From Neocallimastix lanati (nom. inval.) (lineage: Eukaryota; Neocallimastigomycota; Neocallimastigomycetes; Neocallimastigales; Neocallimastigaceae), in the NCBI GenBank assembly GCA_016946835.1, contig JACVTC010000065.1:542501-606500 (forward strand): 64,000 nt of DNA. The letters run 5' to 3'. This document shows positions 1 to 64,000 of the stretch, one piece after another (the stretch's first letter is position 1; each line of letters begins with the position of its first letter). Under the pieces are notes generated by a model. The model was given only the letters and a program-made list of their open reading frames with translations, ran no database searches and was not told the DNA's origin. Both the position numbers and the translations under genes were made by a program.

Positions 1-1372
1 AATTTTAAAAAAGATTAAACATTATAATACTTTAAAATCTAAAATAAATATCCATTTTCGAATTTATAAAATTAAATATTATAAATAACTTAAATATAAA
101 TAACAAATAGCATTCAGCAATAAATAGTAAAAATTTATATATAGTAATATTAAGGTTTTAATATTATTGGGAAAATTTTAAAATTTTAAATCAATTCTTT
201 TATTCCATTTTAAGAAAGCGAATCTCAAATTTTATATAAATAATTTATTCATTTTGGAAAAAAAAAAAAGTTATTTAATAACCATATTGTCTATGACTAT
301 AAATATAGAAAAAAAAAAAAAAAAAAAAAAAAAGGTATTATAAATTTTTTTACAACATATATAAACTAAAATTTCAATTGGTATAATAAAAACAAATAAA
401 TTGGTAATAAAAATAAAATTGATAAAAAACTTTAATGAAATACTATTAAAATTTGTAAAATTATAAATTCTTAAATTTATACATATATATAAATATATAA
501 ATATAATATTTTTTCCATAAAAATTATTACTAAAATTAAAACTGGAAAAAAAAAAAAAAAAAAAAAATAAAATAAAAAATAAAAAAATAATTAAAATGAA
601 TTAAATATTTATTATTGGTATTAAAAATTTTTAAATAATTAATTTTAAGTTTTTATCTATAGGAAATTTTCTCAATAATTATACTTTCAATAATAATAAA
701 AAAAATAAAAAATAAAAAATAAAATAAAATAAATAAAATAAAATAAATAAAATAAAATAAATAAAATAAAATAAATAGTTGATATATATGTATTGTACAG
801 ATTGAAAAAAATAAAAAAAGTAGTTGCAATATATATATATATATAAAGTCCAGATTGAATAAAATAAAACAAAATAGTTGAAATATGTTTAAAGTACAGA
901 TTGAATAAAATAATACAAAATAAAATAAAAATAAAAATAAATAAAATAAAATAAAATAAATAGTGAAGAAATATAAAAGAGTAAAGTATTAATAAAAATA
1001 AAATAAAATAAAATAAAACAAATAGTTGAAGTATATATATAAAGAGTACAGATTGAACTAAATAAAATAAAATAAAATAAAAATAATATAAAAAGGTGTT
1101 ATTTCAAAGATTATCCTTCTATCCTAATAGGATAATCTATATTTTATCATTGATAATAATAATAATTTAATGTTTATAAATATTATTTTTATTTTTCATT
1201 AAAAGATAAAAGATAATTTTAATATAAAATGAGATAGTAATATTATATGAATTATATAATATATAATAGTTATTTATAGTGTATGACAAACAAGTTGTAT
1301 TAACAAAAAAAAAAAAAAAAAAAAAAAATTCATAATAATAATAATATATATATAATTAATATATTTAGCTTA
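1..1372. repeat. AT-rich intergenic DNA with AAAAT-type microsatellite
   Basis: No gene is seen. Between about 690 and 1085 the DNA is mostly AAAAT/AAATA repeats. These are interrupted four or five times by a related motif reading roughly AGTTGAA-TATATA-AAGTACAGATTGAA (near 775, 820, 880 and 1025), which makes a degenerate minisatellite. Several A-runs of 18-25 lie at 308, 550 and 1305. It probably serves as the 5' flank of the receptor gene at 1373. Confidence 0.6.
1108..1138. other. perfect 10-bp inverted repeat upstream of receptor gene
   Basis: AGATTATCCT at 1108-1117 is mirrored by AGGATAATCT at 1129-1138 with an 11-nt spacer. It is the only clearly non-repetitive structure in the 5' flank of the receptor gene. 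It could be a protein-binding palindrome or chance; function unknown. Confidence 0.4.
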
Positions 1373-3407
1373 ATGAGAAAATCAAATAAAATAATTCATT
1401 TTATTATTTATATAATTTTATGGAATTTGTATCTAAATCTGATTAATGCAATAACTGTATCTGTGAAAGATGAGACACAACTATTAAATAATCTTAAAAA
1501 TAAAACGAATGACGATGAATTAATCCTAGATTTAGAAGGTAAAACTTTTAATTTCACAGATAAAATATCGGTCAAGAATTCCATAAAAAAAATACACATC
1601 ATAGGAAAATCGAAAAAAAAAACAATATTACAATTTACAGAAATTACAAATGGTTTCATATTTACAAGTTTATTGGATAGTAATATTCAAGAAATCAAAT
1701 TTTCAAATATTTCAATTTATGGATATTTACAATTTAGCAATAATATTAATGTGATATTGGAGAATGCTATTATAAATGGATCTATCGATATTAATAAAGA
1801 TCAACAAGATAAAGGAAGTAATTTAGATACTAAAGTAACGATGAAAGAAATTACTTTTAATGGATTAACTAATTCAAAAGTAAATTGTTTAAATTTATAT
1901 GGTAATGTTGTAATAGATGATTCAAAATTTTATGGTAATCAATTATTTGAAGATAGTATTATATATTATAATGGTGAATCAAGTTATTCTATCAAAATAT
2001 CAAATTCATATTTCAATGGAATGTATTCAAATAATTGTATTAGCATGAAAGATGGAATTTCAGTGGATATAAATTTATCTGTATTTGAAAATTGTTCTGG
2101 GAATTCAAAATCGGAACAAAATTTTGATGGGTAATATAAATAAATATAATTATTATATATTTCAGTATTATATAATAATAACAAAATAAAAAAAAAAAAA
2201 AAAAAATATCAATATATAAATATATATGGTAGAGGGGGTGCAGTTCGAGTAAATAATATATTATCAATGAATATGAATAAAAATATTTTTAAAAATATTT
2301 ATACATCATATTATGGAGGAGTATTTAATATACAAAATACAAATGATGTTATAGTAGATGGAATTGAAGTATTTAATTCAACATCATTGTTAAAAGTAAT
2401 TAATAATTTATATATATAAATAATTATAAATAATTATGATATATAAATGTTTTATATATAATAAATATAAGCATTATTTAGAAATAAATTTATTATTGTC
2501 ACTTTATAAATAGGGAAGTGTTTTAATGGTTCATTCATCACTTGATTATTTAGTTAATTGTACTATTAGTAATTTAAAATATTATGGTAATTCTCTCAAT
2601 AGTGGTGGTAATTCTTTGGCAAAGTATTAATTTATTGATTAATTTAATTATATATATATATATTTAAAATTTTATTATTAAAATTATTGTTATTATTATT
2701 ATAACTATTATTATAATTATTATTATAATTATTATTATAATTATTATTATAATTATTATAATTATTATTATTATAAATATAACTATTATTAATTCTTTAA
2801 ATTTATTAATGTAAAATATTATCACTAAATTTAATAATAAAAATAACACAATTAAAGTGCTTATGGTTATGTTCATTTATATATGAATGATGTTTACGCT
2901 GAAGATTTATATGTTAAAAATTATAATAGTTTATTTACCTTAAATATAGATTCTTCAATTATAATAAAGTAATATATATATTATTATTATTATATATTAA
3001 TTAATAATTAACTAATTAATATATAATATATATTTAATAAACTACTTTTTTTTTTTTTTTTTTATTTAATTATTAATATTAAATAGAAAAATAAAAATAA
3101 ATAGAGTATTTGGTATATCGAGTGATGGATTATTACTTTATACCTCTTATTCAGAAGGCATAAAACCTCAAGTTTTTGAAATAGATGATGGATCTTTTAA
3201 TAATTTCATCTTCGAAGAAACGAATTCTCAAATAACAGCAATTATAGGAACTAATAGTATATTACAGTTGACATTCAAAAAGTATATATATATATATATA
3301 AATAATTTAGAATATAAATATTGAAATTATAATACTAAAATAAAATAAAATTATATTTTTAATTATTAATATGAATTTAAAATTATAACTTAATATAATG
3401 CATTTTC

Positions 3408-3442
<35 letters not shown>

Positions 3443-6330
3443 TTGTATTTTTAAAAACTTTAATACCTATAACACAAAGTAATATATATATTAATATATA
3501 CATCGATTTTTTAATTTAAATAAATTGATTAATTAATTTTTATTATAAAATTCATTTCAAAATTAGTTTTATGTTTTTATCACTAAATAATACTGTAATA
3601 ATGGATAATGTTACTATAGATGAATATCATGTACAAAAAAAATCTAATTTTATTGAGAGTGTTTCATATTATCAACCATGTAAGTATTAAATATATAAAA
3701 AATTAGAAAGAAAAAAATAAAAAAAAAAAAAAAAAAAAAACATTCAAATTAATATAATATTTTTTTTTCTTATTTATAAGTAAATATTTTATTAAATAAA
3801 GTTACTATATCTAATTTTACTAATATTATAAGTATGAAAAAAAAAAAAAATAGATTTGATTTGTTATTATTATAATTAGAATGGAATTAAATTTTTTAAT
3901 TTAAATAAAATATTAAATATTTTTTAAATAAATTATTAGGATTACTAGCAGCTTTTACCCTAAATGCAAAAATTACAAATTCAAATGTAAATATATTTAT
4001 ACATAAATTATATAATCAAATTATTTTTTTTTTTAAAAAAAAAAAAAATTAAAAAAAAAATAAAAATAATAAAATAAATAAAAAATAAATAATTTTTAAA
4101 TTAATATTTATATATATAATATATATATTTTAAAGATTTCAAATAAAATGTTATGTTTAAGTACAAAATGTGATGATAAATATGCTTTGGAAGTTCTAAT
4201 AGATTTTACAGCAATTAACTCGGATTTTTCTATAGATATTATAAATACAACCATTGATGGAGTCAAAGGAGGTATGAATTAAATTATTTAATATAAAACT
4301 ATTTATACATATATATATATATATGATGATTGTATATATAAGTAGATATAAGAATATTATATCTACATATATATGAATGTAATATTCAGGATAAATGTCA
4401 AATATGTTTTTAAAATTATTATTAATTAATTTATTACATATTGAAGGATATGGAATAGGAGGTTCTTATCTAGGAATTATAAATATTTATGATTCTACGA
4501 TAAAAAATTGTTTTTTCAATGAAGGATTTATTCTAGTTGATTTTTATGGAATGAAAACAATAAATATAGTAAATTCAAAATTTATTAATAATTCTGGAAG
4601 TAGAGGTCCAGTATTAAATATTCTGAATTATTCCGAAAATTATATAATAAATTTTAACGACACTTACTTTGAAAATAATCACGCAAATTATTATGGTGGT
4701 GTAGTTTATTCACATAGATATTTCTACCCGGAAGATTATATACCACAGTATAATGATTATTACTTTAATAATTGCGTATTTATAAATAATACAGCTAAAA
4801 AAGGTTTTTATTTGAATAATAAATTTTTTATTTGTTTGACTATTTAATAATAAATCATAATATTATATTATTATTTAATTTTATTTATAAAAAAAAATTA
4901 AACATAATAATAAAATAAAATAAAAGGGGATATATCATTTAGTTATGAAAAAAGACATGAACCAATTTTTTCAAATATTAAAGAATTAAGAAAAATTAAA
5001 GGGGCCTTTGTAACAAATCCATCATATATTGAATTAACACCTGATTCAAAAAAATCGGTAACATTATATTCAGGAGAAAAAATTCCTTTCGAAATAAAAT
5101 GTAAAAATTACTATCATAATTATTTTTTATAAAAATAAAATACCTTTCAGTAATTATCAGTTAAATATTGAAAATCTAATTATCAATAAATATTATATGT
5201 ATATATATATATAATATACATATACATATATATACATATATATAATTTTTTTTTTTAGTTAGAATTTTTGATGAATATAATAATAGTAAGTATATATTAG
5301 AATCAAAACAAAAAAAAAAAAAAAAATTTATTTTCATTTTAATTTTTATTTTTCTTAGAATATATCATTAAATAATTAAAAAATAATAATTTAATTTTTT
5401 AATATATTAGTTATTAATGAAGAAGCATTTGAAACAATTGATGATATGATGCTTTTTGATCTTGAACTTAATGATACAGCCAATGGGAAAATACTTGGAT
5501 CCCCTGTATATAATTGTTATGTTGGCTATTGTACAATTCCACAGATAAAAAGTAAATACAATAATAAAATTTTCAATATTATTTATATATAATATATTTG
5601 GCTATATTCAATGAATATGATTTAAAATTTATATATATATAAATTTTAATAATAAAAAAAAAAAAAAAAAGTTTTAGGAAAAGCAGGATCATATAAACTT
5701 TATTATAAATTAAAAACTTTTGGTAATTTAATATAAAATAATAATAATAATAATAATAATTAGTATACCATAAATAAAATTATTTTACTATTAATATATG
5801 CATATTAAAACAATATACTATTCTATCTTATATTTTTAGGAAATTATGAACCGTTTAAAAATTCATTTGGTGAAATTGATATAAATATCAAGTATTGTAG
5901 TAATAGTTCATATTTATATCAGGATATAGAAAAAGCTGGCTTTAAATCTTGGTACCATCATAATAATTGATAATTTCTATTGATTGATATATATATATAT
6001 ATATAATTTTATCATTTCTATTTATTAAATAATGTATTTAAAATGTTAAAAATAAATAAATTTATTATAACATTATATATAAAAGTTATCTTCCTCAGTG
6101 TGAAACTTCATGTAATAAGGGAAGATGTGTGAATATGAATGTTTGTGACTGTTCATCAACACCATATAAAGGATTATATTGTAATGAATATTATATAGAA
6201 GAAAAATCAACCGCATTTATGGTATTTTTAAAAATCATCTCTATTATTTTAACAATTATAACAATCGCATTTATTATTGGTATAATAAAAAATAGAAATG
6301 ATCAAAAAATTAAAGCAGGTATTAATATCT

Positions 6331-6364
<34 letters not shown>

Positions 6365-7238
6365 AAAAATCAACATATAAATTATTTAAATTAATATTAT
6401 ATAATTTAATTATTATAATAATAATTAAATTATAACATATATTTTACATATATATGAATGTAATAATAAATTCATAGCAAGTTACAATTTCTTAATATTA
6501 ATATTAGTTGGAATTATTTTCAATAATATTTATCTTTGGATATTATCAATGAAAGAAACAACAATACTAACTTGTACATATGAATATTTATTTAATTATT
6601 TGGTATATATTATATATATTATTAAACATAAATAAATAAACAGTAATAAAAAAAAAAAAAAATAATATAAAATATATTTTATTATTTTTTTAATTACTAA
6701 ATTATATTCTATATAATAATTTATTATCTAAAATAATATTAATTATTTTAATGTTATATAATATTATAGGGTTTTTCATTAGTATTTGGTTCTATATTTG
6801 TTAAAACTCTTAGAATTTTTATTATGTACAAAAAAAAATTTTTTTTTTTTTTTTCTTTTATATTATTTATTATCAATTAATTATTATAATAATTGAAAAT
6901 AAATATTTTTAATTAAAAACAATTTCCTTTCTTTTTTTTTTTTTTATATATTCAACATTATAATTAATATGTTATAGATTTGAAAAAATAAATAATTCTA
7001 TTTTAGTAAGAAATAATATTATGTATTTAATTGTGTTAACGATACTTTTATATCACGTAATTACAGTAATCTTTTGGATAATATTTGATAATATAACTGT
7101 TGCTAAAAGATATACAGTTAAAGAAAGAGAATACAAACAATGCACATATCCAATATGGAAAAAAATAAAGTAAATAATAACATGTTGTTGTAATCAGATA
7201 TTAATTAATTATATATATCCTTTTTTTTTTTTATTTTA

Positions 7239-7274
<36 letters not shown>

Positions 7275-7482
7275 ATATTTTAATTAAATTTAAATTAATA
7301 ATTAAATTGTATATATATTTATTATTCTAATAAATATATTAAAAAAAAAAAAAAAAAGTACTTTGTTTAATCTATCGCTACTCTTAGTTGATGTATCATT
7401 TTCATATGCTAATAGACATGTAAAAAAGAATTTCAAAGAAGTAAGTAAATAATATATATTTAATTTTGTATTTTTTTAACTT

Positions 7483-7523
<41 letters not shown>

Positions 7524-7865
7524 AAATTAAATATATATTTGTATCAAATAATCTTAAATCTAACTATTATTATCTATTACTAATATAATTATTAATATAA
7601 ATAATATAAAAAGCATTTAACTATTCCTGTATATGTATATATAGTATTAACCATATTGATGGAATTTATTGATGTTGATTATGAAGAAACTCAATATGTA
7701 TTTGATTCATTTATGATGATTATTAACACTTCGGTTATTTTGTTCTTTATATTCATTAGAAGATATTACAAGATATTATTATTTAATAAGACTAATGCTA
7801 ATCATATCCCATTGTTTATTTCATCAAATGATTTATTAAGAGAAAATAAAAGAGTACATTATTAA
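1373..7865 (+). CDS. class C GPCR-like receptor with beta-helix (pectin-lyase-like) ectodomain, 22 exons
   Basis: Likely surface receptor. I threaded 22 exons, all with GT..AG introns: 1373-2130, 2233-2395, 2514-2623, 2858-2968, 3105-3281 (or from 3087, also in frame), 3443-3478, 3567-3679, 3781-3831, 3940-3986, 4136-4271, 4447-4803, 4927-5100, 5259-5285, 5411-5551, 5678-5722, 5840-5951, 6086-6318, 6478-6602, 6770-6825, 6978-7169, 7359-7440, 7614-7865. They sum to 3498 nt, about 1165 residues, with every phase consistent. Residues 1-25 are a signal peptide. Residues about 25-780 are repetitive Asn/Ile/Gly strands typical of right-handed beta-helices. Residues 853-885 form an EGF-like Cys module. 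TM1 is about 897-920 and six more hydrophobic segments follow. KTLRIF after TM3 and ANRHVKKNFKE after TM5 resemble class C GPCR intracellular motifs. Receptors of this shape are, as far as I know, expanded in Neocallimastigomycota. Ligand unknown. Introns carry poly-A/T runs. Intron 3 holds a TTATTATAA repeat. The first acceptor after exon 10 is inferred at 4446, because the nearer AG would meet a stop. Confidence 0.85.
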
Positions 7866-8149
7866 ATTATTATTTAATATATCTCTATTTGTATTTAACA
7901 AATTTAATCGTTTTTAATGTTTTATTTATTAAAACCATATTTATTTGAAATTATTTTAAAAGGAAAACTACTATATTATTTCCAATCTTTTCTTTAATAT
8001 ATATATAAATTAAAACTAAAAATTAATTATTTAAAATGTATTAATATTTATTATTTCAATTAATTTATTTGTATATATATTTAATAAATAAATTATCGTA
8101 TTTAACTATTCTAAAAAAAAAAAAATAATTAATAATAATAATAATAATA

Positions 8150-8232
<83 letters not shown>

Positions 8233-8639
8233 GAAAAAATTTTAATTATTATCAAATATTTAAATAGTAATTAATTTTTTTTTTTTTAGTTATTTATTTT
8301 ATTTTCCAAAGTTTATAGGAACTAAATGCTAATAAATTATATTTAAATAAAAAATAAAAAAAAAAAAAGAATCATGTTCTTTTAAATTTAATAAAGAAAA
8401 TGATAATAACTTGTATACAAATATAATTTTATACTCGTTCATACTTTTTTTTTTTTTATAATAAAATTTTAAATTTTTATTATTAATTTTTATTTTATAT
8501 TTTATTTTTATTTTTGTTATTATTATAATCTTAATTTATAATTATTTTCTAACATTATTGGTAACATTTAACGTTACACTGCATTATATTATGGAATAAA
8601 AATATTTTACACTTAACAATAAAAGTATAATGTACAATG
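7866..8639. repeat. AT-rich spacer with (TTA)n microsatellite
   Basis: No gene is seen. A pure TTA tract runs from about 8151 to 8232, preceded by a short AAT tract, so the pair forms a potential snap-back. The right half (about 8480-8665) may be the remains of the 3' LTR of the minus-strand copia relic that follows, because a polypurine tract lies at its boundary. Confidence 0.5.
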
Positions 8640-10010
8640 TAATTAAAAACATAACTGTGATATTTTAAGATTCCCCCCTACATTTGGCAATTTCTATATT
8701 TCCATGATGAAATCAGCAAAGTATTTAAGCTTGGGTCCAGAAATACTTTTGGTTAACGGATCTGCCATCATTGAGTTAGAATCAATGAAAGTTAATTTAA
8801 TTTCATTTTTCATAATTTCATCTTGAACATATTTGTATTCTATATCCATATATTTTTCATCGTCCCTTTTTGGTTTTCATTTTCAGCTATATCCTTACAT
8901 GGCTTATTATCTATTCTAATATTATATCCAATATTTTTGTTGAATATTTCATTTACTAATCTTCTTATCCATATAGCTTGCTTAGTACATTCGATCAAGC
9001 TTGAGTATTCGGGCTTCTGTGGTTGATAAGGCTATATTTTTCTGAGTAATTGATCTCCATGAGATTGGACTATTTCCTAATACAAAAATATATGGATCTC
9101 CTTTAAATCTGCATCACCAGCGAAATCTATATCGTTATTTCTATTAATAATAGCTTTGTTTTCATTACTTTTACTATTATCATGTAAGGTTTTAGCATGG
9201 TTTTCGTTTAATGGAATTTTTATATTTTCTTCAATATTTGAATTTTTGAGTATTTCCTCTTGATTTTCAACTAATTTTTGATTTTCATTAATATAATCAT
9301 CACTAATTCTATCTTCATTAATTTTATCTTTATTAATTTTATCTTTATTAATTTTATCTTCATTAATTCTATCTTCATTAAGATTTTTGATTGTAATAGT
9401 GACCTAATCTAGCATGTCATAATTTTAATTCAATATTGTTTATATTATAATCTATATCTTTCATTTGGCTTGTATTTAAAGTAAAGAGGTTTTCATAATT
9501 TGTATAAATGGTAGTAGTAATTAGTTTATTATTATTTAAAAACCTGGTGTCTTTTCTTTATTATTACACATTTCCATTACTAATTTAAAGACTTTTTTTA
9601 CATAGGTAATGAGTGGAAATTAAATTATTTTGTATGTTTGGGGCATAAAATACTACTCCAATAGAAAAATTATTATTTTTATACATTCCTTTCTTCATAC
9701 CCTTTTTGTATAGTCTATCGGATTATCCTATTTGGGTATGTAATCCCTCTATTAGTAACACCTCTTCAATGTTTAATAGTATTTTTTTTTTTTTTTTTTT
9801 TTTATATTTTTAGATAAGTTGATTCCTGTTCCACTATCAATGATCCATGATTCTTTGTTATTATCTTCCTTAATATTATTTTCTTCTTTCAAGATTTCGG
9901 CAGTTACTTTATTTACCTTTATGTTCCTGGAAGTTATAAATTTAGTCATATTAAATTTTAAGTTGTTCATATTTAATAGTACATCAATTAAAGTCATCTT
10001 CTGGAAAATA
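8640..10010 (-). mobile_element. old Ty1/copia retrotransposon relic
   Basis: Read on the - strand, this holds pieces of a copia polyprotein. A protease-type WIIDSGTGINLS motif lies near 9810-9850, and an RNase H tail with SNSMMADPLTK lies near 8720-8800, followed by a polypurine tract (GTAGGGGGGAA) near 8675-8685. The order protease to RNase H and the PPT give the orientation. It is heavily broken, with many breaks and large parts unrecognisable, so it is old. It lies 0.8 kb downstream of the receptor gene. Confidence 0.7.
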
Positions 10011-10271
10011 AAAATAATAAAATTCTTTAGTATTTAATAAAAAACCTTTATCATTGGTTAAAATAAGGTGAATTATTTAATGGGAAGTGTAGAAAGCTTG
10101 CTTGAAAATAACAAATAATAAAAATTAATGAATTAAATCATTCAATAGATTAATAATACTTTTTTTTTTGTTAAGCAAATTAGAATTATTAGAATAGTGG
10201 AAATTACAATAGTAGCAATTTAATTATTATATGAATATATAATAGTTAATATAAGAAATTATATAATTTTT

Positions 10272-10304
<33 letters not shown>

Positions 10305-11170
10305 TATTCTTTAACATTTATTCTAATTAAATGCTAAGTTTTTCATATTGAAATAATACCGGAATTAAAGTCATCTTCCGGAAAATAAAAATAATAAAAT
10401 TCTTTAGTATCAAATAAAAAAAAAAAAAAAAAAACTTTATCATTGGTTAAAAAGGTGAATTATTTAATAGAAATTGCTTGAAAATAACAAATAATAGAAA
10501 TAAATTAATTAAATAATTCATTTATAATACATTTTTTCAATAAAGCAATTTGAATTTTTAATATAAGAAATTATATAATTTTTATTATTTATATATTCAT
10601 TTGATTAATATAAAGTATCATTTGTTCTAATCAAATACAAAGTTTTTTATATTTAATAGTACAATAATTAAAGTTATTTACTGGATAATAAAAATAGCAA
10701 AATTCCTTATTATTAAATAAAAAAACCTTTATTATTGGTTTATTTAATAGAAAGTGCTAATTAAAAAAACAATAAAAATAAATTTATCAAATAATTCAAT
10801 AGATTAATATTATTTTTTTTCTATTAAGTTATTAAGAATTATAATAATGGTGGAAATTAAATTTCATTGTAATTTGAATATATAATATTTAATATAAGAA
10901 ATTATATAATTTTTATTATTTATTTATTTATTTAATATTCTTTAACATTTGTTCTTATTAAATGCTAAGTTTTTCATATTGAATAAAGTGTCAATTAAAG
11001 TCATATACAGGAAAAAAAAAAAAAATAAAAAACCTTTATCATTGGTTAAAAAGGTGAATTATTTAATAAGAAATGTAAAAAAAAAAAAAAAAAAAAAAAC
11101 TTTCTTAAAAGTAATAAAAATCTTTGGATTAATAATACCTCTTTTTCTATTAAATTAATAAGAATTATAT
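9955..11170. repeat. tandem repeat array, unit about 300-380 bp
   Basis: Four diverged copies start around 9955, 10330, 10635 and 10955. Each carries an ATTAAAGTCAT core followed by AAAATAAAAATAATAAAATTC, a CATTGGTTAAAA motif and a TAAGAAATTATATAATTTTTATT segment. The first copy overlaps the 5' part of the copia relic's gag-protease frame, so the array seems to have grown from the relic's leader region. Confidence 0.65.
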
Positions 11171-11934
11171 AATAATAGAAATATAATTTAATATTACTAG
11201 TATATTAAAGTAATTAAATTCAATATCTAAACTTATTTTAATATTTATTTAGTACAATATAAAAACAATAACATAATGGATATTATAATAGTATTTCAAT
11301 ATATTTAATACGATGCCGTTAGATACTAGTTTTAATACAATAGCTGCTATCATAATACATTCAACCTTTATTACTTTTAACATATTTGTTAATTTTTTTA
11401 TATTTAAAATAAATAATTTTTTAATATATTTATGATAAGTTTATATATATATTTTTTAACTATATAATATTTATTTTTAACATTTATTTTAATTTATTTT
11501 TTTTAGATAGTTAGTGATTGTATTAATGATGCTTATATTTTCTTCTTAGAATGGTAAAATAAAAAAAAAAAAAAAAAATAAAAATAAAAAAACTTTTAAT
11601 ATGATTCAACTTGAAAAATATTTTAATAAAACTATAATAAATAATAATAAAATTTTATTTTTTTTTTTTTAAAACTGTCTATTACTTTATACTCAAAGCA
11701 TATAACTAAAATAAATGATAACCTATAGGCTATCCTAAATAATTATAACTATAATAATATTTTTTATTTCAGATATCTATAATAAAAATAATTAAATTTT
11801 TTATTTCAGCTGTCTTTATAAAAATAAAGATTTATTCTAATTAATTAAAATATTTCAAATTAATAAAACTTTTAAAATGATTTTGTTATTAAAAGTATAT
11901 TAAATTAAATATTAATAAATTATGAACAATAATT
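11171..11934. other. AT-rich spacer, nothing recognised
   Basis: No open frame, RNA gene or repeat unit stands out. A/T runs dominate. Confidence 0.5.
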
Positions 11935-13795
11935 AACTATGAAGTAATTGAATAATAAATAATAAATAATTGAATAATAAATAATAAAAAGAGTATTTAT
12001 TAATAAATAATAAATAATAAATAATAATAAAGAGTATTTATTAATAAATAATAAATAATAAATAATAAATAATAAATAATAAATAATAAATAATAAATAA
12101 TAAATAATAAATAATAAATAGTAAATAAATAAATAATTAATTAATTAATTAATTAATAAATAATAAATAATAAATAATAAATAATAAATAAATAAATAAT
12201 AAATAAATAAATAATAAATAATAATAATAAATAATAAATAATAAATAATAAATAATAAATAATAAATAATAAATAATAAATAATAAATAATAAATAATAA
12301 ATAATAAATAATAAATAATAAATAATAAATAATAAATAATAAATAATAAATAATAAATAATAAATAATTGAATAATAAATAATTGAATAATAAATAATAA
12401 ATAATAAATAATAAATAATAAAATAAATAATAAATAATAAATAATAAAAAGAGTATTTATTAATAAATAATAAATAATAAATAATAAATAAATAAATAAT
12501 AAATAATAATAATAAATAATAAATAATAAATAATAAATAATAAATAATAAATAATAAATAATAAATAATAAATAATAAATAATAAATAATAAATAATAAA
12601 TAATAAATAATAAATAATAAATAATAAATAATTGAATAATAAATAATTGAATAATAAATAATAAATAATAAATAATAAATAATAAAATAAATAATAAATA
12701 ATAAATAATAAAAAGAGTATTTATTAATAAATAATAAATAATTGAATAATAAAAAGAGTATTTATTAATAAATAATAAATAATAAAAGAGTATTTATTAA
12801 TAAATAATAAATAATAAATAATAAAAAGAGTATTTATTAATAAATAATAAATAATTGAATAATAAAAAGAGTATTTATTAATAAATAATAAATAATAAAA
12901 AGAGTATTTATTAATAAATAATAAAAAGAGTATTTATTAATAAATAATAAATAATAAATAATAAAAAAGAGTATTTATTAATAAATAATAAATAATAAAT
13001 AATAAAAAGAGTATTTATTAATAAATAATAAATAATAAATAATAAAAAAGAGTATTTATTAATAAATAATAAATAATAAATAATAAAAAGAGTATTTATT
13101 AATAAATAATAAAATAATAAATAATAAATAATAAATAATAAAAAGAGTATTTATTAATAAATAATAAATAATTGAATAATAAAAAGAGTATTTATTAATA
13201 AATAATAAATAATAAAAAGAGTATTTATTAATAAATAATATAAAGAGTATTTATTAATAAATAATAAACAATAAATAATAAAAAAGAGTATTTATTAATA
13301 AATAATAAATAATAAATAATAATTGAATAATAATAAATAATAAATAATAATAAGAGTATTTATTAATAAATAATAAATAATAAATAATAAATAATAAATA
13401 ATAATAAGAGTATTTATTAATAAATAATAAATAATAAATAATAAATAATAAATAATAAAAAATTTATTAATAAATAATAAATAATAAATAATTGAATAAT
13501 AATAAATAATAAATAATAATAAGAGTATTTATTAATAAATAATAAATAATAAATAATAAAAAGAGTATTTATTAATAAATAATAAATAATAAATAATAAA
13601 TAATAAAAAGAGTATTTATTAATAAATAATAAATAATAAATAATAAAAAGAGTATTTATTAATAAATAATAAATAATAAATAATAAATAATAAATAATAA
13701 ATAATAAATAATAAATAATAAATAATAAATAATAAATAATAAATAATAAAAAGAGTATTTATTAATAAATAATAAATAATAAATAATAATAAAAA
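11935..13795 (+). repeat. AAATAAT satellite with GAGTATTTATTAATAAAT insert motif
   Basis: About 1.9 kb of (AAATAAT)n is punctuated more than 20 times by a higher-order motif AAAAGAGTATTTATTAATAA. The core ATTTATTAATAAAT is a perfect 14-bp palindrome. Spacing between motifs ranges from about 35 to over 300 bp, which suggests expansion by slippage and unequal exchange. Confidence 0.85.
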
Positions 13796-14839
13796 TTAAA
13801 AATTTATTTTTAAACTGTTAAATATTAAATTAAAAAAAAAAAAAAAGATCATCCTTAAACTTTTTTTAATTATTTTTTTTTTATTATTAAATGTTTCAGT
13901 TTAAATGATTTTAATTAAAGAAAAGATTTCCATCAAACTTTTATCCATAATATCGACAACCACAACCACAACCACAACCACAACAACCACAACAACAAAC
14001 AACTGATCATAAAATGAAAATTGTTTATAAATTTTTAATAAACAAACAAACAAATCTCTTTTAATTAACTTCTTAATAATTATTATTTTATATATATATA
14101 TTGAATTTTAATTTATTATTTAATTTATTTTTTAATTTATAATTTAATTTAAATTTTAATTTATGTGCCACATTTATTTTTTGAGTACAACTTTAATAAT
14201 CTTGAAACAAATCAATAAACAAAAATAAAAATAAAATAAATAAAAACAAAAATAAAAATTAAAAATAAAATAAATAAAAATTAAAAATAAAATAAATAAA
14301 ATTAAAAATAAAATAAATAAAAATAAAAATTAAAAATCACTTTTTTAGTTGTCATCATAAATGATCATCAACTTTTATTTTATTATACAAAATATATACA
14401 AAATATATACAAAATATATACAAAATATAAGCAATAAAATTTATTTAAAAAACTAAAAAAAAAAGACTTTTTTTGTTTCCTCTTTTTTATTTTATTTTAT
14501 TTTTTGTTTTTTTTGTTTTTTTTTTTTAAGCCTATTAATCATAAAATTCAAATTTATAATAATTTCTTAATTTTAAAATTTATTATCAAATGTGTTAAGT
14601 TTACTATTAAATTTTTATTTTTATTTTTTATTTTTATTTTTATTTTTTATTTTCTTTACTTTAAATTTTACTTCATCTTTAAATGTTTTTCTTTTTTTTT
14701 TTTTTTTTCCTTTTTTTATTTAAATCATCTTCCATTTGATTCTTTTCTATTTAAATTTTTTTTATTCAAATATTAATTATTAATTCTGTTTTATATTTTA
14801 ATTTTATTTTAATTAAATAATTCAAATAATTTATTTTCT
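13796..14839. other. spacer with ACAACC microsatellite
   Basis: Mostly A/T runs. A short, relatively GC-rich (CAACCA)n/(CAA)n tract lies at 13958-14008, and a TACAAAATATA repeat at 14393-14440. The Phe/Lys-rich open frame in 14504-14776 is low complexity and not called. Confidence 0.5.
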
Positions 14840-15225
14840 ATTTATTATTATTTATTATTCCATTATTTATTATTTATTAATTAATACTCTTAATTATTAA
14901 TTATTATTTATTATTTATTAATAAATACTCTTAATTATTAATTATTATTTATTATTTATTATTCAATTATTTATTATTTATTATTTATTATTTATTATTT
15001 ATTAATAAATACTCTTTTTATTATTTATTATTTATTATTTATTATTTATTATTTATTATTTATTATTTATTATTTATTATTTAATTATTTATTATTTAAT
15101 TATTTATTATTTATTATTTAATTATTTATTATTTATTATTTATTATTTATTATTTATTATTTATTATTTATTTTATTATTTATTATTTATTATTTATTAT
15201 TTATTATTTATTATTTATTATTTTA
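14840..15225 (-). repeat. same satellite in inverted orientation
   Basis: (ATTATTT)n with TTATTAATAAATACTCTT motifs, the reverse complement of the block at 11935-13795. The two blocks could pair into a very large hairpin with about 1 kb of loop. Confidence 0.8.
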
Positions 15226-16265
15226 AAATAAAAAATTAAAATTAAAAATAAAAAAATTTTTCCATTAAATAATTTTATTTACTAATAAAAACTTTATCAA
15301 ATTAAAATTTATGGTTACATTGACTAAATAATAATGTATAAATTTATACATTTTTATTTAGCCAAAATCTTTACTATGCTTTTATTATTATTGAACAATA
15401 AAAATTGAAAAGTTTAATAAAATATCAATAGAAATATTATTATAAATAAATAAATAAATAAATAAATAAATATATAAATAAATAAATAAATAAATGTATC
15501 TAAAATTAAATTTATCCATCATTAAATGTATCTATAATTAAATATATCCATCATTAAATATTCAAATAATAAAAACAAAACAAAAAAAATTGAAAAGTAA
15601 TTATCTATCTAAATATCTGAATACATATTCATACAACTTTAAGCCTATCTATTCAAATAAGTAAACCTATAAATAAGTAAAAAATCAATCGATAAAAAGT
15701 AAATAAATGACTGAAAATAAATAAATCCTTTGAATTCACGTGGTCAAAATTTGAAATATTAAAGCATTCATGTGGATTTTTATGAATTGGTCAATATTTT
15801 AAAAGAAAGGAAAAAATTCTCCTTAATTTTATTTTCTAATATAATTAAAGTTTGTTTATTTTAATTTTAATTTATTTATTATTTATTTTTTTTAAAAAAA
15901 GTTTAATATGGATATTAAGAATAGATAATTTTATATAATAATAAAAAAAAATTTAAAAAAAAAAAAATTAAAATAAAATTTTAATAAAAATCTTTTTAAA
16001 TTTTTATAATTATTTAATTATTATTTAATTTATATTTAATTAAACTTTATTATTTATTATTTATTCAATTATTTAATTATTTCATTATTCAATTATTTAA
16101 TTATTTAATTATTTATTTTTTATCTTTTTATTTATCCCAACAACATCCATAGAAGATTAAGAAGAATAGAATGTTCATTTAATAAAAATAATAAATTTTG
16201 TGATTATTAATAGTAAAATTATTATATAGAAATTATAATAATTATTTATTATTATCTAAATTTTA
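15226..16265. other. AT-rich spacer with AAAT microsatellite
   Basis: No gene is seen. There is an (AAAT)n tract at about 15448-15495 and a twice-repeated TATCTATAATTAAAT-like phrase at 15497-15560. The slightly less AT-rich stretch at 15720-15800 gave no recognisable frame. Confidence 0.45.
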
Positions 16266-16600
16266 TTATATATTAAATATTATTCAATTATTGATTATTT
16301 ATTATTAATAAAAACTCTTTATTATTTATTTATTTATTTATTTTTTATTATTTATTATTTATTATTTATTATTTATTATTCATTATTTATTATTTATTAT
16401 TTATTATTTATTATTCATTATTTATTATTTATTATTTATTATTTATTATTTATTATTTATTATTTATTATTCATTATTTATTATTTATTATTTATTATTT
16501 ATTAATAAATACTCTTTTTATTATTTATTAATAAATACTCTTTTTTATTATTTATTATTTATTATTTATTATTTATTATTTATTATTTATTATTTAAATA
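16266..16600 (-). repeat. third satellite block, inverted
   Basis: (ATTATTT)n with two TTATTAATAAATACTCTTTT motifs near 16495-16545, in the same orientation as the 14840 block. Confidence 0.75.
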
Positions 16601-16959
16601 TTTATTAAGTAGTTTTTATTAAATAAATAAAAATACTATTAACATTTCAACATTATAGCTAATATATTTTTTATTAATTACTTTTTTATAATCTTTTTTT
16701 TAACTGTATTAATTATTAATTTTTATTATTAATTATTATTATTATTATTATTACTGTTTTTTTAACTCTTTTAATAATAATAAATTATTTAATATTATAT
16801 AAATATATAATACTATATATATAATATAATAGTATATTACTAATATTATTTAATTTTATTTTATTTAATAATATATATTTGTTTTATTTTATATTTTATA
16901 TTTTATATTTAATATTTTATTTTGTTTTATTTTCAAAACATTTTTATAAAGATTAAAAA

Positions 16960-17310
16960 TTAATTATAAATAATAAATAATAATAATAACAGATAATAAT
17001 AAATAATAAATAATAATAATAATAATAACAGATAATAAATAATAATAATAATAATAATAATAACAGATAATAAATAATAATAACAGATAATAAATAATAA
17101 TAACAGATAATAATAACAGATAATAAATAATAATAACAGATAATAATAAATAATAATAACAGATAATAACAGATAATAACAGATAATAATTAAATAATAA
17201 TAATAACAGATAATAAATAATAATAATAACAGATAATAATAACAGATAATAATAAATAATAATAACAGATAATAAAAGATAATAACAGATAATAATAAAT
17301 AATAATTAAA
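16960..17310 (+). repeat. AACAGATAAT microsatellite
   Basis: Tandem AATAATAACAGAT units in many phases, distinct from the AAATAAT satellite to the left. Confidence 0.8.
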
Positions 17311-17811
17311 TTTTATATTAAATAAATGAATTAATATAAATTTTAATTTTCTTTATATATTAAAAATTAGTATTATGAGAATTGAAAAAGAAATTTTTTT
17401 TTATTTTATTTTTTATTTTTTATTTTAATTTTTTTTTTAAAACTTTTTTTTCACTTTTTTGATGTTTGAAAAGTTGATGTTACACAAAATAAAATTTTCC
17501 TATCTTTTAATTATTTTATATGTAATAAAGTTTAATTTAATGTTAATTCCATCTATAAAATATTCCTTTTTTGTTTATTTATTTAAGCTTATTATATTTA
17601 TTTAAGTTTATTATCTTTATTTAATTTAATTTAATTTATTAAGCTTAATTATATTTATTTAAGTTTATTTAATTTAATTTTTTTTTAATTTAAAATGTTG
17701 AATTGAATTAATCTAAAAAATAAATTAAATAAAAAATAATTAAAACATTTATTATTTAATTTTGGAATTTTGTGAAGTGATAAAAATACTATTTTAGGAA
17801 AGTTAAATATT

Positions 17812-17845
<34 letters not shown>

Positions 17846-18563
17846 GATTTTCTTATATTTAATTCAATTTTGTTAGTAATATGTAGTAATATGTAGTAAT
17901 ATGCAGTAATATGTAAGTAATATATAAGTAAAATATTAAAATTTAATTTATTTTTCAATGAAATCTCTAAATTTAATTTATTAATTTATGATTTGGGAAA
18001 AAAAGAAAAAAAAAAAAAAAAGAAAGAAAAAAAAAGAAAAGAAAAAAAAATTAAGAGAGTAAAAATACATAACTTTTAATTATTATTGATTTTTTATTTT
18101 CTTCGTGTATTTAAGGACCAACTTTTACCTTTTTTTTTTTTTTTTCCTCATAATTAATTCATTTATTAATTATATGATAAATATTATTATTATTAATATT
18201 TCAATATCATCTATATTTAGGTAGGATAGAAATAAAAAATATTATATTATAAAAAAAATATTATTGATTATAAATTATTAATTATAATTTATTAAATATA
18301 TAAACTAATTATTATTTTGTTTATTTTTAAAATAGGTGTTTGTGACTTCAAGTCATTGAATTATATTAATCTATTCTTTATCAACGAGAGAAAAAAAAAT
18401 AAAAAAAAAAAAAGTTAAACAAAAAAAAAAATAAATAAATAAAAATAAAAATAAACCTAAATAAATATTAAAATAAAATAAATATTAAAATAAAATAAAT
18501 ATTAAAATAAAATAAATATTAAAATAAAATAGAATAAAATAAAATTAAAAAATAAAAATAAAA
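17311..18563. promoter_or_regulatory. 5' flank of the secreted-protein gene
   Basis: No gene. It holds a TATGTAGTAA repeat (17876-17925), a purine tract (about 18000-18055) and, just before the start codon, four tandem AATATTAAAATAAAATAA units (18463-18540) forming an A-rich leader. The purine-only leader up to ATG at 18564 is typical of strongly expressed genes in very AT-rich fungi. A specific TATA box cannot be singled out in this base composition. Confidence 0.4.
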
Positions 18564-20897
18564 ATGTTTAAGAATATTTTCAAGTTACTTACTTTATTCA
18601 CAGTCTACAGTGCTGTTGCTAAAGCTGATGTCTCTCTTGATTACACAAAGGATGGTGTTTTAAGAAAGGATAATCAATGTAACATCAATTTTGTTAACTT
18701 TGGTATTAATACTGATATTACTGGTCTCAATATTAAGAGACAAAACAATCCTAATGGAACTTTCAACTTATTAATTAGTGAATTAAAGAATGCTAATGCT
18801 GGTATTAACAGCAGTAGAACCGGTTATACTTTTAAGGATAGTGAAATTAAGAATTACATTAAGATCAGTCAAAATGGTGCTGCCATTAAGGATTTTGAAG
18901 CTACTGCTGCCCCACATGGTAGATTCTCCCTCTTCGTTAAGAACTTAAAGAGTTGTGAAGGTCTTTCCATTAAACAAACTTTCAAGGAAGATGTTTTAAT
19001 TAATAGTTACTTATACTATTCTAATGTTAAGCCAAATGGTATTAATCATGCTTTCGATATTGTTGAATTTGGTCCATCTTCCAACAATGTTCCATATGAT
19101 ACTCTTGCCTGGAATATGAATACCGGTTTAGACAGTGCCAGAGAAAAGTGTGGTATCTTCATCGATTATCATGAATTTGATTACACTGGTGGTGCCCACT
19201 GGAAATGGTATCTCTCCACCGATAACATTAACACTGAAAAGTGCGATAATCCAGACTTCTATGCTGCTGTTAAGGATTCTTACGCCTCCTTAGAAGTTAT
19301 GGATGAACTCTTCGGTGACCATTATAATGGTTACGTTATTAAGAGAGAAGGATCTGATATTGGTCATATGGATGGTATTCTTGTTAACCAAAAATACTTA
19401 ATTGAAATCTATCAAAATGGTTGTCAAGAACAAAACAAGGATCAAGTTATCTGTACTATTTCTTCCAACAAGAAGCTCACTTACAAAGAATTCACTAAGG
19501 AATTCGTTGAAAATTGTCCAAGTGTCATTGAAAACCCAGAAGAAGAAGCTAAGTGGTCTGTTGATGAAAAGGGAATTACGGCCAAGTATGACTCTTACTC
19601 CCTTAATATCACCAACTACAACCGTGGTGCCTTACCAAAGAATGAAAATGATTCTGTCAGTTACAAGGAATTCAAGGCTGCTAACTCTAGTGGTATTGCT
19701 CGTTTCAATGTTTGCACTTCCTGTGATGATGGTTCCTACATTGGTGAAAAATGTAAATGTGTCTCCTGCCCAGAAAATTGTACTAAATGTCTTGATGGTA
19801 AAACATGTACTGAATGTAAGTTAGGAAGTATCTTAGAAAATGGTGAATGTAAGATTGCTACTACTACCACTACTACCACTACCACCACCACCACTACCAC
19901 AACAACTACTACTACTATTGCCACCATTACTTCTACCACTACTATCAAGGTTCCAACTACTACTGTTGTTGAAGAAGTTGAATCTGTTTCTGAAGTTAAT
20001 GAAGAAGAAACTGAAATTAATGATTCCGATGTTGAAGAAGAAGAAATTACTGGTGAACCAACTGTAGTTGATGAAAACTCTGAAGTTGAAGATGCAACTG
20101 AAGTTGAAGATGACAATGAAGATGATGAAGTTGAAGTAGAAGCTTCAACCGAAGATGTAGCTAAGGATGATGAATCTGACAATGATGATGATGAAGAAGA
20201 AGTTGAAGTTGAAGTTTCCACCGAAGGAACTGAAGCTGAAACTAAGGATGATGAAGTTACTGAAGTTGAAGATGAAGATGATGAAGTTGAAGTAGAAGCT
20301 TCCACAGAAGATGTAGTTAAGGATGAAGAATCTTGCAATGATGATGAAGAAGAAGTTGAAGTTGAAGTTTCCACCGAAGGAACTGAAGCTGAAGCTAAGG
20401 ATGATGAAACTGACAACGAAGCTGAAGAAGTTACTGAAGTTGAAGCTAAGGATGATGAAATTGACAACGATGATGAAGAAGAAGTTGAAGTAGAAGTTTC
20501 TACCGAAGATGTAGCTAAGGATGATGAATCTGACAATGATGATGATGAAGAAGTTGAAGTTGAAGTTTCCACTGAAGAAGCTGAAGCTAAGGATGATGAA
20601 ACTGACAATGATAATGAAGAAGTTGAAGTTGAAGTTACTACTGAAGGAAATGAAGATGAAACTAAGGATGATGAATCTGACAATGATGATGATGAAGAAG
20701 CTACTGAAGCTACTGAAACTAAAAAAGAAGAATCTGAAAATGAATCTGAAGAAGCTATTGAAGAATCAAAGAATATCAATGATGCTCCAAAGGAAGAAGA
20801 TGATGTTGAAGCTGAAAAGGAAGAAGTTGAAGAACCAAAGAAGAAAGCTGAAGAAAAGCCAAAGAAGGCTAGAAAGTGTTACGTTCGTAGACATTAA
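18564..20897 (+). CDS. secreted Cys-rich / Thr-rich / acidic-repeat protein (777 aa), unknown function
   Basis: Single-exon gene; I do not recognise the family. Residues 1-21 are a signal peptide (cleavage after AVAKA). Residues about 22-380 form a globular extracellular domain rich in Asn/Gly/Lys. Residues 384-429 form a ten-Cys furin/EGF-like module (CTSC, CKC, CPENC, CTEC). Residues 433-451 are 19 straight Thr from mixed ACT/ACC/ACA codons, a likely O-glycosylated stalk. About 466-740 is strongly acidic, with seven units of EVEVEVSTE plus a D/E-rich spacer. The last 18 residues are basic (KKAEEKPKKARKCYVRRH). No GPI signal, membrane segment or dockerin is visible. Codon choice (GGT, GTT, ATC, AAG, CCA) is far more biased than in the receptor gene, suggesting high expression. 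A cell-wall or cell-surface role is inferred. The antisense Ser-rich frame is a shadow of the repeats. Confidence 0.9.
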   Translation: MFKNIFKLLTLFTVYSAVAKADVSLDYTKDGVLRKDNQCNINFVNFGINTDITGLNIKRQNNPNGTFNLLISELKNANAGINSSRTGYTFKDSEIKNYIKISQNGAAIKDFEATAAPHGRFSLFVKNLKSCEGLSIKQTFKEDVLINSYLYYSNVKPNGINHAFDIVEFGPSSNNVPYDTLAWNMNTGLDSAREKCGIFIDYHEFDYTGGAHWKWYLSTDNINTEKCDNPDFYAAVKDSYASLEVMDELFGDHYNGYVIKREGSDIGHMDGILVNQKYLIEIYQNGCQEQNKDQVICTISSNKKLTYKEFTKEFVENCPSVIENPEEEAKWSVDEKGITAKYDSYSLNITNYNRGALPKNENDSVSYKEFKAANSSGIARFNVCTSCDDGSYIGEKCKCVSCPENCTKCLDGKTCTECKLGSILENGECKIATTTTTTTTTTTTTTTTTTTIATITSTTTIKVPTTTVVEEVESVSEVNEEETEINDSDVEEEEITGEPTVVDENSEVEDATEVEDDNEDDEVEVEASTEDVAKDDESDNDDDEEEVEVEVSTEGTEAETKDDEVTEVEDEDDEVEVEASTEDVVKDEESCNDDEEEVEVEVSTEGTEAEAKDDETDNEAEEVTEVEAKDDEIDNDDEEEVEVEVSTEDVAKDDESDNDDDEEVEVEVSTEEAEAKDDETDNDNEEVEVEVTTEGNEDETKDDESDNDDDEEATEATETKKEESENESEEAIEESKNINDAPKEEDDVEAEKEEVEEPKKKAEEKPKKARKCYVRRH

Positions 20898-22100
20898 ATT
20901 GATTATCTGAGTATTAAAATTAAATAATAATATTTTAAATAAATAAAAAAAAATTAAAAAAAAATAGAGAATAAAAAAAAATTAATTAGTGAATTAACTA
21001 AAAAAAAATTTTTTTTTATTAAAAGCAAAAGATAAATTATTAAAAAAAAAATTAAATTTCAAAAATTCATAAATATTTAAGAAAAAAAAAAAAAAAAAAG
21101 AAAAAGAATTTTTTGAAATAAAATAATTTATCTTATTTATATTATATTAATAATAATTTATATAAAAATTATTTATTCCTCAAATGTAAATATCAATATA
21201 TAAATAATTTTTATCAACAAAAATAATTATTTATTAATATATAAAAAATCAATGAAAATAAAAATAATAAAATAAAAATAAAAAAAAAAAATTTTTTATT
21301 TATTATTATTTTATTTTGATTTATATATATATATATAGAATATTTTAAATATTATATTTTATTTTTTTTTATTGTGACATCCTATCGAAAATAAAAAAAA
21401 ATTAAATATATAAAGCGAATTACAAAACATTAAAAATTTTAAAAAAAAAAAAATCAATATTTATTTATAACAAAAAAAAAATATATATTATTATTAAAAA
21501 TTTTAAATATTAAAAATATTAAATTATATAAATATTATAAATATAAAAATATATATATATATTATTATCAATTATCCGAAAAAAAAAATTATAAAAAATA
21601 TCAAATATATATTATAAAATATACAAATATTAAAATTATTTATAAAAAAAAAAAAAAATAGAAGAAATAGAAAATGAAAATATTAATATTAAAAAACATA
21701 TATATATATTAATATTTTTATTTAAAAATAAAGATAGCTAGAATAAAATTAAAAAAAAATAGCTGAAAAAATTAAAAAACTAAAATAACAAAAAAAAAAA
21801 TAAAAAGAAAAAAAATAAAAATAGAGAAATAAACATTCGTTTATTCAATGTTAAGAAACAAAAATAAAAAAAAACGAAATTAAAAAAAAAAATAAATATT
21901 CCTTTTTTTTTAAAACAAGATACAAACAAACAAACAAATAAACCAAAATAAAAAGTCTTTTTTTTTTTTTTTAATATTTTTGGTGTAAATATTTTTATTA
22001 TTTTTTATTTTATTTTATTTATAATGAACTATTATTAAAGCTTTATTTTTTTTTTTTTTTTTTTTTTTTATTTATTTATTTTATTTTATATTATTTTTTT
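20898..22100. other. 3' flank, AT-rich, no gene
   Basis: Very A-rich spacer with many homopolymers. No RNA gene or conserved structure was found. Confidence 0.5.
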
Positions 22101-22111
22101 AAAAATTACGG

Positions 22112-22245
22112 ATCTCCTTGTTGTTCTTAAAGAAAATATAGTTAATCCCCGGATTGGAAACTTTGGCTTTTCGAAATGTTTATCGCTTTTCCATAAATTT
22201 CGAAAGAAATATTGTATGGAGTTAAGGATATTGAAATTCTTTATA
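22112..22245 (+). pseudogene. possible protein-kinase fragment
   Basis: One frame reads DLLVVLKENIVNPRIGNFGFSKCLSLF. NPRIGNFGFSK looks like a kinase DFG region (usually K-I-x-DFG-x-S/A), here with Asn in place of the Asp. The frame runs on into KFRKKYCMEL and then into a long A/T run. There is no catalytic loop, no P-loop and no downstream kinase lobe, so at best this is a relic exon of a host kinase. The match is by eye only. Confidence 0.35.
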
Positions 22246-22250
22246 AAAAA

Positions 22251-22300
<50 letters not shown>

Positions 22301-22874
22301 ATTTCTAAATATTATTCAATATCAAGGAGAAATGTAGAGGCTATGGTTCACAGCTATGAATAATGTAATGTAGAATCAAGTTCAGATTCTAATAGTAGTA
22401 GTAGTAGTAGTAATAGTAATGAAGTTATATAATATTAATAATAATGGACAATAGAAATAATATTTGTTAATAATAATAGTATTGATGATAGTGATATAGT
22501 TGAAAAATAGGAATATTAATATTAGTGATAAATGAAGATAATAGTATATGTTACTATTAATGTAGTGAATAGGTCAATTTTTGGTAAAAATCGTGATAAT
22601 TTAAGTAATTTTCTGAATAAATAAAGTGTGTGTAAATTTATATATGTAACGTGGTTGGTATCGATGAGATAACTTCCTTCTTCTAGGTGGAAACGATGTA
22701 AACATTATTGAATTTAAATTATGAAAAAAAAAAAAAAAAAAGGAATGGAATAGGAATTGAAATTGTTTGTTTTTATTTAAGAAACTAAATACTAGAAAAA
22801 AAAAATCATTAATCATTTCTGGTGGTATGATTATTAAAAAAAACAATAAAAAATAAAAAAAAGCCATTCTTGAT
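22246..22874. other. spacer, nothing firm
   Basis: Holds a T-run of over 40 (22255-22296) and an AGT microsatellite near 22395-22425. The open frame on the - strand at 22601-22867 is Phe/Lys-rich and not convincing. Confidence 0.4.
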
Positions 22875-22899
22875 GTGACATACTGGATAGAAATTTATG

Positions 22900-23506
22900 C
22901 CTAAGGGCTAGTTACTCAGCAAGAGTTACTATTCCTAAAATATAAGTGTTTTCTAATCTTAACAAATCTCTTATCTAGGAAAAGATTAGAAAGAAAAACT
23001 TAGATAAGTTTTTTTTGATCGATATTCTATCCATATCGATCATCGTATCAATGAGGTAAAAACCAATTACTTCCAAGAAGTGATTGGGAAAAACCCCTAA
23101 TTAACCAATTCGCTAATCTTATCTAATTGATCAAAAATAAAATAAAATGAGAAAAGATATTTCGATCATAAAATTATAAATTTACATATAGGGAAAATAA
23201 TATATTAATAATATTAGATAAACAAAATACAGAATACATTATTAAATATATAATAGAATACATAATAGAATACATAATATGTTTACAATTTAATTAAATA
23301 AATAAACTAAGACTAATAAATTTAATCATTAGATGTATAATTAATTAAATTATGATTATTTATAAATGTATAAATAATAATTAATTAAATAAATTATTAA
23401 TAATATTTAAATGAATAGATATAATATAATTAAATAAAGTCATAATTATTATAACTTAACTAAGAAAATATAATTATTTTATTTAAAAAAAATTATAGAT
23501 TTTTAC
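22900..23506 (+). mobile_element. partial LTR of family X (X3), with structured core
   Basis: The right end AATTATAGATTTTTACA (to 23506) matches the ends of other X LTRs. The structured core is CTAATCTT 22953-22960; TTATCTAGG 22971-22979 with CTTAGATAA 22999-23007; GATCGATAT 23017-23025 with ATATCGATC 23033-23041; CCAATTACTT 23063-23072 with AAGTGATTGG 23078-23087. The left end of the LTR is not recognisable. Fossil, moderately diverged from X1 and X'. Confidence 0.65.
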
Positions 23507-24289
23507 ATTTTGGTAAAGAGTGATTATAAAATACTTATCTTGTTATGGTTAGACATAACTTAATCATAATTAATTCTATATTCTTTGCTAATGGAGTTAC
23601 ATGTATACTTTCCTGAATTAAATAAACTTTATTAAAATTATTATAAATTAATTAAATCTATTAAAATATTAATTAAAATCTTTATAAAAATTACTAAAAA
23701 ATCTTTACTGAATCTTAATTACATTAATACTGAATTACATATAAATTCTTTAATACTTCTATTAACAAAGTCTTTATTGAAGCTATATTAAAATTACTTT
23801 TATATTTTTATCATATATTTATCAAATTAATTATTATTAACTTTTTAATAATATTTTTACTCTAAATTAATATTAACTTTTATTAAACTTAAAATAAATT
23901 ATCATTAAATAATTTATTATCTTTTATGAAATTCAATTAATACTCTTGTAAACTTTTAATTAAAAATTTTATTAAAAACTTTTTAGTTATTTACAAAAGA
24001 TATTATTAAATTAAAATCTTTATAATATCTTTATAATTATTAATTTATTTAATTGTTATGTTCTTTTATGGAATTTATATTACACATATTATTCATAATT
24101 TTAATTAACATTTAATTATGAATGAATTAATAATTCCTTAAATTAAATACTTAAATTCTTTTTTCATTCCAAAGATATTAATCTTTAAAAATGAAATTGA
24201 ATATAATTATCTGAAGAAAATAACTTCCTCTTAAAACAACATAACTCAAAACAAAACAATAATAAAAATAACATAATAAAAAATAATTA

Positions 24290-24321
<32 letters not shown>

Positions 24322-25058
24322 GTAATAGTTTTAGTAATAGTATTAATAATAGTATTAATAATAGTATTAGTAATAACATTAATAATAGTAATATCAATAA
24401 TTATTTATCTTAATTAAGAAATATATCTTAATTCTGTTTAGACATAGAAAGTGATATATTCTTATATAAAAATTAATAATTTTTTTAATTTATTATATTT
24501 ATTAATATTTATTAAAAAAAAAATAAAAAAAAAAAGTAAAATATGCTTTATTATTTAAATTATTCTTTTATTAAAATTTATTTATAAAATACATTTTCTT
24601 TTATATAATTTAATTATGAAATTTTTAAAATATCTTTATTTGATATATAAATCTAATTTTAACGACTAATTAGGAACATTTATTTAAATTATATTTTTCT
24701 TTCTCTATTTATATTAATAATAAACATTATTAAACTATTTGTTTATAAACAATTATTTAATGATATTTATTTCCTATTATATAATTTATTAATTTAAAAT
24801 ACCTAATAATATTTATAATTTGATTTTAATAATATAAAATAATCTAAAATTCAATTTTTATAATAATTTCTAATTTATTCTTATTTATATTATAACTCTT
24901 TAAATAATCAAAAAAATAAATCTATAAAAAATAAGGGAAATAATTTTTATTTAAACTCTTTAAAAAGAAAAATTTTTGAAAATAAAATTTTTTAAAAGAA
25001 AAATAAAAAATAAATTATAAAAATTTTTCAAAAAATAGATCAAAAAAATATTTAAAAA
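23507..25058. other. AT-rich spacer
   Basis: No gene is seen. It has an ATAATAGTATTA microsatellite around 24290-24400 and otherwise unremarkable A/T sequence up to the copia insertion. Confidence 0.45.
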
Positions 25059-25336
25059 TGTTAAAAATAACAATTATTAAATTGATTATTAATTTATTTT
25101 TAATATTGTAATAACCAACAAATTATATTTGTAACATTCATTAAAGTATAAAACCAAGTAATGATTTTATTGTTTAAAAATAATTCTTAATTTTAATAAA
25201 AGAAGGAACATAATAATAAAAGATATTTTAAATAATCGTAAAACTAAAATAAATAAATGTTTATTTTTACTGAATAATGTGTTCTATTTTTAATAACTTA
25301 ATAATGATAATTATTTATCGAAATATATTTTTGACA
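25059..25336 (+). repeat. 5' LTR of the young copia element
   Basis: 278 bp, TG..CA ends, flanked on the left by AAAAA. The sequence right after it (starting GATTAAGAGTCTCA) is where a primer-binding site would be expected. Confidence 0.9.
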
Positions 25337-25388
25337 GATTAAGAGTCTCAATCTCTCCCGATTAAATAAAATAAAAGCTAAGTATACC

Positions 25389-25436
<48 letters not shown>

Positions 25437-25601
25437 AAAAAAAAAATACTTTATAAATAATATAAACCTATAATAATATGATACTAATTGTTATTTATTT
25501 ATCTATATTCATATATCTAAATTAAAAATAATAGTAATAAAATATATAACATAAACTTATATAACTCAGATATCAATTATAAGATAAAAGCAATATATAA
25601 A

Positions 25602-28357
25602 ATGTTACCAACTAATGATCTAGTTGGACCAGTCACTAACTCCATAAATAACAACAAATATTTCCTAACAATTTTAGATGATTTTTCAAGATATGGATGG
25701 GTGATCTTTACCCAAAATAAAACTGATGTTTTCAACAAATTTATTATTTGGCACAATGAGATATATAACACCACAAACATCACTGTAAAAGCCATCCGTT
25801 CCGATAATGGGAAAGAATTTCAGAATAGTCGTTTTCAAACCTTCTGCCAAGAGAATGGAATTAAACATGAATTCACGATTCCTTACAATCCATCTCAAAA
25901 CGGTAGAGCTGAAAGGTTCAATGGTACACTTATTTCTTCTGCTAAAGCACTTCTTAATGAATCTAAACTTAGTCATGACTTCTGGGAATACGCAGTAGAC
26001 ACTGCGAACTTCACTTACAACCGACTTCCCCACCAAGGAAACCAGAACAAAATCCCTTATGAATTATTTTATAATAAACCTGTGGATTATAGTTTCTTTC
26101 GAGTCTTCGGATGCAGAGTATATTTCTTTGTCCCAAAGGAGCTTCGTTCAAAGTTTGACAACAATTCTCATCCTGGTATTTTTCTAGGTTATAGCAATAA
26201 TACTAATGGTTATAAAATTTTTGACATTATCAATAACAAAATCATCCTAGCCCGTACTGTTGAATTTATGGAAAACGAACCAGGAAACTCTTTTTTTCAT
26301 AAAATATTTCCCAATAACGAATTCAGGGAGAGTAATAAAGTCAAACAATTAAGTCATTACGATTACAATAATAAAATCAATAATAAGAACAGTGGAATTA
26401 TTGAAAATAATTTTGAAAGAAATATAGATACAAATAGAAAACTTAATATAAGTAATAATAGTAATAAAAATCACATCATCAATAAATATAATGATAAAAA
26501 TAGTATCACTACTGACATCAATTATAATGATGAAGTCACTATCATCAACAATAATTCTGACAAAACAACAAAAAATGATCCAACAAAACAAAACAATAAC
26601 AATCAACATAACAATTCAACAAATATTAATAATAAAATCTACAACGTAATAGAAGGTAACAAAAATAAAAATTTAAATAGGACTCAGAAAGAAATTAATA
26701 ATATTAATAATGAATATAAAGAGAACAATAAAGACAGAAACTATCAATATATAGAAGGAACTAAAAGAAAGTCAAATAATAATTCATTTAATATTAATAA
26801 AAGAAAAAAGATAAGTAATAATAACAATACACTAATTGAACCTTACAACTACAAAGACATATTCAAACTAAATGATAAATCAGAATGGTTAAAATCAGTA
26901 AAAGAAGAACTTGATAATATGGAAAGACTGAAAGTATTCACAGTAGTCAATACGGCACCCTCAGGATCAAATATTATTTCATCCAGGTGGGTATTTAAAT
27001 ATAAAAGGGACTCAAATGGTAAAATAATTAAAAGAAAAGCGAGACTAGTCGCTAAGGGATATACCCAAGAATACGGTATCGACTATAAAGAAACATTTGC
27101 TACTACCCTCAAACAAGATACCATTCGAATTATTACAGTCATTTCAGTAAACATGAACTTCAAAATAAAACAAATAGATATTAATTCAGCTTATTTAAAC
27201 GCTCCTCTTAATGAACATATATACATGAAAGCTCCAGAAGGACATCAATCTTATGAGAAATCTTTTTGGAAACTAAACAAAGCTCTCTATGGTCTAAAGC
27301 AAGCAGGTAAAGAATGGAACAATAAATTAAACGAAGAATTAATAAAAATAGGTTTTACCAGATTAAAAAGTGAACCTTGTGTATACAAGAAAATTAATAA
27401 TAAAAAGGAAATAATATGTATTTTGTCAGTCTACGTTGATGACATACTTATTGCTGGAACATTAGCTGAAATAAATTCAGTAAAAGAATTAATCAAAAGA
27501 AAGTTTAACATAAAAGACATTGGGGATGTAGAATTCGTTATTGGCATAAAATTTAATAAAATTAAAGATGAATATATTCTACATCAATCAAGGTACGTAA
27601 ATGATATTTTAAACAAATTCAGTACTGACTCTTATATAAAAACAACCAAAAATCTTATTCCAAAAGAAAATCCTCAAATGAGAACAAAGAAATTTAATGA
27701 AACAAATACCGAAACGCTATTGGCAGCTTATTATATTTAGGAATATGCACCAGACCAGATATACTCTTCACTGTTAGTAAAGCTGCAAGGAAATCCAGTG
27801 ATCCTACGATGGAAGATTGGATGAATGTTATGAAAATTTTTAATTATATCCAGCATACAAAAAACTATGGTATTAAAATCCAAAAGGGGATGAATTTAAA
27901 GGTATATGTAGACGCAGATTATGCAGGAGATCTCAACACAAGGAAATCTACTTCTGGATTTCTTATGATACTTGGAAATACACCAACAAACTGGTATTCA
28001 AAACTACAACATTGCGTCTCTACTTCCACGGCTGAAGCCGAATATTACAGCCTAAGTGAATGTGCTAAACACTCTTTATGGTACAGAAATTTCATGAATG
28101 AATTAAATATAAACATCGATTATGTTACAATATTCGTTGACAATAAAGCAACAATATACAACAGTGAAAATCAATCAATAAACCCAAAATCAAAGCATAT
28201 TGATATCAGGTACCATCACATTAGAGACTTAATCAGTAAAAAACTAATTGTACTAAAGTATGTAAAATCTAAAAGTAATCTAGCAGATGGATTTACCAAA
28301 TTTTTAAACAAGACCTTAATGGACAATTTCAGAAACACCTTATTAACGGAATTTTAA
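25602..28357 (+). pseudogene. copia pol region: integrase, RT, RNase H
   Basis: Parts in order: integrase core (about 25602-26290; SDNGKEF, NGRAERFNGTL and FGCRVYFFVPKE are visible), a long Asn-rich linker (about 26300-26840), reverse transcriptase (about 26845-27610; RWVFKYKRD, DINSAYLNAPL and YVDDILI) and RNase H (about 27820-28350; DADYAGDL, STSGF, STAEAEYY). The protein order IN-RT-RH is diagnostic for Ty1/copia. It is part of an incomplete element and is treated as a fossil. Confidence 0.9.
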
Positions 28358-28437
28358 AAGAAATTAAATTAAAAATCTATGTTCATTTTTTTTTTCTTTG
28401 TTAAAGTTTTTTTTTTGAAGCTAGATTTTTGGAGGAG

Positions 28438-28715
28438 TGTTAAAAATAACAATTATTAAATTGATTATTAATTTATTTTTAATATTGTAATAACCAACAA
28501 ATTATATTTGTAACATTCATTAAAGTATAAAACCAAGTAATGATTTTATTGTTTAAAAATAATTCTTAATTTTAATAAAAGAAGGAACATAATAATAAAA
28601 GATATTTTAAATAATCGTAAAACTAAAATAAATAAATGTTTATTTTTACTGAATAATGTGTTCTATTTTTAATAACTTAATAATGATAATCATTTATCGA
28701 AATATATTTTTGACA
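28438..28715 (+). repeat. 3' LTR of the young copia element
   Basis: 278 bp, near-identical to 25059-25336, followed by AAAAA. Confidence 0.9.
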
Positions 28716-28929
28716 AAAAAATATCTTCAAAAAAAATTTAAATTTAAATAATATAAAAAATATCTCCAAAAAAATTTAAAAAATTTTTCAAAAAATCCAA
28801 AGTTTAATAAATAAAATTCTATTAATAAATCTGAAAGTAAATTTTCTTCCAAAAATTTAACAGAAATCAAAAAGAATTATATAATAATAAAAAGGAATAG
28901 AGTTATGATTTTTTAATATATTGCTTTCT

Positions 28930-30480
28930 TTCAATGAAAGATAAAATTAATATTGAAAATGAGGATCCAAAAATAGAAGAAATTCCTCATCAATATCAAG
29001 ATTTAGCAATCGTATTTAGCAAAAAAGAAGCCGATAAATTACTTCCACACCGTTTAACCGACTGTAAAATTGTTTTAGAAAAAAAAAAGACGCCTCACTT
29101 CATTATGGCCCAATTTATCAATTAACTGAAGAAGAATCACAAGTTCTATAGGATTATTTAAAAGAAAATTTGGAAAATGGATTAATTAGACTATCAGAGT
29201 CACCTGCTGGATATCCTGTCCTTTTCCAAAAGAAAAAAGATGGTTTCCTTCGGTTATGAATGGATTACAAAAAAATAAATGCAGTAACTATAAGAAATTC
29301 ATATCCTCTCCCTCTAATAACAGATATAATAGAAAAAGTAAAAGGTGCAAAATACTTTCCGAAATTGAATTTACATTCTGCTTCTAATTTAATAAGAATA
29401 AAAGAAGGTGACGAATATAAAACTACATTTAGAACTACATTCGTCCATTATGAATATTTAGTTATGCCGTTTGGTTTAAAAAATGCACCTGCCACTTTTC
29501 AATCATTTATTAACTCTATTCTTAGACTATACTTGGAAAGATGTGTGATCTTATATTTAGATGATATATTAATTTATTCCAAAGATTTGGAGGAGCATCA
29601 TAATCAAGTCAGAAATGCCCTTCAAACTTTAATTAATAATAATTTATATCCAAAATTAAAAAAAAATGTGAATTTGACCAGAATAAAATTGAATTTTTAG
29701 GTAACATTTTATCTGGTGATGGTGTATCTATTGACCCAAAAAAAATTAAATCAATCGAAGAGTGGCCAAAACCAGAAAATTTAAAAGATGTTCAAAGATT
29801 TATTGGCCTATGCAATTACTAGAGAAGATTTGTTAAAGATTTTTCAAAAATTGCAAAACCCTTACATAATTTAACAAGGAAAAATATTAAAATTTTTATG
29901 GACAAATGAATGTGAAAATGCTTTTAAGGAATTAAAGAAAAGATTAATTACTTCTCCAATTCTACTTCATCCTGATATTACAAAATCTTTTATAGTAGAT
30001 TGTGATGCAAGTAATTATGTTATTGGTGCTGTTCTATTTCAAAGGGATAAAGATAATAATTTACATCCAGCAGCATATTATTCTAGAAGTTTACTATATG
30101 CCGAAATAAATTATACAATTACTGATAAAGAAATGCTTGCTATAAGAGATGCTTTTTATTGCTTGGAGACATCTACTCCTTGGTGCTAAATATTAAATTA
30201 CTGTCTATACAGATCATAGGAATTTAATATACACATTAGGAGGAAAGGTTGCAAATCAAAGACAACACAGATGATACCTTTTCTTCCAAGAATATAATTT
30301 CATAATAAAGTATAGGATGGGAAACAAAAATAGAAAACTTGACAGTCTATCTAGAAGACCTATTTATATTAAAAGCAATACTGAAGAAAAACCTGAAAAT
30401 ATTTTAGACATTAAAAATGTTAAGAAATTTCATGTTTTGTTAGCATTGATAGTGACCTTTTAGAAAGAATTATTGATGCT
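28930..30480 (+). mobile_element. Ty3/gypsy pol relic (RT and RNase H)
   Basis: Recognisable RT pieces (FSKKEADKLLPHRLTDCKI, PFGLKNAPATFQSFINSIL, LYLDDILIYSKDLEEHH, and YKKINAVTIRNSYPLPL just before) are followed by an RNase H-type stretch with DHRNLIYTLGGKV. The family is clear. The copy is broken in a handful of places and no flanking LTRs were found. Moderately old. Confidence 0.85.
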
Positions 30481-31139
30481 ATCAAGTCTGTGTAAAATGC
30501 TCTTATGGAACAGATTACAATTACGTTAAATACTATTAATAATAATACACAACTAAAATTTATTTTATTATAAAAACTTCTTTTTTAATAATATCTCTTT
30601 ATTAAAATTCTTTTATTAGTTACTAACAGTAAAATAGTTAATAACAACTACATTTCATTAATGAATAAAATAATTTTACATGTATTTATATTTTTTCTTA
30701 ATTATATTATAATATATTATTTCTATTTACTTTAACATATATTCAATATAAAATAAACAAAAACTAATCAAAAATTAATAAAAGTTATAAAATTACTAAA
30801 AACTAATTCAATAAACATTTTATTTAATTTGTTTCGAGTTAAATTGAAATATTTTATTTTATGACTATTAAACTAACTAAAATTAAACTAAATTTAAATT
30901 ATTTATTAAAATATTTTATTACTAATTTTAAGTTATATAGAAATTAATCTTATATTTTTAAATTTATAGATTGTAAAAAATTTAGAATTGCTATTAATTC
31001 GTATAAATCAATGCCTTACATAAATTGATATATTTTACATAATTTTAATGTATTTACATTACTTTGTAAACGTGAATTACATTAAATAATTTAATGTACA
31101 AAATAAATTAATATATTAAGATATTGATTATATCTTTAC
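30481..31139. other. AT-rich spacer
   Basis: No gene or repeat recognised. Confidence 0.4.
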
Positions 31140-31580
31140 AACCTCGCCCTTTAAGTCGAGCTCTTGCAAAAATCATTTCTTGAGAGAATTTCTATTACAA
31201 AGGGTTGATATTTATGTCTAACAATATAATCATTAACATGATCATCATTTTTAATATAGTCTTGATCCTTTGTTCTTGTTTTATTTTTTCTTATTTTTTC
31301 TAAAGTAATCTTGAATCAATTGTTTAACTAAAATTTGATCTTCATCTATCCAGGAGTCTTCATTTGATCCTTTCCAAAGAGATAAGGAAACGATTCATTT
31401 TGGAACTTTCTTGTTGAGTTAATTCTTTTTGAAACTCTCTTGTTGAGTAATTTTTTTTTTGGAACTTTTTTTGTTGGATAATTTCTTTAGAATCTTTTGT
31501 GTTAGATAATTTCTTTGGCTTCTTCCTGTATGGGTTATACCTGTTAGCTTCCACTAGTTTGGCTTTACCAGAATTAATGA
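31140..31580 (-). mobile_element. possible retroelement-derived relic, - strand
   Basis: On the - strand a frame (31360-31554) reads MEANRYNPYRKKPKKLSN followed by three to four degenerate repeats of about 10 residues (like KELTQQESSK), encoded by a unit of about 30 bp. Upstream fragments such as DYIVRHKYQPF remain. The neighbourhood suggests a decayed retroelement, but the family cannot be named. Confidence 0.35.
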
Positions 31581-32092
31581 CTTCTAATTAAAAATTAAAA
31601 AATTAAATTAAATTAAAAATAAAAAAAAAGCTTTTTTTATTTTATTTTATTGTCCTCATTAATTTTTTTTTTAAGTTTTCGGCTTTATGTGTGTGTGTGT
31701 TGATGTAGTTGTAGTAGTAGTTGATGTGGTTGTTGTTGTAATTGTTGTTGTTGCTGTTGTATAATAAATTAGCACTAGTTTTATTTGGTCTTCGTGTACT
31801 CCAAAAAAAACTTTATACTAAGATACTGTGTAAGATAGCATCTAAAGTTTATATATATGTGAATGGTTTAATCAAATATTTGTGAAAGAGGTTAATATTA
31901 TAACATATTAGCCACTGCCAGATATAAGTTAAATACTTTTGGAAAGCAGAAATTAACTTATAAGTCACTCATTATACGTTCAATACTGTTTAAGGGTTCA
32001 TATACCTGACTTAGGCAAATTCACTTAGTATACCGAAATACTAAGGTCCCCCTGTGTGGTTGGCAGTTGTAATATATAGTTGTTTTAATAGT
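31581..32092. other. spacer with GTT/GTA microsatellite
   Basis: A GTGTGTG/GTTGTAGTAG tract lies at 31690-31760. The next 280 bp are less AT-rich (for example GGTCCCCCTGTGTGGTTGGC near 32045-32065) and non-repetitive, but give no frame or RNA I recognise. Confidence 0.4.
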
Positions 32093-32557
32093 TGTATTAG
32101 ATTTTGTTAATTTTCCTTTAAAAAATAATAATGAAAATAAATAAACAATAGCTAATAAAATATTTTATTTTATTATATGTTTTATTATTCCTTCTTTATT
32201 TATTTTATTATATAATTATTATCCATTATGTTATATCAAATATAATTATAAACTCTTAATATTATTATTTAATACTATTACAATTATAAACTATTCATCA
32301 CTAGTTTTTAAATATACATTTCATCAGTATATTTATATATTTAATTATTATTAATTATATCTCTATTCTAATAAACTAGTTTTTGGATTCTACATTTCTC
32401 TTATTATTTTATTATAAATCAAAGAATCCCCTTCTTAAATAAATAATTTATTAAAATATATATAATTATAAATTATTAATTCACCAATAATATTTTTATA
32501 TAAAAATTTAACTATAATATTTCATTAAAGTATAATATTTCTATAGGTCACGTATCA
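32093..32557 (+). mobile_element. LTR-like unit, family A (older copy)
   Basis: Ends GGTCACGTATCA at 32557, like the family A units at 46919 and 48264, and is followed by AAAA. The left end (about 32093, TGTATTAG) is uncertain. The body is diverged, so it is old. Confidence 0.5.
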
Positions 32558-32561
32558 AAAA

Positions 32562-33067
32562 TGATACGATATTTTATTTATGTATCTAAATTAATATTTG
32601 TTTTTGGGCAATAACAATAAGGAATTATTATAAAATAATATATTCTAATATTAAATAGAAATAACACATACAATAGTACAAAATAAAGTAATGAATATAT
32701 CTTTTTAATGTTTTCTTTATTTATTATTAATTATTAATTATTACATCAATTATTATTATTACATATATAAATATTATAATTAATTATCTCAAATATATAT
32801 ATTCATCTAATTTATAAATCAATAAATATAATAAAACATTAATATCTCTCTTTAACAATACTAAACTAAAATATAAAAAAAAATAGCTATTTATGTGAAT
32901 TAATTTATCATAAGTATAAACTTATAAATAAAAGAATTCTCCGTTTTAAATTTATTATTATAAAATTATATATATTATTATAAAATTATTACTGACCAAT
33001 AATATTTAAGTATTTCTTAAACCTAAAGAATCTACCTAAATATCATATTTATAGTGGTCACGTATCA
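32562..33067 (+). mobile_element. LTR-like unit, family A
   Basis: Starts TGATACGATATTTTATTT and ends GGTCACGTATCA. It is flanked on both sides by AAAA, giving the pattern unit-AAAA-unit-AAAA. Close relative of 46919-47391 and 48264-48729. No tRNA is seen next to this array. Confidence 0.75.
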
Positions 33068-33071
33068 AAAA

Positions 33072-33414
33072 TGTTATGGTTCAGAGGAATTTATAAGTCT
33101 TAATTTATTTATAGAAATTTATTAAGTTAATTATATTTTTTTTTTTTTATTAAGATTTTATTTTTTCCTTTATTTATTTAAGAATTAATATACAACTTTT
33201 ATAATAATTTGATAATTTTATCTTTTAATTAAAATATTGTCTTAAGAATTAATAACTATTTACAATTATTTAATTTATTCATTATTATTATTAAAATTAA
33301 TATTTTTTTATTTAATTTTTCTGAGTTAAGAATTATTTTTATCTAAATAATTAATTATTTATTTAAGGAGAATATTTACATTTTAAATTAATTTTAATTA
33401 TTTTAATTATTTTT
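33072..33414 (+). mobile_element. partial LTR-like unit, family D
   Basis: Begins TGTTATGGTTC immediately after the AAAA spacer, matching the start of the unit at 37121. Its right end is not clear. Confidence 0.4.
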
Positions 33415-36050
33415 GTAACGATATCAGCATCGTTGATAAAATGTAACAATTTCCTTAATTTAGAAATTGTCCTAAAAGTGGTAATTGCTTATCAAAAGTA
33501 TTTTATATGTTATTATTTATTAATTATTATCTATGATTATTTATTATTACTTATTATTATTTGTTATTATTTATTACTTTTTATTATTATTTATTATTAT
33601 TTATTATTATTTATTATTATTTATTATTATTTATTATTATTTATTATTATTTATTATTATTTCCTAGTTTAATAACTATTCTAATAATTATAAATTATTT
33701 TTATTAACAAAATTAATAATTATTTAATTATACATTAAATGAATTATCAATTTTCATATTTTATTAAATTTTTACTATTAAATTTTTATTATTAACTTTA
33801 TTTATAATAATTTGTCAAATTATATAAAATTAATGTAAATTAAAATAAGTTATCCTACTAATAATATTTAAATAAGCATGTATATATATATAGTAAAAAT
33901 TGTATAACAAAATAAAATCAATCTTAAATTCTTAACAATAAAATATTTTAATGTGTTGTTTCTCATTTATTGTGTTTAATAGATTACAAGTCTCATTGAC
34001 TCTTCTTAATAACGAATTAAATAAGAATTAAATAAATATATATATGTCTTTTAATAAGTGAAATTAATAATATTAAAAGATAATGCTGAATATTGGTCAG
34101 CGTTTATTAAAAGATAGAGCTGAATATTGTTAAATACATAAATAAATATTTTAATTTCATTATACATGATGTTAAATAAATTGGCAATACATAGATTCAA
34201 TGAACTAATTTATAATAAACATCATACTAATATGTAAGAACTATAAATTAAACCAATATTTTAATTATATTATAAATTATATTGAATGAAATGGCAATAC
34301 ATGGATTCATGGAACTAATTTGAATAAACAATATATTAATACGTAAGAATATAAATTATCCAATAAAAATATTAAACTTCATTTTTCATTTCCTCCCCAA
34401 CCAATACTTAGTAATAATAAAAAAAAAAAAAATAATAATTATTTCGAACCAATCAAAATAATTATTATATATCAAAAAAAAAAATTACAATATAATATTG
34501 AAATTAATTAAACACAATACTGAAAATAATAACATTATTCGTATAACCTTGAATTGCTCAATAATAATTTTTTGCAGCTCTTCAAATACATCTTAATAAT
34601 ATTCATTATATTTTTAATAAAATTATTTTTCTTTTTTCAAAAAATCACAACATCTAAGAAGTCAAAACAAAATGAGAAGAGGTCAAACATCAAACCAACC
34701 AACCCTTGTCAGTGAAAACGAACAACCAACTCCAAAAGGAATCAATTTTACTTATTCTGAAAATTTTAATCGGGTAGTTGAATTAACTACAGAAAACTAC
34801 CCAGATTGGAGAACTAATATTCTTTATCTACTACTGATCAATAACCTCGAAAGTTATGCCTTAACAAGAAAGCTAAAAAAACTTAGAAGAAGAGACATCA
34901 AAGATGATCCTGATGATTACTTAACTGACCAATTTGACCCAAGTCTGGTATATGACAAAGAAACGAGCCTCCTGGATATTAAAAGTGACGTTATGGTAAA
35001 ATGGATCATCATAAATAGTCTAGGTGAAGAAACAAGGAAAATTATCGCAAGCCAAGGAAAAACCGCCTTTGAAACATGGAAGACACTAGAAAAATCCTTT
35101 ACCGTTAGTCACGAGAGAAGATGTATGGAAATCAAAAAGAAATTAAATTCTCTCAAATATAACGAAGAACAAGATATAAATATATTCATAGCTACTATGC
35201 AGAACTTAATCGATGAACTCGAAAACATCGATCACGACATGGAACCTAGTACTAAAGCGGGAATATTCAATAGAGCACTCCCTGAAAACTTAAGATTCAT
35301 CAACGTATTCCAATACAAACACGATTGGAACAAACTCTGCGAATACGTGAAGAATGTTATCCCCGATATCATTTTTTTCCAATTTAAAAGAATCATTAAA
35401 ATCTGAGGAATCCACAAAACAAATATTTTTGACTACCTCAGATTTAAGTACAAATAAAAAGCACTTTTCATCCCAAAGCAAAAGAACATATAGAAATGGA
35501 AAATGTTATCTATGTAACAAATTCGGACATTATGCCAAGGAGTGTAGAAAATTCAACAAACCCATCAGATTCAATTTAATAAAAAATAAGAAATTTAAAA
35601 GTCAATCGAAAAATAATAACAAATATCACAAACTTTCAACAATTAAACAAGGATACAAACACAAAAGCTACAAGCAATTAAATTCACTCGAAAACAATAT
35701 CAATGATACCAACAATAATAACTCCTTATCAAAGGATTACAATACTGAAAACTACTCGTTTTTAGGATGCGTCATAAAAAATAATTTCAGTTCTCAGGTA
35801 ACTAATGAAATAACATCTTCTTCCCATAATGACCTTACAGCTTGGATTTTAGATTCAGGTTCCTCCTTACATTTGACAAATTCTTTAAAATACTTTACAA
35901 ATCTCTGTAACTGTAAGTAAAATATCATACTTCCTAATGGAAGTATTGTTAATTCTACCATTTCCGGCGACTTTATTGGATTTAATAATGGAAATAAAAT
36001 TACTTTGAGAAATGTACATTATGTTCCTCTTATTTTAATAAAAAAAAATT
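33415..36050 (+). mobile_element. second Ty1/copia element: 5' LTR, leader and gag-protease
   Basis: The 5' LTR runs about 33415-33988 (TGTAAC..ATTACA) and includes a TTATTA microsatellite. A leader with tandem repeats follows, then a copia gag of the UBN2 type from 34672 (NYPDWRTNILYLL, FETWKTLEKSF), a zinc knuckle CYLCNKFGHYAKEC near 35500, and a protease motif WILDSGSSLHLTN near 35845. Nothing of integrase or RT follows, so the element is incomplete with few visible breaks in the part present. A partial relative of its LTR lies at 59848. Confidence 0.85.
34070..34375 (+). repeat. tandem repeats in the copia leader
   Basis: Two copies of about 117 bp begin near 34180 and 34297, each with TGGCAATACAT-GATTCA-GAACTAATTT. 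They are preceded by a shorter doublet around TTAAAAGATA-GCTGAATATTG (34075-34135). Confidence 0.65.
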
Positions 36051-36103
36051 AAAAATTTGTATTACAAAAAAAAATTTATTTATTATTTTAATATTTATCA
36101 TTA

Positions 36104-36142
<39 letters not shown>

Positions 36143-37120
36143 TATATAAATCTATATCTATGATAATATTATTGGTTAAGAAAAATTTTTTTTTTTTTTT
36201 TTAAAAGTTTGTTCTACACTAAAGAAAAATTTTATTTATTATTTATTAAAAAAAATTATTAATGAAATATTTATTATTTTAATAAAAGGAAAAATATATA
36301 TATATATTTTTTATTTTATTGCAAAAAATAATAATAATAATAATAATAGTCGAACAAATTTATAAAAGCCTAAAATAAAAAATAAAAAAAAACTATATAT
36401 TTTAACGTCACTTCGCAAGAATGACCAGGATTTTATCAAGGATCGAACCTGACCTACCTCTTATTTTTTGCGTGAGTGAACAAACTATCACCTGTTGAAG
36501 TGTGTAGTTGCCTTCAGCGTGAAGGTTTTACAGTTCTAGAGCGTATTTGCCTAATTGTCAAGGATTTGTTCCTTGAGATACTCGCGTTTACAATCTACAA
36601 AACCTTGCAAAATTGTAAATAAGAGTTTATGAAATTAATATCCTGCAAGCTAACACTGTCTTACTCGAATATTAACTTCGTAAATTTGTTAACTTTTTAT
36701 TATTTTATTTTTTTTATTATTATTATTTTTTTATCTATAATCTATAATTAAATAAAGTTACTACAAAAACTAAAGTTTTCCAAAGTTTTTTTTTTTTTTT
36801 TTTTTTTTTTTATGATAACTTTTATTATTATTAATATTAATATTAAATTATTAATTATTATTATTTAACATAACTTTTGGATAATCTGATAGTATACCCT
36901 GTCTGACGTGCAGCTTGCCTCTTCACGGCGTCATGCCATGCGGGTACCAAGGCTACTGTATTCAATATAAAATACAGCAGTCCAGAACCTACTAGCCCAA
37001 TTACTATGTAGGTTAAACTTAGCCCGGAAATCTATATCTAAGGCTTTGTTAAATAATTTAATTAATAATAATATTAAATTTTATTTTTCTAATATTCCCC
37101 GATATCTCCACCATAATTTA
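36051..37120. other. spacer with less AT-rich islands of unknown nature
   Basis: Two islands stand out from A/T runs. About 36405-36660 contains, on the - strand, GGTTCGATCC, a Pol III B-box-like string. About 36880-37060 contains a - strand frame with LVPAWHDAVKRQAARQTGY. Neither gives a recognised gene or RNA. Confidence 0.35.
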
Positions 37121-37996
37121 TGTTATGGTTCGGGTTTTATTAGAAATTTTATTTAATTATTTAATTTTTTATTGGTTTTTCTCTCTACATTTTAATTATT
37201 GATAAACTTCACTTATTTATACTTTTTGAAAAAAATAAATATGTAAAGCTTTTCTACATTTTATTATCATATTTAAAAAAAAAATAATTTATTATTACTA
37301 ATTACTTCAAATTTTATATTAATTTACTATTACTAATTACTTCAAATTTTATATTAATTTAAATTAACTAATTCATCAGTATTTTTATTTTAATAAATTT
37401 TGTTTATATAATTTTATATTATTTTTCATATACTAAACCTAAATTATTTAATATATACGAAAAGAAACAAACAAAATTTAAAAAGATTTTACAGAAAAAT
37501 AAAGTTATTTTAATCAAGAATGTTAATATAATATTCTTATATTTTATATAAAATAAATTTAAAAACTATAATATATTTAATATTTATTATTAATTAATTA
37601 AGATTTGATTTTATTTGTGGGGAATAAAAATATTAAATAATCAATTTAAAAATAAAATAAAATACTAAAAAGAATGCAATTTTAATATTGATACAATATA
37701 ATAATAATATAATAATATATTTGAATAAAAATAAAATATTAATATTGATAATAAACACTTTAATAAAATAATAAAATTTAAGGTTAAATTATAGATATTG
37801 ATATTAATAATAAAAATATAAAATTATTGATAATATTTTAGAAACTTTTAATAAAAATATAGAAAAAAAATTATATTTATAAAATATTTTAGTATAGAAA
37901 ATATAGTAAAGTAATATTAAGTAAAGAATAATATAATGGATTCTAAAATAAGTTGAAATTCTAATTAATAATCCATTATATATTCATTCTTTACCA
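37121..37996 (+). mobile_element. LTR-like unit, family D/C (outer array member)
   Basis: Starts TGTTATGGTTCGGG and ends ATTCATTCTTTACCA, the same right end as the unit at 42572. Followed by TGAA. One of the oldest layers of the array that ends at the tRNA-Asn. Confidence 0.5.
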
Positions 37997-38000
37997 TGAA

Positions 38001-38606
38001 TGATACAATATAAGTAATAAAGTATCAAATTTTTATTTATTTAATTATAACGAGGTCGAGCAAATAGGGAATTTATAAAATAATATATTCCAACTCAAAG
38101 ATAATAAATAATAATTTACACAAATAATAAAATTTATTTATTTCTTTTTAAATCTTGTTTTTATTTATTTATTTAATTTTACATAAATTATTACAATTAT
38201 ATTTTATATTCCTCTGAATATAATAATTATTAACTATCTCTAATAATTCAATTTATATTAATATCTTAATAATAATTTTACTTATAATTGTAGGATTCAA
38301 CTCTTATCCTTTAACTATAAGTAATTACTTAATTATTTAAACTAAACTATAAGTTCTCTAAAACTATTATTTTACTCAATAAGAATTTCTAAAACAACAA
38401 GAAAACTCTCTCTTTAACTTTTATTTCATTCTCTTCTTTTAAATTTATTAATTAATTTTATCTTGAATATTATTGGCTGTCTAATTAATTTTAATCTATT
38501 TATATAATGATTTAGTATATTATATATTGTGATTATTTTTCACTATATTATTATAGGATTTTCTCTTTTGTTAATTTTCTTGCGTATTTCTAGCTGTATC
38601 GTATCA
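38001..38606 (+). mobile_element. LTR-like unit, family A (diverged)
   Basis: TGATACAATA..GTATCGTATCA, flanked by TGAA on both sides (37997-38000, 38607-38610). It shares AAAATAATATATTC with the younger family A units. Confidence 0.6.
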
Positions 38607-38611
38607 TGAAA

Positions 38612-38849
38612 TGATAAATTTTAGAAATTATCTTAATTTTAATATAGAATTAAAAAGTGATAATTTCAATTTATTTTAATAATAACTGTATAAGTTATTT
38701 ATGAATTAAAAAAAATGTTTTATTAAAAATAACACTAAAAATTTGATTTATTAGAACACTTGTTTTCTAATATTTTATTTTATAAATCTTTTATTAAAAT
38801 TTATTAAACATTATAAAATTTGAAAGTGATTATTAAAATTAAAAAATTA

Positions 38850-38886
<37 letters not shown>

Positions 38887-39375
38887 TTTACATGAAATAT
38901 TTACAAGTATTTGCATTTTTCTTTAAAATTAAACTATTAATAATTTATAAATAAAAAGAATAATTAAATAAAATAAAAGTAATAAAATTAATAATAAAAT
39001 AAATATTTAATAATAAAATAAATAAATTTGTTTATTATAAAAATAATTAAAAATATTTTGTTATTTAAATTAATTAATTTTGTTATTATAAAAATATTAT
39101 TTAATTATAAAATTAATTATAAAAATTATTATAAAACTAATTATAAAAATTAATTATTTTATTTTAAATTTAATCTTAATATTTTTATTTTGAAAAATAT
39201 ATAATATTTCTTTCATATCTGAGTATTAATGTAATTTTTAAGTGTAATTTATTTGTTTTATTTAATTAATTAATTAATTTTTTTTTTTTATTAAATTATT
39301 ATTAAACTTGGCTAAGGTTAGTTTTGATTTTATGTATAATAAATTTTCAAGATTTATTAATTTTGTTATTTATCA
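38612..39375 (+). mobile_element. LTR-like unit, family F (older copy)
   Basis: TGATAAATTTTAGAAATTATC..TTTATCA, followed by GAA and the next TG. The start resembles the family F unit at 43547. Confidence 0.45.
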
Positions 39376-40216
39376 GAATGATAAGAAACGAAATATTTAA
39401 TTAATAATTAATATAAATAAAGTTAATAAGAAAAATAAGAAATAAATATATTATAAATATTAAATAGTTAAATAATTTTATAAATAATTGTTTATAAACA
39501 TAACTTTAAAATGAAGAATTAGTATAAATAGTTATTAGAAATAATACTTTAATAAATGTTCCTAATTATCCAGTAAAATTAGTATATAATATTTTAATAA
39601 AATTAGAATTAATATTGATTAATTTTATATTTTGATTATTATAATTATGTTATAAAAGAATTGTATTAAAGGTTTACTAATTACCTATAAATATTAGAAT
39701 ATTAATAAAACAATATTTTATTTAAAAATGAATTAAATATTTTTATTTAAGTGTTATTATTTAAATATATAAAGACTTGTTATGGACAAGTATAAAAATC
39801 ATGTTAAGATTTTGATATAATTTATAGTTTAAATTTAAATAAAATAATATGTTCTATTAAAAAATATTCACTAAGTCGATATGTCTATATAGTAATATAC
39901 TATATAGATATATAATAATAATAATAAATATTTAAATGTTTAGTTTAATAAAAATTTATTTATAATAAACTTTGATAATTAGAATTATCAAATTAATTTG
40001 ATTTTAAATTTATTGATTTTATTTAATAATAAAATATCTATAATATATTACTATTAAGGTAATTTTACAATAACCTTACAAAGAACATAAAAGAGAGATT
40101 TTTACATCTTTCTTTTATACTTTGTAAGTTACATAAAAATAATATTTAATTATAAGATATTAATAATATTGTAATATAAATAATAATAAAATATAAGGAT
40201 AAATTTAATTATATAG

Positions 40217-42209
40217 GAATGTGAAGCATTTCGACATAATTTATGTATAATCATCATAAAATTTTGTACAATGTGTATAATATATGTAATACGCCACTAT
40301 TTTCAACGTATATTTTTATTTATTGTTTTTTAGTATTAAAAAAATAAAATAAAAACAAAAATAAATAAAAGAATAAATGTATTTTAGCATTAAAAAAATA
40401 AAATAAAAACAAAAAAAGAATAAATAAGTTTTCTGTTGAGAATTTTATTTTATTTTTATTTTTTTCTAATTTTATTTTATTATTATATTTTATTATTAAA
40501 TATTTTAATAATAAAACCTTTCTATTTTATTTTATTCAAATAAAATAAATAAAATTATATATTTTATTATTAAATTAATAATTTCAATATTGAATATCAT
40601 ATTTTTTATATAAATAAGTCTTATTAAAATATTCCAAAAAATTTAAAAAATTGAAATAATTATATATTTGACATATAATTTTAATATAATTATAAATATC
40701 AAATATATATTCAGGATTTATAAAAGGAAAATTTGTAATAGCTTTATATAACAAATAAATTTTATGATTATTTTCAACTTCATTATAACATAATTTATTT
40801 TTTTGAACTTCAAACGATCTTTTATAATGCCATACACAATATTTAATAGTAATATTATGAAATATTTTAATGGAAGCATTGGATATACTTTTTTCAAAAT
40901 CACAATGCAAAATTTTTGGTATAACTATAATATTATTATTATAATTACTTTCATTCTTTTTTAATTCTACAAATAACAATTCATAGGTTGCTTATTCTTT
41001 ATTATTTAATATAGATAGTGATGTAGTATAAAAACTATTTATTTCTGGAGCAAATACTCTTGTTATAAACACTTGATAACCAAATATTGGTGCAATATAA
41101 AATGTACCATCAGCAAACATATGTTCGTTGTATTTTATAGACAATTCTGTTTGGAATGGGGAATGATGATTGAAAAATTATAATATTAGAATTTTTGTAT
41201 ATCATAAAATTTTCATCTCTTTCGTTTATATAATATTCAGATTTATCTGGAATTTCATTAAATTTTGATATATCAGGAGGTAGTTGTTTTTTAATATATC
41301 TTGATATTTGGGATTTAATTGAATTATATTCAGGGCATATCAATCCAATTTCTTCAAATATTTCATTATATATGTTTTGGATTTATATCAAATGGGATTG
41401 AGGTTTTTCTAATTTCATTTTTCATTTTATGTTTTACTATTGATACAGATGCATCATATTCTTTTCCTGGATGAGTATGTTTGGTTTCATATTTTATTAC
41501 TTTATTATTATCATTTAGAATAATGTAAGATTTACATTTTTTAACTGTTTTATATTTAGTACATTGGAATATTTTTGTATTATTCGTTATATACCATAAA
41601 TTAAATTTATATTTTCTATTTACAATGATTTGGTTTTTTTCTTTATTAGTTTCACTTATTTCTAATTGATCATCCTTTATTATAAATATTTTAAATTAAA
41701 AGCTTTATTTTTTATATTTTAATTTTTTTTGTTTTAATTTTTTTTATCTTATATTTTATTTTATTCTTTTTTTTTTATTTTTTTTTTTATTTTATATTTT
41801 ACTTTATTATTTATTTTTTTTTATCTTATATTTTATTTAATACTTTTTTTTTTTATTTTATATTTTACTTTTATATTTTACTTTTTTTTTTTTATATTTT
41901 ATATTTTACTTTATTATTTTTTTATATTTTTTATTTTACTTTATTATTTATTTTTTTTATTTTTTATTTATTTTTATTTATTTTTTATTTACTTTATTAT
42001 ATATATATTTTTTTTTACTGTAAATGTTTTTAAAATTAATAAAAATAAAAATTAAAATAAAAATTAAAATAAAAATTAAAATAAAAATAAAAATAAAAAT
42101 AAAAATAAAAATAAATTTAACCCTATTCCTATTCATTTATTTTTACAAGCCACATTGTAATACATGAATAAATGATCAAACATAAATTATGTCGAAATGC
42201 AATACTCCC
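40217..42209. mobile_element. MULE DNA transposon with 9-bp target duplication
   Basis: The terminal inverted repeats share GCATTTCGACATAATTTATG (left from 40217, right end inverted to 42209). They are bracketed by a perfect 9-bp duplication ATTATATAG (40208-40216 and 42210-42218), the size expected for Mutator-like elements. It encodes a transposase on the - strand. The promoter-side 300 bp (41700-42010) is a T-rich repeat. The intact TIRs and duplication point to a fairly recent insertion into an older LTR unit. Confidence 0.88.
40584..41690 (-). pseudogene. MULE transposase with N-terminal FLYWCH zinc finger
   Basis: From N to C: a FLYWCH-like finger (W and C in KFNLWYITNNTKIFQC, then CKSY and HTHPG) near 41470-41620; SEYYINERDENFMIY; then the first catalytic Asp in HMFADGTFYIAP near 41100, FGYQVF, and the second Asp in HCDFEKS near 40890, followed by the CVWHYKRS stretch. 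This is the usual FLYWCH-MULE layout in fungi. The frame is interrupted by about two frameshifts (near 41375 and 41150) and one stop (near 41000), and no good start codon is seen, so the copy is probably inactive. Plain DNA transposon gene. Confidence 0.8.
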
Positions 42210-42571
42210 ATTATATAGTTAATTTGAATAATTGAATTTAATATAGATATGTTGTAAACATATATAAAAACATAATATAAATAAAATACACGTGACGTCA
42301 AATGTATCATTGAAATTAATTATTAATATAAACCTTATTTATTAATATTCTCAGAATTATTAGGCCTAAGATAACCCTTTAAATATTAAACAAGAATTTA
42401 TATTAATTATTAATTATTTAAATATATATATTATTTATAATTAAATAAATAATATTTTTAATTATTGAAATGTAAATAACTGAAATTGAGATTTCAATCC
42501 AGTTATTATTTCAACAAATCATAATAGTTATGAAATGGGAAACAAGATAAATTCCTATTTCATATTAAGAA

Positions 42572-43541
42572 TGATAGACTCGGGGTTGACACGTATAGAA
42601 TTAAAATCAAGCAGGGGGGACGGGTATTACCCCGCTTTGATTTTAAAAAAAAAAAAATTTTTTTTTTTTATTAAAATTTTTTTATTATTTATTAATATTA
42701 AAATTTATTTTTTTAAAGTACAAATATTTAATTTTTAAGAAATATTTACATATTTATATTTTTTTATGAATTTAAAGTATAATTATTTGTTTATAATTTA
42801 AGTAATTTTATAGAATTATTGAATTAATTTTATATCAATAATTCATTTTTGTTTTATTTTTTATAAATATAATAATATAATATTCAAATATAATTTAATT
42901 GAAAATAATTATAAAATAAATATATAGAAAATAGTTTTACTATTTTCTTTGATATTTTTAAGTTAAATAAATTGTTTTTAAAGATTAATATAATAAATTT
43001 AATAATCTTTAATTATTTTAAATAATAATTGTAATTATTTTCAAAATAAAATAAAATTTTTATAATATTTAATTAATAAATTTGATAATATTTAAATAAT
43101 AAATTTTTATAATAATTAATAATTTTTAATAATAATTTTTAATAATAAATTTAATTAATAATCTTAATAATTTTATAATAATATTTAATAGTTATAATAA
43201 ATAAATTTTTATAATAATATTTAATAATTTTAATAATTTTATAATATTAATAGTTTATAATAATTTTTATAATAATATTTAATTAATAATTTTAATAATT
43301 TAGTATCTTAAAAGTGTAATTTTAATATTTACAATTGTATTTTAATATATAAATATATTTAAATATATAACAATAAAGTAATTAATTAAAATTGATTTAC
43401 ATCATTTACAAGTTAAAATTAATTTATATCAAAATAAATTAAATTTTATTATTAAGTTTAGGTTATCAAGAATATAGGAAAGTACAATTTAGTAAAGAAT
43501 TATTAATAATAAAATAAAGGTTATTAATTCATTCTTTACCA
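42572..43541 (+). mobile_element. LTR-like unit, family C
   Basis: TGATAGACTCGGGGTTGACAC..TTCATTCTTTACCA. Near its left end lies a GC-rich hairpin (AAAATCAAGC..GCTTTGATTTT, 42602-42646). It is present inverted at 54528-55542. AGAA precedes it and GGAAC follows. Confidence 0.7.
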
Positions 43542-43546
43542 GGAAC

Positions 43547-44377
43547 TGACAAACGATTCTATTATCTTAATTTGAAGTTATTACTTCAAAAGTGATAATA
43601 GATGTATCAAGTTTGATATAAAATTTAATATAAATGAATTTGTTTTATTATTATTAATAATTAAGTTATTATTATTCTAGCTTAACACTGAATTGTTATT
43701 AATTTTTCAAAATTATACTTTTCTTTTGTGTTTAGAATTAATTTTTATTATTATATTTATTAATTTTTATTATTATATTTATTAATTTTTATTATTATTT
43801 ATTAATTTTTATTATTATTTATTAATTTTTATTATTATTTATTAATTTTTATTATTATTTATTAATTTTTATTATTATTTATTAATTTTTATTATTATTT
43901 ATTAATATAATATTTGGTAATTTTTTTTTTATTACATTTCTAATAACAACAAGAAATTAATTTTATAAAATATTTACAAGTATTTATATTTTTACAATAA
44001 TTTAAAGTATTTACAATTTTTAATAATAAAACAATTAAGAATAATTATATTTATAAAAATAAACAATAAAATAAACAAATAAACAATTAATACAAGAATT
44101 ATTATAAACAAAGAATTCAAAATAATAAAAAAAGAGAAAATTGTTTACAAACTATTTACTTTTAATTAAAAAGAGAAATTAATTAACATTAGTATTTTAT
44201 TATTTTAAAAATTAAAATAGAATTAAAGTATAATTTCGAGTTTTAGAATTTAATTAAAATAAATTTTTTTATTATGATTTTAATTTCAAATTTTAATTTA
44301 TTAATTTATTGTTGAATAGGTTAGATATTATTCAAGCTTTCTAATAATTTTATACGTAAGAATTCCAATCTGTATCA
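43547..44377 (+). mobile_element. LTR-like unit, family F
   Basis: TGACAAACGATTC..AATCTGTATCA, between GGAAC and GAA. Contains about ten TTTATTAATTTTTATTATTA microsatellite units (43740-43910). Confidence 0.6.
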
Positions 44378-44380
44378 GAA

Positions 44381-45089
44381 TGTAAGTGTTGACTAATTAA
44401 TTAGTCACACTTAACCAAATATAATATAAATATTATATTTATTTTTATTATTAATTAAGATTTAAATAATTTTACAATAAAATTAATACTTAATATTATT
44501 TAATATACTATAATTTTAATAATTGTTATTAAATAATAAAATAAAAATAATTATTAATTTATAAAATTAATTTTTTAACTAATTAATAATTAATTATTAT
44601 GAAATATAAACAATATCTTTAATTAATAACCAATTTCAATTTAATATAAATAATTAATCATTTGATTTATCATTAACAATAATACGTGATTAATTATATT
44701 AAAACATTTAATATTAATATAATTAATATTAAATTAATATAAAATTAATTAATAATTATAAACTTAAAACATCAAAAAAAATAATTTCATAAAATATTGG
44801 TTAATTGCCAATATTAAATAATATTAAATAATATTAAATAATATTAAATAATAAATAATTAATTTATTTTATCTTTCAGGTTTTTTCTCATAATCTTTTT
44901 CCTGAAAGAATAACTTTTAAGATTATGAACAAAAAAATTATAAATAACCTTGATTTTTTCTATAAAATAAAAATCAAGAGTTATTATTTAGAAAATAATA
45001 TATAATAAAATTTCTTAATAAACTCGAAATATTTTTTAACAATTATTGTTATTTTTATAAAAGTTAAGTATTAATTTTGTGTTATTACA
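44381..45089 (-). mobile_element. solo LTR of family X (X0)
   Basis: TGTAAGTGTTG..GTTATTACA with CAGAA duplicated on both sides (44376-44380, 45090-45094). The structured core is read on the - strand, with CATAATCTT/AAGATTATG and CTTTCAGG/CCTGAAAG (44890-44927). It was inserted exactly at the junction between two array units. Confidence 0.75.
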
Positions 45090-45095
45090 CAGAAC

Positions 45096-46229
45096 TGATA
45101 CGGGCTGGGGTTGAAACATTAAGATATTCAAAACAAAAAAAATAAATATTAACACATAACTATAAAAATAAATTTGGAAACAAGAAAAAAAATTAAATTT
45201 TAAAATATTCTTTATTTAAATTTAAAATTAAAATTATTTGTTCCAAGTATTAAAAAGGAAGAAATTTATTCTTCTTTTTATACTTTTATTTTAATACATT
45301 TTATTTATTATTAATATATTCTTTATAAAAAAAACTATTATAACTATTTTATTTTAATTTTTAACTATTATTTTAAATTATTTTTTTAAAAAAAAAAAAA
45401 ATAACATTTATTAAATTAAAATATAAAAAATTAATTTAGAGATTGTATCACGAAGGGCATTCCGGGCGGTAGCTTCTTCTTGATATTGTTTTTCAGAAAG
45501 AGAATTATACAGAATTGATATTTTCTGTATTTTAGATCATTTTTTTATTATTGAAATTCTGTATTTTAGTTCATTTTTATTTTTAATAAAGATTTAATTT
45601 ATTTTTGATTTTTGATTTATTTTTAGTTTATTTCAAAGGTTTAGAAAATATTATACAGAAACTTATAATTCTGTATTTTATATCAAATATTTATTGAAAT
45701 AGGTTTTTATTATTCTTAATATAAAAATAAGAATTAATAATGATTTAAATATTATATAATTTTTAATAAGAATATTTAATAATAATTTTTATTATATTTG
45801 ATATTAATAAAAGATTTTAATAAGAATATTTAATAATAATTTTTATTATATTTGATATTAATAAAAGAATTTAATAATAATATTTAATAATAATTTTTAT
45901 TATATTTGATATTAATAAAAGATTTTAATAAGAATATTTAATAATAATTTTTATTATATTTGATATTAATAAAAGAAATTTATAAGAATATTTAATAATA
46001 ATTTTTATTATATTTAATATTAATAAAAGAATTTTATAAGAATATTTAATAATAATTTTTATTATATTTAATATTAATAAAAGAAATTTATAAGAGTATT
46101 TAATAATAATTTTTATTATATTTGATATTAATAAAAGATTTTAATAAGAATATTTAATAATAATTTTATTTTATTATTATTAAGAGTATTTAATAGGAAA
46201 TACAAGGTATTTAGTGACACCCCGTATCA
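45096..46229 (+). mobile_element. LTR-like unit, family B
   Basis: TGATACGGGCTGGGGTTGAAA..GTGACACCCCGTATCA. Contains a strikingly GC-rich conserved island (about 45440-45500) and eight or so tandem copies of a unit of about 54 bp (45740-46190). An inverted, larger relative is 56551-58444. GAAC precedes it. Confidence 0.75.
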
Positions 46230-46232
46230 GAA

Positions 46233-46912
46233 TGTAATAATCTATTTATAATATACTAACTATAACTAGATTATTAATATTTTAAGATATAAAAATTTAT
46301 ACTTAACTTTATATAGAGTTTATTATAAACACTAAATATTGAAATAACCAAAAAGACTTTATTTTCTTTTAATTTATTATATAGCATTATATAATAATAA
46401 CTCTAATTTCTTTAATCAAAGAAATTTGAGTTCTTTTATACTTTTTTATTTATAATTATTTTAATAGATGAAATTATTAAATAGATGTAATTATTAAATA
46501 AATAAAATAGATAAGATAAATTTAACAAATCAAATAAAGGTATCTAATCTTAACAAATTGATATTCAGGAAAAGATTAGTAGAAAAACCTGAATAACTTC
46601 GATTAATATTCTAATATATTAATCATCGTATTAATTAATAAAAACCCAATCATAATAATATTGGGGAAAAAATTAATTAACCGATTACTAAAATCTTATT
46701 AATTATCAACTAATTGAAATAATAAAATATAAATAATATTTTTAAGTAATTAATACATTACAACAAATTTGTTTACATTATTTTTCAATATATTAATTTG
46801 GATAAATTAATATATTTTTTACATGTTAATAAATATTGAAATATAAATGAAATATAAATTAATTAAATAAGAAGATAGATTATTTTATAAGAAATAAATT
46901 TATATTCTTACG
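46233..46912 (+). mobile_element. solo LTR of family X (X2)
   Basis: TGTAATAATC..ATTCTTACG with CAGAA on both sides (46228-46232, 46913-46917), opposite in orientation to X1. The structured core starts at CTAATCTT 46544-46551 and uses different but still complementary stem sequences (TTCAGG/CCTGAA, GATTAATAT/ATATTAATC, CCCAAT/ATTGGG). Confidence 0.8.
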
Positions 46913-46918
46913 CAGAAC

Positions 46919-47391
46919 TGATACGATATTTTATTTATGTATCTAAATTAATATTTATTTATGGGCAATGACAATAAGGAATTATGACAAAATAATATAT
47001 TCTAATATTAAATAGAAATAACACATACAATAATACAAAATAAAGTAATAAATATATCTCTTTAATGTACTCTTTATTTATTATTAATTATTAATTATTA
47101 ATTATTACATCAATTATTATTATTACTCTCTTATATAAATATTATAATTAATTATCTCAAATATACACAATATCTCTTTTTAACTATACTAAAATAAAAT
47201 ATAAAAATAGCTATTTATGTGAATTAATTTATCATAAGTATATACTTATAAATAAAAGAATTCTTCGTTTACTAATTATTATTCTAAAATTATATATATT
47301 ATTCTAAAATTATTATTGACCAATAATATTTAAGTATTTCTTTAACCTAAAGAATCTACCTAAATACCATTTTTATAGGTGTCACGTATCA
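46919..47391 (+). mobile_element. LTR-like unit, family A (young)
   Basis: 473 bp, TGATACGATATTTTATTT..GTGTCACGTATCA, preceded by GAAC. About 98 % identical by eye to 48264-48729, so both are young. Confidence 0.85.
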
Positions 47392-47394
47392 GAA

Positions 47395-48257
47395 TGTAAG
47401 AATCTATAATTATTTGCTAACAAATAATTATATTTTCTTAGTTAAGTTATTATAACTATAACTTTATTTAATTACATATAATATTTATTAAATTTATTTA
47501 ATTTAATTTTAAATATTCATTAATTTAACAAAATTTATTTAATTAATTTTAAATAATATATTTACAATATGTTAAATTCTCTACTGTAACTAATGTATTT
47601 TGTATTGTATTCTATTCTGTATTTTATAATGTATTCTGTATTTTATTAACTATTTAATTTTATATTTTTAATATAAGGATAAATTATATGATCGAAATAT
47701 CTTTTATTATTTTATTCTTTTATTTTCGATCATTAGATTAGATTGGAAAATCGGTTAATTAAGATTTTTTCCAATTACTTTTTAGAAGTAATCGGTTTTA
47801 CTTAATTAATGCGATGATCGATATGGATAGAATATCGATCGAAAACTTATCTAGGTTTTTCTATCTAATCTTTTCCTAGATAAGAGATTTGTTAAGATTA
47901 GAAAACCCTTTCTTATTTAACCTTATTTTCATAAAAAAATATAAATAAGGCTCTTGAGTTCTCTTTGAGAAATCAAGAGTTATTATTATAAAAAACATAG
48001 TTATAATAGTAACATTTTTATATTTTTAACTTTAATAAATTAATAAAAATATTTTATTCAAAAACATATTTTTAAGATCAATTTATACAAACAATTCTTC
48101 TCTTACATTTTGTGTTATTATTATAATTAATTTTATAATAAACTCTACATTAAAGGTAAAAAAATTTATTTTATTTTATTTTCTCAACTTAATGAATTAG
48201 TCGTTAAGTTGTAGTTAATAATTCTATTTTGAGTTAGTTCTTAATAGAATTATTACA
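47395..48257 (-). mobile_element. solo LTR of family X (X1)
   Basis: 863 bp, TGTAAGAATC..GAATTATTACA with CAGAA on both sides (47390-47394, 48258-48262). Without it the junction reads CGTATCA-GAAC-TGATACG. The structured core lies on the - strand (about 47700-47905), with a TATAAATAAGG and the 5' hairpin at 47940-47985. Confidence 0.85.
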
Positions 48258-48263
48258 CAGAAC

Positions 48264-48729
48264 TGATACGATATTTTATTTATGTATCTAAATTAATATT
48301 TATTTATGGGCAATGACAATAAGGAATTATGACAAAATAATATATTCTAATATTAAATAGAAATAACACATACAATAATACAAAATAAAGTAATAAATAT
48401 ATCTTTTTAATGTACTCTTTATTTATTATTAATTATTAATTATTACATCAATTATTATTATTACTCTCTTACATAAATATTATAATTAATTATCTCAAAT
48501 ATACATAATATCTCTTTTTAACTATACTAAAATAAAATATAAAAATAGCTATTTATGTGAATTAATTTATCATAAGTATATACTTATAAATAAAAGAATT
48601 CTCCGTTTAACAATTATTATTCTAAAATTATATATATTATTATAAAATTATTATTGACCAATAATATTTAAGTATTTCTTTAACCTAAAGAATCTACCTA
48701 AATACCATTTTTATAGTGGTCACGTATCA
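48264..48729 (+). mobile_element. LTR-like unit, family A, next to tRNA-Asn
   Basis: 466 bp, TGATACGATATT..GGTCACGTATCA. GAAC lies on its left (completed across X1) and GAAC at 48730-48733 on its right. Its last base is 14 nt upstream of the mature tRNA-Asn. Youngest layer of the array. Confidence 0.88.
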
Positions 48730-48743
48730 GAACTAATGAAATG

Positions 48744-48817
48744 GCTCTTATGGTGCAATTGGCTAGCGCATTTGGCTGTTAACCGAGAGGTTGGTGGTTC
48801 AAGCCCACCTAGGAGCG
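48744..48817 (+). tRNA. tRNA-Asn (GTT)
   Basis: A complete cloverleaf: acceptor GCTCTTA/TAGGAGC (one G-U) with discriminator G, D arm with AATTGGCTA, anticodon stem TTTGG/CCGAG with loop CTGTTAA (GTT), T arm GGTGG-TTCAAGC-CCACC. No intron. Only TTT follows, so transcription may read through into the tRNA-Arg-like gene 14 nt downstream. It is the anchor of the LTR array to its left. Confidence 0.95.
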
Positions 48818-48831
48818 TTTCATACTTAAAT

Positions 48832-48905
48832 GCTTGTGTAGCTTAATCGGATAGGGCGTTAGACTTCTAATCTGAAGATTGTGGGTTCAAGTCCCGCCAC
48901 TTGAG
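48832..48905 (+). tRNA. tRNA-Arg (TCT)-like, imperfect acceptor stem
   Basis: D arm GCTT-AATCGGATA-GGGC, anticodon stem TTAGA/TCTGA with loop CTTCTAA (TCT), T arm GTGGG-TTCAAGT-CCCGC are all good. The acceptor (GCTTGTG against CACTTGA) has three mismatches, so this may be a decaying gene or need editing or tolerance. TTTTT follows at about 48908, a fitting Pol III terminator for a two-tRNA transcript. Confidence 0.75.
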
Positions 48906-49359
48906 TGTTTTTATATTTTATAAAAAATATTCAAGTACTTCTCCGAGTACCTATTTTTTTCCCCCAATGATATGAACATTTTTTTTTTTTTTTTTTTAAG
49001 TACTTAATTATTATTCGTGACATTAAATTATTATCTCAATATTAGTAGATTTCAAAATGAATTTCAGTAATCGATCAATTGAAATTAAATTAAAATAAGC
49101 GAAAGAGTTAATAGCTTGAAAAATTAATGAAATCTCTAATTAGTTCATCAATTTGTGTTTATTTTAGTGTTCTGGAGGGAGTACTGGTGTATATCATAAT
49201 TAAAATATATATTAATAGAAAAAGTCTTACTAGAGATACAAATTACTTGAAGGAAAATAAATTAAAGTTATATTAAATAAAATTAATAAAATTAAGTAAT
49301 TATAGCAATTGAATTTTTTTTTGAAATGAGTTCTATAAATTTTAAATAATTAAAAAAGG
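48906..49359. other. spacer 3' of the tRNA pair
   Basis: A Pol III terminator-like T-run, then AT-rich DNA. No LTR unit is seen on this side of the tRNAs, in contrast to the upstream side. Confidence 0.45.
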
Positions 49360-50315
49360 AACTCAGGATATTGAGAAAATATCCTGAGATAATTTAGATA
49401 TTAATACTTGGAAGTTTGACTAAGAGCTACAGATAGAACTCGAAGATATTGTAGACTCCAAGTTTATATTTTATACTTGTGTTTTGACCTCGATAGGTGA
49501 AACAAAGAAAATCATTCACGAATTAGTTGGTAATAAGAATTTTAAAAATGATAATGATAATGTAATGATAATATAATGATAATGATAATAATAATGATGA
49601 TGATGATGATGATAAAGAAGAATATAATGAATATGGAGAAAGAAATGTTTCGCCTGTAACGGTTTATCCTTCCTCTGACCGAATAGTAAAAGTTTTAGAA
49701 AACTTTTATAGAATTAGAAAATATCAAAATAATTTATTACAAGAGCAATAAGTTCTTGGAATTAAGAGGAATGAAACAATTAGGGAATTTAAAATTAGAT
49801 ATAAAACCTTTTAAAATTGAATAAAAAGAAAAGACTTCAAATATGTGTTTTTGACCATAAAGACTCCATTTAAAATAATGTTGAAGCCTGGAAATATTTA
49901 ACCTTATTTGATGACATTCCTTAATTGAAAACCTTTAGAATTGTTGAAAAAGAAGATAAATTATATGGTTAATAATCAACGATGATATTCGTCAACCTAT
50001 TCACTTCCTACAAGAATTTCTTCTCTTAATATTAAGAATAAAGTAATTTTAATTGTCCAATAAAAATTTTGAACAAAAATCAAAAATTAAAAAAATGGAA
50101 GATAGTGATATGGAAGAATTAACAGGAAAAATGAAGAATTTAACAATTAAGGCTTGTTATTTATGTAAAGAACTCGATCATTATCAAAATCAATGTTCAA
50201 AATTGAAGGAAATTGTTGATGATGAAAATGAAATAAAAAATAATAAACGTTTATATTGAATCATGGAATAAGAAGCTCTACCATTGTAACGAATGTTAAG
50301 GTTTAGAGAAATTAG

Positions 50316-50395
50316 AATAATGGTCTAGTGGTTAGTTAAATTGACCATGACCAATACTGTATGGGTTTGACTCTGACTTTGACCCATTTTACAAA
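50316..50395 (+). other. tRNA-derived relic (A- and B-box-like)
   Basis: TGGTCTAGTGGTTAG is identical to a tRNA D-arm/A-box of the Glu/Asp type, and GGGTTTGACTCTGACTTTGACCC resembles a T arm. The part between lacks a convincing anticodon arm. It could be a dead tRNA or the head of a SINE. Confidence 0.4.
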
Positions 50396-50587
50396 ATTAT
50401 TATTTTAAACATTTATTAATAATATTTTTTATAATATTCTTTCCGCAACAAATTATAAAATTTCAAGGATTTTCTCGGTTAATTTATTTAATCAGAAATT
50501 ATTAGAAAATCCTAATTTTATAAATTCTATTATTACTTTTATCATATGATTCATTTTTTCAATTTAAATCTTATTCTAAAAACTTTT

Positions 50588-50630
50588 TATACTTTTTCCT
50601 TCAAGAAACTATTTTTCAGGAAAAAGTATA
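50588..50630. other. 13-bp perfect inverted repeat with TATAAA
   Basis: TATACTTTTTCCT (50588-50600) and AGGAAAAAGTATA (50618-50630) around a 17-nt loop, running into TATAAATATGAG. It resembles the TATA-plus-hairpin arrangement seen in the LTR families of the arrays and may mark a decayed LTR at about 50400-50830. Confidence 0.4.
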
Positions 50631-51600
50631 AATATGAGTGATTTCTTCAACAAAATATTTTTTCCTTGTTTTTTATATTTTTTAAAAGATCAATATATAA
50701 GTAATATCTTAGTTATAGTTAATTAATATTTTAATAAAATTCTTATTAATAAAACAAATATTTTATATAACAAATTTTTTTCATTTATATTACTTATATA
50801 TTTATATTGTCGACCTGTTGGGTCAACAAAGTTTTTGGTTTAATATTATTAATAATTAATTCCCTATAATAATATTAAGCACAAAAACGTTATACCCATA
50901 TTCAATAAAGCAGCTTCAATTGAGTATCAAAAAGAAATCAAATAACCTTGTCTTTCAAATCCTTCTAATGTTGAAGAAACTCCTTCAAATGAATTTTTGA
51001 TTAATAAAAAAAAGTTGACTAATTAGTAGGAGTAACGTAATGTAAAATTTATAATGTTGATAATAATGATAAAGGTAATGCGGAGAAACAAAATTATAAA
51101 TCATTAAATATAATCCTTAATCTATAATAACACCTGCATTACGAAAACAGAAAGAGCGAGAATTGGAGGAAAATAATAATAGTAATAAAATTTTAAAACA
51201 AATAAAACTATCTATCCTAGCTCAACCACTAATTAAAAAAGAATAAGATATTGAAATGCAAATTCGTGATAAGAAAGAGCTAGTAATAATAATACTAATA
51301 ATAATTCCTTAATAAATTATGAAGTTAATTAAAATAATGAAAATATCAATAAAGAAAATAGTAAAAATATAATTAAAGGAAATAATAAAATTATAAAAAA
51401 AGAATAAAAAATATAAAAAAAGAAAAGAATAAATTAATTAAGTTAACAGAGGTGTTAAATAGTGAAAATAAAGATACACAAAAAAAATGCAAAAATTTAT
51501 TGAGGCAAAAGAAAATTTGATAAACTCGAAAATCAGTAATTTCCTCTGTTGTTTTTCCTAAATTATATTCGTTAGAAAACAACCGGTCTAAGATATTTAT

Positions 51601-52726
51601 TTATTTAGGTTTCAAGTCTCTAGATTACGTATTTCACAAGGTATACAAATTTAAAAGAAATTTTAAAATAAATTTGAATTGTAATTTTAAAATTAAATTT
51701 TATTTTTAATAAATTAATAAATTATTCATGAACAAAAAAAAAATAATTTTTATTTTTATAATATTAAACTTAAATATAATTATTAATAAGCATTTTAATA
51801 TTAAATAGTCATTATTTTCCGCTTTATTTTCTGCTTTAAAATATCGATGTTAAGAATACTAAAAAAAAATTATTAAAATCGTTAAATTTATAAAATATAT
51901 TAAATTTATTTTATTTTATATTTAATTATATCTTTTTGGTATATTATTTTAAAAAATTAAATATATTATTAATTCATTAATTAATGCTTTTAAAAATTAA
52001 GTTTAAAATGTTTATTGCATGTACTAAATTTATTATTAAATTTGAAAATATATAAGCATGTAAAAAGAATTATATTTTAATCCTTAGTAGAATTATTAAA
52101 TTATTATTTATACTAAATATTTAAAATTAATTATTTAGATAAAATAAAAATTTTATAAATCATTAATTTAAATAATAATAAATATATCAAATGTCTTGAC
52201 TTATTCCTAAATAATAAGAATATTAATATTAATTAGTTTGTTATTTTATATTTTATTTCTTTTCTATTTTTTATTCTTTATTTTTTTTAATAATATTAGT
52301 TAAAAATCTGTTATTAGAATTTTATTCATTATTAGTATATATTTATCAAATAATACGATAATTGATATATATATATATAAATTATAGATCTAAACTAGTT
52401 TTTTCTTCTAATCATTTTCTAAAAATGATATCTATTAAGATTAAAAAGTCAAGTTAATTTTACAAATTTTATATAAATATCCCTTTGATTTCTCTTTAAA
52501 AATCAAAAAGAACAATTTAATAATTAATTGAAAATTTATTAATAAAATTAATTAAGTAAATATTTTTATTAATTATTAAATTATAATTATTAGAAGTATA
52601 ATTAATTATTAATAAAATTTAATAATCAGTAATAATAGTAGATAATTATTTGTAATTTTTAAAATTATGACCTTTATTTGAAAAAATATCATTAAATATA
52701 AAATTTATCTTGCCTTTAAATTTAAT
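51601..52726. other. AT-rich spacer with a decayed X-family core
   Basis: No gene. At about 52395-52500 the - strand retains TTAATCTTAAT, GATTAGAAGAAAAAACTAG and a GATTTTTAAAGAGAAATC hairpin, consistent with a much-decayed family X LTR. Confidence 0.35.
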
Positions 52727-52735
52727 ATTACAAAC

Positions 52736-53335
52736 GTATGTGTGGCGTTTCTAAATATGGCTTATAAATAAAAATTCATAAATTAAAGCACTACATTTTT
52801 AATTTTTTTAAATAATTATAAAAAATTAAATAAATAAAATAGAAAAAAAAAATATTGGGATATTATTTTTTTTTTTTTAATTTTCTAATACATTCTTTAT
52901 TTATAATTGTTACTTTAAAATAAAAAAAGAAATAAATAAACAATAAATATTTAAATTAAATAAATAAATAATAAATTATAAAAAAAATAAACATATTTTA
53001 TTTTTAATTATCAAAAAAAAAAAAAGAAAAAAGTCCAAAAGTTGCTACAAATGAAACAAATAGAGGAATAAAACATATTATTATAAATAAAAAATATAAT
53101 TTTTATCTTTAAATTTAAGTATTATTAAATATTTATTATTATTTTAACTAAAAATATTAAAATATATCTTTAAAAATAAATATTTTATTATTATTTTGGA
53201 AAAAAAATACTGAAATATTTCTTTATCTATTTAATATAATTTAAGTCACTTTTAAATAAAGGATTTATTTAAGTACACCACTTTTTTATATATAGCCACA
53301 TTCCAAAAAATAACATTCTGAAATGCAACACTCCC
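52736..53335. mobile_element. non-autonomous MULE (600 bp)
   Basis: Left end GTATGTGTGGCGTTTC; right end GAAATGCAACACTCCC, which matches the right end of the MULE at 40217-42209 (GAAATGCAATACTCCC). Perfect 9-bp duplication ATTACAAAC at 52727-52735 and 53336-53344. The interior is A/T only with no transposase, so it would depend on a full MULE. Confidence 0.85.
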
Positions 53336-53344
53336 ATTACAAAC

Positions 53345-54440
53345 CTAACATGAATTTTAAGTTAAACCAAAATAACAATTTGATAATTTACTATATATAA
53401 TTAAATAGAATTCAATTCTAATAATAACCTAAAAACATGAAAAATAAAATAAATTTTAATTTATCAAATCTATATTGAAAAACATTTTATAAAAAATAAT
53501 TAAATATTTAATTAATAATTTATTATTAAGAATTTTATCTTTATATAACAAAAAAATTACACTTTGATTTTGTGAATGATTCTTTAATCCAATGTTCTAT
53601 TTTAGGAATATCTAATACAGGAAAATTAACCTCCAAAATAATAATGGTATGGTATTTGTTCTTAATTATCATATATAAAATGAAATTTTTCTAATTTTTT
53701 TTTTCTATCATCATATTTCTTAATAATAAAACTTTAAAGAGGGATGAAATTAAAGTTTTCATGTTAATTTTAAATTTATTTTAGAATTAACTAAATATTA
53801 CAATACTGAAAAAAAAAATAAACTAATGATACCATAAAAATTAAAGTAAAAAAATTTAAATGATAAGGAATTAACATCTGATTCTTTAAGAATTAATAGA
53901 ACTTTAAAGTCTATTCAATAGTCTTTTTTTTTTTTTTTTTTTTTTTTTTTGATTATTATTTTTACTTATTTTATTATTTTGTATGAATTTTAATTTATTT
54001 TAATTCTTCTATATATGTATTTAATTAAAATCGAGTAATATTTTAATGAATGAAAATCGAAATTAATAATTGTTATATTTGTTATTGAAACTTTGTAACA
54101 TAATAGATTTAAAAAGATCATATAAATTTTTTTGTGAATTTTTTGATTCGCATAAAATAAATTTTTATAATTTATTATATTAAAACATATTTAATTTTTT
54201 TGTATTATTTAAATTTTTTTATTTTAATACAGAATATTATTATCTCTAATTTCATATTAGATTAATACAATACCCTTTTTATATCAAAAAATTTTTTATT
54301 ATTAAATTTTATTATAAACAAATATAATTAATTATTTCATTTTAAAATAAAATATTTTATTTCGTAATTAAATTTATTTTCTATTAATGATAAAAACATC
54401 ATTTTATTAATAAATATATTAAAAATTTTTATAAAATTAA
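53345..54440. other. AT-rich spacer between MULE and tRNA-Val
   Basis: Mostly A/T runs, including a 30-T tract near 53923-53950. One possible relic exon on the - strand is listed separately. Confidence 0.45.
53557..53661 (-). pseudogene. unrecognised coding-like fragment
   Basis: On the - strand, after an AG, a frame reads NKYHTIIILEVNFPVLDIPKI and continues EHWIKESFTKSKCN. Composition is more protein-like than its surroundings, but there is no family match and no neighbouring exon, so it may be a relic or chance. Confidence 0.25.
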
Positions 54441-54513
54441 TACCCGAACCCGGGTTCGAACCGGAGACCTTTTGCGTGTAAAGCAAACGTGATAACCACT
54501 ACACTATTCGGAT
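54441..54513 (-). tRNA. tRNA-Val (TAC)
   Basis: On the - strand: acceptor ATCCGAA/TTCGGGT with discriminator A, D arm GTGT-AGTGGTTATC-AC, anticodon stem TTTGC/GCAAA with loop TTTACAC (TAC), T arm TCCGG-TTCGAAC-CCGGG. No intron. TTTT follows within a few bases 3'. Its 5' side (higher coordinates) is the anchor of the second LTR array. Confidence 0.95.
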
Positions 54514-54527
54514 ATTATTGTAATTAT

Positions 54528-55542
54528 TGGTAAAGAATGAATTAATAACCTTTATTTTATTATTAATAATTCTTTACTAAATTGTACTTTCCTATATTCT
54601 TGATAACCTAAACTTAATAATAAAATTTAATTTATTTTGATATAAATTAATTTTAACTTGTAAATAATGTAAATAAATTTTAATTAATTATTTTATTGTT
54701 ATATTATTAAATATATGTATATTAAAATACAATTGTAAATATTAAAATTATACTTTTAAGATACTAAACTATTAAAACTATTAATTAAATATTATTATAA
54801 AAATTATTATAAAATTATTAAAATTATTAATTAAATATTATTCTAAAAATTATTATAAATTATTAATATTATAAAATTATTAAAATTATTAAATATTATT
54901 ATAAAAATTTATATATTATAACTATTAAATATTATTATAAAATTATTAAGATTATTAATTAAATTTATTATTAAAAATTATTATTAAAAATTTTTACTTA
55001 TTATAAAAATTATTATTTAAATATTATCAAATTTATTAATTAAATATTATAAAAATTTTATTTTATTTTGAAAATAATTACAAGTATTATTTAAAATAAT
55101 TAAAGATTATTAAATTTATTATATTAATCTTTAAAAATAATTTATTTAACTTAAAAATATCGAAGAAAATAGTAAAAACTATTTTCTATATATTTATTTT
55201 ATAATTATTTTTAATTAAATTATATTTGAATATTATATTATTATATTTATAAAAATTAAAACAAAAATGAATTATTGATATAAAATTAATTCAATAATTC
55301 TATAAAATTACTTAAATTATAAACAAATAATTATACCTTAAATTCAAAAAAAATTATAAATATTGTAAATATTTCTTAAAAATTAAATATGTGTACTTTA
55401 AATAATAAAATTTTATATTAATAAAAAAAAATAAATAACTTTTAATAAAGAATTATTTTTTTTTATTTAAAATCAAAGCAGGGTAATACCCGTCCCCCCC
55501 TGCTTGATTTTAAATATCTAAGTGTCAACCCCGAGTCTACCA
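54528..55542 (-). mobile_element. LTR-like unit, family C, next to tRNA-Val
   Basis: Inverted relative of 42572-43541 (TGGTAAAGAATG..GTGTCAACCCCGAGTCTACCA). TTAT on both sides (54524-54527, 55543-55546). Its edge is 14 nt from the tRNA 5' end, the same offset as at tRNA-Asn. The GC-rich hairpin is at 55468-55513. Confidence 0.85.
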
Positions 55543-55547
55543 TTATT

Positions 55548-56546
55548 TGTAATAATTTAATTAAAAAATTATAATTAAATTATTAATCATTAATATTAGC
55601 TCTAACTGCTAATATTAAAGGTTTAGAAAAGAATCATACTTACCTATGGTTCTTTCTAATTATCGAGTTTATTATAACGAATTATAATAGACGAAACACT
55701 AAAATTGATAAGGAAAAGTTTTAATTATAAAATTTGTTTTATTAAAATAATTTGTTTTATTATTTATTAAAAATTTTAAATGTTAAAACTTATTGTTATT
55801 ATTATTATATTATAATTGTTATAATAATAACTCTTGATTTCTCAAAGAGAACTCAAGAGCCTTATTTATACTTTTTTGTCAAAATAAGGTTAAAATCAAA
55901 AGGGGTTCTAATCTTAACAAATCTCTTATCTAGGAAAAGACTAGAAGAAAAACCTAGATAAGTTTTTTGATCGATATTCTATCCATATCGATCATCGCGT
56001 TAATTAAGTAAAACCGATTACTTTTAAGAAGTAATTGGAAAAACCTTAATTAACCGATTACTTAATCTAATATAATGATCGAAAATAAAAGAATGAAATA
56101 ATGAAAATTATTTCGATCATAAAATTTAAAATTTAATCTATTTAGTTCTATTTTATAGAACTTTACATAAAAAATATAAAACAATACATTAATAATAAAA
56201 TACATGATTAATACAATACAGAATACATGATAGAATACAGAATACATGATAAAATACAGAATAGTGTTTTAGTTTATGATTTAATAAGTGAGAGAAAACT
56301 AAAACTAATAAATTTAATAATTAAGTGAATAATTAAATAAATTTAATATTATTTTAAATGTATAAAAATTATTTGATTAAATAAATTTTTAATATTAAAC
56401 TAAATAAAATTTTAATATATAATTAAATAAATTATTAATTATAATTAATTGTATAAATGAAATATGAGTTAAATAAAAGTTATATTAATTATAACCTAAC
56501 TAAGAAAATATAATTATTTTGTTAAAAATAATTATAGATTCTTACA
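55548..56546 (+). mobile_element. solo LTR of family X (X')
   Basis: TGTAATAATTT..AGATTCTTACA, 999 bp, TTATT duplicated on both sides (55543-55547, 56547-56551). Inserted at the TTAT junction between two array units. Contains the best-preserved structured core, listed separately. Confidence 0.85.
55831..56120 (+). ncRNA. covarying hairpin/pseudoknot core of LTR family X
   Basis: Six pairings are visible. Hairpin 0: CTCTTGATTTCTC 55831 with GAGAACTCAAGAG 55847. Pseudoknot: CTAATCTT 55908 with AAGACTAG 55937 (one mismatch here; perfect in other copies). P1: TTATCTAGG 55926 with CCTAGATAA 55953. P2: GATCGATAT with ATATCGATC 55985. P3: TTAATTAAG 56000 with CTTAATTAA 56045. P4: CCGATTACTT 56014 with AAGTAATTGG 56029. 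A last stem is TGATCGAAAATAA 56076 with TTATTTCGATCA 56108. Pseudoknot and P1 interleave as an H-type knot with the A-rich loop AAGAAAAA. Other X copies keep the loops but change both sides of the stems. No hammerhead, HDV or group I core is recognised. The strand is uncertain; part of a retroelement LTR. Confidence 0.7.
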
Positions 56547-56550
56547 TTAT

Positions 56551-58444
56551 TGATACGGGGTGTCACTAAATACCTTGTATTTCCTATTAAATACTCTTAA
56601 TTGTTAAGATAATAACTGAATTTCAATTCAATTTCAATTTCGATAATTCAGTTATTTGAATTTCAATATTAATAAATAATAATAATATAATAATTATTAT
56701 TAAATTAACTTTATTAAAATATTTAGGAATTAGTCTAGGCCAACTAATTTCTAAATATTATTAACATATTGAAATTAATATATATTAAATAATGTAAACA
56801 CGTGATTGTCATATTAAATTAATTTCTACATATTATATTTTAATTATAAAATATAATATTTAGCTATATTAGATTCTTATATTTTATTTATATTAAATAT
56901 TTTTATTATTATCTAACTTTATATTATCAATATCAAACTTATATTAATATTATTTACATATTCATATTAATAATTAATATTTTAATAATTAATTATTTTA
57001 TATAAATACATGTTTAAATCTTTTGATTAATCCTTTGTAGGATTATTGTAATTTAAATTATAGTAATAATTATATAAAATAATAATGTAATAAAATATTA
57101 TTAAGATTAAATAAAATTTATATTTTAAATAAAAACTTGATTATAAAATTTACTAATAACAATATGTTTTAAACAAGAGTAAATTTTTTGACATTAATAA
57201 TAATAAAATAAAATTATTATTAAATATTCTTATTAAAATCTTTTATTAATATCAAATATAATAAAAATTATTATTAAATATTCTTATAAATTTCCTTTTA
57301 TTAATATTAAATATAATAAAAATTATTATTAAATATATTCTTATAAATTTCTTTTATTAATATTAAATATAATAAAAATTATTATTAAATATTCTTATAA
57401 ATTTCCTTTTATTAATATTAAATATAATAAAAATTATTAATAAATATTCTTATAAATTTCTTTTATTAATATTAAATATAATAAAAATTATTAATAAATA
57501 TTCTTATAAATTTCTTTTATTAATATTAAATATAATAAAAATTATTATTAAATATTCTTATAAATTTCTTTTATTAATATTAAATATAATAAAAATTATT
57601 ATTAAATATTCTTATAAATTTCTTTTATTAATATTAAATATAATAAAAATTATTATTAAATATTCTTATAAAATTCTTTTATTAATATCAAATATAATAA
57701 AAATTATTAAATATTCTAATAAAAATCTTTTATTAACATTAAATATAATAAAAATTATTATTAAATATTCTTATTAAAAATTATATAATATTTAAATCAT
57801 TATTAATTCTTATTTTTATATTAAGAATAATAAAAACCTATTTCAATAAATATTTGATATAAAATACAGAATTATAAGTTTCTGTATAATATTTTATAAA
57901 CCTTTGAAATAAACTAAAAATAAATCAAAAATCAAAAATAAATTAAATCTTTATTAAAAATAAAAATGAACTAAAATACAGAATTTCAATAATAAAAAAA
58001 TGATCTAAAATACAGAAAATATCAATTCTGTATAATTCTCTCTCTGAAAAACAATATCAAGAAGAAGCTACCGCCCGGAATGCCCTTCGTGATACAAGCT
58101 CCAAATTAATTTTTTATATTTTAATTTAATAAATGTTATTTTTTTTTTTTTAAAAAATAATTTAAAATAATAGTTAAAAATTAAAATAAAATAGTTATAA
58201 TAGTTTTTTTTTTATAAAGAATATATTAATAATAAATAAAATGTATTAAAATAAAAGTATAAAAAGAAGAATAAATTTCTTTCTTTTTAATAATTGGAAC
58301 AAATAATTTTAATTTTAAATTTAAATAAAGAATATTTTAAAATTTAATTTTTTTCTTCTTTCCAAATTTATTTTTATAGTTATGTGTTAATATTTATTTT
58401 TTTTTGTTTTGAATATCTTAGTGTTTCAACCCCAGCCCGTATCA
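56551..58444 (-). mobile_element. LTR-like unit, family B (inverted), with nested LTR
   Basis: TGATACGGGGTGTCAC..AACCCCAGCCCGTATCA, TTAT at both sides (56547-56550, 58445-58448). Contains about eleven tandem units of about 54 bp (57195-57790) and the GC-rich island (58030-58095), both also in 45096-46229. A 593-bp LTR is nested at its left. Confidence 0.8.
56602..57194. mobile_element. solo copia-type LTR nested in a family B unit
   Basis: TGTTAAGATAATAAC..TTTTTTGACA with TTAAT on both sides (56597-56601, 57195-57199). The ends match those of the young copia LTRs at 25059 and 28438. The family B unit at 45096-46229 shows the uninterrupted sequence near 46185, so the insertion came after the two B copies separated. 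Confidence 0.8.
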
Positions 58445-58448
58445 TTAT

Positions 58449-59368
58449 TGTTAAGGAATGAATAAATAATGTTAATTTTATTATTTTTCATAAAAATAAC
58501 TTAACCACTAAAATTAAATTATTTATTTCCTTACTTGGAGAACTTTCTTATGTTCTATTACTGCCAAATTATTACTAATATTAAATTTATTATTATTAAT
58601 ATAAATTCTTTATCAATATCAATACTTTATTATTAAAATTAATACTATATTATTAATATCAATATTATTATCAATATCTAGTTTTATTAATACTATTTAT
58701 TCATTCAATATTTATTATTAAAGAAAATTTTATTTTACAAATATTACTAATACATATTATTTATTATTAATAAAAATTAATATAATTAATAATGATTTAA
58801 AAATATTTTACTTAAATCCATGATCCTTGTTATTAAAATTAGTAATACTTCCTTCCAAAATACACCCTATTTATAATAAGATTAATAATAGATAATAATC
58901 TAAAATACTTTTATTTAAAAATATTATTAAATTAAATAATACTCTATTACTAATAGTTCTGTAAAAGTAATAAAATTATTTTTAAAATATATTATCACTA
59001 CAATTAATAATAAATAGTTTAGAATCTAATAATATATAATAATTATTTATTATAATAGTATAGATTATGAATTAATAATTTAAATACAATTCAAACATGT
59101 AACTCTAAAATAATCTAAAGAAATGGCTTGACTATTTCTAACAATAAAAAAAAATATAAATAGATGAGAAAATTGTTTTTGAGAAAAATAATCTTGAAAA
59201 AAATATAATCTTATTGAAGAAATTAAATTATTTTTTAGTTTTTAATTGAATAATTTTTATTAAATATATAAATAAAATATTTTAATAAAAGATATATTTT
59301 AATTTTTAATTTTTTTTATTTTAGTGTTTATTTCTATATTTATTATTATTCTGTCCCGAACCTCAACA
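58449..59368 (-). mobile_element. LTR-like unit, family D (inverted)
   Basis: TGTTAAGGAATGAAT..CCCGAACCTCAACA; read inverted it starts TGTTGAGGTTCGGG like the unit at 37121. TTAT on its left, TTTT on its right. Confidence 0.6.
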
Positions 59369-59372
59369 TTTT

Positions 59373-59838
59373 TGATACGGGATGAATAAATAAATATAAA
59401 AATTAATAAATTTAGAAAAATAATAAAATAAAATTTAATTAAAGTTAAAATAAAAATTATATAGTTTAAAATAATAATAAACAATAAAAAAAAATTAAAA
59501 ATAAATAAATTAAAATAAGAATTATTAAAAAAAATATATTTTTAGAGATAGAGAAAATAAATATAATTAAAAGGTCTTAGAGAGAGGTCTTAATTGAGAT
59601 TTTTAGTTAGTAATAATTAGTAAAATAAAATAATAAAAGTAATGTTAAAAATGTAATTAATGTAAAATTTAAATAATTATAAATAAAGTATTAAATATAT
59701 AATAATAAAATATTTAAGTTTTATTTAATATAATTATTGTGTTAAAATTATTAATTGTTTTATTAGAATATATTAATTTTCCTCAAATAAAATATTGCAA
59801 GTCCCATAAAAGTATACGATTATAAAAATAACGTATCA
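59373..59838 (-). mobile_element. LTR-like unit, family A (inverted)
   Basis: TGATACGGGATG..AACGTATCA, 466 bp, TTTT on both sides (59369-59372, 59839-59842). Inverted and diverged relative of 48264-48729. Confidence 0.7.
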
Positions 59839-59847
59839 TTTTAATAA

Positions 59848-60175
59848 AATGTAACAATTACCTTAATTTAGAAATATCCTAAAAATGGTAATTGCTTATC
59901 AAAAAGTATTTTATACCTTATTATTTATTAATTATTATCTATGATTATTTATTATTACTTATTATTATTCGTTATTATTTATTACTTTTTATTACTTTTT
60001 ATTATTATTTATTATTATTTCCTAGTTTAATAACTATTCTAATAATTATAAATTATTTTTATTAACTAAATTAATAATTATTTAATTATACACTAAATGA
60101 ATTATCAATCTTCATATTTTATTAAATTTTTACTATTTGATTTTTATTATTAACTTTATTTATAATAATTTAATA
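59848..60175 (+). mobile_element. partial copia LTR, relative of 33415-33988
   Basis: From TGTAACAATTACC it parallels 33441 onward (GGTAATTGCTTATCAAAA, TTATTATT microsatellite, TTTCCTAGTTTAATAACTATT) for about 330 bp, then diverges. Confidence 0.65.
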
Positions 60176-60916
60176 TAAAATAAGTTTTTATTAATTATTA
60201 ATTATTTATTATAATAATTTTAAAGAATAAATTATTTTTACTATTAATCTATTCTAATATTACTAAACTATTCTAAATTATAGCTAAAATCTATAATTTT
60301 ATTAAACTATTTCATTTTATTTTTTTATTTAATTATAATATAAAATAATTATTATTTATCTTTATTAATTTTTATTAAATAATTATCTAATTTATTTTAT
60401 TTAATTATTTTGGTTATTTATTATTTTATTAATTTAATAATTTAATAACAACGAAGAATAATTAAAAGAAATATTTACAAGTATTTATATTTTTATACGA
60501 ATTTAAGGTATTTATAATTTTAGTAAGAAAAGAAATAAAAGAATAAATATTTTTTTTATATTAAAAGAAATAAAAGAATAAATATATTATATTAAAAGAA
60601 ACAAAAGAATAATTATATTTTATTATAGAAATAAAGGAATAATAAAGAAATAAAAGAATAACAATAAAGAAAATAAAGAAATTATATCGTTGATAAAAAT
60701 AAGATTATTAAAAGTTATCTTTTAAAATTATTATAATATTTTTCTTTTTTTCTAGAAACACATTTTTTCTAGAAGATCATGATTGATTTTTAATTTTAAT
60801 TTTATTAAAGCAGAATTATTTAAGGTTCAGAAAATTTAATCTTATTTAAGGTTAAAATTTAATTTTTTAAATAAGTTTTATTATAATATTTGATTTATAA
60901 TTTCATTCTTCATCAA
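60176..60916. other. AT-rich spacer, probably decayed LTR material
   Basis: No gene. It contains ATTTACAAGTATTTATATTTTTA near 60473, a phrase also found near 38893 and 43976 inside LTR-like units, so it is likely array debris. Confidence 0.35.
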
Positions 60917-60921
60917 TTTTG

Positions 60922-61752
60922 TGTAAGAAATTAGACTTATTGTTATAAGTCTATATTTCTTAATCCTTAATAATTATAAAATAATTATTAAGTTTACTTA
61001 ACTTTATAATTAATTAATTATTAATAATGTAGCAAATTTTATTAAATTATGTATTAAATTTTACTAAATTTATTTTGTATTTATTTTGTATGAATTTCTA
61101 TATTCATTTCTGTATTTATTTCTGTATTTTTTTTAATTTTATTTTATTCGTAAGTTAATTCGGTTAAATTGTTAAAGTGTGAATTAATTTAACCGTTTAT
61201 CTTACGTAATTTAGAACATCGGTTATTTAGGTTTTTCCATAAAAATGGTTTTACTTAATAATACGATAACCAATAAGTATAGATTATTGGTTGAAATCTT
61301 TCCAGGTTTTTCTACTAATCTTTTCCTGGAAAGTATTTTGTTAAGATTAGAAATTTCTTTATTTCTTTATTTTAAAGTATAATAAGGACTCTTGAGTTTC
61401 CTTTCGAAAATCAAGAATTATTATTATTAGAAATTGTAATAATAATAATAATAAAAATTAATAATTTTTAAATAAAATATTTAAATCTTAAATAAAAAAT
61501 TTTATAATAATTTTTAAAATAAAATTTATAATAAAAATATAAAATTTTTTAATAATAAAATATATTAATAAAATTATCATAAAACATATTTTTTTATTTT
61601 TCCTTTCACACTTAGTGTTTCTAAGTTTATTATAGTTTCTTATAATAAACTCTCTCTTAAGATAAGTGTTTAAATTATTATTTTATTTTGTTCTAATTAA
61701 TATTAATATTAATTGAGATAATAATTTCTATATTTTTGTAGAAATTATTACA
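60922..61752 (-). mobile_element. solo LTR of family X (X'')
   Basis: TGTAAGAAATTAG..GAAATTATTACA, 831 bp, TTTTG on both sides (60917-60921, 61753-61757). The structured core is on the - strand, with its own stem sequences (TTTCCAGG/CCTGGAAA, AACCAATAA/TTATTGGTT, CCAT/ATGG). Confidence 0.8.
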
Positions 61753-61769
61753 TTTTGAGCCATTACATT

Positions 61770-62520
61770 CAGAAAAATACTAAATTATTAATAAATTACT
61801 TAAAAATGTTGAAATTACAACTGAATTAAATTTCAATTTCAATTAATTTCAATTAAATTATTAATAACAAAATAATTAATAAAAATTTATAATTCATTAA
61901 TTATTCTTTATATTTTATTTATTTTATAATATTATAAGTTATTTGATCATCTTAGGACCAGCTTAGGCCTACTGATTCTAATGATATCATATTAAACTTA
62001 AATATTATTAATAAATAAAATATTTATTCAACATGAATCATTTGGTCATGTCATCCTTGATTCATAAACTAATGTTTATGTATTAATTTATGTTATATTG
62101 ATTTAATTAATTATTAATTATTAATTATTAATTACTATATTAAATATTTAAATTTAATATTATATTATATATATTAGCTAATATATTAGATTAAAAAATA
62201 TAATTTATTTATATTAAACATATTCTTATACTAAATATTATTATTATCAACTTTATATTATTATTATCAATATTCTCAAACTTACAAAGTATAAAAAGAA
62301 AATTCAAATTTATCTTTTTGTTCTTTGTAAGGTTATAGTTAACCTATTATAATATAACTAAATATTTTTCTTATTAATAAAAAATAAAAATTTTATATCA
62401 TATCGAACCAATTATTAGTTTTAATTAAGTGTTAAATTAACAAATTTAACTTTATAACTCTTTTATTTTAGTAATTTATTTATATCTATATAGTTATATA
62501 ATATAGATATATCAACCTGA
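61770..62520 (-). mobile_element. LTR-like unit, family G (inverted)
   Basis: Shares with 39379-42567 a TTAGGCCTA phrase, a hairpin CTTACAAAG..CTTTGTAAG (62280-62335) and a TATATAGTTATATAATATAG phrase near 62485. Ends not fixed. Confidence 0.45.
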
Positions 62521-63291
62521 TTCCGTCATTAAATTCAATCTGTCTACTTCTTAACAAAAAATTTAATAGATGTAAATAAATTTTAATTAATTAAATAATG
62601 TAAATAATTTTAGTTTTATATAAAATATAATTAAACTTTATGTTAATTATAAATAGTAAATATTATGTTATAGATTATACTTTGTTTATAAATAACAAAA
62701 TAAAAATATTATTGTTTATATTTAGTTATAAATAGTTTAATTTGTAAAAATAAAAAAAAAATATTAATTAAAAATTATTGTTTAAATAATATAAACAAAA
62801 ATAATAATTTTCGGAGTATTAAAGAAACATTTCGTAAAATTATTATAAATATTAAAAATATATAAAAACATTAGAAAATTATTATAAAAAAAATAGGGAA
62901 AAAAAGAGAGTAACTAATAAAACCTGTAACAGAAAATAAATAATAATAATAATAATAATAAAATTAATAAATAATAAATAATAAATAATAAATAAAAGAA
63001 AAAGGATAGAAATAATTGTGGTAAGAAAATAAGAGAGATATTATTATTAAAAGTAATAATTATTTAGTTTAGAATATAAAATTTTCTATAAAAAAATATA
63101 TAAAAAGAAATAGACAACCCCAAATCTTTTTGGTGGAGAATCCGGGCGGGTCTATTAGAAAATTTTATGAAAATAAATTAAATAATTATTTAAATTATAT
63201 AAAACGAGAACAAGTAAACAATATAATTGTTGAAAGTTTTTGTTTTAAATTAGAAATAGTAATAAAATAATAATATGATAATAATATAAAG

Positions 63292-63324
<33 letters not shown>

Positions 63325-63644
63325 AAAAAATGGAATATTTAATTATAATTAATGGTTATTATAATAAATAATTATAGTTATTATGTTATTTAGTATAAGT
63401 TATATAAAGATATAATTATATAAGAATAAATAATATTATTATTAGGTTATATAGTAGATAATAAATAATAAATATTAGTTTATTAAATATAAGTTATATA
63501 AATACAATTATTAGTGAATAAATAATAACATATTAAGAATTAAGAATTTAGTAATAATTTATAAAAGTTAGATTTATTTGAATATAATAATAATATATAC
63601 GAATAATAATATTTCATTATCAATACCACAATTAATAAATTATT
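62521..63644. other. AT-rich leader of the last retroelement, possible primer-binding site
   Basis: At 63131 TGGTGGAGAATCCGGG is complementary to a tRNA-like 3' end (..CTCCACCA), the form expected of a gypsy primer-binding site. An LTR would then lie to its left, but its ends are not clear. Confidence 0.4.
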
Positions 63645-63648
63645 TTAG

Positions 63649-63686
<38 letters not shown>

Positions 63687-63812
63687 GGTTCAAACCATAC
63701 TTTTCTTTATCAATATATATAATTTTATAAAAGAAAATAATATATATATATATTATTCATATAGTATAAATTTAAATAAAGAAAATATATATCAGTATTA
63801 ATAATAAATTAA

Positions 63813-64000
63813 ATGTTGGATGTATCAAAGATAAAGAAAGAACTTCCCTACCTGGAAGATTATGGTAAAAATGTATTTGAATGGGTAGAAGATTTGAAAG
63901 ACCTACTCACTCTCTATGATATAACGGAGTCCAAGAAGGCTTTTGCGTGGGTTTTGGCATCGGTGGAAGATGACATAAAAGATATAATAAAGGCGTTAGT
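63813..64000 (+). mobile_element. start of a retroelement gag frame, cut by window end
   Basis: An open frame begins MLDVSKIKKELPYLEDYGKN and runs unbroken for 62 codons to the edge. Composition (ELPYLEDYGKNVFEWVEDL) is typical of the start of Ty3/gypsy-type gag. A possible primer-binding site lies about 0.7 kb upstream, and a poly-A of about 40 at 63645-63683. Confidence 0.6.

Follow-up and report, generated by a model that had tools for sequence, protein, structure and literature searches.

The window considered here, a stretch of 64,000 nucleotides of Neocallimastix lanati DNA (83.9% A+T; genome 199 Mb), contains a pair of tRNA genes for Asn and Arg and a third one for Val. It also contains Ty1/copia-type pol and gag frames. 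LTR units are stacked upstream of tRNA-Asn and of tRNA-Val, as follows:

42571..43541, plus strand: LTR unit C, the outermost one recognised in the Asn array (BLAST, 42567-43541; junction CTTTACCA/GGAAC/TGAC)
43547..44377, plus strand: LTR unit F, TGACAAAC...CTGTATCA (homology and junction)
44381..45091, plus strand: unit B1, TGTAAG...TTACA plus the CA of the 5-bp duplication (ends; a single 194-nt match elsewhere)
45096..46229, plus strand: LTR unit D, TGATACGGG...CCCCGTATCA (96% over 1,094 nt to unit D of the Val array)
46233..46914, plus strand: unit B2, TGTAATAATC... (ends only; best relative among the compared sequences 76%)
46919..47391, minus strand: LTR unit A1 (96.6% identical to A2 and in the same orientation)
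47395..48259, plus strand: LTR unit B3, TGTAAGAATC...TTACA plus CA (98.8% to a copy elsewhere)
48264..48729, minus strand: LTR unit A2, a solo LTR of the gag-only family A (its orientation is taken from that of the complete copy L129)
48730..48743, plus strand: 14-nt spacer between the LTR and tRNA-Asn, its first four bases (GAAC) being the target-site duplication
48744..48817, plus strand: tRNA-Asn(GTT), target gene (ARAGORN and Rfam)
48831..48906, plus strand: tRNA-Arg(TCT), second gene of the Asn-Arg pair (ARAGORN; Rfam gives 48836-48900)
54441..54513, minus strand: tRNA-Val(TAC), second target gene (Rfam; ARAGORN gives 54440-54514)
54514..54527, minus strand: 14-nt spacer that separates tRNA-Val from LTR unit C, the LTR-side ATAA (read towards the tRNA) being the duplication
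54528..55542, no strand assigned: LTR unit C adjoining tRNA-Val, TGGTAAAG... read outwards (BLAST and junction)
55548..56546, no strand assigned: LTR unit B of the Val array, flanked by AATAA on each side (junction words)
56551..58444, no strand assigned: LTR unit D of the Val array (homology and junction)
58445..58448, no strand assigned: TTAT, used for the fourth time in the Val array; the next TG-starting unit outwards begins at 58449

The first-pass annotation had claimed that both arrays stop 14 nt before their tRNA gene and that the bases next to the elements are a repeated spacer. Both offsets were confirmed, the one between the family A end at 48729 and tRNA-Asn at 48744 by ARAGORN and Rfam, and the one between the family C edge at 54528 and tRNA-Val at 54513 with the Rfam gene ends; likewise, the junctions of the Asn array repeat GAAC or GAA, and the Val array repeats TTAT, which is ATAA when read towards tRNA-Val. 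Unit A2 (466 bp, TGATACG...CGTATCA) is flanked by GAAC at 48260-48263 and 48730-48733, and its minus strand denotes the reading direction of the element, which points away from tRNA-Asn. Eight units are stacked upstream of this gene, with the same GAA(C) reused at each junction. Because the same bases are reused, newer insertions fall closer to the tRNA gene than the older units do, and the array becomes layered. Target duplications are of 4 bp for families A, C and E, where they were read directly, and for D and F, where they follow from the array order, and of 5 bp for B. 

The array junctions were located by searching for the spacer words (GAA(C) and TTAT), so that this search is not a stand-alone proof of each unit boundary; units A, C, D and F and those of the Val array are bounded by homology too, and for B1 and B2 the bounds come mostly from the unit ends. 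A spacer word at 57803, inside unit D of the Val array, was excluded as a chance match, and the outer edge of unit C in the Asn array, which is 90.6% identical to the unit adjoining tRNA-Val, was placed by eye from the sequence. We also tried to derive the age of the units from the identity to their nearest relatives, and rejected it. Going outwards, these identities are 99.6% (A2), 98.8% (B3), 97.0% (A1), no close match (B2, 76%), 93-96% (D), 98.5% over 194 nt (B1), 92-98% (F) and 93.9% (C) in the Asn array, and 94.6% (C), 99.1% (B, 100% over 275 nt) and 95.9% (D) in the Val array. As this trend is mixed, the order of insertion rests on the duplications and not on divergence.

The distance plot that had been proposed as a check, made here from B-box patterns and samples of tRNA genes, peaks sharply at 14-16 nt with either LTR end. 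Genome-wide, 31 places have CGTATCA at the tested distance upstream of a tRNA B box (∼1.1 expected from base composition; none with the reversed-pattern control). ARAGORN called a tRNA at 27 of the 30 loci read, with a gap of 13-16 nt in 26 of these 27 (14 nt in 15, 15 nt in nine, and 13, 16 and 22 nt in one each); the ARAGORN ends may be one base off, and the 27 include some duplicate contigs. The second word, CTTTACCA, was found before the B box in 46 places against ∼0.45 expected and 0 in the reversed-pattern control, and in a single place when the B box was moved 45 nt further away. Leaving out six strings whose gene start was not placeable, 40 gene starts were recognised, and the gap is 13-17 nt in 36 of them, namely 27 of 31 tRNAs and 9 of 9 tRNA-like repeats (14 nt in 19, 15 nt in eight, 16 nt in seven, 13 and 17 nt in one each; the others 2, 2, 3 and 23 nt).

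Moreover, in sets of tRNAs picked without regard to their 5' flank, a common repeat ends 8-20 nt upstream, with a strict boundary, in 33 of 50 cases. The 10-19 nt bin holds 32 of the 50 and any other 10-nt bin at most 6, and the same bin in the downstream control holds 1 of 30. The 17 flanks that miss the strict criterion may do so partly because the set of comparison sequences was small. Of 100 listed B-box places, 30 were read. L067 (a doubtful intron-containing call) and the 'tRNA-???' calls L040, L043 and L047 were left out of these sets, and the second genes of tRNA pairs were removed before counting. LTR insertions therefore occupy a fixed position before tRNA genes of many types and are stacked there. 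The first-pass annotation had proposed one Pol III-targeted LTR family; the targeting is supported by the peak for both ends, but the claim has to be widened from one family to several LTR types, at least five in the window (A, B, C, D and F) and another elsewhere (E). The type of unit F, for instance, lies elsewhere 13-14 nt before tRNA-Thr, tRNA-Arg and tRNA-Val.

The pattern extends to one other Pol III gene. A further LTR type (99.5% over 415 bp) is found both at a tRNA-Thr, with a gap of 14 nt, and at a 5S rRNA gene, with a gap of 8 nt. An LTR end lies upstream of one of the eight 5S genes read (nine listed), and no such end was found at the six listed U6 genes, four of which are above the family cut-off. 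All these distances are counted to gene ends: 14-16 nt to the mature tRNA and, for the one 5S gene, 8 nt to its 5' end. Some family A copies depart from the pattern: the flanks of L003, 15 nt before a tRNA-Ser, do not match; L031 has a duplication of 5 bp instead of the usual 4, and its neighbour has no Rfam match; and the LTR at 32562-33067 of the window has no tRNA or other Rfam match nearby. Moreover, among 16 flanks of this family, 13 of them informative, only one lies directly at a tRNA, 11 run into another TG-starting sequence after 3-5 nt and one is ambiguous.

Family A encodes gag only, and both LTRs of its complete elements close with CGTATCA. Its orientation is fixed, pointing away from the target gene, at nine distinct sites; the B family (VB/B3) and element E occur in both orientations. 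The primer site of family A found no good match among the sampled tRNAs (best 10/14). TR-GAG elements of plants are not, to our knowledge, targeted to Pol III genes. Judging by the titles of the papers devoted to them, they are gag-only, non-autonomous LTR elements like family A.

Element E is a complete element at such a site, with LTRs of 786-787 bp that are 99.75% identical and ACAA on both sides. Its primer site matches tRNA-Ala (17/17) and GGGGGCATCT precedes the 3' LTR, so that it has the LTRs, tRNA primer site, G-rich tract and 4-6 bp duplication of Ty3/gypsy elements. According to its domain order, RT - RNase H - integrase (RVT_1, RT_RNaseH, Integrase_H2C2, rve), its pol is of the Ty3/gypsy type (Metaviridae). 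This class is assigned to E only; no pol was found in families A, B, C, D and F. The LTR of E starts with TA instead of TG. The E integrase stops 11 residues past the part aligned to Ty3, and the Ty3 chain continues for 109 residues more. Among 47 aligned relatives, 42 reach the C-terminal end of the E integrase and none of the 47 continues beyond the aligned part of the query by over 12 residues; viral contigs scanned with this integrase gave no relative.

We consider it highly probable that many LTR families integrate at a single position that the Pol III initiation complex determines, ∼14-16 nt before tRNA genes and once 8 nt before a 5S gene. The best reading of the data is a targeting like that of Ty3 and DGLT-A, acting via this complex and presumably through contact with TFIIIB. 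As in Ty3, the integrase would dock on TFIIIB or on a component next to it in the complex. Family A has a gag-like protein only and could rely on the enzymes of a related element for its integration, and the solo LTRs would derive from LTR-LTR recombination. To a wider picture we give even chances: a guild of LTR elements of anaerobic fungi that shares one landing site and a chromodomain-free integrase, with time-ordered stacks at most tRNA genes, upstream DNA covered by TFIIIB that is now transposon, and gag-only parasites that have acquired a fixed orientation.

Ty3 of Saccharomyces cerevisiae is guided by TFIIIB and integrates 1-4 bp away from the site where Pol III starts. The elements described here share with it a Ty3/gypsy pol (Ty3 being the best-scoring solved pol for the element E piece), one insertion position before Pol III genes and the use of both orientations, here by a B family and E. 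They differ from it in the 4-bp duplications of A and E, in the many families that use one site with layered arrays, and in the E integrase, which judging by its sequence lacks the tail holding the Ty3 chromodomain, described as a 'ruler' (PMC8632968). DGLT-A of Dictyostelium inserts 13-33 bp (mean 15 bp) before mature tRNAs and has no chromodomain, and solo LTRs make up 11 of its 20 copies in D. discoideum (PMC5006619). Both the position before the mature tRNA and the chromodomain-free integrase are found here, in another host and with many LTR types and gag-only elements. Tj1 of Schizosaccharomyces japonicus, a Ty3/gypsy element, keeps a fixed orientation and lands directly upstream of tRNA genes and of other genes transcribed by Pol III (PMC4600332), and 5S is named among its targets in a review section. 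The orientation of family A is fixed as well; however, Tj1 has been described as a self-primed element that has the same orientation as its target gene, whereas family A is opposite to the gene and the primer site of element E matches tRNA-Ala.

Other explanations fit the data less well. Random insertion with survival only at a harmless position before tRNA genes seems to us very unlikely, as the peak is only a few nt wide, the same four bases are reused in one array, and copies or LTR pairs 99.6-99.75% identical sit at the same position, all of which calls for placement and not for survival alone. Targeting of tRNA genes elsewhere has been explained as damage avoidance in compact genomes (PMC5006619), but a 199-Mb genome, with 83.9% A+T in the window, should offer ample neutral space. 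A Ty1-type mechanism, in which the integrase binds Pol III itself and the exact offset is that of the innermost insertion only, would suit the Ty1/copia-type frames of the window; we regard it as equally improbable, because Ty1 spreads over ∼1 kb according to a review table and the reused site is here a few nt wide (one CTTTACCA match 45 nt further out against 46), and because the pol at a target site is of the Ty3/gypsy type.

It is extremely improbable that CGTATCA, CTTTACCA and similar words represent a promoter element conserved upstream of tRNA genes and not transposon ends, in spite of their near-fixed position and of A+T-rich ends that look TATA-like. The words of A, C, D and F terminate repeats of 466 to ∼1,900 bp, those of A, C and E have flanking duplications, different LTR types with different ends hold the same place, and in complete family A elements the two LTRs both finish with CGTATCA. 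Joint copying of tRNA and LTR by segmental duplication, with an offset inherited once, would account for some likely duplicates or assembly copies (L011/L022, L021/L023, L028/L030, L079/L080, L077/L083 and L089/L097), but it is just as hard to credit as a general explanation when one LTR precedes different tRNA types with differing spacer letters and related copies of tRNA-Val, whose spacers are almost identical, carry different LTRs (L104/L105, L016/L094).

Targeting of this kind is already known from yeasts and slime moulds. In anaerobic fungi we found no description of it in the open-access literature (preprints and most subscription journals lie outside this search), in agreement with the first-pass annotation. 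Targeting by the Pol III initiation complex would bring an early-diverging fungal phylum into the few hosts with near single-base Pol III targeting. An integrase that reaches a fixed position and would do so without the Ty3 ruler chromodomain makes the ruler question testable, and arrays whose duplications reveal the order of insertion preserve a natural record of transposition events at individual sites. In addition, the targeting may flag tRNA-like repeats that still assemble Pol III factors.

The LTR ends nearest to tRNA-Asn and tRNA-Val in the window occupy equivalent positions:

48264-48729, family A LTR, ending 14 nt before tRNA-Asn
48744-48817, tRNA-Asn
54441-54513, minus strand, tRNA-Val
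from 54528, unit C LTR, starting 14 nt from the mature 5' end of tRNA-Val

The equal 14-nt offset claimed in the first-pass annotation is therefore borne out by the coordinates (48729/48744 and 54528/54513). Close tRNA-Asn and tRNA-Arg(TCT) pairs, 13-14 nt apart, are present at many places (window 48744-48906; L069-L072, L074, L078, L081, L086, and L087, loci read elsewhere in the genome), and Cys-Gly pairs were also seen.

We have examined how general this position is in the 199-Mb genome (762 contigs), using 50 tRNAs chosen blind to their upstream side: 27 exact tRNA-Val genes collected with a 34-base word (the window's own included), 20 taken from the 63 tRNA-family hits listed, and three tRNAs found among the first 30 loci with a B box. 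Under a strict rule, in which a boundary requires at least 80 bp at ≥88% in common with another locus and matches reaching within 5 nt of the tRNA are excluded as duplicates, a repeat boundary was found 8-20 nt upstream in 33 of the 50 (18/27, 12/20, and 3/3, respectively), a set in which a few loci do duplicate each other (L079/L080, L077/L083, and L089/L097). Binned by 10 nt, 32/50 had a boundary at 10-19 nt and no other bin exceeded six, and on the downstream side, taken as a control, a boundary 10-19 nt away was present in 1/30 tRNAs. By eye, and not included in the count, TATCA, TTACA, or TACCA also closes many of the remaining flanks at about this position. More than half of the scored tRNA-family hits (34 of 63) lie on contig C555 at 170732-399007, partly ~540 nt apart; hits elsewhere with equal scores are tRNA-Arg(TCT).

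The LTR ends themselves gave a similar distribution. Genome-wide, CGTATCA, the family A end, has the tRNA B box GGTTCRANNCC 45-75 nt beyond it at 31 places, at least three pairs of which resemble duplicate contigs, and the reversed pattern occurs at none; base composition predicts ~1.1, calculated from the full set of 2,328 B-box places, which includes many that are not tRNAs (reversed B box: 322). ARAGORN called a tRNA in 27 of the 30 loci read and none in the other three; the gaps to the mature 5' end were 14 nt (15 cases), 15 nt (nine), and 13, 16, and 22 nt (one each), before tRNAs for Asn, Val, Cys, Gly, Thr, Ala, Ser, Leu, and Pro. In the case of CTTTACCA, the unit C end, there were 46 places against ~0.45 expected, none in the control, and one when the B box was shifted 45 nt outwards. 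With our own list of gene-start words, the start was located in 40 of these (31 tRNAs and nine tRNA-like repeats; six were not placed), and the gap was 13-17 nt in 27/31 tRNAs (2, 2, 3, and 23 nt in the others) and in 9/9 repeats. The peak of LTR ends before other tRNA genes that the first-pass annotation proposed as a test was sought through these B-box patterns, and gaps do cluster at ~13-17 nt for both ends.

At both window genes the LTRs are stacked. Read inwards, the array at tRNA-Asn consists of C, F, B1, D, B2, A1, B3, and A2, with the junctions GGAAC, GAA, GAAC, GAA, GAAC, GAA, GAAC, and GAAC. The duplication is 4 bp, GAAC, for A-type units. For B-type units it is 5 bp, CAGAA, and its initial CA is formed by the final two bases of the older LTR, so that the outer unit must be older than its B-type neighbor; D and F are consistent with a 4-bp duplication, given the later B insertions. 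The tRNA-Val array (D, B, and C) follows the same scheme with ATAA/AATAA. According to this pattern, new LTR insertions arrive between the gene and the earlier units. Age estimated by divergence from relatives gave only a mixed picture. Unit D contains short tandem repeats (57193-57780 and 45709-46196) whose copy number apparently differs between the two arrays.

Several families share this site. Similarity among units A, C, D, and F and element E from elsewhere in the genome is limited to A+T-rich patches of ~73-77%. The B units are alike in their ends (TGTAA...TTACA) more than in sequence: B3 matches the B unit of the tRNA-Val array at 87% over 409 nt and B1 and B2 match both poorly, so B may be a type comprising several families. 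At tRNAs, A (nine distinct sites, L126 counted and duplicates merged), D (four), and F (three) were found in a single orientation, and B3/Val-B and E in both; a reversed family A copy would be detected by the CGTATCA/B-box pattern, because CGTATCA reads at both of its ends.

A complete family A copy (L129) lies 14 nt before a tRNA-Leu. Its two LTRs measure 466 bp each and its interior 1,969 bp, with a TGG sequence resembling a primer site 4 nt from the LTR on the tRNA side. As its 5' LTR faces the tRNA, it reads away from the gene. The interior holds no pol and a single 481-codon frame, which includes a CCHC motif and which we read as gag; it matched no Pfam family above cut-off. A search of its own genome with this frame scored 89 out of 20,544 first-look candidates and listed 90 matches; identity was 88-100% in the first 47, and 40 of these had no stop. 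By resemblance, a gag-like frame lies upstream in 12/30 CGTATCA loci, always reading outwards (12/12), and no Pfam family scored above cut-off for those submitted.

Element E, which is complete and contains pol, is inserted 14 nt before a tRNA-Ala. Its LTRs are 99.75% identical with ACAA on both flanks, and this site also looks stacked, because GTACCA, the end of its left neighbor, abuts ACAA. The primer site agrees at 17/17 positions with a tRNA-Ala 3' end followed by CCA, the gag frame has a zinc-knuckle match slightly under the Pfam cut-off, and pol contains RT, RNase H, and integrase domains. Relatives of this pol include proteins labeled Orpsp1_1 (P0025, P0086, and P0099), presumably from the Orpinomyces/Pecoramyces C1A genome, which is consistent with an anaerobic gut fungus as host. 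The integrase query, 399 residues long and ending 4 residues before the stop, can be aligned with Ty3 through residue 392, the Ty3 chain being 109 residues longer; 42 of the 47 aligned relatives extend to the same end, and none of the 47 continues >12 residues beyond the query. The Ty3 tail is described as a chromodomain that contacts Brf1 and is called a ruler (PMC8632968), whereas E, judged from its sequence, appears to keep its position without it. In this E resembles DGLT-A, for which a position likewise kept without a chromodomain is described (PMC5006619).

A 5S rRNA gene may indicate which part of the gene the position is measured from. An LTR of the L029 type (99.5% over 415 bp) ends 8 nt before the 5' end of one 5S gene and 14 nt before the mature end of a tRNA-Thr. 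If transcription of tRNA genes is assumed to start ~6 nt before the mature end, the LTR would lie ~8 nt from the start in both cases; this single 5S case points to the initiation complex, rather than the tRNA body, as the reference. The L029-type end was absent from the other seven of eight 5S flanks read (five have one flank in common and two belong to low-scoring or partial genes), and such an LTR end was absent from 6/6 U6 flanks.

LTR ends also precede tRNA-like repeats. One, beginning GTAACTATGG, has A- and B-box-like words and no tRNA call (L012, L017, and six CTTTACCA places, e.g. C11:575850, with gaps of 14-16 nt in these six), and is possibly transcribed by Pol III. A second (GCCATGTTGG...) received 'tRNA-???' calls in the B-box loci L040, L043, and L047, and LTR ends lie 15-17 nt before it at three places (C31:298275, C89:289574, and C741:347996). 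A third repeat (CAGGTTYTATCC...), with a B box, lies near LTR ends (L031, without an Rfam match; C423:1179166; C522:1009455). In L116, the sequence 14 nt past a family A end has an A-box-like word and a T run, and no Rfam match.

Targeting of Pol III genes by Ty3/gypsy-like elements is of a known kind, and the host phylum is apparently new: a review table, as far as consulted, lists such elements from yeasts and Dictyostelium only. The first-pass annotation knew of no description in anaerobic fungi, and searches of open-access papers on their retrotransposons agree, with no such targeting in the titles or abstracts listed or in the matching passages of two papers. The features that mark this case are the many families on one site, the ordered stacks, a gag-only family in fixed orientation, and an integrase free of a chromodomain.

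Elsewhere in the window, at 32546-33071, a family A LTR (87%) stands between two copies of AAAA, the first of which directly follows an A-type LTR end; no Pol III gene was found nearby. Furthermore, a Ty1/copia-type pol (RVT_2, rve) is located at 25602-27740, within 25602-28357, and gag/zinc-knuckle frames at 34672-35920.
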